This document shows, one piece after another, positions 1 through 64,000 of a DNA stretch of 64,000 nucleotides. Both the position numbers and the translations under genes were made by a program. Each line of letters opens with the position of its first letter. Position 1 is the first letter of the stretch. The stretch spans positions 1 to 64,000 of the forward strand of contig CACVBU010000354.1 of assembly GCA_902728285.1 (NCBI GenBank), given 5' to 3'. A model generated the notes under the pieces. That model was not told where the DNA came from. It was given only the letters and a program-made list of their open reading frames with translations, and searched no databases. This DNA is from Clytia hemisphaerica. Taxonomy: Eukaryota; Cnidaria; Hydrozoa; Leptothecata; Clytiidae.

Positions 1-3000
1 GTCATATTATTGTTTTGATGAAGTGCGCGAACCTGATTGGCTAACCTTATCAACGGCTTTCTTGGCACGAAATTCAAACCAAATGTAAACAAATTCAAAC
101 TGGGTCAAAAATACCATACTCTCAATGAGTAGCTTCTGATGGGATTATTTCTTATGTGGTGTAAGTTTGAATAGAGAGTATGGATCTCCAGACTATTATT
201 TTCCATGAAACATTAATTGTTAGGCGATATTTTGAAATATACACTTACTACGGTCTCTTACACGGGTTAAGGTACGGCAAGTGAGCGGAGTAAGAAAAAG
301 AAAAAGTCAAGAAAAATGATGGCTTCTGAAAATTACTTTAGGCCTTGGACAACTATTTAACTAAGCTCCTTATTTTTGGCTACAGCTCCTGACCACTTGA
401 TTTAAAAAGGCAAAAACGGTAACCGTAAACTCATGAGCTTTTTGGCTATTTTGAAGTTTTATTTAAGATTTACTCGCCAGTAAATTGTCAATGTTTGATT
501 TTGTGCCCGATTTTGTGCAACACATAGTTGCCTATTAGCAGTGCAGTATAATGCTGATGGTTTTTAGTAGTAAAAGCGCTAAGATTGTTGAATCTCATCT
601 GTTGAATCTCATCGTTGAAAGCGCCCTCGCTTCGCTCGCGTTAGGAGAGGGTCCGCCTTGGGAATTTGTGTCCCCCTGCTTGCCCCTTGTCGCACCGCTG
701 TACATACACTAATTTACGAACTTTCATGATCTGATACCGGGTGACCCACGAAAAAGTATAAGAGTTTGGAGGGTAACTGTGTCCGAAGAAAAATGAATTT
801 TAACTAAATTCTTTTTTCGTGGTAAAGAGGAAAGGCAAACTTAAATTTTGATGTATCATTTTTTAATTTTGGAAAAGTAGTTATCGAGATATGGAGGTAT
901 AAAGTCAAAAGTCATTATAAAAAACAGTTAAAAAACGTCAAAAAAGACAGTATCAAATTAATTAATTAACAAATAAAATAAAAAGAGACAGAGTGAGAAG
1001 CATACTTTGATTTCTTTTACCGGAAGGATTCAGAAAAGAATAACAAAGGTTGACAATTCTTTTTTAATAATCATATTTATTCATTTAGAAAAGTACGACC
1101 CCTAGCATTAATACAGCGATGAGCCCTAGCATTAATACAGCGACAAGCCCTAGAAATAATTCCATCGAAAGCGTCTCTGATCATTTGCTGATCTAAGCAG
1201 AGGAATGTAAAGAGATGGAAAAACAGCTTCTCGAAAACAATGGAAAAACGGCTCGTCATATACCAGGTCTCTTGCCCTTAAGGGAGTTTATGTCGAGTAA
1301 AAAGGTTTCTTTTGTTGTCGCTATAAAAAATCTGCATAATTAGCGTGTTGTGACAAAATTCTTTTGTTTCAAGCCTGATTATGCGCAAACTTTTAGAGCT
1401 TATATTTTGGGTACACCTCTCCTATACTAAAAGGTACCTATATCTTCTTGCTCAGAATTTCCTAGCGATTCTACCGATATAACGGCATCATGACCGCACC
1501 ATAATATGGAAAGCTAGAGCTCGAGAAAATTATAACTTCATCTTGATTTTACTCGACTTCTGACAGTTTTACAAGAACCAATTGAATATCATTGCGTTAA
1601 GAATTTCTTTTTCTATATATTGGTAAAAATATTGCTCCTTATTCTTAAAAATTGAACTAGTAATCGGCAAAAAAGGAAAAACAAATTTTCATTTTTATCG
1701 TCAAATCAGAGATTTGGGAAAAGAGGATAAGAATTGCGCTATTCAGCTATAGAAATATAGGCTAGGGAGCCTTTTGTTCTATTGAAATATCTGCGACCGA
1801 TCGATTGTTTTAGTTCTGAGCCAATCGGAGCGCTTGATTATTCTATGCGCACAAGACTAGAAGTACAAACAAAAAATGGTAGCCGTGGTTGATATCGAAA
1901 GTGAAATAAAAATATTTCTAATATCGGGGATTTTGGTATTTTTTATAAGCACTTTTCATTTTGGACATGACGGATACAGTGTAGGTCGAGCCAAAAAGTT
2001 TCAGTTTTAGCCAAAATACTTTCATCAAGGAATGCTCGAACCAATGTCACAGATTATATTGTAGAAATAGAAATAATTACTAGTAAAGAATTTAAAATTC
2101 ATTGCATTCAAACACAAAACGAAGCTGGTAAAACTATTATAGTTTTTCATTACTTCCGGGCTAAAGTGTTTCATCATATAAAAAGAGCTAGCTAGGTTGA
2201 ATATTAAAACAATGAAGGAGAAGGGAAGGAAAGGAAAAAAAACAGGACTAAAACAATGGCAATTCATGATATCAATGAATAAAAATCAAAAATATCATGA
2301 ATTTTTTTGTAAGAACTTTTTGAAGTTTACACAACAAAGCAAAAAATAATAGCAATATAATACAAAAAAGTAGCACACATTAAAAACAAAAATTATATAC
2401 AAAAATCTGGTCGCGTTGTAATAACAAAAAATAATAATAAACTGGTTAAATTTCTGGACTAATTTGATTCTTGTTATGTCAATTTTATTTGTCTTATTGC
2501 TTCCAAAAAGTTACTTAAATAATTGCAAGAAAATTAATTTACAATAAAAAAACTTTGACTTAATTTTTCCTCACTAAAAGCACTTTGGAAAATAAAATAA
2601 ACATATTTATTGTGAAACACTCTTGGATTTAGGGGGGGGGCTCACTAATTCCAATAGAGGTGTGACTCAAAGATAAAAAGCAATTTACCCTTTCAAATGA
2701 AATTTTAGAGAAAAAGAGCATAAATATAACCAGACTGAAGATGAATAATTATATAATGTGATGCATGAAAATAGTTCAGTGTCCAAACTGGAATTTCCAT
2801 TAAAGCATTTTGATATCTCTATGGTTGGTTCATATCTTGTATTTGTAGTCTACCCGCATTCTGGTGTCTTGTTTGGGACTATTTGCGTAATCAAGCAGGA
2901 AATCCTGGTAAAATAGGGATAAAAAGCCCTCAATCCAACTGCAAAGAAACCATGACATCAGCAATGTCATCAGAAAAAAAACTGATTTGTACATAATGCA

Positions 3001-3522
3001 GCATGTTTTGGTATCGAAATTCAGTTGCCATTAAAAAAAATAAATTTCATATATACTACATACATTATATACACATAAGAACTCATTTTTATTGGCAATT
3101 ACAGCCATTACATATCAAAATCAAATCAAGATGTACTTTCCAGAGAGGATTTATATGATACAAATTGATTCACAGGGAAAAATTTGAATCCAAAAACATC
3201 CAAGATAGAAACAAATTGTTAGGTACACATAATGCACATAATCAATTTGATAGAATTATTCCATTGTTGTTTCCATTGAGTTAAATATGGTTTCCACTCA
3301 TCCATCTTATTAGCAGAATTTGTTGGTGTTTACAAAGATATTGAGCCTTGTACGTGACAAATTCAGACAAATTTTAAGCCAATTCTCATTGTATACCAAC
3401 CACGTGAAGGTACAAAATAATTCATGGATCTAGGTTATTGGGCAGTATGATGGTAACTAACCTGAAAGTATATAATAATGAAAATGGGAATTAGGATCTT
3501 TGCAGCAAGCTATCATGAACAA
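1..3522. other. AT-rich spacer without recognised gene
   Basis: No open frame exceeds 80 codons and none resembles a protein. A G run lies near 2632-2639. A short inverted pair with CATACTCTC and GAGAGTATG lies near 114-180. Confidence 0.6.
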
Positions 3523-3700
3523 ATAGACCTTTTTCAAAGATGAAAGAGACCACCTTGTTGAATAATTGTCCAGCAGAAAAACAATGATAAAACCATGCAT
3601 AATTATTACAATATGCATGATACAGTATGGCTCTATCATTGTTTTTATAGCTGGACCACATAATTATTCAACAGGACGTCCTCTTTGAAAAAAGGTCTAT
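3523..3700. mobile_element. 178 bp hairpin MITE
   Basis: Left arm ATAGACC..TTTTTCAAAG and TTGTTGAATAATT pair with the right arm AATTATTCAACA..CTTTGAAAAAAGGTCTAT. An inner stem with AACAATGATA and TATCATTGTT continues the pairing. No coding content. Confidence 0.65.
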
Positions 3701-3814
3701 ACAGAACACAAACAACAAATCTTAATTCTACCAACCACCGACAACAACCGGTGAAATAAATCTTATATATAACTGGATAACGGTCAATACTTCATGAGCA
3801 ACCCATCTATTCCA

Positions 3815-3946
3815 AGCCAATCTACTAACCGGTCAGAGCCAATCTACTAACCGGTCAGAGCCAATCTACAAACCGGTCAGAGCCAATCTACTAACCGGTC
3901 AGAGCCAATCTACTAACCGGTCAGAGCCAATCTACTAACCGGTCAG
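3815..3946. repeat. 22 bp minisatellite, six copies
   Basis: The unit AGCCAATCTACTAACCGGTC plus AG is repeated head to tail six times with one T/A change in copy 3 (3859-3880). There are no spacers, so it is not a CRISPR array. Confidence 0.95.
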
Positions 3947-5047
3947 AGTCATAGTTTTTTAAATTACATTAAGTAAAAATATATTAGAGCCTGATTGCAA
4001 TTTCCTGTTACAAAAACTTGAAATTTCAATCCCAAAAAATGTTTTTCCTCAGTAGAAGGTAAAAAGGCATCAAGGATAATTTAGCGTGTACTTACCAAAT
4101 CTAAAATCCATTACCATCAAGCAAGTTTTGCTAGGAAAACATTATTTTTTCATCTAAAACTAGGAAAAAAATACAACATTTTTAGTCGATTTTGCCCATC
4201 TTCAATCAAAATACTAAGAAAGTTTGAGGATGTGTCATGTAAAACTAAGCTATAGGTTGTCACTTAATCAACCTTACTGCTACCCATAAAAATTATGTTT
4301 GCAACACAAAAAAAATAATTTTATTCAACTTAACAAACAAAAAATACACTTTTTTATATAATTTTTCAGCTATCTTTGAAGGATGTGCCAAAAAGATCTA
4401 GAAGGTGCCAATAAAAACCAAAGCTAGGCTAGTCACCTACAACCATTTGCCAACCCAAACCACTTTATTTTGACTCTGAAAGACTTTCCAGTAAGGCAAA
4501 CTAGCTAAAAATAAAAAGGTCCCATTTCACATCCAATTTTAGCATGCCTGCTTCCGCCATCTTTTTCTCAAAAAATAAAGCATGCAACAGCAGATTTTTT
4601 TGTCAGTGGAAACCCCAAAAGATCGTTATTTTCTTTTCAGTTGTTTATATAAGTAGAAAACCCCTCCAAAGGAGTAAATTCAGACAGTTTTTCTTGAACT
4701 GTTATAATACTGCACATAACGCCATTTTTTTCGCAGTACCTTCTTGGCCAAGTTGTTCCCTAGCCTAGCGACTTCAGACGACGCCGAATTCAATGATCAA
4801 CAATGAGAAAACAGCGAGCGGCAGCGGCGATTCTTATCCTCTTTTCCCAAATCTCTGGTCAAATCATGTAGAAACCGTCCGATTTGTATGGCGAGCCGTC
4901 TTTTCTGGACTTTCATTTAATGACCTAATCAACGTTTTTACAATAGAATTTTCAATAGAAGTGATCGTTGAACTTTGAGTAATCAGAAAAGCTGTTTTTC
5001 CATCTCTTTACTTTCCTCTGATCTAAGTTGTTACAAGCTCTGGCGAT

Positions 5048-5134
5048 CCGAATTTCGGCGTGCCATCCGAATTTTGGCGTGCCATCCGAATTTTGGCGTG
5101 CCATCCCAATTTTGGCGTGCCATCCGAATTTTGG
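5048..5134. repeat. 19 bp minisatellite, 4.6 copies
   Basis: The unit CCGAATTTTGGCGTGCCAT is repeated with single changes (C in copy 1, CC in copy 4). Confidence 0.95.
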
Positions 5135-5671
5135 TACTTTTATTATTATTTTATTATTTTTATTTTTAAATGAACAGAGCATTACATAACTTTAAAAGTT
5201 ATGTAATAATATTAGTTGTTTTAGAAAGCTGTTTCAGGCCGAGGGCTTTCCAACTGTACCAAAGTTTTTGCTTAAAAGCCATTTTTAGAGCCAAAATATC
5301 GTTATTTGAAAATTGATTTTCATCGAAAAAAACTTGGAAAAAAACGCTATATTCAAAAACCAGTGCGCTGTTGCAGGGTTAATAGAAAACGGAACATAAA
5401 AATTTGACATGAACATATTTGCCTGAATTCATTTATATTTTTATTTTAATTTTTTTGAAGTTACAAAAAAAAGGGAATGATTTTAGCCAAACAAGACAGT
5501 TGAAAATCTAAAATTTTCTTATATCTTTTTGGAAATTAGGTTCATTATGTCTTCTTTACTATCAGAGGAACGTGCTTAGATACTCCATATTTATTTTATC
5601 TATACAACAGTTGAGTCTCTAGTATGACTCGACTTTGAATCATTCTATTTTTTTAGTTTCGAGAGAGGTTT

Positions 5672-7026
5672 CTTGTGCGCAAATATGTAATTATTTTGCG
5701 CAGATATGTAATTTCGGCGCAAATATGTAATTATTTTAAATTTCTGCGCAGATATGTAAAACACGATCTTTAAAATCAATGGTACCCCCTTGATTGCTTT
5801 TACCATTACTTTTACCTTTTTTGGACTTAGGTGTTTTAGCTAGTTCCAAATGCAAGAAGTACTAATATCTTATAAGCATCGACTTTATAAGAACAATATC
5901 CATAACTTTTCAGCAACTAAGTTTTAGCTCTTGGTGATTGTTTCTTTCAAAGCAATCATGGAATAGCGTCTAAAATAAAAGTAATTATTTTTCTTTTAAG
6001 AATCATCTTTATAAGAAAATGATCTATAACTTTTCAACCACTAAGTTTTAGCTTTCGGTGATTAGTTTTTTCAAAGGAAACATGGAATAGCGCCTAAATG
6101 GATGTGACTATTTTTGTTATAAGCATCAGCTTAGTAAGAATCAAATCAATAACTCTTGATAGACGGTGATATGTTATGTTATACATTTTAGGAATGTTTC
6201 GACACTGATTGTTAAATATATTTAAAAGATGTCTTTCTTATTTTACCCTTACAAATTAAATTAAGGCAAAATATTCGACTCTAAGCCATCTAAAAGGAGA
6301 GAAATTAATTTTTTTAAGTGGAATATCATGATTTTATAAGAACAAGGTTTCTTTCTAAGTGGAATAGGCTTTCAGAGATTTGATTTATCAAACAAAAGCT
6401 AACAAATCTTGTTTAAGAGTTATGCATTGTGTTCTTATGAAGTTGATGCTTATAAGAAAAATAAATATTTCCACTTAGGCACAATCCTATGTTTGCTTTG
6501 AAAGAACCGATCACCGAAAGCTAATAATCACTGGTTTAAGAGTTATGAATTGTGTTCTTATAAAGTAAATGCTTATAAAAAAATCAATTTTTCTAGCTTT
6601 ATCACAATCCTATATTTGCTTTGATAGAACCAATCGCCGAAAGCTAATAATCATTGGTTTAAGAGTTATGAATTGTGTTCTTATAAAGATGATGCTTATA
6701 AGAAAAACAAAATTTTCCTCACTTAGCACAGTCCCCTAGTTGCTTTGATAAAACCAATCGCCTAAGGCCAATATTACTTTGATAAAAAGATATTGACTTG
6801 TTTCTTATAAAGATGATGCTTATAATAAAAACAACAATCGCCAAATGCTTGCCATAGTCCAAGAACAAAGTCCAAGATATTACTTCTTTTATTTGATAAA
6901 TTAATGTTAAAATCGAGTCAGTTTTAAAAAAAATAATTAAGTCCAAAAGGTCGTGTTTTACATATCTGCGCAGAAATTTAATTACATATCTGCGCAGCTC
7001 GAAATTACATAGTTGAGCATAACAAG
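5672..7026. mobile_element. Foldback-type element with tandem subrepeats in both arms
   Basis: The outer ends carry multiple ATATGTAATT / GCGCAGATATGTAA units (5677-5765) and their reverse complement (6952-7016). Inside, about 120 bp tandem units (TATAAGCAT..ACTTTATAAGAAC, then TTCTTTCAAAGCAA) occupy about 5865-6155. The reverse complement of the same unit is tandemly repeated over about 6420-6830. The middle (about 6160-6420) is mostly unique. Long inverted arms built of tandem subrepeats are the hallmark of foldback elements. No transposase frame is present. Confidence 0.7.
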
Positions 7027-7941
7027 GTTTTAAATTTAATCTTAAATTAATTAAACTTTTTAATTTTTCTTGCTATTCAACTAGAAAAGAGCATGCACTA
7101 AGATTACGGTCAGATTAAGGTTTTTGTATAAAAAACATTAAGAAATGAGGTATTTTTTGTATTTCTGAAAAAAAGTTTGAAAACTTTTACTTGGAAAAGG
7201 TGACTCGAAATTCCAGTCAATATTCCAAAAAGGTATGTTATTGGGATTTGTCTCTGAACCAAGAATCTTGGTGAACTCATCAGAAGACAAAATAGTTTTT
7301 TAAATAGGTAATTTGCCAAGAAAGATGGATCTGAGTGGTTTCCAAATTCTTTATTAGAAAATCATCACTCTTCGTCAAAGTTTGAACTCCTCTCATATCT
7401 GCCACTTGAATCCTTTGTGTTAAGGTTTTTAAGTAACGCACTTGATTTTGACTATGATCACTCCTCAATGATACGGTAATCTGATCTTGCCTAAAACCGT
7501 GCTTATGCAAATCTCACCTTATTATCGCTCCATCCATCAATAAAAGTAATGAAGTTTGTGGCCACTTTTTTCAGACCATTTGGGTACGCAATTCCGAACG
7601 TATTTCAAATTAAAGCCCTAAACGGTCTCAATAAAGACCTCTCATAATACACAATCATCCAAATAAAAATGTAAACCTAAAAGGTCTTATTTAAGACCAA
7701 TAAGGTCTTTTCTCACTTTAGCCTCTAAAAGGTCTTAATAAAGACCTTAAAAACTGAGAGTGATTCTTATAGACCCAAAATTTTTGATTTTTATTTCAAA
7801 GGTGTTGAGTCAGAGGTATTTTTAACGAACGTTTCTAAAGAAATCAAATTGTATAAGAAGACAATTTAATCTTACAGTACCAAGGTATTTTCAATTTAAT
7901 TTAAACTAACAGTACCCTGCTTAATTGACTAAATTGTCACA

Positions 7942-8148
7942 CTAATGCTGACATCCCTCTTCTAATTCCGACACCCTTCTTTAGGATTAGGAATAACAGG
8001 AAGGTTGGGATCACTTATAGACAAAAAATATTTTTTCTCTGATTGCTAAGTAAAGAAAAATACATTCCATCAGCGATTGCAACATTCAGATTTTTCCTAT
8101 CGTTAAAGGAGGGTGTCGAAATTAGAAGGAGGATGTCGATATTAGACC
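7942..8148. mobile_element. 207 bp inverted-repeat element
   Basis: CTAATGCTGACATCCCTCTT near 7942 and its approximate reverse complement ending near 8148 form arms of about 45 bp around GACACCC and GGGTGTC motifs. Non-autonomous DNA element by structure. Confidence 0.5.
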
Positions 8149-8971
8149 AACTCACGGTAACAATGACGAGGCAATATTTCCAAGCAGGAGCCAGGGATCG
8201 ACAGGAAATAAGGTATTCAGTTTTACCAACAGATGACGTAACTTAACGTGGTAACAGTAGAATTAGCGAGGCAACATTGCGTTGTCAAGGTAAGTGAATG
8301 CTCATCCATAAAATAAGCTTAAATGGAAAATAGGAAGCATGATTTCCTCAAGAAAAGTATACAGAATTTTCCTCCAATTTCTGAAACAACTTTTAACAAT
8401 TAGTATGCCTGGTTAGTGTCAACAAGAAGCTAGGCTGGCTAAACATAAAATATCACTAGCCATAGTTCAAATGCTAACAAATGTGTCAAGGGAGTGATTT
8501 AAAAGTAAAGCCCATTTTGTTTTGGCGTCTACTTAGAGTGACATCCGCTTTTTTATAAGAACAATTTTATAAAAATACAATGCTGAAATTTGGCCAAAAC
8601 CTAAGAACAAATTAAGAACAGTCTTTACTGAGAAGTACAGATTTCCATTTTAATTAATATGACAAGAATATTTATAAGGATACTGCTCTCATATGTTATT
8701 TTACTAATGTACACGTTTGTTTAACCTACTACGTGGAGCACTTAATGACTACTTTCTAGGGATATTCTCTAGGGGTAAGAAAAGGACAAACGTAATACTG
8801 GAATACTTCACCGGTTAACCATTTAACGGGTATAAGAAGAGTGACAAACAGATGCGCAAAATTGTTAGCTATTTGTCCTAACTATCCATAGGTGTGAAGC
8901 TATGAATGCCATCCTCGGTCGCTGTAGACTCCCTGCGGTGGCAAAAATGAAATCCTAGAGCACTCTTACTG

Positions 8972-9161
8972 ACCGTAACTTCGTGTAATACCGACATACC
9001 TTGTCTAATTCTGTCATAGTATTTATCTGGTCTTTTGAATGTTTATAAATAATAATACCTTCTGAGTAAGCTGTTTAAGAATCACTCAAACTACTTTGCA
9101 GACCAGATAGTTGCTATGACAGAATTAGACAAGGTATGTCGGCATTACACAAAGTTACGGT
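8972..9161. mobile_element. 190 bp hairpin element with 62 bp arms
   Basis: 8972-9033 (starting ACCGTAACTT) is the reverse complement of 9100-9161 with 5 mismatches in 62. The loop is 66 bp. A transcript would form a near-perfect hairpin. Confidence 0.75.
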
Positions 9162-9199
9162 AATGAACGATAAAACATTTACACTTACTGTTGAAGTGC

Positions 9200-10055
9200 T
9201 ATACATGATTCTTAAATGTTTCTGTTGAGAGATTATGGAATAATGATAATATTTGAGTCACTCGGTTAGGGAAGAATTTCTTTACCAATTCAACTACCAA
9301 AAATAATCACTTTTGCCCATTTTCATTTCATTGTTCTATTATAATCATTTTAATTGTTGTTCATTATTGTTCTGTGGTATGTAAACAATTAATCATCAAT
9401 TCATTGTAATACATACATATAAATAAAATAAAATAATTCTTTGTACTTTCAATCAGTTTGAGGTGTTTACTCATACTACTGGGTTTGACAGTGTTCAACC
9501 CATCTGGAGGTGCTTATTTAAAGATGTGGTAGTTTGAATGTCCTGGACAGACTGTTCGGCCGAAAAATAATTCAATCTGACAGGAGACAGATTGTATGAT
9601 TTGAATGTCAGCAAATTCACTGGTTTATATATAATCAATGCAATGCAATTTGGCTGCTAGAGACTTTGGTAATTAAAGAACCAAACGAAGAGCTTTTCAA
9701 AAATCCAATATATCTGCAGCCAAAACGAAAAACTAAAGTCTGTCCAGATATAATTGGCAGTGGAAACAAGAATGCCTGTAACTTTTGATAGTCAAATATA
9801 ATTAAGAAAATTTTTTTTGCTTGTTTTAGAGAATCAAAAGCGCTATATTTGAATGTATTTTTGGTTGAAAAATTCGCGATTTTAAATTTGCGATTGCAAA
9901 AATTGAGCTTTTTTCTACTTATGCTATAACGTTCATTTTTACACCAGTGGTAGTTCAACCTTAGGTTAAGAAGTTTGTTAAATTTCAAAGCAAACAGAAA
10001 AGTCCTTCGGAAGATATGGGACCCGAAATACCCCTTGGTAGCACTTTTCTGTGAA
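9200..10055. other. AT-rich spacer without recognised gene
   Basis: The longest frame (minus strand, 165 codons) overlaps the 36 bp inverted repeat and has no recognisable domain. A short forward frame near 9640-9790 reads LVIKEPNEELFKNPIYLQPK and could be a decayed fragment, but nothing confirms it. Confidence 0.4.
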
Positions 10056-10411
10056 ATATCAAATCTCCAACTTATTACTAAAAACGGGGGTAGTGATATG
10101 ATTGATAAAACAGTTTTTCGATAATAACACATTTTACGATCTCTTTAATGACCTCATAGCCAAACTGTGTTTAGTGTTTTGGGAATTAGCAAAGTTCTTT
10201 AGACTTAAAAATAACAAAGGCAATAGAAGTTCATGCTTATCTTTTCAATAAAAACAATTATACTGTGATTTCACTTCGTTTCGAAACAATAAATGATACC
10301 AATAGCAATAATACCAATGCACCAACACTTAACATTTTCCAACTTTTAATTGCACTGTTCAAAAAAGATAACATAACCCCCGTTTTTAGTAATAAGTTGG
10401 AGATTTGATAT
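10056..10411. repeat. Perfect 36 bp inverted repeat spanning 356 bp
   Basis: 10056-10091 (ATATCAAATCTCCAACTTAT...) and 10376-10411 are exact reverse complements, separated by 284 bp of AT-rich sequence. Probably the termini of a small DNA element. Confidence 0.65.
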
Positions 10412-10503
10412 CCAGTCCCATATTATGCGTGAAGCTATGAGTGCCTCCTCACTCGCTGCGCTCGTTGCGGGGACAATTATGTGAAAATCGCAACTTTTTA
10501 GAA

Positions 10504-10926
10504 TACTTTAGGCGTACAAACTTTCGCGAGGTCGAAAAATCGCGAAATTCACGACGTTTACTTTCGCGAATTTGAGGAAAAAATGTTTTTCGCGAGTATA
10601 AACTTTCGCGAATCGTTGGATAATAAAAATTAGAATTTATTGAATAAAAATTGCCTTAAAAGTAAAACATATTCCTGAAATCTGCTAAAGATGGTTGCTC
10701 TTCGACTTTAAAAATGCATTAAAGGATAATAATATGCCGAGAATTTGATAATTATTACGATTTCGAGGTTTTATAGATTTCCAACTTTTTTGAGAATTTT
10801 TCGCGAGCATAAACTTTCGTGAATTGCCCTGTTTAGAATTTTCAAAGACATTTGCTTTCGCAAAAAGGCCAGAATTCGCAAGAATCGCGAAAGTTTCTGC
10901 TCGCGAAAGTTTGTACGCCTAGAGTA
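10504..10926. mobile_element. MITE with CTTTCGCGA subrepeats
   Basis: The termini TACTTTAGGCGTACAAACTT and the matching reverse complement (one mismatch over 28 bp) define a 423 bp element with TA ends. CTTTCGCGA motifs recur inside next to both ends, giving CpG-rich patches in AT-rich DNA. Probable Tc1/mariner-type MITE. Confidence 0.7.
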
Positions 10927-11689
10927 TTTTATAGTAATTTTCACCCATTTCAGTGTCTTAAAATTTCCAATTCACCTGATTAAATCCCTGCCAAATTTTA
11001 CAAAGATGATCCATCGTCAACTTAAATCCCCGCCAGAAATCGTATTTTGGCCGATCGCCGAATTAAATCCAGGCCAAAATTAATTAACTTAAGGTACTTT
11101 CAGAAGTCTGGAAAATCTTTGTAACCCTTCCTGCTGAAAGTCTCCCTTTATCGAAATTTTTGATACCTTTTGAAACATTTATCCAATTCATTGGAACCTT
11201 GTCAGTGTGTATTGATGTCATCGTCAGCTAATGACGTCATCAATTTTAACTGTCGAAAAAAGGACCCTTTCAACAGGACTTACTTTCACTTTGATTTTTT
11301 CAATTTTTGTCTGCCAAGATTGCAGATTGCAACTCCACAAATCACATATATTGGAGATGCATGGCAACCTGTCGTTGTAGTGTATTTTGCAAAGTGACCC
11401 CTTTTTCTGCCCGCCTTCTCTTTGGTTTCTATAACTTATGATTAGAATTAGAAGATGCTAAAGTTAAATTACGGAGATTTTAGCCAAATTCACGTCCCTG
11501 TCTGTAAATACCAACATGAAACCAAAATTTCAAACCAAAACCTTTTCCACCTCCAATTATTCATCGTTGCCACTGGTCAAAATATCAAGGTCATAGCAAA
11601 TAACAGTCCTCAAGATGTTTCCGGAGCCAAAAATCGAAGATTGTCGAAAAATTGACGTTTTAGGGACTCTCAGAGAGACTTTTCCCAAA

Positions 11690-12200
11690 AGTTTTGTCGA
11701 TTTTTACTCGACGTTTGTCCAAATTTTTGAAAATTACGACCCTTTGAAACAGGAGATTTCGATTTGAGTTAATTTTGGACTCTTACGGAGACTCATTTGC
11801 TTTTTAATGGTTTGTACCCTTTTGAGGGCTTTGAGAGACTTTCGAGGGTGTCAAAAAGGGCCCCTTATGGCTTGCATAATCCCAGTTCCCATTTTGCCTA
11901 AGTAACCCCCAGGCGCCAGTAAAGAACAAGAAAATGCTTGAAGGGTTAATAGGAACCAGCTGTTTTTGCCACCCTTAGAGAGACTATTTCCTTAAAATTT
12001 CATCTGAAGTTTCAAATTTAGTCCAAATTATAAGAATTTATGACTCTTTAAGGGAGTCGATTTTTTATTTTTGGTAATTTTGAGAGAATCAATTGCTTTT
12101 TAATGGTTTTGTAGTACCCTTCTGAGGGACTTTCGAGGGTGTAAAAAAGGGAACCTTATGGCTCGCACATACCCAGCACCCATTTTGCCTAAGTACGGTG
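11690..12200. repeat. Diverged direct duplication
   Basis: About 11790-11910 and 12090-12200 share GCTTTTTAATGGTTTTGTA, CTTTCGAGGGTGT, CCCATTTTGCCTAAGTA and neighbouring blocks in the same order and strand, about 290 bp apart. Confidence 0.55.
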
Positions 12201-14314
12201 GGTCCCTCCCGGATTCACATACCAATATTGGAAGACAAAATACGGTAAACTTATTGTTGGCAAAAAGGCCAGCGCCGAAATTTAAACAATTTACCATAGA
12301 TTCCTGGCCCTGGCAAAATTACTTTCCTTCTACCCGATGCTGTAATTAGATTCTTTGTTTTTATTGATCGATGCTTTCAGTGTCTGAATATCTATAGAAA
12401 CAGACTTTGTGTACTTTACAAATCAAATTGGGGCGTTTACTAAAAGATTGAAACACCTTTCCAAATAGCTCTATTTGGAAGCCTCTTACTTTTCGTTTGC
12501 TCGACCTATCAATAAAGGTATGTTTGTTGTGCAATATTAGATTTTTGTTTGGGGGCAGAGCCAATAATCAATAGCAAATTTACAATTTCATAAATCTAAT
12601 AGGGGCGTTAGGGTTTGTTGACAATTGACTCTCTCGATACACGTTTTTAAAAAGATCATTTTGCAAAAAGAAATTTGAATGTTATCAGCAGAAAATCAGT
12701 GAAATACGAAATTTTGCAAAAAAGTGCTGACGTCGGCAAAACGATATGCAACTTTTGGTCCAAATTTCATATTTCTACTATTAGCCAAACAGGAGTTATT
12801 TAAAAAAACAAGTTCTACTGACGTCAGCACACTTTGGTTTTTGTGGTTTTTTGCGAAAATGAGGGTGTGAACAATTAGGTAACAACTCTACAGAGAAACT
12901 TCATCATATGGTACCACTCGTATTAAATCATTGGTTTGCTCATTTTCCACCGGCTAATGCTTTCCAAAAATCTTGTTAATTTTCATGTTTTTGAGACATG
13001 CCATAACTAACCCGAGGAAGAAGTGTATCAATCATTTTGTCCGTGCACTAAATGACTTTGGACTTTGATTTCATTAGGTCATTTTTGCACCCCTCCTCCT
13101 TTAATAAAATCTTCGGTTTATAAAAATCAAATAGTTTAGTAGAGTTAATTTAATCACTGGATGATTTTTATTTTGTCAGCTTTTCAAATTTAAATTCTAA
13201 TGAAAAAGTTAAATATGCTTAACCTCGCCTGTAATTAAATAATTATTAAAGTCAATTATTTTTCATTCGACGGGCGTATTGATACAGCTTTATTGAAATG
13301 TTTAAATTATTTGCTTCTTTTGTTATTTTTTGTGTTTTTTTTCAATCAAAATATTTTTCTCTTGACTTTCGTGAAAAAAATTACAAATTTTACTAGAAAT
13401 GGAGTGTGGTGGAATACCTTTTTCACAGTCAGTATATCTAACGGACTTACAACCAATAATGACACTACATGAATGACATGAAAACTCTGAAGACAAAGAT
13501 TATATGTACATACAGGGTATTCAAAATCCATCAAAATGATTTTATAGGAACAGTGAGACTCCATATATACAAAGTGCCATAAATAGGACAATTTGAGAAA
13601 CAAACATAAACCCTGGATTGGTTAAACCTTAATTAAAGGTCAAAGTAATAAAAATAGGATACAAGCCTGAATCACCCTCGAGTGAGTTACGGTACATCCA
13701 ACTTCGTCATGATCCAATACGAACCAATAGCACTAGTTTAGGGGTACTCGTTTATACACCAAAAGAAACGTATTTTGATGTACATTAACGAAATTACTGT
13801 GTTGGAATTATTTTTTGCACCTTAAAAAAGTTATTAGCCAAAAACATGGTTTTTGACGTCAAAAAAATTAAAAATTTATTATCTTGAGAAGTTCTCATCA
13901 AAATCACTTCAAATTTTCATTTTGGATAATTTTTTATCTCTAGATTAAAAAAAAAAATACAGTCCTCAAAAACAAAGGAGCCGCTACAATCCGTCGTCAT
14001 GATTGCGTTCTAGGTGCGTTCTGGATGGGAAATAAGTGGCTTCACTTTTCCTTGCCTGGAAAAGGTAAGAGATTTTATTCTTACCCTTTGGACTTTAAAT
14101 TCAATGTTTTCAAGTACTTTATGGAACCTGTAATACTGGTGAAAACTGATAATAAGTTTTTTGACGTCGACGGTAGAGTGCGCACGTCTATTTTAAAATC
14201 CATCATGAATCATTAAAGAATTCTTTTATATCATAAAAGTCTTTCATTTCGATTTAATTCTATTGTCTTTGACCCTTTGTTAAACCCTTTGTTTGTTAAC
14301 TTTTTGTCTTCCAG
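12200..14314. other. Spacer without recognised gene
   Basis: AT-rich with scattered GACGTC words and a donor-like AAAAGGTAAGAG at 14061. No coding region I can support. Confidence 0.55.
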
Positions 14315-14501
14315 GTGAATCAACAAGTTGAAGCAACAGACATTAAAAAGATGTTGATTGGACGTAAGCCATCGTCAATGGCTCAAGGGGGTGTGTGTTT
14401 GCAAACTTCATCTCAGGCTCAGACGCTTCTATACTTCGACCAGCATTCAGGAATTGAAAACCTGAAGTTGACGTTTTTTTGTGTTCTCAAAATTATTAAA
14501 G
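14315..14501 (+). CDS. Candidate isolated exon (speculative)
   Basis: A 187 nt block sits between a good acceptor (TTTTTGTCTTCCAG) and a good donor (AAAG then GTATGT). It is open in one frame across its whole length, reading VNQQVEATDIKKMLIGRKPS and onward; the other two forward frames contain stops. I do not recognise the protein. The upstream donor at 14065 would join in a phase that stops quickly. It could be a non-coding exon of the bHLH gene, part of an unrelated transcript, or chance. Confidence 0.2.
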
Positions 14502-14835
14502 GTATGTAAGTTCTATGTTATGTTTTTTTCGTTTTCATTTAAAGGTTTTATTTTTACATAAGTGTTCCCGTTTCATATCAGACACATATTTCATATCAGG
14601 ACAGTGTCTGCCTATTGTTATGTTATACTGATATAACCTCTTTCTGACCACTCTTGCTCCACATCCGATCACAATCCAAGGTGAAAAAGCATATGAATCA
14701 AAATTGATGAGTAAGCAAACGATATCATTCTATCATACAGATATCATATCTGCTCAGGTTGTCGCACCACTTTTCTCTTCTTAATTCTGCTCGGAGATAA
14801 AACTTGAAGTGAGCGCCTTAGTATGCGAGTTCAAC

Positions 14836-15101
14836 TACACTTTTTCTAAAAGAGCATCCAAAATATTTGTAAGCCTTCGAATGTTTTAACTTTTTGAGTT
14901 TTAAGCCTAAAAATATTCTCAACATATTCTCAACATGTTCTTATTTTCTCCATTCTGTGAGCATTGTTGTCTATTTTCCTAAGAAATCGAGTGTTTTTTA
15001 GAGTCTGCAAAGCCTCATAATGTTCTTAAATTGTTCTTAATATTTTGACCATCGAAATGTAATATGTTCTTTTATAGTTTTCTTATAAAAAAAAACATGT
15101 A
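14836..15101. mobile_element. Family A MITE (TTCTTATAA type)
   Basis: The ends TACACTTTTTCTAAAAGAGC and TTCTTATAAAAAAAAACATGTA are diverged family A termini with TA at both edges. Internal landmarks are the family GCCTAAAAAT, AACATGTTCTT and CTAAGAAATCGAGTG. Confidence 0.65.
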
Positions 15102-15556
15102 TCAGTTTTGCAGCCCAAAAATTTGTACTTCTAAAATACAGTAGTAAGTGGTACTGTAGGGTGGTCAGTAAGTTTTCGTTGTAAGAAATCCCCAGAACAA
15201 AAAAAATCCTGCCCGTCTTCAAAAATCTAAAAATTACCCGTTTGGCCTTCCAATCAACTTTCTCATTTTCTTAAGGTGTCCTCCATTTTCGAAAAATATT
15301 TCCCATTTTATCGCACATAACTATATCTTATTTCTTAAGGTTCCAATCTTGTAATCTCGTGATCTTTTTCATTCATTAAAAGATACTTTTTATAAAAATT
15401 ATTTAGATAAGAACACGAGCCTAGACTTCGACAAAAATATAGGAACAAATTAAGAACAATCAGATAACCTTTAAACTCAGTAATCATTAAAAAAATATTG
15501 ATTCTTAACCGGGTTCTTAATCCCTTCAGTCTATCGTTCTAGGAACATTGGAGAAA

Positions 15557-15793
15557 TACACATTTTTTATAATAACAAACTATATCAGAATATAAGGCTT
15601 GAGAACCAGTTAAGAACATTTTAAGGCTTTCTGCAGACTCCAAAACACCCATTTTTTAAGAAAAATGGACAAAAATACTCACAAAATGGTGAAAACGAGA
15701 ACATGTTAGGAGCATTTTTAGGCTTAAAACGCAAAAAGTTAAGAATATCCCAAGGCTACAAAAATTTTGTATGTTTTTATAAAAAAACGTGTA
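15557..15793. mobile_element. Family A MITE
   Basis: The ends are TACACATTTTTTATAATAAC and ATAAAAAAACGTGTA. The interior has the family landmarks AAGAACATTTTAAGGCTTT, AAATGGACAAAAATACTCAC and GAACATGTTAGGAGC. Orientation is opposite to the copy at 14836. Another degraded piece lies at about 15377-15470. Confidence 0.7.
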
Positions 15794-16337
15794 AGAATAG
15801 AGCGGAGTGTAATCAACATTTACCAGATCTTATAAGAAAGTGCGAAACTATGTGTAGGTGGTCTAGTTCTCTACTAACTACTACTAAGGCGTGGGTCGTC
15901 GATTAACTGAGAACTCACCTCCAACAAAATAACAGTCCAATGGTTTGGGGCACAGCATACCTGCAGCGATATACACTTCTTGTTAGTTGCACTGTTACTC
16001 TCTGCTTAATGGTGTTTGTAGGTGTGAAAGAATCACACCTATTAACATTTTTATTCCGGACTCATTATTTTTTTCTTTTGAAGTATTATTCTTATCTCTC
16101 ATGGGATTTTAAAAAAATTAAACGCGATTTTAAACTCTTTCATTAACCCTTGTCAAATTTCGAAATTCGATTTTGATGTTTTGATAGTTTATATAATTTG
16201 TTCATGATTTTGTTCCAAATTCTGGACTATTTTCATTTGAGAGTCTCTTAGGATTCCCTTGCAATCTCATACATTCACGATGGAAAATCTTGGAATTGAA
16301 CAAAATACCCTTGGTCTTTATCTTTGTTCTCGCCTAT

Positions 16338-16591
16338 ACTCCTGTGTCAGAGACCCGTTGGGACAGCCGTCCTACACTGGAAATCTGGCAAAAATTTCAG
16401 CCTCGCACTGTCAATATCACTTTGATTTTGCTCCCATTTGAAATCTAATAGAAAAAATAATTTGCACCCCAAAACTATCCCGCTGGATTTTGTAAGCTTT
16501 TCTAAGAATTTCTATATTCCCATTGTGATTTATTTAAATTTATAGCCCACTCTAGGAAAACCTTCCAACGGGGCTATGAGACAGGGTTGTC
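16338..16591. mobile_element. Family B MITE, diverged
   Basis: ACTCCTGTGTCAGAGACCCG at the left and ATGAGACAGGGTTGT at the right match the CACCCCTGT family ends. The interior has the family landmarks TTGCACCCCAAAACTATCCC and AAATTTCAGCC in reverse orientation. Confidence 0.55.
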
Positions 16592-17609
16592 TACCTGCAA
16601 ATATGAACCTGCAATCTTAAACGCTTAAGTTAGTGTCTGTCTTCTTAAAAGTCTCTCCCTCGACGACTTTTCTACCCCATTGTTCTTCTATTTCGCCCCA
16701 GTTTCTTTTACGTTGTGAAAAACTGTGTCTTAGTGAGCGTCATAAAGTGTTTTCTCACCCTTTGCTTTCGACCTCACCCTTCCTCTCTCTAGGGAAAAAT
16801 AATTTCTTTTTAGATTTTCACTGTTATGTTTTTCCCTTCACGATTAATCTATATTTAATGAGTTTTATATTGTTATTTTTCTTCACAGTTCTTCTTCTTG
16901 TTTCTTTCGTACCCTTCAATATTTTCGCTTTGTGATATTTTTTTTCTTTTCGAAAAAAATGACAAAAAATGTCAAACTTCCTTAACCCTATGTACCCATG
17001 GGGGTTGAATCTACCACCGTACTGATCATCTTAGTGATGACGTCATCAGTCATTCTAGGACTTGTAGAAATTCGATTCACGATAAAGAACATATATATAT
17101 ATATACCAATTCTTATGAGCATAGCACTTCTGGATATAAAATATTCAATGAGATTCTAACCTTCACCCTGGGGCTACAAAGATAAAAAAGCTTGGGGCTA
17201 ATGGTGTTAACGAAATTACAGCGCAATACGGACTGTGATCGTAAATTTCAGCTGGTAAAGATCTTGATCAATACCCTGGTATTCATCCATCATATGCCTT
17301 AAAAGAAAAATGTTTTCAAAAAAACATCGAGGGTCAAAAATGGCAAACAATGCTTGGAAAGATGAATTTTGAGTAAATTATGGTTTAAATTGTAAAAAAA
17401 ACAACTTGAATACTTTTGTTTTGTCTTATGAATATAAGAACAGGATGAGAACAATTTTACGCTCACAATACCAAAAAAGAACAGAAATTTAAAAGTTCTT
17501 ATAAAAGAATATATCTATCTTATTCTTCATTAAACCTTCCTTTTCCACGCCCACAGTTATCAGACTTTTCACCCCATATTGTTTCGGCCGTAATGGACCA
17601 GTTGCTAAA

Positions 17610-17911
17610 CCCGGGGGGGGGGTACTAGGGCAAGATGGGTTACGGGGATGCTCCGCTGGTCAGAGTACCTTTTTTAACCTCCACGAGTCCCAGGTAGGGT
17701 CGCAAAAACACCAAAATAGAAAAATCAGTCCCTCGTAGGGTGCCTATTTTTGGAAAATTTGGGGGAAAAGTAGAAAATTTGAGAAAATTTTGGAACTTCA
17801 GTCCCATTCAGGGTCACTTTTTTCGTAAATTTCGAGTCCCACGTAGGGTCCATTTTTCGAACCTCAGCGGAGCACCCCCGTCAGTCGACAAGGGTAGTAC
17901 CCCCCCCCGGG
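17610..17911. mobile_element. Family C MITE (CCCGGGGG ends, 8 bp duplication)
   Basis: 302 bp bounded by CCC, a G run, then TACTA, and its reverse complement. TTGCTAAA flanks it exactly at 17602-17609 and 17912-17919. An 8 bp target duplication is typical of the hAT superfamily. The interior has repeated phrases of the type CCCACGTAGGGTCC. Confidence 0.75.
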
Positions 17912-18217
17912 TTGCTAAAGCTTGCGCAATTCATGGTATAAATATTTCAATAACTTTTCGACCAAATCTTGATTAAGATGACCCTAATGAAAAATTAATG
18001 AAATTTCACACTTTTCGTCAACCCATACTCTTATCACCTTGTATGTTGGACCTGAAAGGGGTTTTCAATCAAACTCATTCATATCACGTCGAAAAGTTGT
18101 TGCCATCTATAAACAATCAACACATATAGTCATTAATTTTTAATGGTGTTTTGTCTTTCAAACGATCTCCAAGAAACCTTACAAGCTGATAAAGCTGTTT
18201 ACGTGATGACCAGGGTG

Positions 18218-18340
18218 TACACGTTTTTTTATAAGAAGAAGCTATATAAGAACATTCCAAGACTTTGTGGACTATAAAACACCCAGTTTATCAGTAAATC
18301 GCAAAAAATACTAACAAAGTTGTGAAAATTTTGATGGCAC
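18218..18340. mobile_element. Family A MITE, truncated
   Basis: It starts TACACGTTTTTTTATAAG, then AGCTATATAAGAACATTCCA; the right half is missing. It sits immediately before a longer copy. Confidence 0.6.
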
Positions 18341-18358
18341 CCATTTCTCCTTCGGATG

Positions 18359-18832
18359 TACACGTTTTTTATAAGAACAAACTATATAAGAACATAAGCC
18401 TTCGATGGCCTAAATCTTAAGAATAAGTTAAGAACATTTTAAGGCTTTGCGGACCCTAAAACACCTATATTCTTAAAGGGAAATTAAAGTAGTAAAATGT
18501 AAAGGGCTGTAAACATTGCGTGAACCACGTGTCATTAAAGAGAACAATTCAAATCACGTGTCCAAAACAAACTTGTAAAACAATTGAACAATCAAAATTA
18601 GCCATATTTGGTTTGATTCTTTATTTTGACATGTGACATTTGTTTTGATTTTGTATCCGCTGCATGCAGTTTGTTTACAAATTTCGCAAGTACTGTTTTG
18701 TCCCTTTAAGAAAATGGACAAAATACTAAAATTAGAACATGTTAAAAGGAACATTTTAGGCTTAAACCTCAAAAAAGTAAGGACATCCGAATGCTTCAAA
18801 AAAATTTAGATGTTCTTATAAAAATACGTGTA
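18359..18832. mobile_element. Family A MITE, complete, carrying a nested TTAA element
   Basis: The ends are TACACGTTTTTTATAAGAAC and TTCTTATAAAAATACGTGTA, with TA at both edges. Without the 229 bp insert (and one TTAA) the interior reads through the family landmark TTCTTAAGAAAATGG. Confidence 0.8.
18477..18705. mobile_element. Nested TTAA-flanked MITE (piggyBac-like)
   Basis: 229 bp starting AGGGA and ending TCCCT, flanked by TTAA at 18473-18476 and 18706-18709. Removing it restores the host element's expected TTAA. The TTAA duplication is the mark of piggyBac-type insertion; the inverted ends are very short. CACGTG and several CATGTGAC-type palindromic words occur inside. Confidence 0.75.
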
Positions 18833-19541
18833 TCTACTTAAAACAGATCATATGTTATATGCAAGTGGGATTTTTCTTTGTTTCTAGGCCGGCGAATTAC
18901 GCCACCTGAAACTACTGCAAATACTATAAAAAGGAACTTGATTTAGGCTGACGTTTTTTACCAAAGGCAGTGGATCGATTAACAGGAATGTTTTTTATAG
19001 TCTGCTAAATGAAACATCTTAGACCGACAAATCATTAATTATTTGTATGTCTTGTAGAACTGCAAAATTTGTCCTTCGTCTGGACAAATTAAGACCCTTG
19101 ATTTAGTAGCAGAGTACTGAACTAACACAATTAGGTTTAGGAGGGGTTAACAGCGCTATGCTTTTCACAATAATATGTTTCCTACACACTGTGGAAATCT
19201 AAAAACCCTAAAACAGGGCCCACGCCATGAAATTGAAAGTGAGGGGGTGGTGCAATGAATATAGAGTTTAACTCCTTAGACGCAGCCAAAAAGTTTTACT
19301 TTGCAAAAAGGGTGGGGGGGGGCACGGCCCCCTAAAAGCATAGTTGACCTTGTCCAGGCAGTCTAATATTTAGCCAGAAATGAATCATCAAAATTTGTTT
19401 TAATCAAATATTAATATCCAAATCATGATTACTTGTTCTCTCTCTTAAGATAAGATTTTAAGTAAGATTTTTAACATGAAAGGTGCCAAAACAAGATTTT
19501 CCTGACCAATCCCCTTATAGTTTAAACGAATACTTTATTTA

Positions 19542-19800
19542 TGCACTCTTTTTTTATAAGAACCAGTAGATTTATGATGAGGTTCGACTGTTCTTATTTT
19601 TTTGCCACTTGAGCCTCAAATTGTTCTTATTATGTCCTCATCATAGGGTGAAATTGAGCTATTTTAGGCTGTATAACCAATTTTTGCTGCACTGATCCCA
19701 AAATTGCTTGAAATTGAGTAATTCCAGGCTCAGCATTGTTCTTAAATTGTTCTTATTTTTTGGCGGGGACTCATTGTTCTTATAAAATAAAAAGAGTGTA
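19542..19800. mobile_element. Family A variant MITE (CACTCTTTTT ends)
   Basis: CACTCTTTTTTTATAAGAAC at the left and GTTCTTATAAAATAAAAAGA then GTGTA at the right. The interior repeats AAATTG(A/T)TTCTTATT and a GAAATTGAG(C/T)(A/T)ATTCCAGGCT-like phrase. Related to family A by its TATAAGAAC core. Confidence 0.7.
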
Positions 19801-20290
19801 GTGTTTAATAAATGATTTGAAAGAGATGAAAAGTAAAGTAGATTTCCAGATTCCCCAACTCTGATAAGATTGAAGGTGTCTTTACTTTTCAGATTGTTCA
19901 TTCTATCAGAACACTGCAAAGGAGTGTCTAGTTTCTCTCTTTTTGGCAATTTTTTTGAGATGGGAAACACTCCTCCTTTGTATTGTTTTACATTTAAGAT
20001 TGGCAGAACCAATCTGTATGTTTTTGTGTCAATTTTTATAGTTTATGGTATGTTTGTCAACGGTTCCTAGTGTAGTGCAAGAAACTTAATAAAATTTCGA
20101 ATTGAGATATTAGAGTTTACTTTCTAAGGGATTAAATACATTTTGCTGAAATAGAGAGAGATTCAAATTACAAAAATCATTTTAGTAAGAATTTCGAATT
20201 TGATAAAGAGACCAGTGTTCGAATAACAAAATGGATTCGAATATGAGGTAGTTTAGATGTATTTATTCAAGAAACTTGTTTAAGAGATGA

Positions 20291-20351
20291 ACACCCCTGT
20301 GTCACAAACCCGCTTGGTCCAAACCCCGCAGGGGCTGTGGGACAGGGGTGT
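20291..20351. mobile_element. Family B mini-hairpin (61 bp)
   Basis: ACACCCCTGTGTCACA and its reverse complement almost abut, with GGTCCAAACCCCGCAGGGGC between. An internally deleted family B element reduced to its termini. Confidence 0.7.
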
Positions 20352-20815
20352 ATTTCAGTAAATTTTATGTATATACTAAATTTGTCAGGTTGAGGTCAGG
20401 TTTATTGATAGTCTTGATGGCGGGGTAAGAGAAAATACAAGAAATTTTTCCTGAATTTCCCGATTTTTAAAGGGACAAACTTTGGTTTTGCGATCGGGTT
20501 ATCCCGAAAAAAGATCTTCTACCCACCACGCGAGGCAGTGAAATCTAAGAGAGTAGCTTAGTCAGAAATAAAAGTGGGTGCCTTCAAAATTTACCAAAAA
20601 TCCAGGGAGACCTCTGAAATTTCGGCAGACATCTAGTGTTAGCCCATTTTTATTAGTAACGTCATAAAGAAAGTTTCAATATACTATACTATGTACTAAC
20701 CGGTACCTTTTAAGCTGTTGCTGGATGCACCTAAAGTCCTTTGGATGTTGAGTTTTTATTGCCAATCTTTGTTTTTAACGATGTTTTATTTGAGGCATGA
20801 AGGCGCTTTGGCACA

Positions 20816-20965
20816 TACACGTTTTTTTATAAGAATATCCAAAACCTTTGGATGTTTTTAAGTTTTTGTGTTTTAAGCCTAAAAATGTTCTTAACATGTT
20901 TTTATTTTCGATATTTTTTGAGTATTTTTGTCAAGATTTGTGCGCTTGTCTTAAATATCTTAAAT
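20816..20965. mobile_element. Family A MITE, one end only
   Basis: TACACGTTTTTTTATAAGAA, then the landmarks AAGCCTAAAAATGTTCTTAA and GAGTATTTTTGTC; the far end is lost. Confidence 0.55.
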
Positions 20966-21418
20966 GTTATTAATTTTGAGTAAACCAAATTATTGTTATG
21001 ATTAGTGTCATCAGTTTTAAATCTAATGGACTTTAAAAGCCAATACATACCAGGCGGTATCGAACTAGCCCCAAAAAATAAAGAAGTCCACGATTAAATC
21101 ATTCAAAAAGGAAGCGGTCACCAATAAACAAAGAAAGATTATATAATATTTGATCGTGCTTTAACTGGTTGATTGTTATCTTCTCTTCAAACTTGTCTAA
21201 AGTCCTCAAAAAATACAGACCCCAACCCTGACCACAAATCTGAGCAGATTATTTTTAAAACGTCTTATAATATTCTTTTTTTTCATCTTTTCATCTTTTC
21301 CGGGGTTTAGTTTTTCACCCAAAGAATTAAAATACTGTGATCGGGGTAACGCTACACTTTCCCTTGGTTGTATGATTTTGGAAAAGTCTGCATCTCACGT
21401 CATAGGTAGTCTGAATCA

Positions 21419-21777
21419 CAGACCTCTATAAAACTGCAGGTAGTATATGAAGCACGAATTCCTCAGTGGATGCCGGCAGCCTACGTCATAGTATGATATA
21501 TTAGCGAGATTATGTATCGGAGATAATCTACGGCTACGGCTGCGGGTCTGCCCGTGCGGGTCGTCACCAAAAGCGACATGTCGTTGTCTATTTTGCTCTG
21601 TACGGGAAAAACACCAAAACACCGTATAAGCAAAGTCGACATAATGCCGTACGTCAAATATCGAACTTGCTTTCAACCGCCATTATTTGCCTCACTCGCC
21701 ATTTCCCTCGCCACTTTAACCGTAGCCGTAGAGAATTCCAGATACATGATCTCGCTGTTATTTAATTGAGGGGTCTG
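21419..21777. mobile_element. GC-richer inverted-repeat element
   Basis: CAGACC at 21419 and GGTCTG ending 21777 bracket it. Inside, AGCGAGATTATGTATC..CTACGGCTACGG (from about 21493) pairs with CCGTAGCCGTAG..GATACATGATCTCGCT (to about 21755). Overlapping open frames on both strands follow from the palindrome and are not genes. Non-autonomous element. Confidence 0.55.
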
Positions 21778-22227
21778 CTTCGATGCCATCTTTGAAGCAA
21801 GTTTTTAGTATACACGACAACAACTAAAGAGGTCCCCATCGGTTTGCGTGATGGAGTGATTTGAGCTTTTTTTCTAGTGTTATAGCCTGATTCCAAATAT
21901 TTTTTTCGTGACCGCGATGAAAGTGGACAATTTGGCGTGATTGTATGATGAGGAGTGCCGCTAGGACAGGGGCTTATTTAATTCTTAAATGATGTATCTT
22001 GCCAAGTCTTTTCGTGCTTTAAATTTGAAACTTTAAAATCACCTTATTTGTACCTAAGTAACGTATGTTATTGTTCGCCAGTAAACGGACGTCAAAAAAG
22101 ATTTTTTACAATGAAGAAAAGTCTTTTCCTTTTTCGTGTGGTTTAATCACTCATTTTTATTCGATTGGAACAGTTTAAATCTTAGAGGATTATACCTTCC
22201 TATAACAAAAAGATAATACATAATCTC

Positions 22228-22271
22228 TCCTTCTCTCGCTCTCTCTCTCTCTCGCTCTCTCTCTCTCGCTC
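22228..22271. repeat. CT microsatellite
   Basis: Interrupted TCTCTC/GCTC run. Confidence 0.85.
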
Positions 22272-22399
22272 GCTTTCCTTTTCTCTTTATTTGTCTCTAA
22301 ACCATTTGTTGATGTCACAAAATACTGACAAAAAAATTCAACCACGCCAACATTTCCTGCTCCTATTTTAAGAAATTTGCCGAGCCTCACAAACAAATT

Positions 22400-24409
22400 T
22401 AAGAATGATTAAGACTTAAATTTCAGTAAATATTAAGAAAATATATACATTTTTCAAGGCCATTCCTAGGTAGATTAATTGACCTTTTTGAAGAACATTC
22501 TGAGAACATTTAAGCCTTGAAAAATTCGAGGAAAATTAAGCACATATCGACGTGAAGCTAAATTTTCCGGCTCTTATTAAAAATGCATTGACATAGAGAT
22601 TTAAACCACGTCAACAGTTCTCTCTCGCTCCCCCTCGCCTTCTCTTTCTCTTCTTTTAAGCTTTCGCAATCTTCCGCTTTTCTCCCAAACTTTCTTAGGA
22701 TGAAACCACCTGCTCATTTCATACACTGACTGTGACTTCATGTGATGAGCACACGAAAATTGAACCAATGATGACACCTCTCAAGGTCCATGACAAATGC
22801 CTTTTTATTAACACAATAGGTTACTATTGTGTATTAAATACACTAGCGTGTATTTAAAAAATTAATGTTCAAACTGGGCTTTACGCTGTGAGCCTTATTT
22901 TCTCGACTAAAAAGTCCTCATCAGAGTGATGAAAAGAGATACTTGAACTTAATAAAATAAAATAGAAACAAGAAAAAATAAGAAAGAAACTGACATCTTC
23001 TCTGTCCTTTTATCTAATCTTTTTGTTACTTTTATTTACTTATCCCACTGAAACGATTTGCATACAAAATAATAATAAATCGTTGTTTAATGATGCAACT
23101 TATGTAGTAACTTTAAGTCTATGAAAAAGATAAGTCATCTGTTTTAGGCTTTCAAACTTTCTTCGTTTTTCTTCTTCAAATTTTTGTTCTTTTGCTTTTG
23201 CAGCGCGCCGTTTAAAAGCTAGTAGAGCTTTTCACAGACCTTATCTCTCAATTCCTTTTTGTTTACATTTTCAAACGATTTAAGTCTTGTAAACATTGGG
23301 TAAAGGATGACGTCATTTTCCCTAGGATTTTCCTCCTCCTTTCTAAAGAAAAGGAGCTATCTTCTGCAATCGTCTTTTTTCAGGTTGTTCAAGCGAAGTG
23401 CCATGAACCATATCTAATTCTTCCTAAACAGACTTGTTAATCCATCTTCCAGGAGCATTGAAATCAATATCCCTTAAATTTTGAGTGATATTTAACTAAT
23501 GTTGCTCCAAAGTTTCCAGAAATCACGCCCCCTTAGGAAGAGGAAATCTTCGTGAGTTGGTGACCCTTTTAGAAAGTGAGATGAGAGATTAGCAGATTAG
23601 CTCACATAACTCGTTACCCATTGTGTAAGTTCCCTAGGAGCATAATAAAGCGTTGCTATGCGAGGAAGTAAAAATCAAGAATTTGCTATTGCTCATGAGT
23701 GGTTAATATAGTCGGATATGTGAGTCTATCGTTAGAATGAAGGAATTCCCTTTTAAAAAGTATTTATCATTCTTTCACCCCTCTTTGCACACACAATTTC
23801 AATATTTAAAAATGAAAGATTCAATATTATATTTTATGTGCTTTTTTAGTTAACCCCATTCTCCCCTTTCCTATTTTTACTTTATAGAATGTATATTTGG
23901 AGAACTGTTTAGTAATATTTTGTAAAATATTAAATAGTATTCAACAGGTAGGTGCTATTCTACCATCTTTAAAATTCTCAAATCCTCTTGCACCAATGAA
24001 GTATCAAAACTGAAATAGCTATACTCTTGATACCTTAGTATATTTCATAACCTTATCTTCAAAATTCTCTTATCTAATCCATTTTTACCATATAGAGTCT
24101 TTTCCAAGCAAAGTTGCATCGATGGCCCCTTATGCCTTTTATAATCCTTTTCCGAGAATCAATTCGACACTATAATTATACGTGACATACAACAGATACA
24201 CCCATTGATAAAAATGGGAAAATTTCATTTCCAAAACCAGAATTAGCTAAATACATATTCGTGACATTTAACTATAATTCTACTAATAATTCTTTTGGGA
24301 AGTACTCTAGATATATTTAAGCAAGCAAGTTAGATGCTAGTTTTAGTTTACCAAGTTTCCCCTAGTTCAAAAATTTATTAAGAGTAAAGTAGAGGATTTC
24401 CCATTTTAT
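22400..24409. other. Spacer without recognised gene
   Basis: AT- and pyrimidine-rich. GCAGCGCGCCG at about 23201 resembles the bHLH exon 1 acceptor (CAGCGCGCTGG), probably by chance. Confidence 0.5.
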
Positions 24410-24669
24410 ACACCCCTGTCTTACAGCCACGGTTGCACTTCTTCCCAAAGCGGGAATGAAAATTTCTATCAAATTTCCAATGGGGTTAGAAATTCTATGA
24501 TTCGAAGGTCAAAAAATCTAGTGGGGGTAGTTTTGGAGTGTAATCTTTTCTATTAAATTTCAAATGAGGATGAAAACAAAGGCTGAAATTGTAGAGTATT
24601 TTCACCACCGGGGAAAATGGCTAAATTATCTAATGGTAGGGTGTCATCGGGTTTGTGACACAGCGGTGT
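24410..24669. mobile_element. Family B MITE
   Basis: It begins ACACCCCTGTCTTACAGCC and ends GTGACACAGCGGTGTT. The interior has the family landmarks TTTTGGAGTGTAAT and GCTGAAATTGTAGAGTATTT. Confidence 0.75.
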
Positions 24670-25032
24670 TTTTATCTTATTGCTGACCTCCTTAAAATCT
24701 CAAATACTACTTTGTCAAGATTTTTATTGACCATTTCACGTTCATAACTTTTCATTTTCCGCAGGTGTTTTTCTGTCTTATATGTTGTCGTGTATTATTG
24801 TGTGATATTCATACGTGCTTCCCTTTGCCATGCTAAAAATTTTGTTTCGAAATCTTTGAACTGCGTAGTACAGACTTCATGATAAAATTGATGTGAACAT
24901 TTTCAACGTCGATTGCATTCTCACAGTCCTAATTTTTCTCAATCTTTGGAATCTGAATTTCTTATTTCATTATCTCTGAATTTACGAAATTTAAAAAACA
25001 GCCGCCGCTTTATTTCATAATTTTTAAAAATG

Positions 25033-25212
25033 TCCAGCAGATATACGCAACGTTGTTTCAACGTTCATCTAACGTTATATGGACGTTATGAACATTAGAT
25101 AAACGTTGAAACAACTTTGTGTGCCAGCTGGGCAGCAGATATGCGCCACATTGTTTTAACGTTCGTGTGACGTCCATTTGGATGATATTGACGTTAGAAG
25201 AATGTTGCTATG
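25033..25212. mobile_element. AACGTT palindromic element, one full and one partial copy
   Basis: AACGTTCATCTAACGTTATA and its mirror AACATTAGATAAACGTTG form a hairpin ending GTGTGCCAGCTGG (to 25131). A partial diverged copy follows at 25134-25212. Same family as 37832-37933. Confidence 0.65.
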
Positions 25213-25919
25213 TCGTGTTGTTTATACTTGGTGGAATATTATTTCGAATGTGCAAAACTTTCTTTAAAACACGTAGCCATGAAAGAGTTTTCCCCTGAGT
25301 ACTTGAGCTTTTTTTTTGCAGGGCCACTAAAGTCGACGAAGAATCAAGCTACTTTCTAGATTTTTATGATGTAGACATAACGATATTTATTAAACTAAAT
25401 AAAAGAAAAATTGACACTTTTTTTTCGTCTTTCAAAACGTAGTCAAACGTGATTATAAAAATAATGCGAAAAAAAATTATTCATGACACAATGTTGAACC
25501 CCCTAAAAAATAAATTTGAGAATGTCAAAAGTTGGTTTACCATATAAAAAATGATAAGTATATTTTCATGAAAAAAAATTGTTTTTTAAATATGATCGTT
25601 GTATAGTGAAATTTGATTGGTTAATGGATTGACAGACAGGTGCACTTATAATGCAACAGACAAAAAATACACCTCAAATATATTGCTAAGGTGTGATAAA
25701 CATGAAGAGAAAGGGGTTTGGGGAGAGAAATAGAAAGAGAAAGAAATTTTTTTTGTGCTGAGATGTTTGGTGTATAAGACAGTGGTGTGTTGAGAAGGTT
25801 AAAAAGGAAGAAGAAGAGGAAGATGTTGAAAAAGCAAAAGGCCCCCTTTTTCATCATTGTGTTGTGTATACACTATGATAATCAAAATATAAAAAAAACT
25901 GAAAGAAGCTTTTCCACCT

Positions 25920-26230
25920 GCTTGGAGCTTTTCTCCTTTTCTTTTTATATTTTGAAGAACCTTTTGTCTTTTTTATTGTCTTTATTGTTTTTATGTTATT
26001 TTCTTTTGTCTTTTTTTTTCAATTCTTTTGTTTCTTTTTTTACGATCAAAAACTTGCTAGAACAATACAGTAAGTATGAAAAAAATAACATTTATAAAAA
26101 CACAACAAGGACCTTCTTACTTTTTTATTGTCTTTATTTTTGTTTTGTTTGTTGTTTGCTTTGTGTTGTATTGTTATTATTTTGCTTTTGTACTTCCTTG
26201 ATTTTTTTTACGGTTGAAAAAAAATATACA
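25920..26230 (+). other. Long pyrimidine-rich (T/C) tract
   Basis: Extended T-rich sequence with repeated CTTTTT, TTTTATTGTC and TTGTTT words. It produces a 149-codon open frame of mostly Phe, Leu, Ser and Cys, which I read as compositional. Confidence 0.6.
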
Positions 26231-27061
26231 CGATAATTGTAACAATGTTTAATTTTGCATAGAAAAAAGAAAGCACACTTAAAAATATGAAGTTTTTTTT
26301 AGTCAGTTACACGGGTGAGAAAAATCTGTTAAATTTGAATGATAATTTTTTTAAAGTGCATTTAATAAAAAAGTATGATTAAAAAACATCGAAAATTTTA
26401 TTTTATTTTATTTATAAAAAGTTTACATTGTATTTTTGATTGAATTTTAATTTTTGTGTTTTACACTTTTTGGATTTTTTTCAAAAATCTGAATTTTAAA
26501 AATCTGATATAAAGGGGAGCTTGCATGTATGATTTAGCGCACGTGCTTAAGTACCAAACACAAAGCAGAATACAATATCGTTAAGGATCTGATATTTTAT
26601 TTGAAGAACTCAAAGAAAGCTCTTAACTTCAATATAACTTTAATTTAATTCAACTTAATTTTTAATTTTTATGTTTTGGTATTTTTCACTCTTTAAAATT
26701 GTTTTATATTTCTTATGTATTAAAGGCTTGGTGCGATAAACATTAAAAAAGTGTTTTTAAAACATTTTATCGATACATTATATTCCTTGGGATTATTTCT
26801 TAACTGATTTGTCACATATATTCGAACATGGATTTATTAGTGTTTCATTTTTCTTTTTTTTTTCCAACGTTATTTTTCTTACTCCAAGAACCTTTTACCC
26901 CAAGAACCTTTTTATCCAAAGTTTGCTCTTGCTTAATTTACGAACCTTATCCTCCCGGTTTTTGGTATGGTGCTTGCTAGCTTGGATAAATTGGTAATTG
27001 GGTAGGTCACCTTTTCAAATAGGTGCGGTTAAAATTTAAAAACTAGTTTTGCTAATAATAT

Positions 27062-27345
27062 ACACCCCTGTTTCACAGCCCCTGTGGATTTGTTCCCACA
27101 GTGAAGATAAATGTTTTTATGGGAATCCCAATGGGGATAAAAGTTCTTTGTTCCAACCTAAAAAAGATCTAGTAGGGATAGTTTTGGAGTGCGATTCTTT
27201 AAAATTCAAGTTTGGATGGCGATGAAGCCAAAGTAAATTTCCCAGTAGGGCTGAAATTGTAGTGTATTGTTGTCAACGGTGCCGAAATTTTGACCAAATT
27301 TTTCAGTGGGTTTGGGGGCCCCACCGGGTCTGCAACACAGGGGTA
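27062..27345. mobile_element. Family B MITE
   Basis: CACCCCTGTTTCACAGCCCC to CTGCAACACAGGGGTAT, with TA at both ends (27061-27062 and 27344-27345). This points to a TA target duplication and a Tc1/mariner-type origin. Confidence 0.78.
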
Positions 27346-28713
27346 TTAAAATCAACTGGTGATGAGAGTTAAGAGAAGCTCAGAGAGTTTTGCAACGGTA
27401 ATGAAACTTCAGTGTATCTTTCTCAAAATATCCAGCCGATAGGTCCGGAGCTTTGATACGAGGTGTGAGACGCGATGATTAACTTCCTAGACTCACTCAT
27501 AAGCCATGGGTAAAATCAAATAATCAAACACCAGTGTTAGTGAGCCAGCCATAAAGGATTTAAAATAAGAGATTTCCCCCTAGCTGAGGGAGTAATTAGT
27601 TTATAGTTGTTTATTTATTTATTTGTTATTATTCTCTTTTAAATCCTTTTTGATTTCTTTTTAAACTTTCCTCTTATTTGCTTGGAGACTAATTTTGATT
27701 AGAGCATTATTCTTTATATGTCTTTTCATTTGAGTCTTCCTTTTGCTTTTCCTCTTCTTCTTCTCTTGAAGTAACCCTTTAGAATCGAGTCCCTTAAAAT
27801 ATTTCCCCAAATTTTCCCCAAATTTTTTTTTTTTACCAAGTCTTGGAAATGTTTATTGAACATACATTTTCCTTTAAAAATTCTTCATCATTTATATTTT
27901 TCTTTTCATCAATTTTTATGTTTTCCTTTTTATCTGTTAAATGTTTGTGTTTAGAATAAAAAAATAAATGAACACTACAAGCCCCTAAAGAGGGTCTTTT
28001 TTGTTATTTTTTTACTATCTGTGTTATCTGCCTGGTGGAAAAACCCTTCGTTAAACTCCAATCTAGCTTTTTTGCATCTTTAAGCATACTTATTGCAATT
28101 GTCAGTTTGCTTTTATTGATTCTTAAGCTAATTATTTTGTTTATTTATGAAGTTTTTGCAAAACTTGTTTGATGTTCTTTTGAATTATTTTTTTGATGCA
28201 GGGGTCTTATTTTGGACCTCCGAATGACAAATTTAACTGGAGCATTCGCAGGTTTATATTTTTCATTTGCCGGCTCATGAACAATTCATTGTAGGCAACC
28301 CACTGAATTTGTAAAAAATTTTGCTTGCTAGGATCTATAATTCGCTGGACTGGAGTCAATTAGGTTTTATTTGGTATTTTTTCGTCATCCAACCATTACC
28401 CACAATATGTGCAAAAGTAGAGCACTTACAAGTTTTCAATTTAGTTCCTTGGTTTAATTTCTTCGATCTTCATTTGATGTAAATAATTTCAGTTTTTTTT
28501 CTCCATAGCTTTCATCCCTAAACATTCTCAATGTTTTAAATTTTTTTGGCATACTTTGAACTTTCGTTTTGGTAGATACGGAGAGAACGGAGTAAGTTAT
28601 GAGAACGAAAGTCCCTGCCTGAAAGGTTAGGAAAAGAGTTTTCTAAATCGTGGCCGATGTTTTTTTCTAATTACTTATTTATCTGTTTTTATTTTATTTA
28701 TTTTTTTTTTCAG
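27346..28713 (+). other. Region upstream of bHLH exon 1 (upstream intron or promoter)
   Basis: T-rich, ending in the strong acceptor at 28711-28713. No clear TATA or initiator pair stands out. If the acceptor is used, this is intron and the promoter lies further left. Confidence 0.5.
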
Positions 28714-29346
28714 CGCGCTGGAATATCTTGTACACGTCACCAAGAACAACAGAAAATAAACAACAAAACACAAAGAAACAAACTGAAAAACAAAGTAGTT
28801 AAGAAAATATGTCAGTTGTCACAGCAAGCATGCGTAGTAACCATGTTGGAGGACCTCAAGGAAAAGGAAGCCTTAGTTCACCTACTATAGACTATGTTGC
28901 TAATAAAAAACGAAAAGAAGAAGGTTACCAGGGTCTACCGGCCAACGGCAAATCTACAAACGATTTGCTAGCGGACCCCTCTACCTCTCCTTCGCATCAG
29001 AGTCATGATAAAGACATACAAGGACTCAACAGTTGTTCTACGTCACAAAACCCTGTTACTACTAGCAACCAAGAAAGCGTCATAAATCATAATGGCGTAC
29101 CAGCTATGAGTAATCCAAACCATTATAATTCAATGGGGAATGGAGGGACTACGGCGGGCCAATATCCGCCGACTAATGGTCCTGTCGACTCTACTGGGCC
29201 GCTTCCCAATGAGATTTTCGAGCTCTTGAATGAGTTTTGGCGTCCGAACGAAATGGTTGCGCCTTCTGATACTCATATGATGAATGGAAAGTTCACAAGA
29301 AGAAGTCCCGATGGATCTTTGGATGATACCGTGGAAGAAGAAAAAG
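28714..29346 (+). CDS. bHLH gene exon 1: 5' UTR end plus codons 1-179
   Basis: A T-rich tract ending in CAG at 28711-28713 is a strong 3' splice site, so at least one non-coding exon, or a trans-spliced leader, lies upstream. The 5' UTR portion is 28714-28808. The ATG at 28809 is preceded in frame by TAA at 28800, so this start is the first possible Met in this exon; a second Met is codon 8. The exon ends in AAAAAG before GTGAGT at 29347 and leaves one base of a split Asp codon. The encoded segment is Ser/Asn/Pro/Gly-rich with a KKRK patch and one hydrophobic helix at residues 134-144. Confidence 0.85.
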
Positions 29347-32300
29347 GTGAGTGTAAAACCCTTTTTAAACATTTTATGGATACTTCCATGAGCCCCCAGT
29401 GGTTTTTGTGATTGGCGTTTTTCAAGTTTGTGATTTCGTGATTTAAAATTTTAAAAGTGTGTGATTGCGTGATCGGAGGAACCAACGTGTTCAACGTGAT
29501 CGTGATAGAATGGAAATTTAACTCGTGATAACATGATTTTAAAACTTTTTTGCGTGATTGCGTGATTGCGTGATTTGAAAGGTGACGGGGGCAGGGCTCT
29601 TCCATATACGACACCACATAGTGGTTAATTATGATGGGGTCCTTTATGGATAGAAAAATTCTTGACGTGGTCTGGCGAAATTCCGTAATCTAAACCTTCC
29701 AGATGTAGAATTAGCTTTCCCGACCTTCATAACTTTCGCGTGTCTGAAAAAAAGATTATGTCGCACGCCAGATAAAATAAAAGCTAGTTCAAAGGCTGTA
29801 ACACAAATATCATAAATTGATCCAAAACGGTTTTGCACTATAAAGGGACTTTGATATTACTGATAATTTCTTTTTACGTGATAAAGCGGTTACTTTTAAG
29901 TCAAGGGGGTCAATGCTTAGATTCGAACTGCAGAATGATTCGAATTAACAGCGTTTCGAATTATATAGAGTTCTTTCGAAGTCCGCCATTTTTAAATATT
30001 TCAAGGTAGAACCTCTTGCACATTCTAAACTACCACCACGGTTGTATCCGAAACGCTCGATGAAGGAACAGCAGATTACTAAGATTGAATTTCCCACGCA
30101 CACTTTAAAACACATTTTTTCCGCGAAAAAAGAGTTAATCTTCTCCAGTTAATCATTCCGCAGGCGATATTTGGCGTGGGCTATAAAGTGGGATTTTTTC
30201 TTCACATTTTCTCACTTTTGATAGCGAAGAGGGCTTTTAATACCATCGTTAGAGAATTAAAGTGAATACATCATGAAGCAATATGGCTGTGAAAATGTAA
30301 AAATTTTCATCGGCGCTGAAATGTTTCAGGAGTTGGTAATTGATTAATTGATGCAGACACATTGGCCTTATTAGAAAAAAATACCTTTTTTTGAGGAGGT
30401 CAAATTTTCGGTTCAGGTCGCCCTAAAAAACAGGAAAACCTAGAGGGCCTCTTAATATAGGGCAACAATGTAAAGAAGATCTTTGAAATCTAGACGGAAA
30501 TCCAGTGGGGTACCTCATGAATTTGCCTAAAATCCAAGAGGGGTATTTAAAGTTTAGGCGACAGGGATTTGAATTTTCAATAAATGATCTTCTCGTCAGG
30601 GGGGAGGGTACAATCTCTTTTCTTAAATTGTCAAATGGAAATATTGTACGTACCACCTCTGTTTATTACCTCCCTGGAGACCACGCTTCCTCCCTCATCA
30701 GCATGGGATAAAAGGACTAATTCTGGAATAAATCCTTCTTAGTTTAACCATATATAGCCTTAAACTTAAGTCTGTAAAGCTCGTGTAACCGCCCTAATTT
30801 CTTATCTTATCGTTTCTTAGGAAATTATACAAAAATACTCACAACATATTTAATATGAGAACATTTAAGAACACTTTTAGGCTTAAAACCTAAAAAAGTT
30901 TAAAACATCCAAAAGGCTTTAAAACTTTTGCATGTTCTTATGAAAAATCATGTAGAATACATTAAGATTTCAATCACAGTATCTTCCCACTGATACCTAA
31001 GAGTATAAAAAAGAAAAGGATTTAAAACTTCTTTTCGTCACATTTTCTTCTTTGTTAGCTTTAGGTAGGGTATGCTAATGGGTATATTTTTTGGTATAGT
31101 TAGACTATATACTTCACTGTATTTAACTCGATCTTCAAGTGACCAAGAATTTTTTTTTCCAGGAAGTCGAAGATTCTAATTAGGGAGAGTATTTCGTACT
31201 ACTCTACAGTTTAGGGTACAAATGTTTTACTGTAGTTGTTATTGCAGTTAAGTAAATTTCGTATTTTTTTGGTACTTTGAGGCTGAAATTGTTCTTATCA
31301 TGTTCTTAATTGTAGGGCAAGATTATTATATTTTAGGCTTTGTACTTGATTTTTACTTCTTCGTCCCTGAAATTGCCACATCAATTTTAGGCTCAGTATT
31401 TTCCCTATTTTTTGACGATTTCGTGCATCATTGTTCTAAAAAAAGAGTGTGCCTGCATCTTTCGTATAATTTCAACTTTGCAAAAAATCTTCAAGCTTTG
31501 AAAATTTGTAATCTGACTCGGTATAAAGAGGCTTCTTATTTTAAAATATTAATTCCCATCTAAAAAGGTATTTTAAAGGAATGTGTGAATGAGCGGTTAG
31601 GTTTGAAAATAATGTTTGAAGGGATTTGATAGGAATTTTCTGTGTCATATCATATTTCGCTACTTCGTTGGTTTTTTCTTTTGCTTTTGGTCATTAAATT
31701 CAGGTTCTTCTCGTTTGTTCTTTTTGGGTATATTTTACCGATAGCAGGAGCAATAGGTCAATTTCTTTTGCCACAGGGTGGAATTGTGACAGTGTGCGAA
31801 TGTCTAATAATAGTTGTGCCATCCTTAAGAAAGTCGAGCCTACGGAGTCCCTCTAAATTCTCTATAGAGTGTAATATTTCTTCAAAAGTAAATAATAATC
31901 AAGAGAACTTTATCCCTTCACTCAAAAAAATGTCGGGGAAAGCAAACAGATCCATAACACATTAAATTTTATCGACTAGTCATCATATAAAATCTGTTCT
32001 TTAATGTTTTAAATTTCATAAAATTCCTTCATATTAATAATTGATATGTTGGAACTACAAACGCTTTTAAAAATATTGATTAGATTTATTATAAGAATAA
32101 GATCCCAAGATTTTTTTAATTTTCTTGCTAAAAAATGCCGGTAGGGCGTGTTAAAATAAGACTTTAGGCATCAAGAAAGTTACTACTAAGCATTTTTGAT
32201 TTAATTGACACAATTCATAAAAATTTATTTTAAGAAAACTTTTCCACAAAAACATCGAAATCCATTATTTTTAGCGGTGATCGGGGATATTTTCAGTGAC

Positions 32301-35300
32301 TCGCTTGTTATTTGCACAACAACATATTATTTTCATGAAAAATATGAAATTGATATTCATTTCTTGGGGGAAATACCAGTTTTATCCTAGCGTTATACTT
32401 ATTGGTTCATTAAAATCTAAGTACAATACCCTTTTAACAAGAGAGATCCAATCAAAATGAAACTTGTTTCTAAGTTATGCATTTCTTGTTTTGGATGAGG
32501 ATATTGTTTTTCCGACAGCGGATATCTTCCAGGGAGAACTAAATTAGACATTCTGTGAAAACTAGTATTGTTTTGAAAGCTTGAAGGAAGCATGATGGGG
32601 TTTACGGCTCGGAGGTCTTACTTCAATTTCTTACCGTAGTGAGCCAATTCTTATTATCGTCAAATGATTGATTATATCCGTTGAAAACTGGTTCTGTTGT
32701 TTAAATTTTTGTTATCTCTGGAATTTGTCGGGCCGAAATGCACGGATATGCAGCACACTCAGAATTATAAGGAACTCGAGGCTGAAAATGGTTAAAAAAA
32801 TATGGATGTTAAGGAACTGCTCAGGCTGAGAATAAGTGGATTTGAAAATAATGTACCTTATTGCGACTAATTTGACCAAATTTTGATCTTTCAAGGGGCA
32901 AAAAGTTCAAAATTTCCTATGTAGTAAGGAACTCGATAAGGAACTTTGAGACTGAAATTTTCTGTAAAAATAAGGAACTCCAGGCTCAGAGCAAAGTTAA
33001 GGTTCCTTATAAAATTTGCCGAGCCGAAATGCATGGATATTCAACACACTTAAAATTTTTCGCCTTTTTTTACTCGAAGGGATGAAACTGAAGCTATCTT
33101 TATTAAGTGAAAGTTTGAACATTTCAGATATTTTTCTTAGTTCTTTAGGTGTTGTATTCTGATACTAAATCGTACGTTTTCGCCAAAAGTATCAGCCCTT
33201 TGAAAACTAGACTAACATAATGTCGTTTTGGAAATCTTCTTATCTAGCTGGAAGTATTTGAATGATATTTTTGGAAGGGGATTGTCAAATTTCTCTGCTA
33301 TCTACAAGCATCAAAGCTGTTGAATTATTTAAAGGTGTGCCAGAAACGCTGAAATTATCGTACCCAGTGGAAAAATACACTTAAAATCCAGTGTGAATTT
33401 CCAGAAGTACATTGTTACTCAGTGATGATGAGAGCTCACTGAATACAATATGCTTCTGACCTTTTGAACTGTAAACAAAAAACAGTAATTGGAGAACCCT
33501 GATCATAAAACGGTGATTTTCCTTCCAAATAACTCATTTTATCCCAATTCGGTAAATTTTTCTCACCGGATAACTGAGACAGGGGTGTTAAATTAATTGT
33601 TAGAAATTGAAAATTGCTCCCAAAAATGTCTAGACTTCGTAATGAACCTCTTGACTTCTTCAACTTCACTCATTTTCAGGCAAGATTTTGAAACCACCTG
33701 TATCGATGATAAAGGGTACATCTAGAACACGAATTACTTAATAAAGAGAAGGTAGATAGCTGGAGACTTTTTTGTCAAAGTTTAAATTCCAGTGAAGCTT
33801 TCATAATAGTTATTCCGCCGTGTTCTTAAAGCTCACATACTTGTGTGAACCATAGCAGGTGCTCAAAAAATAAAGTCGAGAGATTTTTTTTCTTTTACTG
33901 TACACAAGATCAGAGGGAAGGCATATGCAATAGTCTTCTTTATCTTTTAAGACCTTAAGATCGGCGGAAGTCAAATCTAAGTGTATCGGACAAGAAAAGG
34001 TATGCACCCTCTCTTGCCATAATTTGCTTTAAATACCCTTGAGTATTTCAATTTCTAGAGTCATATTTTCCAGAGGCAACAGTCGAGACCGAATAGCAAG
34101 GATGGTTATATGCCCATATAGATCGAGAAGTTAACAATGTTTTGTAATTTCAACCTCAGATTATCATAAGTATTAGAGACAGGTGTTAAAATCAGTAACG
34201 AGCTTATGATCTTGCGTTTTTCTCTCTCGTTTAGAAGGGTTTGACTTAAGAAGGCTTAAACAGATAGCCTTCAACCTCATAAAAATAAATCTCTCTGTGT
34301 CTTCTCTGACATTCTTTGAAAAGTCAATCTTATAAGAACATACAGGTTTTTTTTATAAGAATGGTGTTTTTTCATTTCATCATGAATATTCTTAACTTTT
34401 TGGCGAAAATCATCCAAAAATATTCTTACGGTATTCTTAGGTTAAGATCGATATTGGCAATCTACAGGTTAAAATGCATTAAAAATGGCATTCTTAGATT
34501 TAGTTTGCTAAATTCAATGATGGTGATATTCTTACCATATTCTTAATTTTTTGGCCATTTTCATCATGGACATTCTTATAAAGTGTATTCTTATAAAAAA
34601 AGCGTGTAGACTGTACCAGTGACCAGTGTTTTCTTACTTTCTTCTGAAAAATATTTTTCTTAATATGGGTGTCATAAAAATACAGTTGACTCTCCAGAAC
34701 TCGAACCTCTACTACTCAAATGTCTCCTTAATTCGAACAAGTTTTCTTGACCCTTCAGTTAACAATGCCTTATAAATCAGTGTCCATAACTCGAAATTTC
34801 CATCATTTGAACAAATTTGAAATCGCCGAACGTTTGAGTTATGGAGACTTTATTGTACCAACTTTGGAAAAATGTTTTCCAAGTCTGCCCCAATGAGCTA
34901 TTCCATAAAAAATTTGTTGAGGAGATCTTTTTTTTAAAAAGGTTACCTCCCTGGATTTTTTTCCAATTTTTCAGGACCCCCTTAGATTTTTTTCTCCCAT
35001 TTCTTTGGACCACCCTAGATTTTCACCTGATTTTACTGACCACTCTGGATTTTCAACCTGATTTTACTGACCACCCTGGATTTTATCATTCACAAAACCA
35101 GAACAACCTGGATTTTTTATTTTCCAGACCAACCTGGACGTCACACCTCCTCAACATAGGGGGTACAGACTATTTCTGGAACAGCCCAATTTCGACTACT
35201 GCGTGGTACATTTTCAACTGATAAATTGAACTTTTGATGTAAATCTCATTACCATTTTACGGGGCAAATTTCTATACTGATAAACTTTTTTGTAAGAACA

Positions 35301-38300
35301 TTCAAAATTTCTAAAGCGTTCGAATGTTCTTAATGTTCTGAAAATGTTCTTGTTTTTACCATTTTGTAACATTTTGTAAGTATTATTGTTCATTTTCCTG
35401 AGAAATTGAGTGTTTTAAAGCCTTGAAATGTTCTTAAGACTTGTTCTTAATATTTTTGCCATGGAAGTCTTAATGTTCTTGTATAGCTTATTCTTATAAA
35501 AAATGTGTATCCCGAAAATGTGGGACAAATTTCTTAACTAATCCTAAAGTAGCAAAAAAACTTGAGGCTTGGAGTACTAAGCAATCCAGTTTCTTTTTCC
35601 ATCTTTTTGCATCTGTCTTCTTCACAGTGATGTGCCAAGAAATATTTTCACGATAAAATCCTAAATATGTCTTCGAAAACCAACACACGAGAAAACAAAA
35701 GAAGACTTTGAAGGGAAAGAATGTCTACTGAAGACGCACTAGAGGGAAGAAATCTCTCTTTCTCTTTCGCGGGGCCTGACCGACAACCTTGTTTTATGGA
35801 GCCCTTGATTTTTGAAGTAATGGTTCAAATTGATGTTTTTGAATATGCCTGTATTTTTCAGTAATCGCCGAAGCCGATAGTTAAAAAAACACCTGGAGAT
35901 AATATGAGAGAGTCTACGATATAGTTTAAAGATGAGGGAAATGCTTGAACGGTGGTGTATACTGTTGTCTCAGATGTATTCAGAATGGGAATGGTGTCAG
36001 GCTCCTCACTCTTCGTGTTTCGGTTTCAATATATGTTAGGTTTAGGCTCTAGACAGACTATGATGATTTGCTTCTTCTGACAACTTGTCACCTGTTGCGA
36101 TTGTTTTAATGACTGTTTGTCTGAAGTCTAAGTTCACATATACAGTAAATAACTGAATGTATGAAAATCTGGAGATCTTGAGACTCTCTTTCTTTTGCTT
36201 AAGCAATTCCCGCTCAGTGACCTGGTATACCTTGAAAGATGAAAAATATCTTACTACAATTCTTTTGGAAGATCTCTTGCTCTTAACGGTGGAGAGTTTC
36301 TGAAAATCTCACTTGAATGGTGTCCTTTCGGATCTGTGGTGCAGTGGTGTCCTGATAAAATAATTGTTTCCATTTAGTGCATATTGCTAGGAGCAGAAAA
36401 ACCTTTTGATTGTTGTAAAAATTATTTTGTTTGGCTGTTTGTTGGAATAATTGTTTACGTATTTATCTTATCTATTATCTAAAAATTCATCCTTTATTTA
36501 TAATGTTTTAAGAAAAAAGAAAAGAAAAAAAAAGACAACCTCAAATGTTTGTCTTAAAATTCTTTTTGTTGATTGTCCCTTTCAATGGGGTCTTCAAAAG
36601 AAAATGTTTTCGGAGTGAAGATTGACTTGGAATTTCAAAAAGACTTCTTTATAACTTCATCAAAATAACATGACTTTTCGACAATGGATTCATTTCGATC
36701 TATTGAAACTCAAGAGGTCCTTCAAACCAAACAAAATTCTTTTGGAAGTGACCAATAAAAGTTCAATACGAGTAAATCCGTTTACTTGGCTTGGCTTAAA
36801 TGGGTTTGATTTTATATGTTGATATATTTACTTTTTCATATTATCTGATGATTTTTGTGATATAAAGCATTTATTTTCACCCTCTATGCTAACGTTTATC
36901 TTTTGTTTGCGCTTGGCATTGTGAATGAATACGATAAAAATCATCGGAAATTTGGGACGGTAATTCTGGAGAGCTGGCCGAGATGAATTTTTCGATAACA
37001 TTGAATGGTTTCAGACCACCTGCACCTCCGATATCGTTACCCTTTTAGATTAGCTAAGACTTTTTTAGTCGAAAGGTTATTGTTTTTGCTAGTACGATAA
37101 GACCCCAGGCAATGGCATAATCATTTTTATAGAGTACTTTGGAACACCTTATTATCGTGAAAACTTCAGACTTAACTTATTATTCTGCGAACAGATCTTG
37201 GTTAATACGAAAACTCCATAAGAGATTATTATCGCATTTACTGGATCCTAGAGCAGAGTGCAGTGATATTAGAATGGGTGAGATTAATCTAAGCTTTATT
37301 TAAATGTTAAACCTTAAGTATCCTGCGATTTTGCACCCTTTGTACTTTCTCTTTCACATGATTCCCACGGAAAATAATCTTAATTTTCGGCATCATTCAC
37401 AGGACAGGGGTTCAACAATCCCACTGTTTTATCACTCTCTTCAATGTCTCTGTGAATCCCTTTCTTTTTATTCTTCTTCTTTCACTACTGTAAAAAAGGA
37501 TTTTTTTTCTGTTTGCGGTTTTCTAAATCTCATCCGCTTGGAGTGGTCATGTACTCTGCATGTGTTTTCTCTCGAAGGAAGAAGAAGAACAAGAAGATAA
37601 AGACGATCCCTGAAGATGAGAGGATAAAAGAATTTTTATTATTCATGAAATCAAAATGAAAAGAAAAGAAAACCACATAAAAAACACAGTATGAAAATTA
37701 TATACCAGGCCTTCTGTTATTGACATGCATTGGTTACTGTGTCGTGTTCTAAACTCGCCATCATGCAGGTTAGATTGCTGTTTCGGACACCCAGTGGTAT
37801 TGGATGAGTGGCAGGTGGTAGGGATATGAAGATCCCAGCTGGCACACAACGTTGTTTTAACGTTCATCTAACGTTATATGGACGTTGTGAACGTTAGATA
37901 AACGATGAAAAAACGTTGTGTGCCAGCTGGGATAGTGCCACTCGCACCACTTTTTGATTTACTAATTGACGTCTTACAACAAACCTTTCGTTACCGCTAT
38001 CCGAATCATGAAAAAGTGACATAAGTAGGTCGTGTTATTCAGTTAGCCGGTTAGTCGATTGTTTCCCAGGGGTCCACAGCCAGCTGCCTCAGAACTGAAT
38101 GGACCATGGAAAGAGTTGGGGGGAGGGTTGGAACCAGGAGCCTTTTGTGGTACTGACAGCGCAGATCACTCAGCCATCGCTTTTCATACATAATGGAAAT
38201 AAAAGGGGGTTTCGTTAGGTTTTTGTATTTGCAAAATCTAAATGTCTGTCATTTTTGTCTGTAAATTTCGAATTCTTTGATCAAAACTTTTCATCGATTT

Positions 38301-41300
38301 GCTCTTTGGCAAAATTCCATAAAATGTCCTATTGAACTTACAATTTTAAATTTGTCAGTATTGGTGGGATTTATTACTTTATCACAGTGTGGTTCAAATT
38401 TTATGCGCACAGCTAACGTCAAAAGTAAATGGTAGGACACTCTATAGGGAAAATTTTTATGTTTTGAAAACATCTGCCTTTGTTGTTGTGGAAAGAGGTC
38501 TGTTTGTCGTCCGTCCTCTTTATATTCTTTTTCTTTCTTCTTTTTAACTCTTTCGACTTTCTTTTTATGTTTTTATGTTTTTGTTTTTATATATCACGAA
38601 TCACGACCATCGTCATCGCTTTTGGTAGTGACGAACCGATAACTGTTGCTATGTTTTATTGGTGTCGGTGTCGGTTTTACTTTGTTTGGCAATGTTTACA
38701 CCCTGGTGACCCAATGAGGATATTTACACAATCAGTGACAATACAGGAGCTAAATATGATGATTTGGGGTCAAAAATACTGTATACTCCTAAAAGATTCT
38801 GATAACTCCGCGTATGGCACGTATTACTCTGAAGACTAAGGCTGAGCTTGAAGAAAAAACGATGGCACCAAAAAACGTCCATCTTAAACATAAACATTAG
38901 AACGCAGACGTTTTGGCTTTCCAGTTCAATGAAAATTACAGTGAATTTCCATAAGAACAATTTCAGAACATTGTTCTCACCTGACAAGATTTCTGGCATA
39001 ATTTCGCGATTAGATAGAATCGGCATTTTTACGTTGATAGTCAAGTTATCTAGAACTTTTAAATTAATTTTGTTACGGGTCTCTACAGCCTGGGATTAGT
39101 ATTGATTAGTTTAGATTGCAATCAATGATCAGTTTTATCGATGTGACGGTTTTTTGTCCGAGTGAATAAAAAAGTTCACTTTAAATTCTGAGCACGTGTC
39201 AGCAGAAGTTGCCATCGTCAGTTCACTTAATCCTTAAGAAGAAGATTTAGATTTTAAATCTCTTTACTCCTGTGGCCAGCCTCGTTCTTTGCTATGTGTA
39301 GGTGAAGGAACGGACGAAAATAAATTCCAGCAAATGTCGAAATTCACATCCCTTTGTTCCTCTTTTGGTACGCATGGGAAAATTTATGCTTGTTCATGTT
39401 TTTTTCTTTCTCTCTCCAAACGGAGATAGCTTTTTCACATGGGAGAATATTTTGTGATATTGGACTGATTTGTAAATACAGGTTGTGTTTGTTTTGGTTG
39501 GGTTGTTTTGTTTTTTATTTATAAATTTGGTAATCTGGTTGATCATAATGTGTTAATGATATAATGAAGGGAATCAGTTCTTGTGAAACTTCATTGCTTT
39601 TTGTTGGTACGGTGTTGGTACGGTGTTGGTACGGTGTTGGTACGGTGTTGGTACGGTGGAATCTGTATAACTCGAAGACTTACGGTGGACACAAATTCGT
39701 TCGAACTATGGAATAGGGTTTGACAAGCTAATTTGTTGAGGAGGCATTTGAGTTATAGAGGTTCGATTCAAAGAGTTTTCACTGTATTTTGTTCTGAAGG
39801 AATAAGTTACTTTTTTAGCTTTTCTCATCATCTTTATTTGTAAATTGGAGGAATACATGGGGTAAAACATAAACCCCTTCCGCTAGTGCTTCGCGTAATG
39901 GATTTTTTTGTGGGCGATTTTTTTGGTACCAATTCTTTTGTTTTATTTCGTAGTTTGAGCTTTTTGTCACAATTTATTGCATGATGAGCAAATGTTGCTA
40001 ATTTTAGTGATTGTAGAAAAGATTTGATGTGATGTGATTGTAATGAGTGGCATGACGATCCAGGTCCTCTTGCAATTTCTTAATTTCTTAAGGTTGGAAA
40101 TGCCATTGTATGACATTGTACTTTATAATCATGGTATACAGTATGTATATTAACTATGAGATGTTTTTCTACGTCACCAATTAAGTGATTTTTCAAAATT
40201 TTCCAAAATTTAGACAGATAAATTAGACAGATAAATTGAGAAATTACGTTGTCGCGTGAAAAATATGTATTATATATTTTTGTCGTGAAAAACACATCAG
40301 AAAGATCAAAGTGAGCCGCTCTTTGTTACTGTTACAAATAAGAAGGGGGCGAAAGAGAAAAAGAGTATGAATCAGAAAATTTGAGGGGTGAGAAAAACCT
40401 CTTTTGTTCCACATGGCTTTATTGATTTTGTAAGAACTTTTTCATTTATAAGAAATTCGAAACATTTTTTGAATTTATTTTTGAAACACCTGATATTTTA
40501 GTTACTAAAACCCTTATCTCAGTACATTGTCAGTTTTTGTAGCTTAGATCGTATTTTAGGTCGTGTTTGTCAAAGTTAAGTTTCTTTCAGCCTACTGATT
40601 TTCAATTTAGATATTGTATATTTATCTATTTTAGCGATATCTTTTGTGAAATTTGTTAGAATGGTTCAAGACTACACCTTAACTTTGTTATTTTGTTGGA
40701 AGGATAAGACAGAGTGGAATTACTCTTCTTTTTGTTAAAAATTGATTTATGGAGATGGAAAATGAAGAGGAAGAGAAGATTTTTTAGCGTATTTAAATTC
40801 GTATCTTAATTTCTATTGTCTTTCCTGGATGGATTAATAGAAAATCATATTAAATTAGGGTCGTTTTTGCCAAATTAGCCAGTTTTAAGCCTGATTTGAA
40901 GCAAGATATGAAAAACATACAAAAAGTGCTCATACTTTGAGATCTTGCACTTTAAAAGTAGTTCTTATAAATTTAAAAAAAGCAAGAGCTGAGAGCGCTC
41001 CAATCCAGTGACCGTACACTGTTTCAATCTTCAGAATCTTTCACTGTTTCTACTTACATCATATTCCTTTTTCTTTTTTTTATCTCCATCACTTTTTTAT
41101 CTTCTTTCTCTTTTGTTGTGTGAAGTGTACAACAAAAGCAGTTGATGAAGTTTTAATCAGTTCACACATTTAGGTCAGGTGTTAGGTCATTAAAAATTAA
41201 TTAAGTATATTTCTTACTACATCAACAGCCACCTTTTATACAGCTTATTCTTCTTTTGTTTTTTTTGAAAAACTTTTCCGTTTTGTTGTCGTTGCACCTG

Positions 41301-44300
41301 AGCCTTTTTATCACCTCTCTATTATTCGTTGTCTTCTTCATCTTCTTCTTCATCTTCAGGTTCAAGAGAAAAAGTATTCTTTTTTCACTCATTTTCATTC
41401 ATGGATTTCTTGTTTTATATCGCTTTTGTCTTTTTTTTTAAACTTCTCAATTTGATCTTTGTTGTCCATTTCCCTTCTTCAACAAGGGATCTCTCATAAC
41501 CCCCAATCATTACCACAAAAACTTTTTCTATTATTTCTTTATTTGCGTTTTTGCGGTGAAAACAAGATTATTACGCTGTTTTTGGTCCATCTACACAGAT
41601 CTCTAAAAAAACCAAGCTGTAAACCTTTGGCTGTGTATTTGCTGGTCTTTAGTAGGTTCATGGTACAAGATTTTGTTCTTTACTCTTTTTTGGTTTCTTA
41701 ACATACCGGGAAGCTTAGTTTTTTAGTTTGGCCGTTTGGCTTAGTTACAAAAGAGTGTGATAAGCTGCTGTCATCATTTTTTGTCCCTATCTCATTGTCC
41801 ACAGATAAATGGAAGCCCAAGTTTTAAACTTACGGGCGTAGTTTTTCAAAAGCAAAAATGCTAAGGGGTTTTTGAATGTGTTTCATCAAACCGGGATTAA
41901 GCAATATTTTTTACTAGTTAATCCATTGGGTTTTTTAACTTGATCGTTCATCGGGGCTCGAAATTTATCTTTGAATTAATTCATTGATCCAGTATTAAAA
42001 AACTTTTTTTGTAGTTCAGTGGTCATGCTTCAGAATTTATTTATTATTAAAATTCAGGAAAAATTAAAAAAAATCCACGTTTTTGTTGGATTATTTGTTT
42101 GGTATTGGTGGAATAATTCAAAAAACAAAACAAAATAGATATAATATAATCTGACTGCAGTAAAAAAATGAAAGAATTATCATTGACACCTGATTCGTTG
42201 CTAGGTAAGTAAAAATGACTTATATTTTCTGTACAAGGTATACCATTTCTTATGACCAACTGCGCTAAACTAAACTATAAGTTTAGAATATCACAGATTG
42301 GCTTCAATATCCAACCTGTCAGAGCATATTACATAAAGCCTGGGATAGACGGGGACGAGGTTGGATGACTACCTAATGGAACAAAAAAAGCCTTTTTTTC
42401 GACACAGTACATTTAAAAAAATGACGACTGGCGGAAGATGAACTTTTTTTGAAAAACAAAAAGAAATTAAAATGAAGTAGTAGCGTAGTCACCAGACTTG
42501 TAAATTTTTAATGTCTGATCAGAAATAACTTGATTATATTTGACCATCAAATTCCTTCTTTGTGTTTTGTCAAACGATATTATGATATTTTGTCAAACGA
42601 TATTTTTTACTTTTTTACTTTTTTTAATATATTTATTTATTTTTACTCCTGTTGTTACACGAGATCAGATCAGTAGACATGGAGTATTTCATCTACTGTA
42701 TTGTTCTTTTGATAAGTTTCGTTTTAACTTTCTTTCAATAACCATTTTCAGGTGTAATATACTGACCTTGTACTGACTAACTCTTTTTCTAATCCTTTTC
42801 CTGTATTTCAAAGAAAAAGTAAAAAAAAAATTATAATTTAAAAAGTTTTAGATGGATTAATTTCAATCTACTTTTTGTTACTACTATGAAGCACTAATCA
42901 TCATTGAAATATTAGTCAATCTTAGTTGTTTTGACATGTTGCAATTGGTATCTTTTTTGGTGATATTATGGATTTTGAATTAATGATACCTTTTGGTAAA
43001 TGATTTTGTTTAATTTCTGTTTCTCTTCACTCTTCTTTTAATTTGCAATTTTCACACCTAAGAAATAAAAAACACCGGCATTATTCTCAACGTCACTTTT
43101 TCAGGTAAAGTGACTGATTTAAGCCATCATAGGCAACACAAGTGAATATCGTAAAAAATATATTGTTTTTATTGTTTTCCTTTCCCCGAAGCTTTTGATT
43201 GTTCAAGCGCCGAAATTCTATTGTAATGTCACGTGACCTAGGTCGGATTTCCTACCTAACCACGGCACACAGCAACACGGCACACTTTTCAGAGTTTCCA
43301 CTGTAAGAAAGTCTCCCAAGAGGTGTATTTAGTCAAAAATAGGCTCTTGGCATGCGTGGATGGTAATGGTTGGTTTTTATGCCTTCCCAAGTACAACAGA
43401 AAGTAAAAAATATCCACACCATGCCCTCCCCCTGAAAGATACGAGAGTATATAGAGGTATATATAAAAGCTTTTTTTGACTCCGAAAAATTTTTAAAAAC
43501 CCTGATGCTGCTCTTTCTATATTATATAAGCAATGGTGTTTTGGAAGGATGTACTTGATTGAAGAAAAACAACTCAATAATAACATTTCAAAACTCAACG
43601 ATTTTTTTTTATGTTAACTGGACATTTTTAGGCTGTATTTCTTAGAGTACTTTTTGATTTTTTTGATATCGGAATTTTTGTTATGTCTTACGTATGTGGA
43701 TCGTGATACAAAGGCTCAATTTACAAATCAACCCCACGAGTCCTTTAATTCCAGATTTTTAAATTTCCCGATCTTTGATATAGAAAAAAACATCCTTTTG
43801 ACAAGTATTAATATATTAAACGAAAGATGAAGAGAAAAATGCTTATATTAGATGCCTTAGAAAAAAAGGTAGTCTTATTTCATTTATTTTGATCGTATTT
43901 TTCCCATCTCTGCCAGAAAGTTCTAAAATACTACACGCACGGCCCTTTCCCAAAAGCTGTACCAACGTCAACACCGTATATTGTCTTATTTGTGCATTCA
44001 GAAAGTTCCAAATAGACTTCTCTTAACATTTTCTGATCTCAGCGTGACAGCAGTTTTCTCAACGAAAATTGAAAATACTTAAAAGGGGGTAAAGCTGGTA
44101 AAAACACTTGCCTTATATACTCTTTTGGCTTTAAAAGAGCAACAAAAGGTCGATAAATCATGAAAGTTTTCAAGTTTTCATCTTCGTGGATATTACACTA
44201 TGAAAACACATTGAAATGTTGAGCTTTAGAAAAAACTTTTGTTACAGACAAGGTAGATAGATTATTGACAAATAGTTGTTGATGTCTACCAAACTCTTTT

Positions 44301-47300
44301 TTCGCGGAAAAGACTATACAAAGTACGCGCCAAGTTATGCGGTTTTAATTTTTTAGAGTACGGTACATGCTATGTTTTCAGGTGCAAACGCAAATTTAAT
44401 AGCTTAACCAAAAACACAACAAAAATCGGACCAAAATTAGTTTTACAGTTAACAAATTTTTTAAAAATTGGAAATCGTTGCTTTGAGACAAGATTTACAT
44501 TGACACTACTTGGAAACGTTTGACCTGTTCAAATTTTACTTTTAAATTTCGATCCACTTTTCTATTTAGATGGTGAAGATGACATTACGTCACTGGCAGA
44601 CGCCGACATCGGAGTTGATCGTACTACGCAGAAACGTCGATATAGCCGACTGTCGGATGGTTATGAACGTTTAAAGTCAGTTTTACCAACCGTCAAAGAT
44701 AAACGTCGTGTATCAAAAGCACGAATATTAGATGAAGCTATCAATTACATTCAAAGGTTGGAATCGATCACGAGTGTACTCAAACGAGAACACGGTATGA
44801 AACAATCTTTCATCATATTACCTTATCGGCATTTTTTACACCGACCCCTTCTATGCCGGCCCTTATTGCGCCAAAGCTCAATTCTTTTCAAATTTTACCC
44901 GGCCGTAATTTAATTCCGGTCCTTTACGCCGGACCTTATTACACAAGCGATAGAAAAATATATATTAATAAGGGCCGACGTAAAAGGGGCAGAAAGGTAA
45001 CTAAATACACCTTTTCGACCGTAGCCGCCAAATGCCGCGCGGAAATTTTTTGTCCGTTTTACCACCATAAAACCGTCACAGTCCTTTTTCGCACCTATAG
45101 ACAATAGAAAAAGGTGTTAAAAAGGATTGGATCGATTTTAGGGGGATAATCAAATAATGAATTGGCACGCGCATGACCGCGCGACTACGGTAGAAAAGGT
45201 GTATTGTCTCGATATTTTGATAAATGAGTTGCCACAGTTCCTCTTGGTGGCCGAATAGATGGGCTTAAAACGCGTAGTAAGCAAGTGTAATGATAAAGAT
45301 GGTCAAAGGGAAAAAGAATATTTTCGGGTAGAGGTTACTATTGCAAAAGCGTAAAGTTTATTCTTTATTGCTGTTCTCTTGACCATATACTTTTTAACAG
45401 CGTTGTCTCGAAAAAGCATATTCAAATCAATTTACATAGATAATTGCATGCCTATTGCCAGACGATGTTGAAATCTTAGACGCGGGGGATGGGAGTCTTA
45501 AAATGCGTCTTCACCGCAAATTACATTGCAAGGTATTTCAAAATATTTTGTCTTTTCTTCATTTAACAGAAAAACGACTGAGCATGCTGAATGGAACGAA
45601 TGGCTTTTTCCCAGATTATACTGTGCAACCTTACATGAGGTTAGTCTTCAGTTTTCCTTTATTATGTGTTTTGTTTGTTCGTGTTGATTATTTTTGTTTC
45701 CATTAGTGATGCCTCGATTGAATTAATTTCAGCTATTGGATTTAAAATGGTGCAGGCACGGCGACTGACCAAAATGCAATTTAGGTGGTATTGATTTTAG
45801 CGAATGACTGGAGATTTCATGCAAAACAAATTTTATTCGGAGAAAGAAAATGAAAAATGTGAGATTTTTCAGAAAATTGATAGGGAAAAAATATTTCTCA
45901 AAGAATTATGGAGTGGTAGTTACGGCACTGAGAAAAAGTGCTAAAATTTCTATGAATATCTATTTGATATTCTGATGGCGGATTGGTGGCCGCCCACGCT
46001 AGAGCTCTAAAGGAAGCGGGACAATTTTCCATCGGACTGGAATGATAGTTGGCCTTTGATGTGCCGCATCCCAGTCGAGTTCAACTACCCCACCCACAAA
46101 CCTGGAAATATTTCAGTTGGACCCGCCAATCCCCGAAATAGAGGGCTGGGAAATCCACGATGCGGTCTAGTGAAATTTCGTAAACTAAACTTTCCAGTAT
46201 GTTGAGAATTTTTCCGACCTTCAGAGCTTTAGCGTGTCGGATTAAAATTTTTGAATTTAATAGCAACGTAGTAAAGTAAAGGTAGGGAGTATATAAATTA
46301 ATAGCCAATTTTCAGACCCTGTAATATCTTTTTCCGCGCATCAGTCTTTTTCAAATGGACTACACACGCAGACTTGAACCAGTTGGATATCTAAAGTTAC
46401 GCTTTTTTAGTTTACAGTTATGGCATTTAATAGTCGAAAATCTTTTTTCACAAAATGCAAAATGATCTTTTAATGTTCTCACCATACAGATTTTATAAGA
46501 ACAGGGTACAGGGTGTTTTAAAGTCCGCAAAGCTTTAAAATGTTCTTATCTTATTCTTAATATTTTGGCCGTCGAAGCCTTATGTTCTTATATAGTTGTT
46601 CTTATAAAGAAACCTGTATGCTGCCAGTTGGTTAAAATCAATGTAAAAAAGAGGATTCGGAAAAAAACTCTACAGGATGGAAAAAAAAGAACATGCTTAG
46701 AAAAGAAATTTTATTGCAATAGTTTTTATTTTATACTGGTAGACTAATTTGATATGCAGTATCCAGCTGTGTTTTTTCTCCATTTTACCTTCAAAATATT
46801 ATTCCGTTTTTTTCAGACCTCCTTCTGGCTTCTTGCATCATCTTAATTAACTAAGAAACTTAAAAAGGAGTCTCTTTTTGTTACGCTTCCCCCGTAGTAT
46901 TTTACCCGAAATTGACTTCAATCGTCATTTTGCAATCAATATCTCGAACTTCAATAATGCCTCTTTCGCATGTCCTATGTGTGGAATCTATCTGAGGTAG
47001 TTTTTCACAAATTTATTTTTTCCATTGACAGACAAATAAAAAACACTTCAAATTTAGGCAAATATAACTTTGCTGTAATTTTGGTCACATTTTTTACACG
47101 AAAATATCTTTAAATTACTTTTAAAGATTACTATGATCTAAAGTAACTTTTCAACGGTAGTTTGTTAAAATTTGTTAAAATTGAACCATTTGTTGAAAAA
47201 TGGCTAGCAAAACAGGAATTAGCGCACCCCTAAAATAAATGGACTTGAATTTGGAGAATAAAAAAGAAGGATGGTACTGCCTGGGTGGGTGGATCCTCTT

Positions 47301-50300
47301 CCCACACTGAAAGGGTGCCGCCAGTGCGTTGGTGATTCTTAGAAAAACATGGTATCTTTCATAGTATTTTAATAAGTCTGTTACGGATTTTAGAGGGAAT
47401 ATTCAAAATAAAAAATAGATTTTATTGTTAATAAAACTATTTATGATCCTTACTTATCCTTGAACCATATGCAATAACACTGATTTCAAAACTTTAAAAC
47501 TACCTTTGCAATACAAACTATTTATCATACGAACGAACGTATTATATGTTTAGGAGGAGACCCATATTTGGTTTGGTTCAGTGAAATACCAAAGTCGTAT
47601 TTATATGATAGAAGAGAAAATAAGAATTGAAGTTGTTTCCTTATGAATCTTACTTCTTCCCTTTTTAAATTTTAATAAAAATAATGCATCAATTTAATGA
47701 AATGCTCTACTGGTAGTATTACAGGCCGGTTTGTAGTGTGCTACTGAAGTTTATTCACGATAAGTGAATCCTTGATTATCGAACGTTATCACTGTGAAAA
47801 GATTTCTCAAAAATAATCATTCAGTCAAAAGATATCAAACAAAGTTATAAGCTGATTGACGTCTAATAACGTTTTTTGGGGTCAATCACTTATTAACTTT
47901 GTAAAAATATTTTAGTGAAATTTCTTCACAGTGATGACTTCCTAAGATCAAAGAATCTCTCCAGTGAAAATGAAAGTTATAGCACTTCTCTACAAGATCT
48001 TCATTTTTTTCTTCTTCATTTTCATGTTCGTTTTTAGAATCTTTTTAAAGATTTTTTTATTTCAAATTGTTCCACTCACAAATATCTCTCCAACGATACC
48101 AAATTTATAAAGATTGAAGAATTCCTTCAAAAGTTAAAGGTAAATGAAAAAAGAGTGCAAACTTATCGTGAACAGACTTTAGTAGATACTCAAGAGGGAT
48201 GAAATTTTTTGATGATTCTCCAGCTCAGTGATAAGTAACCTACAGGATACTGTCATATTGAAATCTTTCACTTTCCTTTGCAATAAAATTCACGAAACAA
48301 AGATACATCCAGATTTTGCAAAAGAAAAACAACAATTCTTTACATGGTCATAATTTTCTGTTCGTTCTTCTCCTAAATGGATTTAATGTAGATTCAAGGG
48401 AAGCCAAGAAATGAAATTTGCCATATTGCACCTTTCCACAATTAGTTATTAGATAGAGGCTGTATTTTATATTTTACGTCGACAACCCAATTATCTAGGA
48501 CTTTTAAACAGTCTTTTGATTGCTATCCACGGGGTCCACGGCCAACCGGTTTGGCTATCAATGGATTGAAAGGACTGGAACTAGAAGGGACTGGGCCTCG
48601 ATCCAGGAACCCCTGGGTTTTAGGGTTACCACTTTAGACCACCCAATCGCTCCTTAGATTCAAGGTTCGAGGTTTTAAATGTTAGAGGCAATTAGGGTGT
48701 CAGTCCACCCACTAAGCATTATTCACAATTATAAACACATACACTCAACTCTCTCTATTCGAATCTCTACGATTCGATATGTAATGATCTCTGTTCTTCG
48801 AATCTTTCTCTAATTCGAATAAAATCTTTGATCCTTCGAATATCGAATTAGAGAGGGTTAACCGTAAAAGTAAAGGTCTTCTTTAATCAACGAACTTTCG
48901 GTCGTGAAGAATATGATGAACCTGAGGTTAAAAAATCAGTTTATTTATTCTCACGAAATCGGAAAAAATCGGTTTATTTATTCTCACGAGAACGAAAAAA
49001 ATCAGTTTCTTCATTCTCACGGAAACGGAAAAAAATCAGTTTAAAACCTCACAAATTCACTGAGAGATTATCAAACTTAAAATATGGTTTTTACTTTTTA
49101 TTTTTATTTTCCACTTTTTATCTTTTTTGGACGATCAAAATACTGTTAGGAAAATCCCTTTCCGACAAACCTGATGGTATCTTTGATGGTATTGCAGCTG
49201 GCACGCAACGTTACGTTGTTTGGGAAGTCTTTTATGGGGGAGTACTTAGGAAAAAAGGGTACTGGACCTTATTCAGCTCCGCCAGTCCTATGTAGAGTCA
49301 AGGAAAAAGACAAACAATTGAAAAATAGTCCCGCGTAAAGGACTTGAGTCATTTTCGGGAAAATCCAAATATTTGGAACTTTAGTCTCGTCCAGTGTAAA
49401 TTTTTTCCCAAATTTCTGCAAAAATTAAAAAAAAGATTTCCCCCACGTCGGGTCCACTTCTCTTTTTTAAATGACACACTGTATTTCGAAAATGTTCTTA
49501 CAGGATGAGATATCTTTTCTGGGTCATCATTGTAAAATATGCTGACATTTCTTTCAATGCTAAACCCCCTTGCTGCGGTCGAACGTGGTCTAATAACGTG
49601 GTCAAGAGCTTACAGTAGCTTTAAGGGAATTTTAAGGGTTGGGCCTTTTGTTCTCTATGTTTTAGTGGTTTTCTTTGATTTTAACCGTTATGTTTAAATA
49701 TTAATAAGTGGGTTTTTAAGTATGCTGTTTTTCTTTTACTTACTCGCGTGGATCCCTTATTAGCGAATTTATGTATTTACACTTTTGAGCATGGTGGAGT
49801 GACTGAAACGTTTTGAAAAAACCCGCAGTTGTGACCCGCGAAATTGTGGACGGTAAAAGTGCTTGTTTACCATCATCCTCAGTCAATCAGGATCTAGACA
49901 AATCAAAAGCTAACCGTTTCAGTCACAGAAAAATACAAACACATAAGACACCCCTGTCTCACAGCCCCACTGGAATTTTTTTCCTCAGTTTGATAAAAAT
50001 TCCTATTGAAATCCCGATGGGAATAGAAATTTTATTGTTTCAAGGTTAAAGCATCCAGTGAGGATGGATTTGGAGTGCAATTTCTAAACATTGGATCTCG
50101 AATTCCCAGTGGGGCTAAAATTCCAGGGTATTTTCCCACCGGGGACGAAATTTTTGCCAAATTTTCCAGTGGGGCTGGGGTCCCAGCGGGTCTGTGACAC
50201 AGGAGTGTTTTAAAGATTTTAACAGTCTTGCGATGGCTTTCACTTTGTTCGGGGGAGAATTAGGGAACTAGAGATTTGAGCTGGAACACCTAGTTTTCAA

Positions 50301-53281
50301 GTCTTTTAGATTTTTAAATCTTCAAAGAATATATTATCAAGTCATTGTCATCATGATGATCAAAATATTCAAAACGAATATTTTAAATAATTATGAAATA
50401 TACATGAGAAACCGAAAATCAGGAAAGGCGGAGGTATTTTAATTTCTATATATATTATTTAGTATCTATCTTTCATAACGTTGAAAATATTCCTCTCGAG
50501 TATAAAAATAATTTTGTGTATAGTGTGTCCGGAAAAAGTTATTAAAATAATTTCATAATAATAATTGATAATATTAATACTAATAATCAATTCCCAAAAA
50601 AGTCAAATAGGTTTTGAGAAATTTGAACCAAGTAACAAAAATTTTCTACGAATATTTGCAGACTGCGTCACAGTGATTTTTTTAGGTTTGGCAGGTCCAT
50701 CCAAGATATTTTCAGGCTTAAGCACAGACAGTTAAGCCCGACTGGGGATGTGGTACATCATAGGCCACCTAAATCATTTCTCCCCGATGGGAAATTGGCC
50801 CGCTCCTTTAGAACTTTAGCGTGGGCGAGGTACTCTTGAAATATTGCGCGTGTATTTTCAAGAAATTTAAATGGTCTCGTATCTCAAGGTGTGAAATACA
50901 AACCATAAATTATTCATCCTAAAATTCCTTGAGATGGTCTTATAAAATATATTGGTATTCAAAATAGAAAATATATTGCCCCTTTTCCTGTGTGAAATAT
51001 TTTGACTTTTGATTACAGTTTTGAAATTATAGACTTTTCGTTTTCACACGTTTGAGATTTCCGAATATATTGTAGAATTATTTTCAAGTAGCTTGGTCTT
51101 TTTCTCAATACCAACCGCCAAAATGATTTACTTGGTGGTTATACTTTCCACATACCGTATTCATGGTCCAAAGATCTACCCTAGTCTGTCTGTATTAGAA
51201 ATGCCTCCGGCCGGATGTTCCCCAAAAATGTTTGCCTTATTTTTTTATGAGAACAGTGAGGGCTCAAAAAACAAAATTATTAAGTAAGAACATTTCAAGC
51301 AAATCGAGGACTTAAAAAAAATAGAGGATAAAAAAAATCGGAATTATCGCTCTCAAAATATGGAATAAAAAAGAACAATTTGCTGAGGCTAAAAGCTTTG
51401 AGTAAAACAAACATATACACTCCTTACACTTTTTATAAGAGCACTTTAATAAGAACAATGAGGCTCAAAAATGTCAAATCAATAAGTATAACTGAGCATC
51501 ATGAAAAAATTACTAGTTCTAATAAAACAAGTGTAGCAGGCCCGGCGGAACAACTGTAAAAGTGAGGAAGCTGAAGGCTCAAAATGAGATAAAATTTCTT
51601 AGGGATTTGATAAAAAAATCTCATTTGCTCAAAAGTAGGGAGGCTAAAGTCTCCCCATCCTCCCCGCTTCCGCCGGGCCTGTGTAGGTTAAGGAGTAACG
51701 GGGTGATTGTACTGCGGTTCAGCTGATGTGGTTGGCATATTGCAATGTCTTTTAGTATCGCTATGTCACAGGGAAAAAGATGGTAAAATTAACATGGTCC
51801 AGTGAAATATTTGATAATATTGCTTAATTTGTTAAGTAAATATTATACAGTTTTTGATTTGGGCCGCCATTTTGTTTAAAAAAAAACACCTGTTTAAATT
51901 TGCGAAATTATTTTATTCTTCATTTTTGATTAATGATAATTTTCGCATCCTTTTCATATTATAAATACGCATTCCTTTGTCATAGATTTGTAAGGATGAA
52001 TTTATTTGAATTTCTGTTTAATCAGACGTTTTAAACATCAGCATTAAATTGTTTTAAGTCCGAGACTAGCCCACTGGCCATTAATCATTTTTTTGAATTC
52101 TCTAAAAAGCACAAAAAGTCATACAATTATACTTGACTTGTCATAAGCATTGAAATAGTCCTTAGGAGAAGAATCCATTTAAATTTATCTCATATTGTTT
52201 GTATACATCGTACGCTCATTTAAAGCCCTTCTAAAATCTACACTTCAAATCGTGTTTCTGATCTACGCCATTAGAAATGCGCCAAATGTGTGATGGATAG
52301 TATTGGTAGTATACACAAACTATATAAGAACATAACCCTTCAAAATGGCCAAAATGAAGAACAATTTAGGAACATGTTAAGGCTTCGCAGACTCGAAAAC
52401 AGCTAATTTCTTAGGAAAATGGACAAAAATGCAGAAAAAGTGGGGAAAATAAGAACATTTTGAGAACATTTTTAGGCATGAAACTCAAAAAGTTAAGATC
52501 ATCCGTAGGCTTAAAAAATTTTGGATGTTCTTATAAATAAAAAGAGGGTAAGTCATTTACGGTGACTAGTTAGGAGATTTCCGCTTTTTGAAACATTGAT
52601 TCTTTTTTCTTCTCCAGATCGATATTCCAGAAGCAGATGTACCCAACAGGTAGCAATTCCAAAATGTCTAATTACTCAAAAATGAACTCGCCAACCTCCA
52701 CCGTACCAAAGTCACCACGAATGAAACAATACAATCAATCCTCCTACTCCTCACCTTCCTCAATGTCGGTCAGTGCTGGAAGCACGGGTGGTAATGGTTC
52801 TGCCAACATGACGGGCGGTGGCGCCCTCGATTATAATTACAATAACATAGGAAGTACGTATAATACCGCGTCATCAATGTACAATCAGCAACCAACCAAT
52901 GGTGGTTCAGATCCAAATCAAATGCTGAACGGTGATTCGTCACCTATCAATAATGCATCACCTTACAGCGCATGCTCCCTCTCCCCAGGTTCTACACCGA
53001 CTACATATCAAAATGGCAGCACGAGTAGTGTGGTAAACAATTCATGGCCATATCAAGGTGCTGGCATGAGTTACAATGATGCCAGCTCACAATTGGCCTC
53101 ATCTTATAACCCGAACAGACAAAGCCCAAACAGCACATACAATACCTCAAATCCCTACTCCAGTTTGAACAGCGGCATGTGGGGCACTATGGGGTCAACA
53201 GGTGGGGGCGTGGCTGACCAATCATCACATATGGCTCAAAACGCGGCCGCAACTGCTGAACACTCAATGAAAGTTGCATAA
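28809..53281 (+). CDS. bHLH transcription factor, four coding exons, 498 aa
   Basis: Joining 28809-29346, 44570-44794, 45570-45639 and 52618-53281 gives 1497 nt with no internal stop. Every junction is GT-AG, with phases 1, 1 and 2. The protein is a probable nuclear DNA-binding regulator. Residues 1-179 are S/N/P-rich, with a basic KKRK patch at 33-36 and an amphipathic NEIFELLNEFW stretch at 134-144. The bHLH covers about 196-244: basic region 196-206, helix 1 207-218, a short loop with VKDKRR, helix 2 228-244. A short helical extension reaches about 261. Residues 285-498 are low-complexity S/N/Y/G/Q, typical of activation or disordered regions. By eye helix 2 (RILDEAINYIQRLE) resembles both the MyoD group and the Max/Mlx-type groups, so I do not assign an orthologue. 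The Glu that normally reads the E-box is Gln200. The gene model is strong; its family is open. Confidence 0.88.
29668..29745. repeat. Dispersed repeat, copy 1
   Basis: Shares GTCT(G/A)G(C/T)GAAATT(C/T)CGTAA, CCTTCCAG and CCGACCTTCA blocks in order with 46160-46240. Confidence 0.6.
30826..30956. mobile_element. Family A MITE, right half
   Basis: ACAAAAATACTCACAACAT, GGCTTAAAACC, AAAACATCCAAAAGGC and GTTCTTATGAAAAATCATGT are family A landmarks; the left end is missing. Confidence 0.55.
32722..33057. repeat. About 45 bp direct repeats enclosing AAGGAACT motifs
   Basis: 32722-32766 and 33013-33057 share TTTG(T/C)CG(G/A)GCCGAAATGCA, GGATAT and CAACACACT-like blocks. Between them AAGGAACT(C/G) recurs at least four times near AGGCTGA words. 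Confidence 0.6.
34341..34607. mobile_element. Family A2 MITE (TATTCTTA type)
   Basis: TACAGGTTTTTTTTATAAGA to TTCTTATAAAAAAAGCGTGTA with TA edges. The interior (CATCATGAATATTCTTAACT, TTCTTAATTTTTTGGCC) matches 53797-54132 closely, so both belong to one subfamily. Confidence 0.78.
34681..34857. mobile_element. pogo/Tigger-like MITE
   Basis: TACAGTTGACTCTCCAGAAC at the left; the reverse complement of the right end reads TACAATAAAGTCTCCATAAC. TA edges, CAGT-type termini and internal AACTCGAA phrases are typical of pogo-type Tc1/mariner MITEs. Confidence 0.7.
34947..35140 (+). repeat. Irregular tandem repeat of about 30 bp
   Basis: Units of the form CC(C/A)CTGGATTTTCA..CTGATTTTACTGAC recur. The apparent protein (repeats of LDF and DHPGF) is a product of the repeat. 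Confidence 0.7.
35281..35509. mobile_element. Family A MITE
   Basis: TAAACTTTTTTGTAAGAACA to TTCTTATAAAAAATGTGTA with TA edges. Same orientation and landmarks (TTTTCCTGAGAAATTGAGTG) as 14836-15101. Confidence 0.68.
37832..37933. mobile_element. 102 bp AACGTT palindrome
   Basis: ATCCCAGCTGGCACACAACG at the left and the exact reverse complement at the right. The arms contain AACGTTCATCTAACGTTATA and the mirror phrase AACGTTAGATAAACGATG. Near-perfect hairpin; fragments recur at 25033 and 49194. Confidence 0.8.
38066..38180 (-). mobile_element. tRNA-derived SINE (copy 1)
   Basis: Read on the minus strand it starts GCGATGGCTGAGTGATCTGC (pol III A-box-like), has GGTTCCAACCC (B-box-like) about 40 nt on, and ends with GCTGTGGACCCC. 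The tail is shared with 48529-48655. Confidence 0.55.
39604..39658. repeat. 11 bp minisatellite, five copies
   Basis: TTGGTACGGTG five times without change, abutting a pogo-like fragment at its right. Confidence 0.95.
39657..39786. mobile_element. pogo-like MITE fragment
   Basis: TATAACTCGAAGACTTACGG to GAGTTATAGAGGTTCGATTC and a CACTGTA end. The left terminus is lost at the minisatellite. Confidence 0.55.
44570..44794 (+). CDS. bHLH gene exon 2: bHLH domain
   Basis: The exon starts after TCTATTTAG and ends at CACG before GTATGA. It encodes residues 180-254. These are an acidic lead-in (DGEDDITSLADADIG), then the basic region TTQKRR at 198-203, helix 1 RLSDGYERLKSVLP at 206-219, and helix 2 from VSKARILDEAINYIQRLE at 227-244 onward. 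The hydrophobic core positions of both helices are filled as expected (Leu207, Tyr211, Leu214, Leu218, Ile232, Leu233, Ala236, Ile240, Leu243). The whole domain sits in a single exon. Codon Q200 (44629-44631) occupies the position of the conserved Glu. Confidence 0.9.
44795..45569 (+). other. Intron 2 of the bHLH gene (775 bp) with a small inverted repeat
   Basis: GTATGA to AACAG. It contains a GC-richer hairpin at about 44847-44992. The arms share the pattern CCCCTT..A.G.CGGCCCTTATT, and the loop carries more CCGGNCCTTATT subrepeats, so it is a probable MITE inserted inside the intron. Confidence 0.6.
45570..45639 (+). CDS. bHLH gene exon 3 (70 nt micro-exon)
   Basis: A good polypyrimidine tract ending in AACAG at 45569 and a donor GTTAGT at 45640 bound a 70 nt exon. 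It takes the reading frame from phase 1 to phase 2. Without it, exon 2 joined to exon 4 runs into a stop after about 20 codons; with it the 214-codon open frame of exon 4 is entered correctly. It encodes E255 to M277 and continues the helix after helix 2 (EKRLSML), then an aromatic stretch NGFFPDYTVQPYM. A weaker upstream acceptor at 45460-45461 would lengthen the exon in frame by 36 codons. Confidence 0.8.
45978..46240. repeat. Dispersed repeat, longer copy
   Basis: The right part matches 29668-29745. The left part (CCCACGCTAGAGCTCTAAAG to CATCCCAGTCGAG) matches 50735-50830 in reverse complement (CGACTGGGGATGTGG to TTTAGCGTGGGCGAG). Family unknown. Confidence 0.6.
46485..46618. mobile_element. 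Family A MITE, internally deleted
   Basis: TACAGATTTTATAAGAACAG to TTCTTATAAAGAAACCTGTA with TA edges. The interior keeps only the half with GCAAAGCTTTAAAATGTTC and GGCCGTCGAAGCC. Confidence 0.65.
48529..48655 (-). mobile_element. tRNA-derived SINE (copy 2)
   Basis: The minus strand reads GGAGCGATTGGGTGGTCTAA, then GGATCGAGGCC as a B-box-like site. The tail contains TTGGCCGTGGACCCCG, matching the tail of copy 1. Diverged, no transcription terminator seen. Confidence 0.5.
48740..48866. mobile_element. TA-flanked MITE with TTCGAAT motifs
   Basis: TACACTCAACTCTCTCTATT and the reverse complement end TACGGTTAACCCTCTCTAAT. Internal TTCGAAT(C/A) phrases. Related in style to the pogo-like copies. 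Confidence 0.6.
48930..49042. repeat. About 33 bp tandem repeat, three copies
   Basis: AAAAAATC(A/G)GTTTATTTATT followed by CTCACGA(A/G)A(T/A)CG units, enclosed by GAGGTTAAA and TTTAAAACCTC. Confidence 0.75.
49236..49468. mobile_element. Family C MITE, diverged
   Basis: GGGGGAGTACTTAGG start, TCCGCCAGTCCTATGTAGAG and CCCACGTCGGGTCCACTTC match the interior phrases of 17610-17911. A fragment of the AACGTT palindrome family (49194-49222) abuts it. Confidence 0.6.
49948..50208. mobile_element. Family B MITE
   Basis: ACACCCCTGTCTCACAGCCC to TCTGTGACACAGGAGTGT. Best-preserved interior of the family, with repeated CCAGTGGGG(C/A)T and CCACCGGGGACGAAA phrases. Confidence 0.78.
50735..50830. repeat. 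Dispersed repeat, copy 3 (inverse of 45978-46070)
   Basis: CGACTGGGGATGTGG..GGCCCGCTCCTTTAGAACTT is the diverged reverse complement of 45978-46070. Confidence 0.55.
51425..51535. mobile_element. Family A-related MITE, short
   Basis: TACACTTTTTATAAGAGCAC to ATAAAACAAGTGTA with TA edges; the interior has AATAAGAACAATGAGGCTCA. Confidence 0.55.
51537..51681. mobile_element. 145 bp MITE with CAGGCCCGGCGGAA ends
   Basis: Exact 14 bp inverted termini CAGGCCCGGCGGAA, flanked by TGTAG at 51532-51536 and 51682-51686. It inserted exactly at the right end of the preceding family A element. Confidence 0.72.
52312..52550. mobile_element. Family A MITE
   Basis: TACACAAACTATATAAGAAC start, landmarks AGGAACATGTTAAGGCTTCG, AAATGGACAAAAATGC and TTTTTAGGC, end TTCTTATAAATAAAAAGAGGGTA. 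It lies 68 bp before bHLH exon 4. Confidence 0.7.
52618..53281 (+). CDS. bHLH gene exon 4: low-complexity C-terminus and stop
   Basis: The acceptor TTCTTCTCCAG ends at 52617. The exon completes a split Arg codon (R278), runs S279 to A498 and ends with TAA at 53279-53281. The composition is extreme in Ser, Asn, Tyr, Gly, Gln, Thr and Met, with Ser-Pro pairs (for example VPKSPRMK, SPYSACSLSPGSTP). This suits a disordered activation or regulatory tail with possible proline-directed phosphorylation sites (inference). No second folded domain is visible. Candidate poly(A) signals AATAAA lie at 53295-53300, 53407-53412 and 53762-53767. The last lies about 480 nt past the stop and just upstream of a MITE, and looks the most usable. 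Confidence 0.86.
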
Positions 53282-53761
53282 TATTGTCTCCTAAAATAAA
53301 GGAAAAAGACCGGATCCAGTAACAGATCTTTTGGTTTTAGCCTGTATACAGATTAAGATAGAATTGAAAGAACAAGTATTGACAGTTGACAGTTCTAGCC
53401 CCAATTAATAAATATTTCAATGATAAAAGATTCCATGGATTTGATCGAAATCGATTACAGACATCGATATTGCCAAAGCTTGGTATCCCACAAGGACATC
53501 CAACATTCTGGAAGTTATAAATTTGAACTATGGCTTTTAAGTAAGTAAAAGTTTGGACAATATGTGTATTTTTACTGATGAACTTATGAGTTACTGTATG
53601 GCAATTTTATGCCTTTTTTAGAAACAAAAGCTTTGTTTGGTTTTGGCATGAACAAAAAACGTTGTTTGCCGGAGTGAGATATAAATGGCTACGTATTTGT
53701 TTTAAAAAAAATCAAAAATGTTGATACTATAAGATATTGTATGAACTAAAAAACTATTATA

Positions 53762-53767
53762 AATAAA
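53762..53767 (+). terminator. Candidate poly(A) signal of the bHLH gene
   Basis: AATAAA lies 480 nt after the stop codon in AT-rich sequence. Earlier AATAAA hexamers at 53295 and 53407 are alternatives; the first is only 14 nt past the stop. RNA 3' ends would decide. Confidence 0.4.
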
Positions 53768-53796
53768 TACAAATTTTATTTTCTATCTATTCTCAT

Positions 53797-54132
53797 TACA
53801 CGCTTTTTTTTATAAGAATGGTGTTTTTCATCATGAATATTCTTAACTTTTTGGGAACAATTATCCTGAAATATTCTTAAGGTATTCTTAGGTTTAGATC
53901 CAAGATCTAGCATGTAGCACATACCTCAAGCAAAAATTTAGCATTTTTGTGGAACCTTTTAACATTGCTGGGTATAGTGATTGCCAATTAAATGGTAAAA
54001 TATTCTATAATGGCATTCTTAGCTTCAGTTACCAAATTCCATGATGGTGGTATTCTTAGCATATTCTTAATTTTTTGGCCAATTCCATCATAAATATTCT
54101 TATGAAGTATATTCTTATAAAAAAAGCGTGTA
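53797..54132. mobile_element. Family A2 MITE with clean TA duplication
   Basis: TA-CACGCTTTTTTTTATAAGA to TCTTATAAAAAAAGCGTG-TA. About 66 bp longer than its relative at 34341 because of extra sequence near 53905-53975. It sits just past the best poly(A) signal of the bHLH gene. Confidence 0.82.
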
Positions 54133-54422
54133 CTGTAATATTATTGGTCTTAAACTTTCAAATTGAAATCTAGGCTTGAAATTTGCGACGACTGATAAAG
54201 CTTAAAATGTTTTTGTATCTATGAAAATACATACCGTACTTACCTTACTTAACAATCAAAAGCGCCAAAATACATACCGCACTTGTAACAATCTAAAAGT
54301 TCCCTTGACAATCAAAAGCGCCGAAATCTCAAAAATTCAAATATTACTGCGGTATATTCACTTTTTTTGCGATTTTGACGCTTTTAATTGTTAAGGGAAC
54401 TTTTGGATTGTCATAGGTAAGT

Positions 54423-54727
54423 ACACATCCCCTTCTCACAGACCTGGTAGAATTTTTTCAGCCAGTGGGGATAAAAGTAACGGACTGAAACTCGATGGAG
54501 ATTGATATCCCCATATTCTTTATAACTGGGAGTTTCAAATCTTTGTTTTCAAGTCAGAAAGTTCAATGGGCTGGGGAGAAAAGCATGATATTTTGCAGGG
54601 AGGATTGGTTTATTTGAATATTTTCAGCGGGGACAAAATTTGGAGGATGATTTTCCACCAGGGACGACTACGTTGGCCACTTTTTCCAGTGGAAAGGGGT
54701 TCCAATGGGTCTGTGAGAAGGGGGTGT
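54423..54727. mobile_element. Family B MITE, diverged
   Basis: ACACATCCCCTTCTCACAGA to TCTGTGAGAAGGGGGTGT. The open frame inside is part of the repeat. Confidence 0.7.
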
Positions 54728-55483
54728 GAGTACGGTACAATTCGTTTGTTTAGAAGAACAAGAAACTTTGGAAGAAGCGTTTAAAAATATTTAACTATGA
54801 AACTCTCATATTTTTTTCACCGTGAATTTTCCGAAGAAACAACGGTGATTTTCTTCAACTTTTCATGTGCTTGCTTCAAAAAAGTTCCTAAACTTCTTCT
54901 GTAATTGTAAATATCTAATGACTATTTAATTAATTTATTACCAGAAAAACTGTTTTAATTATTTATTACCAGATAATTTAAAAAAATTTTCGGAAAAATT
55001 CTGAAATTTTTTTTTTTGTTCTCACTTTTTTATTATGAATATGATTTTACGTTGAGTTTGATATATTATGTGTCTATAATTTTTATCATTTGGAATTTTA
55101 TTTGTATATATCTGAATTGTTATTGATGTAAAAAAAGTATAGTTATCCAACCTAATGGCTTACTGACTTAATCGTTTACACGTTATTTTATAAGACTAGT
55201 CAGTGCTGGCTCACTTTCGCCACGCATAGACGTGGTAATTATTCGTACTTGAATGTGCATCATTAGATGTACCTTAAGGGAAGAAATTTGACGGATGGCA
55301 GATTTTTAGATTCAAAATCAAGGTGAAAACATTGATATTATTTTAGGGGGTAAATTGTTAAAATTCGGACATAAAATGAAAAAAAATTAAATATGGTGGG
55401 AACTTAATTTGGCAGATTTCAGACAAATCCGCAAAATCCGCGGAAACAAAATTTTCTTCCCGCCAAAATTTCGTCCCTTAAGG

Positions 55484-55738
55484 TACAGGGTGTCCCTAAT
55501 TAAAGTATCGAGTCGAAACACAACTATGAGTAGAAAACTTTATGTGCGTGTTCACAAAATTGTATTTTAAGCTCTCCCTCTTTTTTCTTTGTCATTACGA
55601 TTAATTTATACGTTGTAACTACCTTTTGTAATAAGCCTGTGTGATGGAGAACGTTCTTATATTTTAGCGATAACACACACAAACTTTTCTACTCAATCGC
55701 ATGTTCAAACTCGATACTTTAATTAGGGACACCCTGTA
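55484..55738. mobile_element. Tc1/mariner-type MITE (CAGGGTGTCCC ends)
   Basis: TA, then CAGGGTGTCCCTAATTAAAG..GAGTAGAAAA and its reverse complement, then TA. The arms are about 56 bp with a few mismatches; total between the TAs is 251 bp. Confidence 0.82.
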
Positions 55739-55977
55739 TAGAAATTAACCTAACAGGACTGAGATAAAATTGATGATTTTTTTGTGCAAATCATCTCAAA
55801 TCGGGACCCTTTAAGAGGTTATATTTTAGGAAGCCTTTCAGAGCGTAACAAACAACAGAAAAAGCCAGAGGTCTTTATACAGATTTCAGTAAGTTTGAAA
55901 ATATGTGGCAAAGATGGTCCTTTAATTTTTTTCTCTTTTAATGATATTCAACACCTGAAAATCTTAACAAGAAAAAG

Positions 55978-56247
55978 ACCCGGGGGTACTAGCATTGCCG
56001 ATCAATGGGGGTGTCCACTGAATTTCGAAAAATGAACCTAACGTGGGACTCATTTCACTGAAAAAAAGAGACTGAATGGGACTGATATTCCAAAATTCCC
56101 TTCCCTCAAAAAGGTATCCTACGAGGGACTGATTTTTCTATTGGTGTTTTTGCGACCCTACCCGCAGGTAGGCTCTTTGAGGTGAAAAAAAGGTATACTG
56201 ACCAGCAGCACAACCCCGTACCCTTTTGACCCAAGTACCTACCCCCG
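55978..56247. mobile_element. Family C MITE, inverted relative to 17610
   Basis: ACCCGGGGGTACTAGCATTG to TACCTACCCCCGAGT. The interior ACGTGGGACTCATTTC, ACGAGGGACTGATTTTTCTA and GGTGTTTTTGCGACCCTACC match 17610-17911 in reverse complement. Confidence 0.68.
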
Positions 56248-56277
56248 AGTAAAAGACCGCTATTTTGATTAAATTTT

Positions 56278-56291
56278 GATTAAATTCTATA
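56278..56291 (+). repeat. Left 14 bp flanking direct repeat of the Penelope composite
   Basis: GATTAAATTCTATA, repeated exactly at 60241-60254. Taken as a target site duplication. 64 bp between it and the left inverted arm are not found at the right end. Confidence 0.5.
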
Positions 56292-56542
56292 TTTGTTGAA
56301 GCAATGCTTTCATCCATCAAAAGAGTGCTTAACCAACCGAAGTTAGAAGCGTTATATCGTAGTTAAAGTAATGAAAATTATTTTTTCAATACTGGCAGTT
56401 TCATGTTTTTACAAACAATCCTCAGTTGAAAATAATTTTTTTAAAAAACTAGAGTTCCGTTGCTCTTACAAAAAATAACATTGCAGGGTCTTCGTCAAAA
56501 ATTGACGTCATTTTAGTCCTTGGTGTCGTGAACTTTTAAAGT

Positions 56543-58596
56543 TTTTTTTTTTTTTTTCGTTTCTCTTTAATCACCAAAAATATGGTATAATATACTAGCC
56601 GTATTGTATAAGGGTTGCGAAGCAATCCAGACTCCACCTCAATTCGCAAGTTGCTAGCAAAATAAGAGACACTCTAAAACAGTCTAAAAATCCCTCTGAT
56701 AAATAAAGCCGCTATAGAGACAGGGTCGTAAGCTTACCCTGAGTTTTCAAAGAAAATAGTAACCTCTGAAGACAAATAATAGAAATTTTATCGCGCATGT
56801 GTCAATCTAATCACTGTAGAAAAAATCAAAGATGAAGAGCAAAATATTACCATATTAATGTCTAGCAGACTGTATCAGTATGCAGTTTACTATTTACGAA
56901 TTCCCTAGAAACCTCCAAGTGTAGTTGAAATGAGTTTATTTCGAAAGAAATCTTTTACATGATCCCCAAATGTATAACAGTAATTACTAAACTTTTAATT
57001 ATGGAAATGTCACTTTAATTGAATCGAAATAATAGACAGACTTTATGTTATGATTCTCTATCACTGACTCTTTTTACAAAGCATTGATGACTTTTTGTAA
57101 GTTGTGTTTTCAACGACGGGAATAAAAATATCGACTATGACGCTCATCCAAGATCTTGGATGGTCCTCATGGTTACTTTTGTCTTCGCTGATTGCGCGAT
57201 GAATAGAATCTCGATTCGTCGGCACAGCGTTGTAAATATATGATTTTGAACTGTGCTTTTCACGGTATCGTAAGCTAAGAGCCTTAATGCCCCAAACACA
57301 CCACATAATCTACGGAGGCACAACACCCGCCGCCGCGCATCGCTCTTTTTTTCCTTCTAGTTATTCTAGTGTAAATGGTGCCTTAATAAATCGAACATTT
57401 TTATTCGAATCACAAATCGTCTGTCAAAATCATCAAAACATAAAAATAAAACAAAAACAAAAATGTACAAAGATGGCTTGTTGGTTCTTGGGCAGTTTTG
57501 ATTTGTTTCTTGACAAATTGACAAATTTGATTACCTCCGTACTTCTTTATCATAGAATATCCACTTGGTTTTGCAAGGTATATAAGTTTCGTTCATTAAA
57601 AGAGCACTCCTCCCGCCCGCCCGCGCGACTTGCAAAAACCTCTCATTGATTGACCTTATTTGATACTTGATACTTGCTGTTAAAAGTCAAGGGATGATGA
57701 AGATCCTTTCTGTCAACGTTCAAACTAATTTTTTTCATATAACAGCAAAATAAACATTTAAAATCGAAGAACCACTGCTTAGATTGCTTAGATGCGTGCC
57801 GCCCGCGCGGCAATTTGATCAACTTCAGATTCTAAGTCCGTGTTTCGGCTTCCGGTAATTTTGTTGCTGTTCACTGTTAGGGTACACCATTTTAAAATGG
57901 CATTTTTCGCAGTCCTAGCTACCAAACCGAGAAAGTTTCTGTGGCTTCAAGACAAACCATTCAAGGTCATTTTGATAAAATCATCGGTTTGGAGATGTGA
58001 TTTATATAGCAAATTTTATAGCAAATTTTCGCTTGGGATAGAAGTTAAAGGTACGTGCACAATATAGCAAAACTGCTTCGCTCATAAATTCGCTTCGCAA
58101 TAACTCTTGTTTGAAAAAATAATTTACACTTAAAAATTTCGTTTTTATTTACTTTTTTTTATAGACTAACAAACGAGTTGGAGTGACTTCGCTTCCCCGG
58201 GGGCGGGCTCATAGATCCGCTACAGGGCCTATCCGTATGGAAGTATGATATGCCCTAGGGAAAGCCAGGTCATCTCGCTTACCCGTATAGAATAAAAAAG
58301 GGAATCACCTAGGATGAGCCCGCTGATATGTGTCACTTAACAAAGAAACTGTGATTCCCTGACCTATATGGGAGTAAAACCTCGATAGAAATCAAAATCA
58401 AAACAAAAGGTAGCAAAAACCCAGGAGTAAGATCTCAAAAAACCAACAACATACCTCAAAAAATCAAAACAAAGTATAAGAGAGGGGTTCCAAGAGAGGG
58501 ATACTCTGGTCTGGTTGGTGTATGTAGAGAATTAGCTGCAATAACTGAGGATAAACATAAGGCCTAGAGACACAGACAAGGGGAGAGCGGGGGTAG
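56543..58596 (-). mobile_element. 2054 bp poly(A)-tailed insertion inside the Penelope inverted arm
   Basis: The left inverted arm is interrupted exactly here. AGT at its left end (56540-56542) recurs at its right end (58597-58599), giving a 3 bp duplication. Read on the minus strand the insert ends with ATTAAA, a few bases, and a run of 15 A (plus-strand T run from 56543), as expected of a reverse-transcribed RNA. No open frame in it looks like a protein. It could be a non-autonomous LINE or SINE-like element or a processed non-coding transcript. The short duplication is atypical for L1-type insertions, so the mechanism is uncertain. Confidence 0.6.
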
Positions 58597-59127
58597 AGTG
58601 AACTTGTTCACGTGACGGCATTTTGAAATCAGTTCATTCCTGGAATTCAAAAGCTTGTCCGGGTTCGGAAATGTAGCGATTTCAAGCTTCTCCGCGAGAC
58701 AAAGTGAGCATTTCAGCGACGAACGGTTGAACGGTGGGCACTGTCGGATGGTTTTCCATGCGATTTTTGGCGATAGGTTTTTTCGTTTTAACCTCCAAAC
58801 TTCTTTTGACAATTCCGTCTCTTTTTCGTAGCGGTGGTTTGCGAAAGAAGACTTGTGGTTTGCGAAACGTTTTTTGAAAGCAGGTTCGGCAAGTCCGATA
58901 TAAAACTTCTCGTCGTAATCTGGTTCTTCCTCGCATGTTACCGTGGCTTGGTATACTGATCGCTCAACTAAACACGATCCGTTCAAGGGACAGTTGGCTT
59001 TTACCCTGCAGTTACATAGTCGGTTGTCTACGTTCTCGTTTGCTTCGTCTTTCAGGATGTTTTTATTGTGACTCTGTATGATATTTTTCATGTTTTTGGT
59101 GCAACTATAGCTGACTTTGACAGTGTT
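58564..59127 (-). pseudogene. Inverted partial copy of the Penelope-like GIY-YIG ORF
   Basis: The reverse-strand frame from 59091 encodes the same residues as the forward copy from MKNIIQSHNK to VNKFTL without an amino-acid difference. After that it runs into inserted sequence (PPLSPCLCL) because the 2 kb insertion splits the element at 58597. It lacks everything upstream of the forward copy's position 59529. It is a passive inverted arm, not a gene. Confidence 0.82.
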
Positions 59128-60086
59128 ACGTTACATTCAATTTGAATGACGGAACTTTCAAGCCGTACTCAAAACCAGACAACAAGATTCAATACATCAA
59201 CAAACAGTCAAACCATCCACCGAACGTGATCAAGCAAATTCCGAAAACTATCGAACAAAGACTGTCTAACCATTCATCGAACGAGCACATATTCAACCAA
59301 GCCAAAAAGCCGTATGAAAAGGCACTGAAAGATAGTGGTTACAGCATCCAGCTATCCTACAATCCTACCATCGCAAATAACAATCGTACAAATAACCGTA
59401 AGCGTAAAATCACTTGGTTCAACCCCCCGTACAACCAGAACGTCGAAACGAAAGTTGCACGAAGGTTTCTGCAACTCATAGATAAGCACTTTCCAAAACA
59501 CCACAGACTCAACAAAATATTCAACCGCAACACTGTCAAAGTCAGCTATAGTTGCACCAAAAACATGAAAAATATCATACAGAGTCACAATAAAAACATC
59601 CTGAAAGACGAAGCAAACGAGAACGTAGACAACCGACTATGTAACTGCAGGGTAAAAGCCAACTGTCCCTTGAACGGATCGTGTTTAGTTGAGCGATCAG
59701 TATACCAAGCCACGGTAACATGCGAGGAAGAACCAGATTACGACGAGAAGTTTTATATCGGACTTGCCGAACCTGCTTTCAAAAAACGTTTCGCAAACCA
59801 CAAGTCTTCTTTCGCAAACCACCGCTACGAAAAAGAGACGGAATTGTCAAAAGAAGTTTGGAGGTTAAAACGAAAAAACCTATCGCCAAAAATCGCATGG
59901 AAAACCATCCGACAGTGCCCACCGTTCAACCGTTCGTCGCTGAAATGCTCACTTTGTCTCGCGGAGAAGCTTGAAATCGCTACATTTCCGAACCCGGACA
60001 AGCTTTTGAATTCCAGGAATGAACTGATTTCAAAATGCCGTCACGTGAACAAGTTCACTTTAAAAGTTCACGACACCAAGGACTAA
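59128..60086 (+). pseudogene. Penelope-like element ORF, 3' part: RT C-terminus plus GIY-YIG-type domain
   Basis: The open frame enters at the junction (VTFNLNDGTFKPY) and ends at TAA 60084-60086, without a convincing ATG. With codon 1 at 59142 it spans 314 codons. Residues 1-140 resemble the region after the reverse transcriptase core in Penelope-like proteins (YINKQSNHPPNVIKQIP, KITWFNPPYNQNVETK, FNRNTVKVSYSC). A GIY-YIG-type endonuclease region follows. SVYQATV at 186-192 and FYIGLAE at 204-210 form the two core motifs, Arg216 lies in KKRFANH, CSLC is at 269-272 with Glu275 after it, and Asn290 lies in LLNSRNEL. A Cys-rich lead CNCRVKANC is at 167-175. The RT catalytic core is absent, so it is dead for autonomous movement although the frame is intact. 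Confidence 0.82.
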
Positions 60087-60240
60087 AATGACGTCAATTT
60101 TTGACGAAGACCCTGCAATGTTATTTTTTGTAAGAGCAACGGAACTCTAGTTTTTTAAAAAAATTATTTTCAACTGAGGATTGTTTGTAAAAACATGAAA
60201 CTGCCAGTATTGAAAAAATAATTTTCATTACTTTAACTAC

Positions 60241-60254
60241 GATTAAATTCTATA
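60241..60254 (+). repeat. Right 14 bp flanking direct repeat of the Penelope composite
   Basis: Second exact copy of GATTAAATTCTATA, starting within the last bases of the right arm. Confidence 0.5.
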
Positions 60255-60525
60255 AAAGGTTAAAGCATTTTACTTCCCCACTGCAGATTATATTGAAGCA
60301 GCCTCGACTTCAGCATTAAAATGAAAAGAAAAGATAAAATAGAACTGTGGAAGTAATTTAAAAGCATTGTAAACTTGGACTTTATTTACTGTTTTTGGCC
60401 GTTATAGGCCTTCTTCAAAGGATCAAGGAAGGATCCGGAAAATTTGAATACAGATTTAAATTCAGTAAATATTATAAGAATTTCATGTTATGATTTTATA
60501 ATAATACAATAATAACTGGTTTGGA

Positions 60526-60810
60526 GGTCAATACGGTAAAATATTGACCGCAGCCGAAGTACAGACCGAGCTTGCGAGGTCTGTGCGCAGGATAAGGAGA
60601 AAACAGTTATATTATTGTGTTTATTAACTGGTGAACATTCTTTGTGTGTTTCTGGCCAAAAAAATGCATTTTCCACTCATTTTCCATGATTTTTTCGTTT
60701 CTTTTTTACCCAATAAATCATGTTCAAACTGACGAAACAAATTTCCTTTTTCAAAATCATCGTCAGTTTGACCAAAGCACTGAAGTGGTCTTTACCGTAT
60801 TATATTGACC
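60526..60810. mobile_element. Inverted-repeat element downstream of actin
   Basis: GGTCAATACGGTAAAATATT at the left; the right end in reverse complement reads GGTCAATATAATACGGTAAA. GGTCAATA..TATTGACC phrases recur. Between the Penelope composite and the actin 3' UTR. Confidence 0.5.
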
Positions 60811-60904
60811 GCTAGAGAACCAATCAAAATAGCGCATTTTCTTGTATTGACCGGCTTTTAATACAACCAATTAATAAATAATAGAAAAGACCCTCATATT
60901 GCAT

Positions 60905-60916
60905 TTTATTTTTATT
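60905..60916 (-). terminator. Actin poly(A) signals
   Basis: Two AATAAA hexamers on the minus strand (60905-60910, 60911-60916) lie about 350-360 nt past the stop. None occurs nearer to the stop codon. Confidence 0.55.
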
Positions 60917-61267
60917 TTTCCATTTTTCAAACTTTTTAAATCCTTTATATTATTCTCCTTGGAAGTATTTTCCCTATGTCTTTTATATAGCTTCTTGATA
61001 TAGCATAAATACATGCTATGAAGTTTGCAACACTAAATCGAGACAGTCTTTAAAACAAGGCGAGGAATACAAGAAAGTCCTATTTTCTATTTCAATTATA
61101 AAAATTCATTCAAAAAATTTTTACACTCAGAGATTGCATTTTTGGATGTATGTTTTGTAAAAAAAATGAAAACAATAAACAATAAATAACTGAAAAATAT
61201 CCGATGTTTGATTGGTGGTATTTTAATGTGTGTCCGGTGGTTGAAACTGTCCGAAAATTGAATGCAT

Positions 61268-62854
<1,587 letters not shown>

Positions 62855-62924
62855 TTAGAAAGTTTCGAGAAGAGGTGTGTTTTTGCTGTGTTCGTGTAGC
62901 TTTGCTCCTATAAGTAAGGAAAAC

Positions 62925-62931
62925 AGAGTGA
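62925..62931 (-). promoter_or_regulatory. Actin initiator-like element / predicted start site
   Basis: TCACTCT fits YYANWYY with A at 62929, 32 nt from the first T of the TATA box. The start site is inferred, not observed. Confidence 0.45.
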
Positions 62932-62955
62932 TCGATTCAAACTTGTCAACACACA

Positions 62956-62961
62956 TTTATA
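62956..62961 (-). promoter_or_regulatory. Actin TATA box
   Basis: TATAAA on the minus strand. It lies 27-32 nt upstream of an initiator-like TCACTCT (62931-62925, A at 62929), the expected core-promoter spacing. This predicts a 5' UTR of about 90 nt without an intron. TTATAG at about 62914-62909 could alternatively act as a 3' splice site for a leader intron. Confidence 0.6.
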
Positions 62962-63104
62962 CGAAAAGTGTTTATTTTGTCAAATGACATAGATGATCCG
63001 GGAAATTGGCACCTTAACGTCAAATCAACATTTTCAATACGTTTAAATGGATTCCTGAAGGGTTTATCAGGTTAGAAAATAGAGTCAAAACACTTTACAG
63101 CAAT

Positions 63105-63114
63105 CCTTATATGG
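63105..63114. promoter_or_regulatory. CArG box (SRF site) upstream of actin
   Basis: CCTTATATGG is a perfect CC(A/T)6GG match, about 176-185 nt upstream of the predicted start site. SRF binding to CArG boxes is the classic control of animal actin promoters. Match and position are seen; use is inferred. Confidence 0.65.
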
Positions 63115-64000
63115 AGTTCTATAGCAAACGTGTAATGGGAAAGAAACAAAGATATGAGGGTGGACAAAACATAGGAAAGTGAGATTGTCAAGTGACATTT
63201 TGTAATGTTTGGATTAAGTCAAAATCAAAACATTGTCGAGAAGTCCTTTTTGTAAATCTCCTTTTAAAGGAGAGAAATATGAAATATGTCAAGCATCTAA
63301 AATGGCGGATTAAAAATGGTAGACTAGAGATGGGATGCGAAAATAACGTGTTCCTAAATATTTAGAACCAAACTTTAAAAACATCCCATGAAATGATAAA
63401 ACAATTGAAAAAGTTTTGAAGCTCCAAAATTAAATTACTTTGCTTGATCCGAGTTGATTATTTAGCTCCGACATTTCCTACCCTAAAATATGTTGTAAAA
63501 TTCAGGTTTTGGATTTTTAATCCTTGGACACCACATTTATTTTAGGTACTGCATTAGAACTAAGAATTTTTTTCACCCGGTTACTGAGACAGGGGTGTTG
63601 CAATGTATCGGTTGGCAAAAGTGCTAATTTAAAAGCACACAGTGTATATAAAATTCATTAAAACTCAAGAACTACAAAATGAGAAAAAATTATTACTTAT
63701 ACCCTTGATCGGCTTTCGGTGTGTATCGCTGATGTCTCTAACTGATGTAGTCTTCCCGTTTGAATGGTATTTCAAGACTCATGACATTATTTTTATATCA
63801 GAGTCGAAAACTTTAAAAACTCATTAAGGAATAGCGAATAGACAATAACTGCAATTTTTAATCATAAAAAGAAAAAAAACCCTCAATTCCCAAGGGACTA
63901 ACGAAATAGATTGTTTGGTACACTTGGGACTGTTGAAATATTCTTTTGGGAATCAAGGCAATTGCAAAAAAAGCTTTAAATAGCGAGACATTTTTAAAAC
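63115..64000. other. Spacer upstream of the actin promoter
   Basis: AT-rich. GAGACAGGGGTGT near 63582-63598 is a family B terminus (partial element). No gene recognised to the window edge. Confidence 0.5.

Follow-up and report, generated by a model that had tools for sequence, protein, structure and literature searches.

A complete HLH domain preceded by an apparently degenerate basic region in a predicted protein of the hydrozoan Clytia hemisphaerica

Among the described proteins closest to the one reported here are helix-loop-helix (HLH) proteins that lack either the glutamate at site 9 of the basic region (Glu9) or the basic region itself. Id/Emc proteins (group D), whose mark is the absence of a basic region, are short, and in human E47 we take Glu555 to be site 9. 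Apart from some PAS proteins and Id, every basic HLH (bHLH) factor binding the CA core is described as having Glu9; the PAS proteins devoid of Glu9, such as AHR, HIF1A, and SIM, bind noncanonical half-sites and act together with a partner (PMC8431614). The bHLH sites contacting DNA and phosphate are given as sites 1, 2, 5, 8, 9, 12, and 13 (PMC3502508). When Glu555 of E47 was replaced by each of the 19 other residues, every variant showed loss of function in a luciferase reporter assay; eight of them are listed as potentially dominant over the wild type, a list in which the Gln variant does not appear, and the main text of the report does not name the Gln variant (PMC11286708). In engineered HLH inhibitors, an acidic run takes the place of the basic region, as in aMax (PMC7780693), and an acidic form of BHLHE40, carrying an extension of 12 acidic residues, is described as being without visible effect on eye morphology (PMC9680343).

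According to our splice model, the protein considered here is encoded on the forward strand of a C. hemisphaerica contig (CACVBU010000354.1, assembly GCA_902728285.1), whose first 64,000 nucleotides were analyzed as a whole and are referred to as the window. The predicted gene spans positions 28809 to 53281, where the stop codon ends, and comprises four exons, all of them open, which are joined by three introns of the GT..AG type with consistent phases and encode 498 amino acids. Exon 1 (28809 to 29346, + strand) holds the start codon and residues 1 to 179, a Ser/Asn/Gly/Pro-rich segment in which residue 33 marks a KKRK motif. Exon 2 (44570 to 44794, +) carries the end of an acidic run, the degenerate basic region, and the complete HLH; exon 3 (45570 to 45639, +) adds a short stretch beyond helix 2, EKRLSMLNGTNGFFPDYTVQPYM; and exon 4 (52618 to 53281, +) encodes a C-terminal tail enriched in Ser, Asn, Gly, Thr, Ala, and Tyr, followed by the stop codon. 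The open reading frames (ORFs) of exons 1 and 4 gave no Pfam match up to an E value of 0.01. The GC content is 0.41 to 0.47 in the four exons and 0.34 to 0.39 in the three introns, with values of 0.448 for exon 1 and 0.337 for intron 1 (29347 to 44569), which lies directly 5' of the HLH exon and extends over 15,223 bases. In exon 2, the 59 bases 5' of the Gln200 codon have a GC content of 51%, compared with 32% in the 100 bases preceding the exon, and because of this rise the part of the exon before that codon looks coding. Little contrast is seen at the 3' border, with 40% from the Gln codon to the exon end and 39% in the next 100 intron bases. A preliminary description of this DNA, made from its letters alone, had read the locus as a bHLH domain in which a single Gln replaces Glu9, and our rebuilt model reproduced its 498-residue protein, its Gln200, and the CAG codon of this residue at 44629 to 44631 (+).

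Several other elements were recorded in the window. A perfect inverted repeat (58594 to 59130 and 59526 to 60062) has 537-nt arms that are 100% complementary and 395 nt apart; it contains open frames on both strands, none with a Pfam match up to an E value of 0.01, which read like a retroelement protein, and it is due either to an inverted duplication of recent origin or to a palindrome of the assembly. An actin coding segment is found at 61271 to 62143 (-) (PF00022, E value of 3.5e-118), covering profile positions 79 to 410 of 410; the N terminus must be encoded by a different exon or at some other place. Tandem arrays occur at 3815 to 3948 (22-bp unit, 6.1 copies, 98% matches), at 6411 to 6831 (123-bp unit, 3.4 copies), at 39602 to 39658 (perfect 11-bp unit, 5.2 copies), and at 48930 to 49043 (33-bp unit, 3.4 copies, inside a 147-amino-acid open frame). 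Repeat pairs of at least 60 nt were not reported within 29347 to 52617, and the window yielded no tRNAs and no Rfam match at gathering scores.

The HLH domain is real and complete. Exon 2 matches PF00010 with an E value of 6.4e-12 and 45.5 bits, compared with a gathering score of 20.7, which places the two helices and the loop within the bHLH superfamily; the alignment covers profile positions 10 to 53 of 53 and starts only at K201. Helix 1, the loop, and helix 2 occupy residues 205 to 244 (44644 to 44763, +), as indicated by the Pfam and PDB matches, and the preliminary description, whose domain at 44617 to 44763 corresponds to D196 to E244, was right that both helices are present. At core sites 16, 20, 23, 27, and 28 the residues are L, Y, L, L, and P, and helix 2 retains its starting Lys, as read from the sequence. 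When the 2,986 stop-to-stop ORFs of at least 15 amino acids in the window were searched with an HLH profile made from 41 hand-typed domains, there was one clear match (E value of 1e-12), the next best having an E value of 0.43. A leucine zipper following helix 2 was looked for by eye only and dropped as a candidate.

The basic region is of a different quality. Using the standard 13-site numbering anchored on the ungapped helix 1, sites 1 to 13 correspond to residues 192 to 204, DIGVDRTTQKRRY (44605 to 44643, +), and read D1 I2 G3 V4 D5 R6 T7 T8 Q9 K10 R11 R12 Y13. Site 9 is Gln200, encoded by CAG, where the E-box binders of groups A and B have Glu, and the absence of Glu9 in the preliminary description is thus upheld. 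That description also regarded the basic residues beside the Gln as intact, which holds for sites 10 to 12 only. We compared the region with a panel of 41 bHLH domains typed by hand, of which 38 are not Id/Emc and whose letters are comparable with PDB alignment rows only for the MAX domain and, as regards the HLH, for ID1 and ID2; TCF23 and SIM1, missing site 1, were left out of the basic-region scoring, and 34 Glu9 proteins were scored. None of these 34 panel proteins has D1, I2, D5, T8, Q9, or Y13 at the respective site, while R6 is found in 1, K10 in 9, R11 in 12, and Arg at site 12 in 33. Site 12 is, therefore, the only typical one among the contact sites listed above. The combination at sites 5, 8, and 13, described as xRx in group A and BxR in group B (PMC3502508), is D5, T8, and Y13 here.

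The log-odds total over sites 1 to 13 is -5.8 when scored against all 34 Glu9 proteins, compared with 13.0 to 35.7 for every one of these panel proteins, each scored leave-one-out. Values for proteins devoid of Glu9 were 10.8 for HIF1A, -3.5 for AHR, -14.5 for EMC, -14.9 for ID2, and -20.4 for ID1, so that the Clytia region falls between AHR and Id/Emc; the AHR score is unsure, since site 9 of AHR is Ser in the panel but Ile in PMC8431614. Clearly positive per-site scores come from K10, R11, and R12, and V4 is barely positive (0.2). Swapping Glu in at site 9 adds 6.1 and brings the total to only 0.4, registers from -4 to +4 score between -16.2 and -3.2, and the stretch ranks 45th among the 486 13-mers of its own protein. 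A shift by one residue, as suggested by the QKRR motif that the protein has in common with the MLX of the panel one residue out of register, was rejected (score of -3.5, still without Glu). The net charge is +2 over sites 1 to 13 and -1 over sites 1 to 8, where one basic and two acidic residues are found, and there are four basic residues in all; because each of these values equals the minimum of the 34 Glu9 proteins and does not undercut it, charge alone does not set the protein apart, and the distinguishing feature is the per-site pattern instead. On this pattern, most contact positions of the DNA-reading part look eroded, which is more than the swap of one residue, and the single-substitution reading should be replaced by that of an HLH with a degenerate basic region. 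Two observations go against calling the region degenerate: R12 and two further basic residues remain, and a real DNA binder, AHR, scores nearly as low.

Because Glu9 and most of the other contact residues are missing, the protein should not read CANNTG by itself. With the E47 Glu555 variants it has in common the loss of the key DNA-contacting Glu of the basic region, whereas the rest of the basic region is normal in those variants and mostly atypical here. Conversely, because R12 and two other basic residues are kept, the protein may contact DNA weakly or at sites other than an E-box. The reading in which Gln9 and K10-R11-R12 would recognize another kind of half-site, either unaided or next to a partner with Glu9, in the manner of AHR, HIF, or SIM with ARNT, draws on these three residues, on the closeness of the score to that of AHR, and on the noncanonical half-sites of the PAS proteins (PMC8431614). 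However, acidic residues stand at sites 1 and 5, both of which are listed as contacting DNA and phosphate (PMC3502508), and sites 1 to 8 offer a single basic residue. The comparison with AHR-type proteins made in the preliminary description breaks down on the group C marks that were tried: Arg13 (PMC8431614) is replaced by Tyr204, and no PAS domain was matched by Pfam, up to E values of 1 or 0.01, in the ORFs to which exons 1, 2, and 4 belong. AHR, HIF1A, and SIM are hence similar in being devoid of Glu9 and different in having Arg13 and PAS domains. Support for a new non-CANNTG half-site is here limited to K10-R11-R12, and we deem both that half-site and the reading built on it unlikely. The resemblance to Id/Emc goes further in the HLH than in the basic region. 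In PDB, the best sequence matches were ID-1 (E value of 3.9e-5) and ID-2, followed by Max and MyoD, while ID-3 was matched only with an E value of 1.1. When the HLH alone was compared with the 41 panel domains, ID1 was best (score of 84, z of 15.3), ahead of ID2 (78) and FIGLA (72), and ID1 and ID2 were the nearest tips by distance in the HLH-only tree; among the 38 other non-Id panel domains, FIGLA alone has an Id/Emc protein as its best match. In the reverse direction, ID1 is matched better by FIGLA (95) and TAL1 (91) and equally by NHLH1 (84), the Clytia HLH ranking third of 39 for ID1, fifth for ID2, and tenth for EMC, a control that weakens firm Id orthology without disproving it. Neither FastTree tree yields a clade with Id alone: the smallest clade holding the Clytia protein comprises 23 of 42 tips in the full tree (support of 0.63), in which MLX and TFAP4 are nearest, and 25 of 42 tips in the HLH tree (support of 0.77), and family assignment by trees was consequently dropped. 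The likeness to Id/Emc thus consists of an intact HLH, a poor basic region, and the two top PDB matches; the difference lies in the retained K10-R11-R12 amid otherwise mostly atypical contact sites, in a length of 498 amino acids with long low-complexity flanks, where Id/Emc proteins are short, and in an HLH similarity that is not Id-specific. Membership of Id/Emc is not established by these comparisons, and we regard an Id/Emc orthologue with a basic-region remnant and a long tail as quite improbable. FIGLA, PTF1A, BHLHA15, MLX, and TFAP4, from groups A and B, are among the next-best HLH matches behind ID1 and ID2 in the panel, but all five have Glu9 and full basic regions. The marks of Hes/Hey (group E) are an Orange domain and a Pro or Gly that is usually found at site 6 (PMC8431614); here site 6 is Arg197, and Pfam gave no Orange domain in the ORFs of exons 1, 2, and 4. 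No NCBIfam family was obtained, and pattern searches for relatives of the exon 2 protein gave 59 matches in viral contigs and 116 in prokaryotic genome contigs, with none confirmed in either set, a result that says nothing on animals.

Two further readings concern what precedes the HLH. The basic region is preceded by a 21-residue run with 10 acidic residues and 1 basic residue, residues 176 to 196 (EEEKDGEDDITSLADADIGVD), whose exon 2 part lies at 44572 to 44619 (+), coinciding with the GC rise at the exon border. By analogy with the acidic-extension inhibitors, this run might pair with the basic region of an E-box-binding partner and hold it off DNA, the long tail then serving a second, regulated function. 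The Clytia run differs from acidic Max and acidic BHLHE40 in being less acidic, in having Gly and Ile-Thr-Ser-Leu, and in being followed by RTTQKRR; we treat the resemblance as a lead and give the idea of a natural counterpart a slim chance. The protein could also be the product of a relaxed or decaying gene, or the true protein might use another exon for its basic region, for which the long intron 1 would leave room. Against this stand the four open exons, the fitting splice signals and phases, and the higher GC content of the exons. A narrow scan of phase-0 GT donors from 20000 to 44560, asking for E or Q as the last residue and at least five K/R among the last 13, gave no alternative basic exon, and the HLH profile saw no second HLH exon among the ORFs of the window, so that a hidden normal basic exon is rejected or at least weakened, and a decaying gene or an error of the model seems to us very improbable.

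In our opinion, the protein has probably kept its dimerization domain and lost most of a recognizable basic region, so that it most likely serves in heterodimers without reading a CAN half-site of its own. The preliminary description had held that the locus does not encode a dominant-negative HLH protein devoid of a basic region; with most contact sites atypical, the protein is better read as an HLH that is deficient in E-box binding, and the suggestion of a needed partner appears likely. The HLH would be expected to pair with an E-box-binding bHLH protein. The outcome could be titration of such proteins, in the manner of Id, or an asymmetric dimer on DNA in which the partner would read a single half-site, K10-R11-R12 would contact the backbone, and cofactors would be recruited by the Ser/Asn-rich tail. 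We infer the loss of E-box reading, the dimerization, and the direction of the effect from the sequence, and the length of 498 amino acids together with the Ser/Asn/Gly-rich tail may favor more than simple titration.

Orphan bHLH proteins are already known in cnidarians and sponges (PMC1828162, PMC5064789), and if the arrangement is not conserved, the Clytia protein would be one more divergent orphan bHLH. If it is conserved, it would add to the known ways in which HLH proteins have lost DNA reading, here with a large tail kept, and it would allow three consequences of losing Glu9, namely loss of function, dominant negativity, and altered specificity, to be compared in a natural protein.
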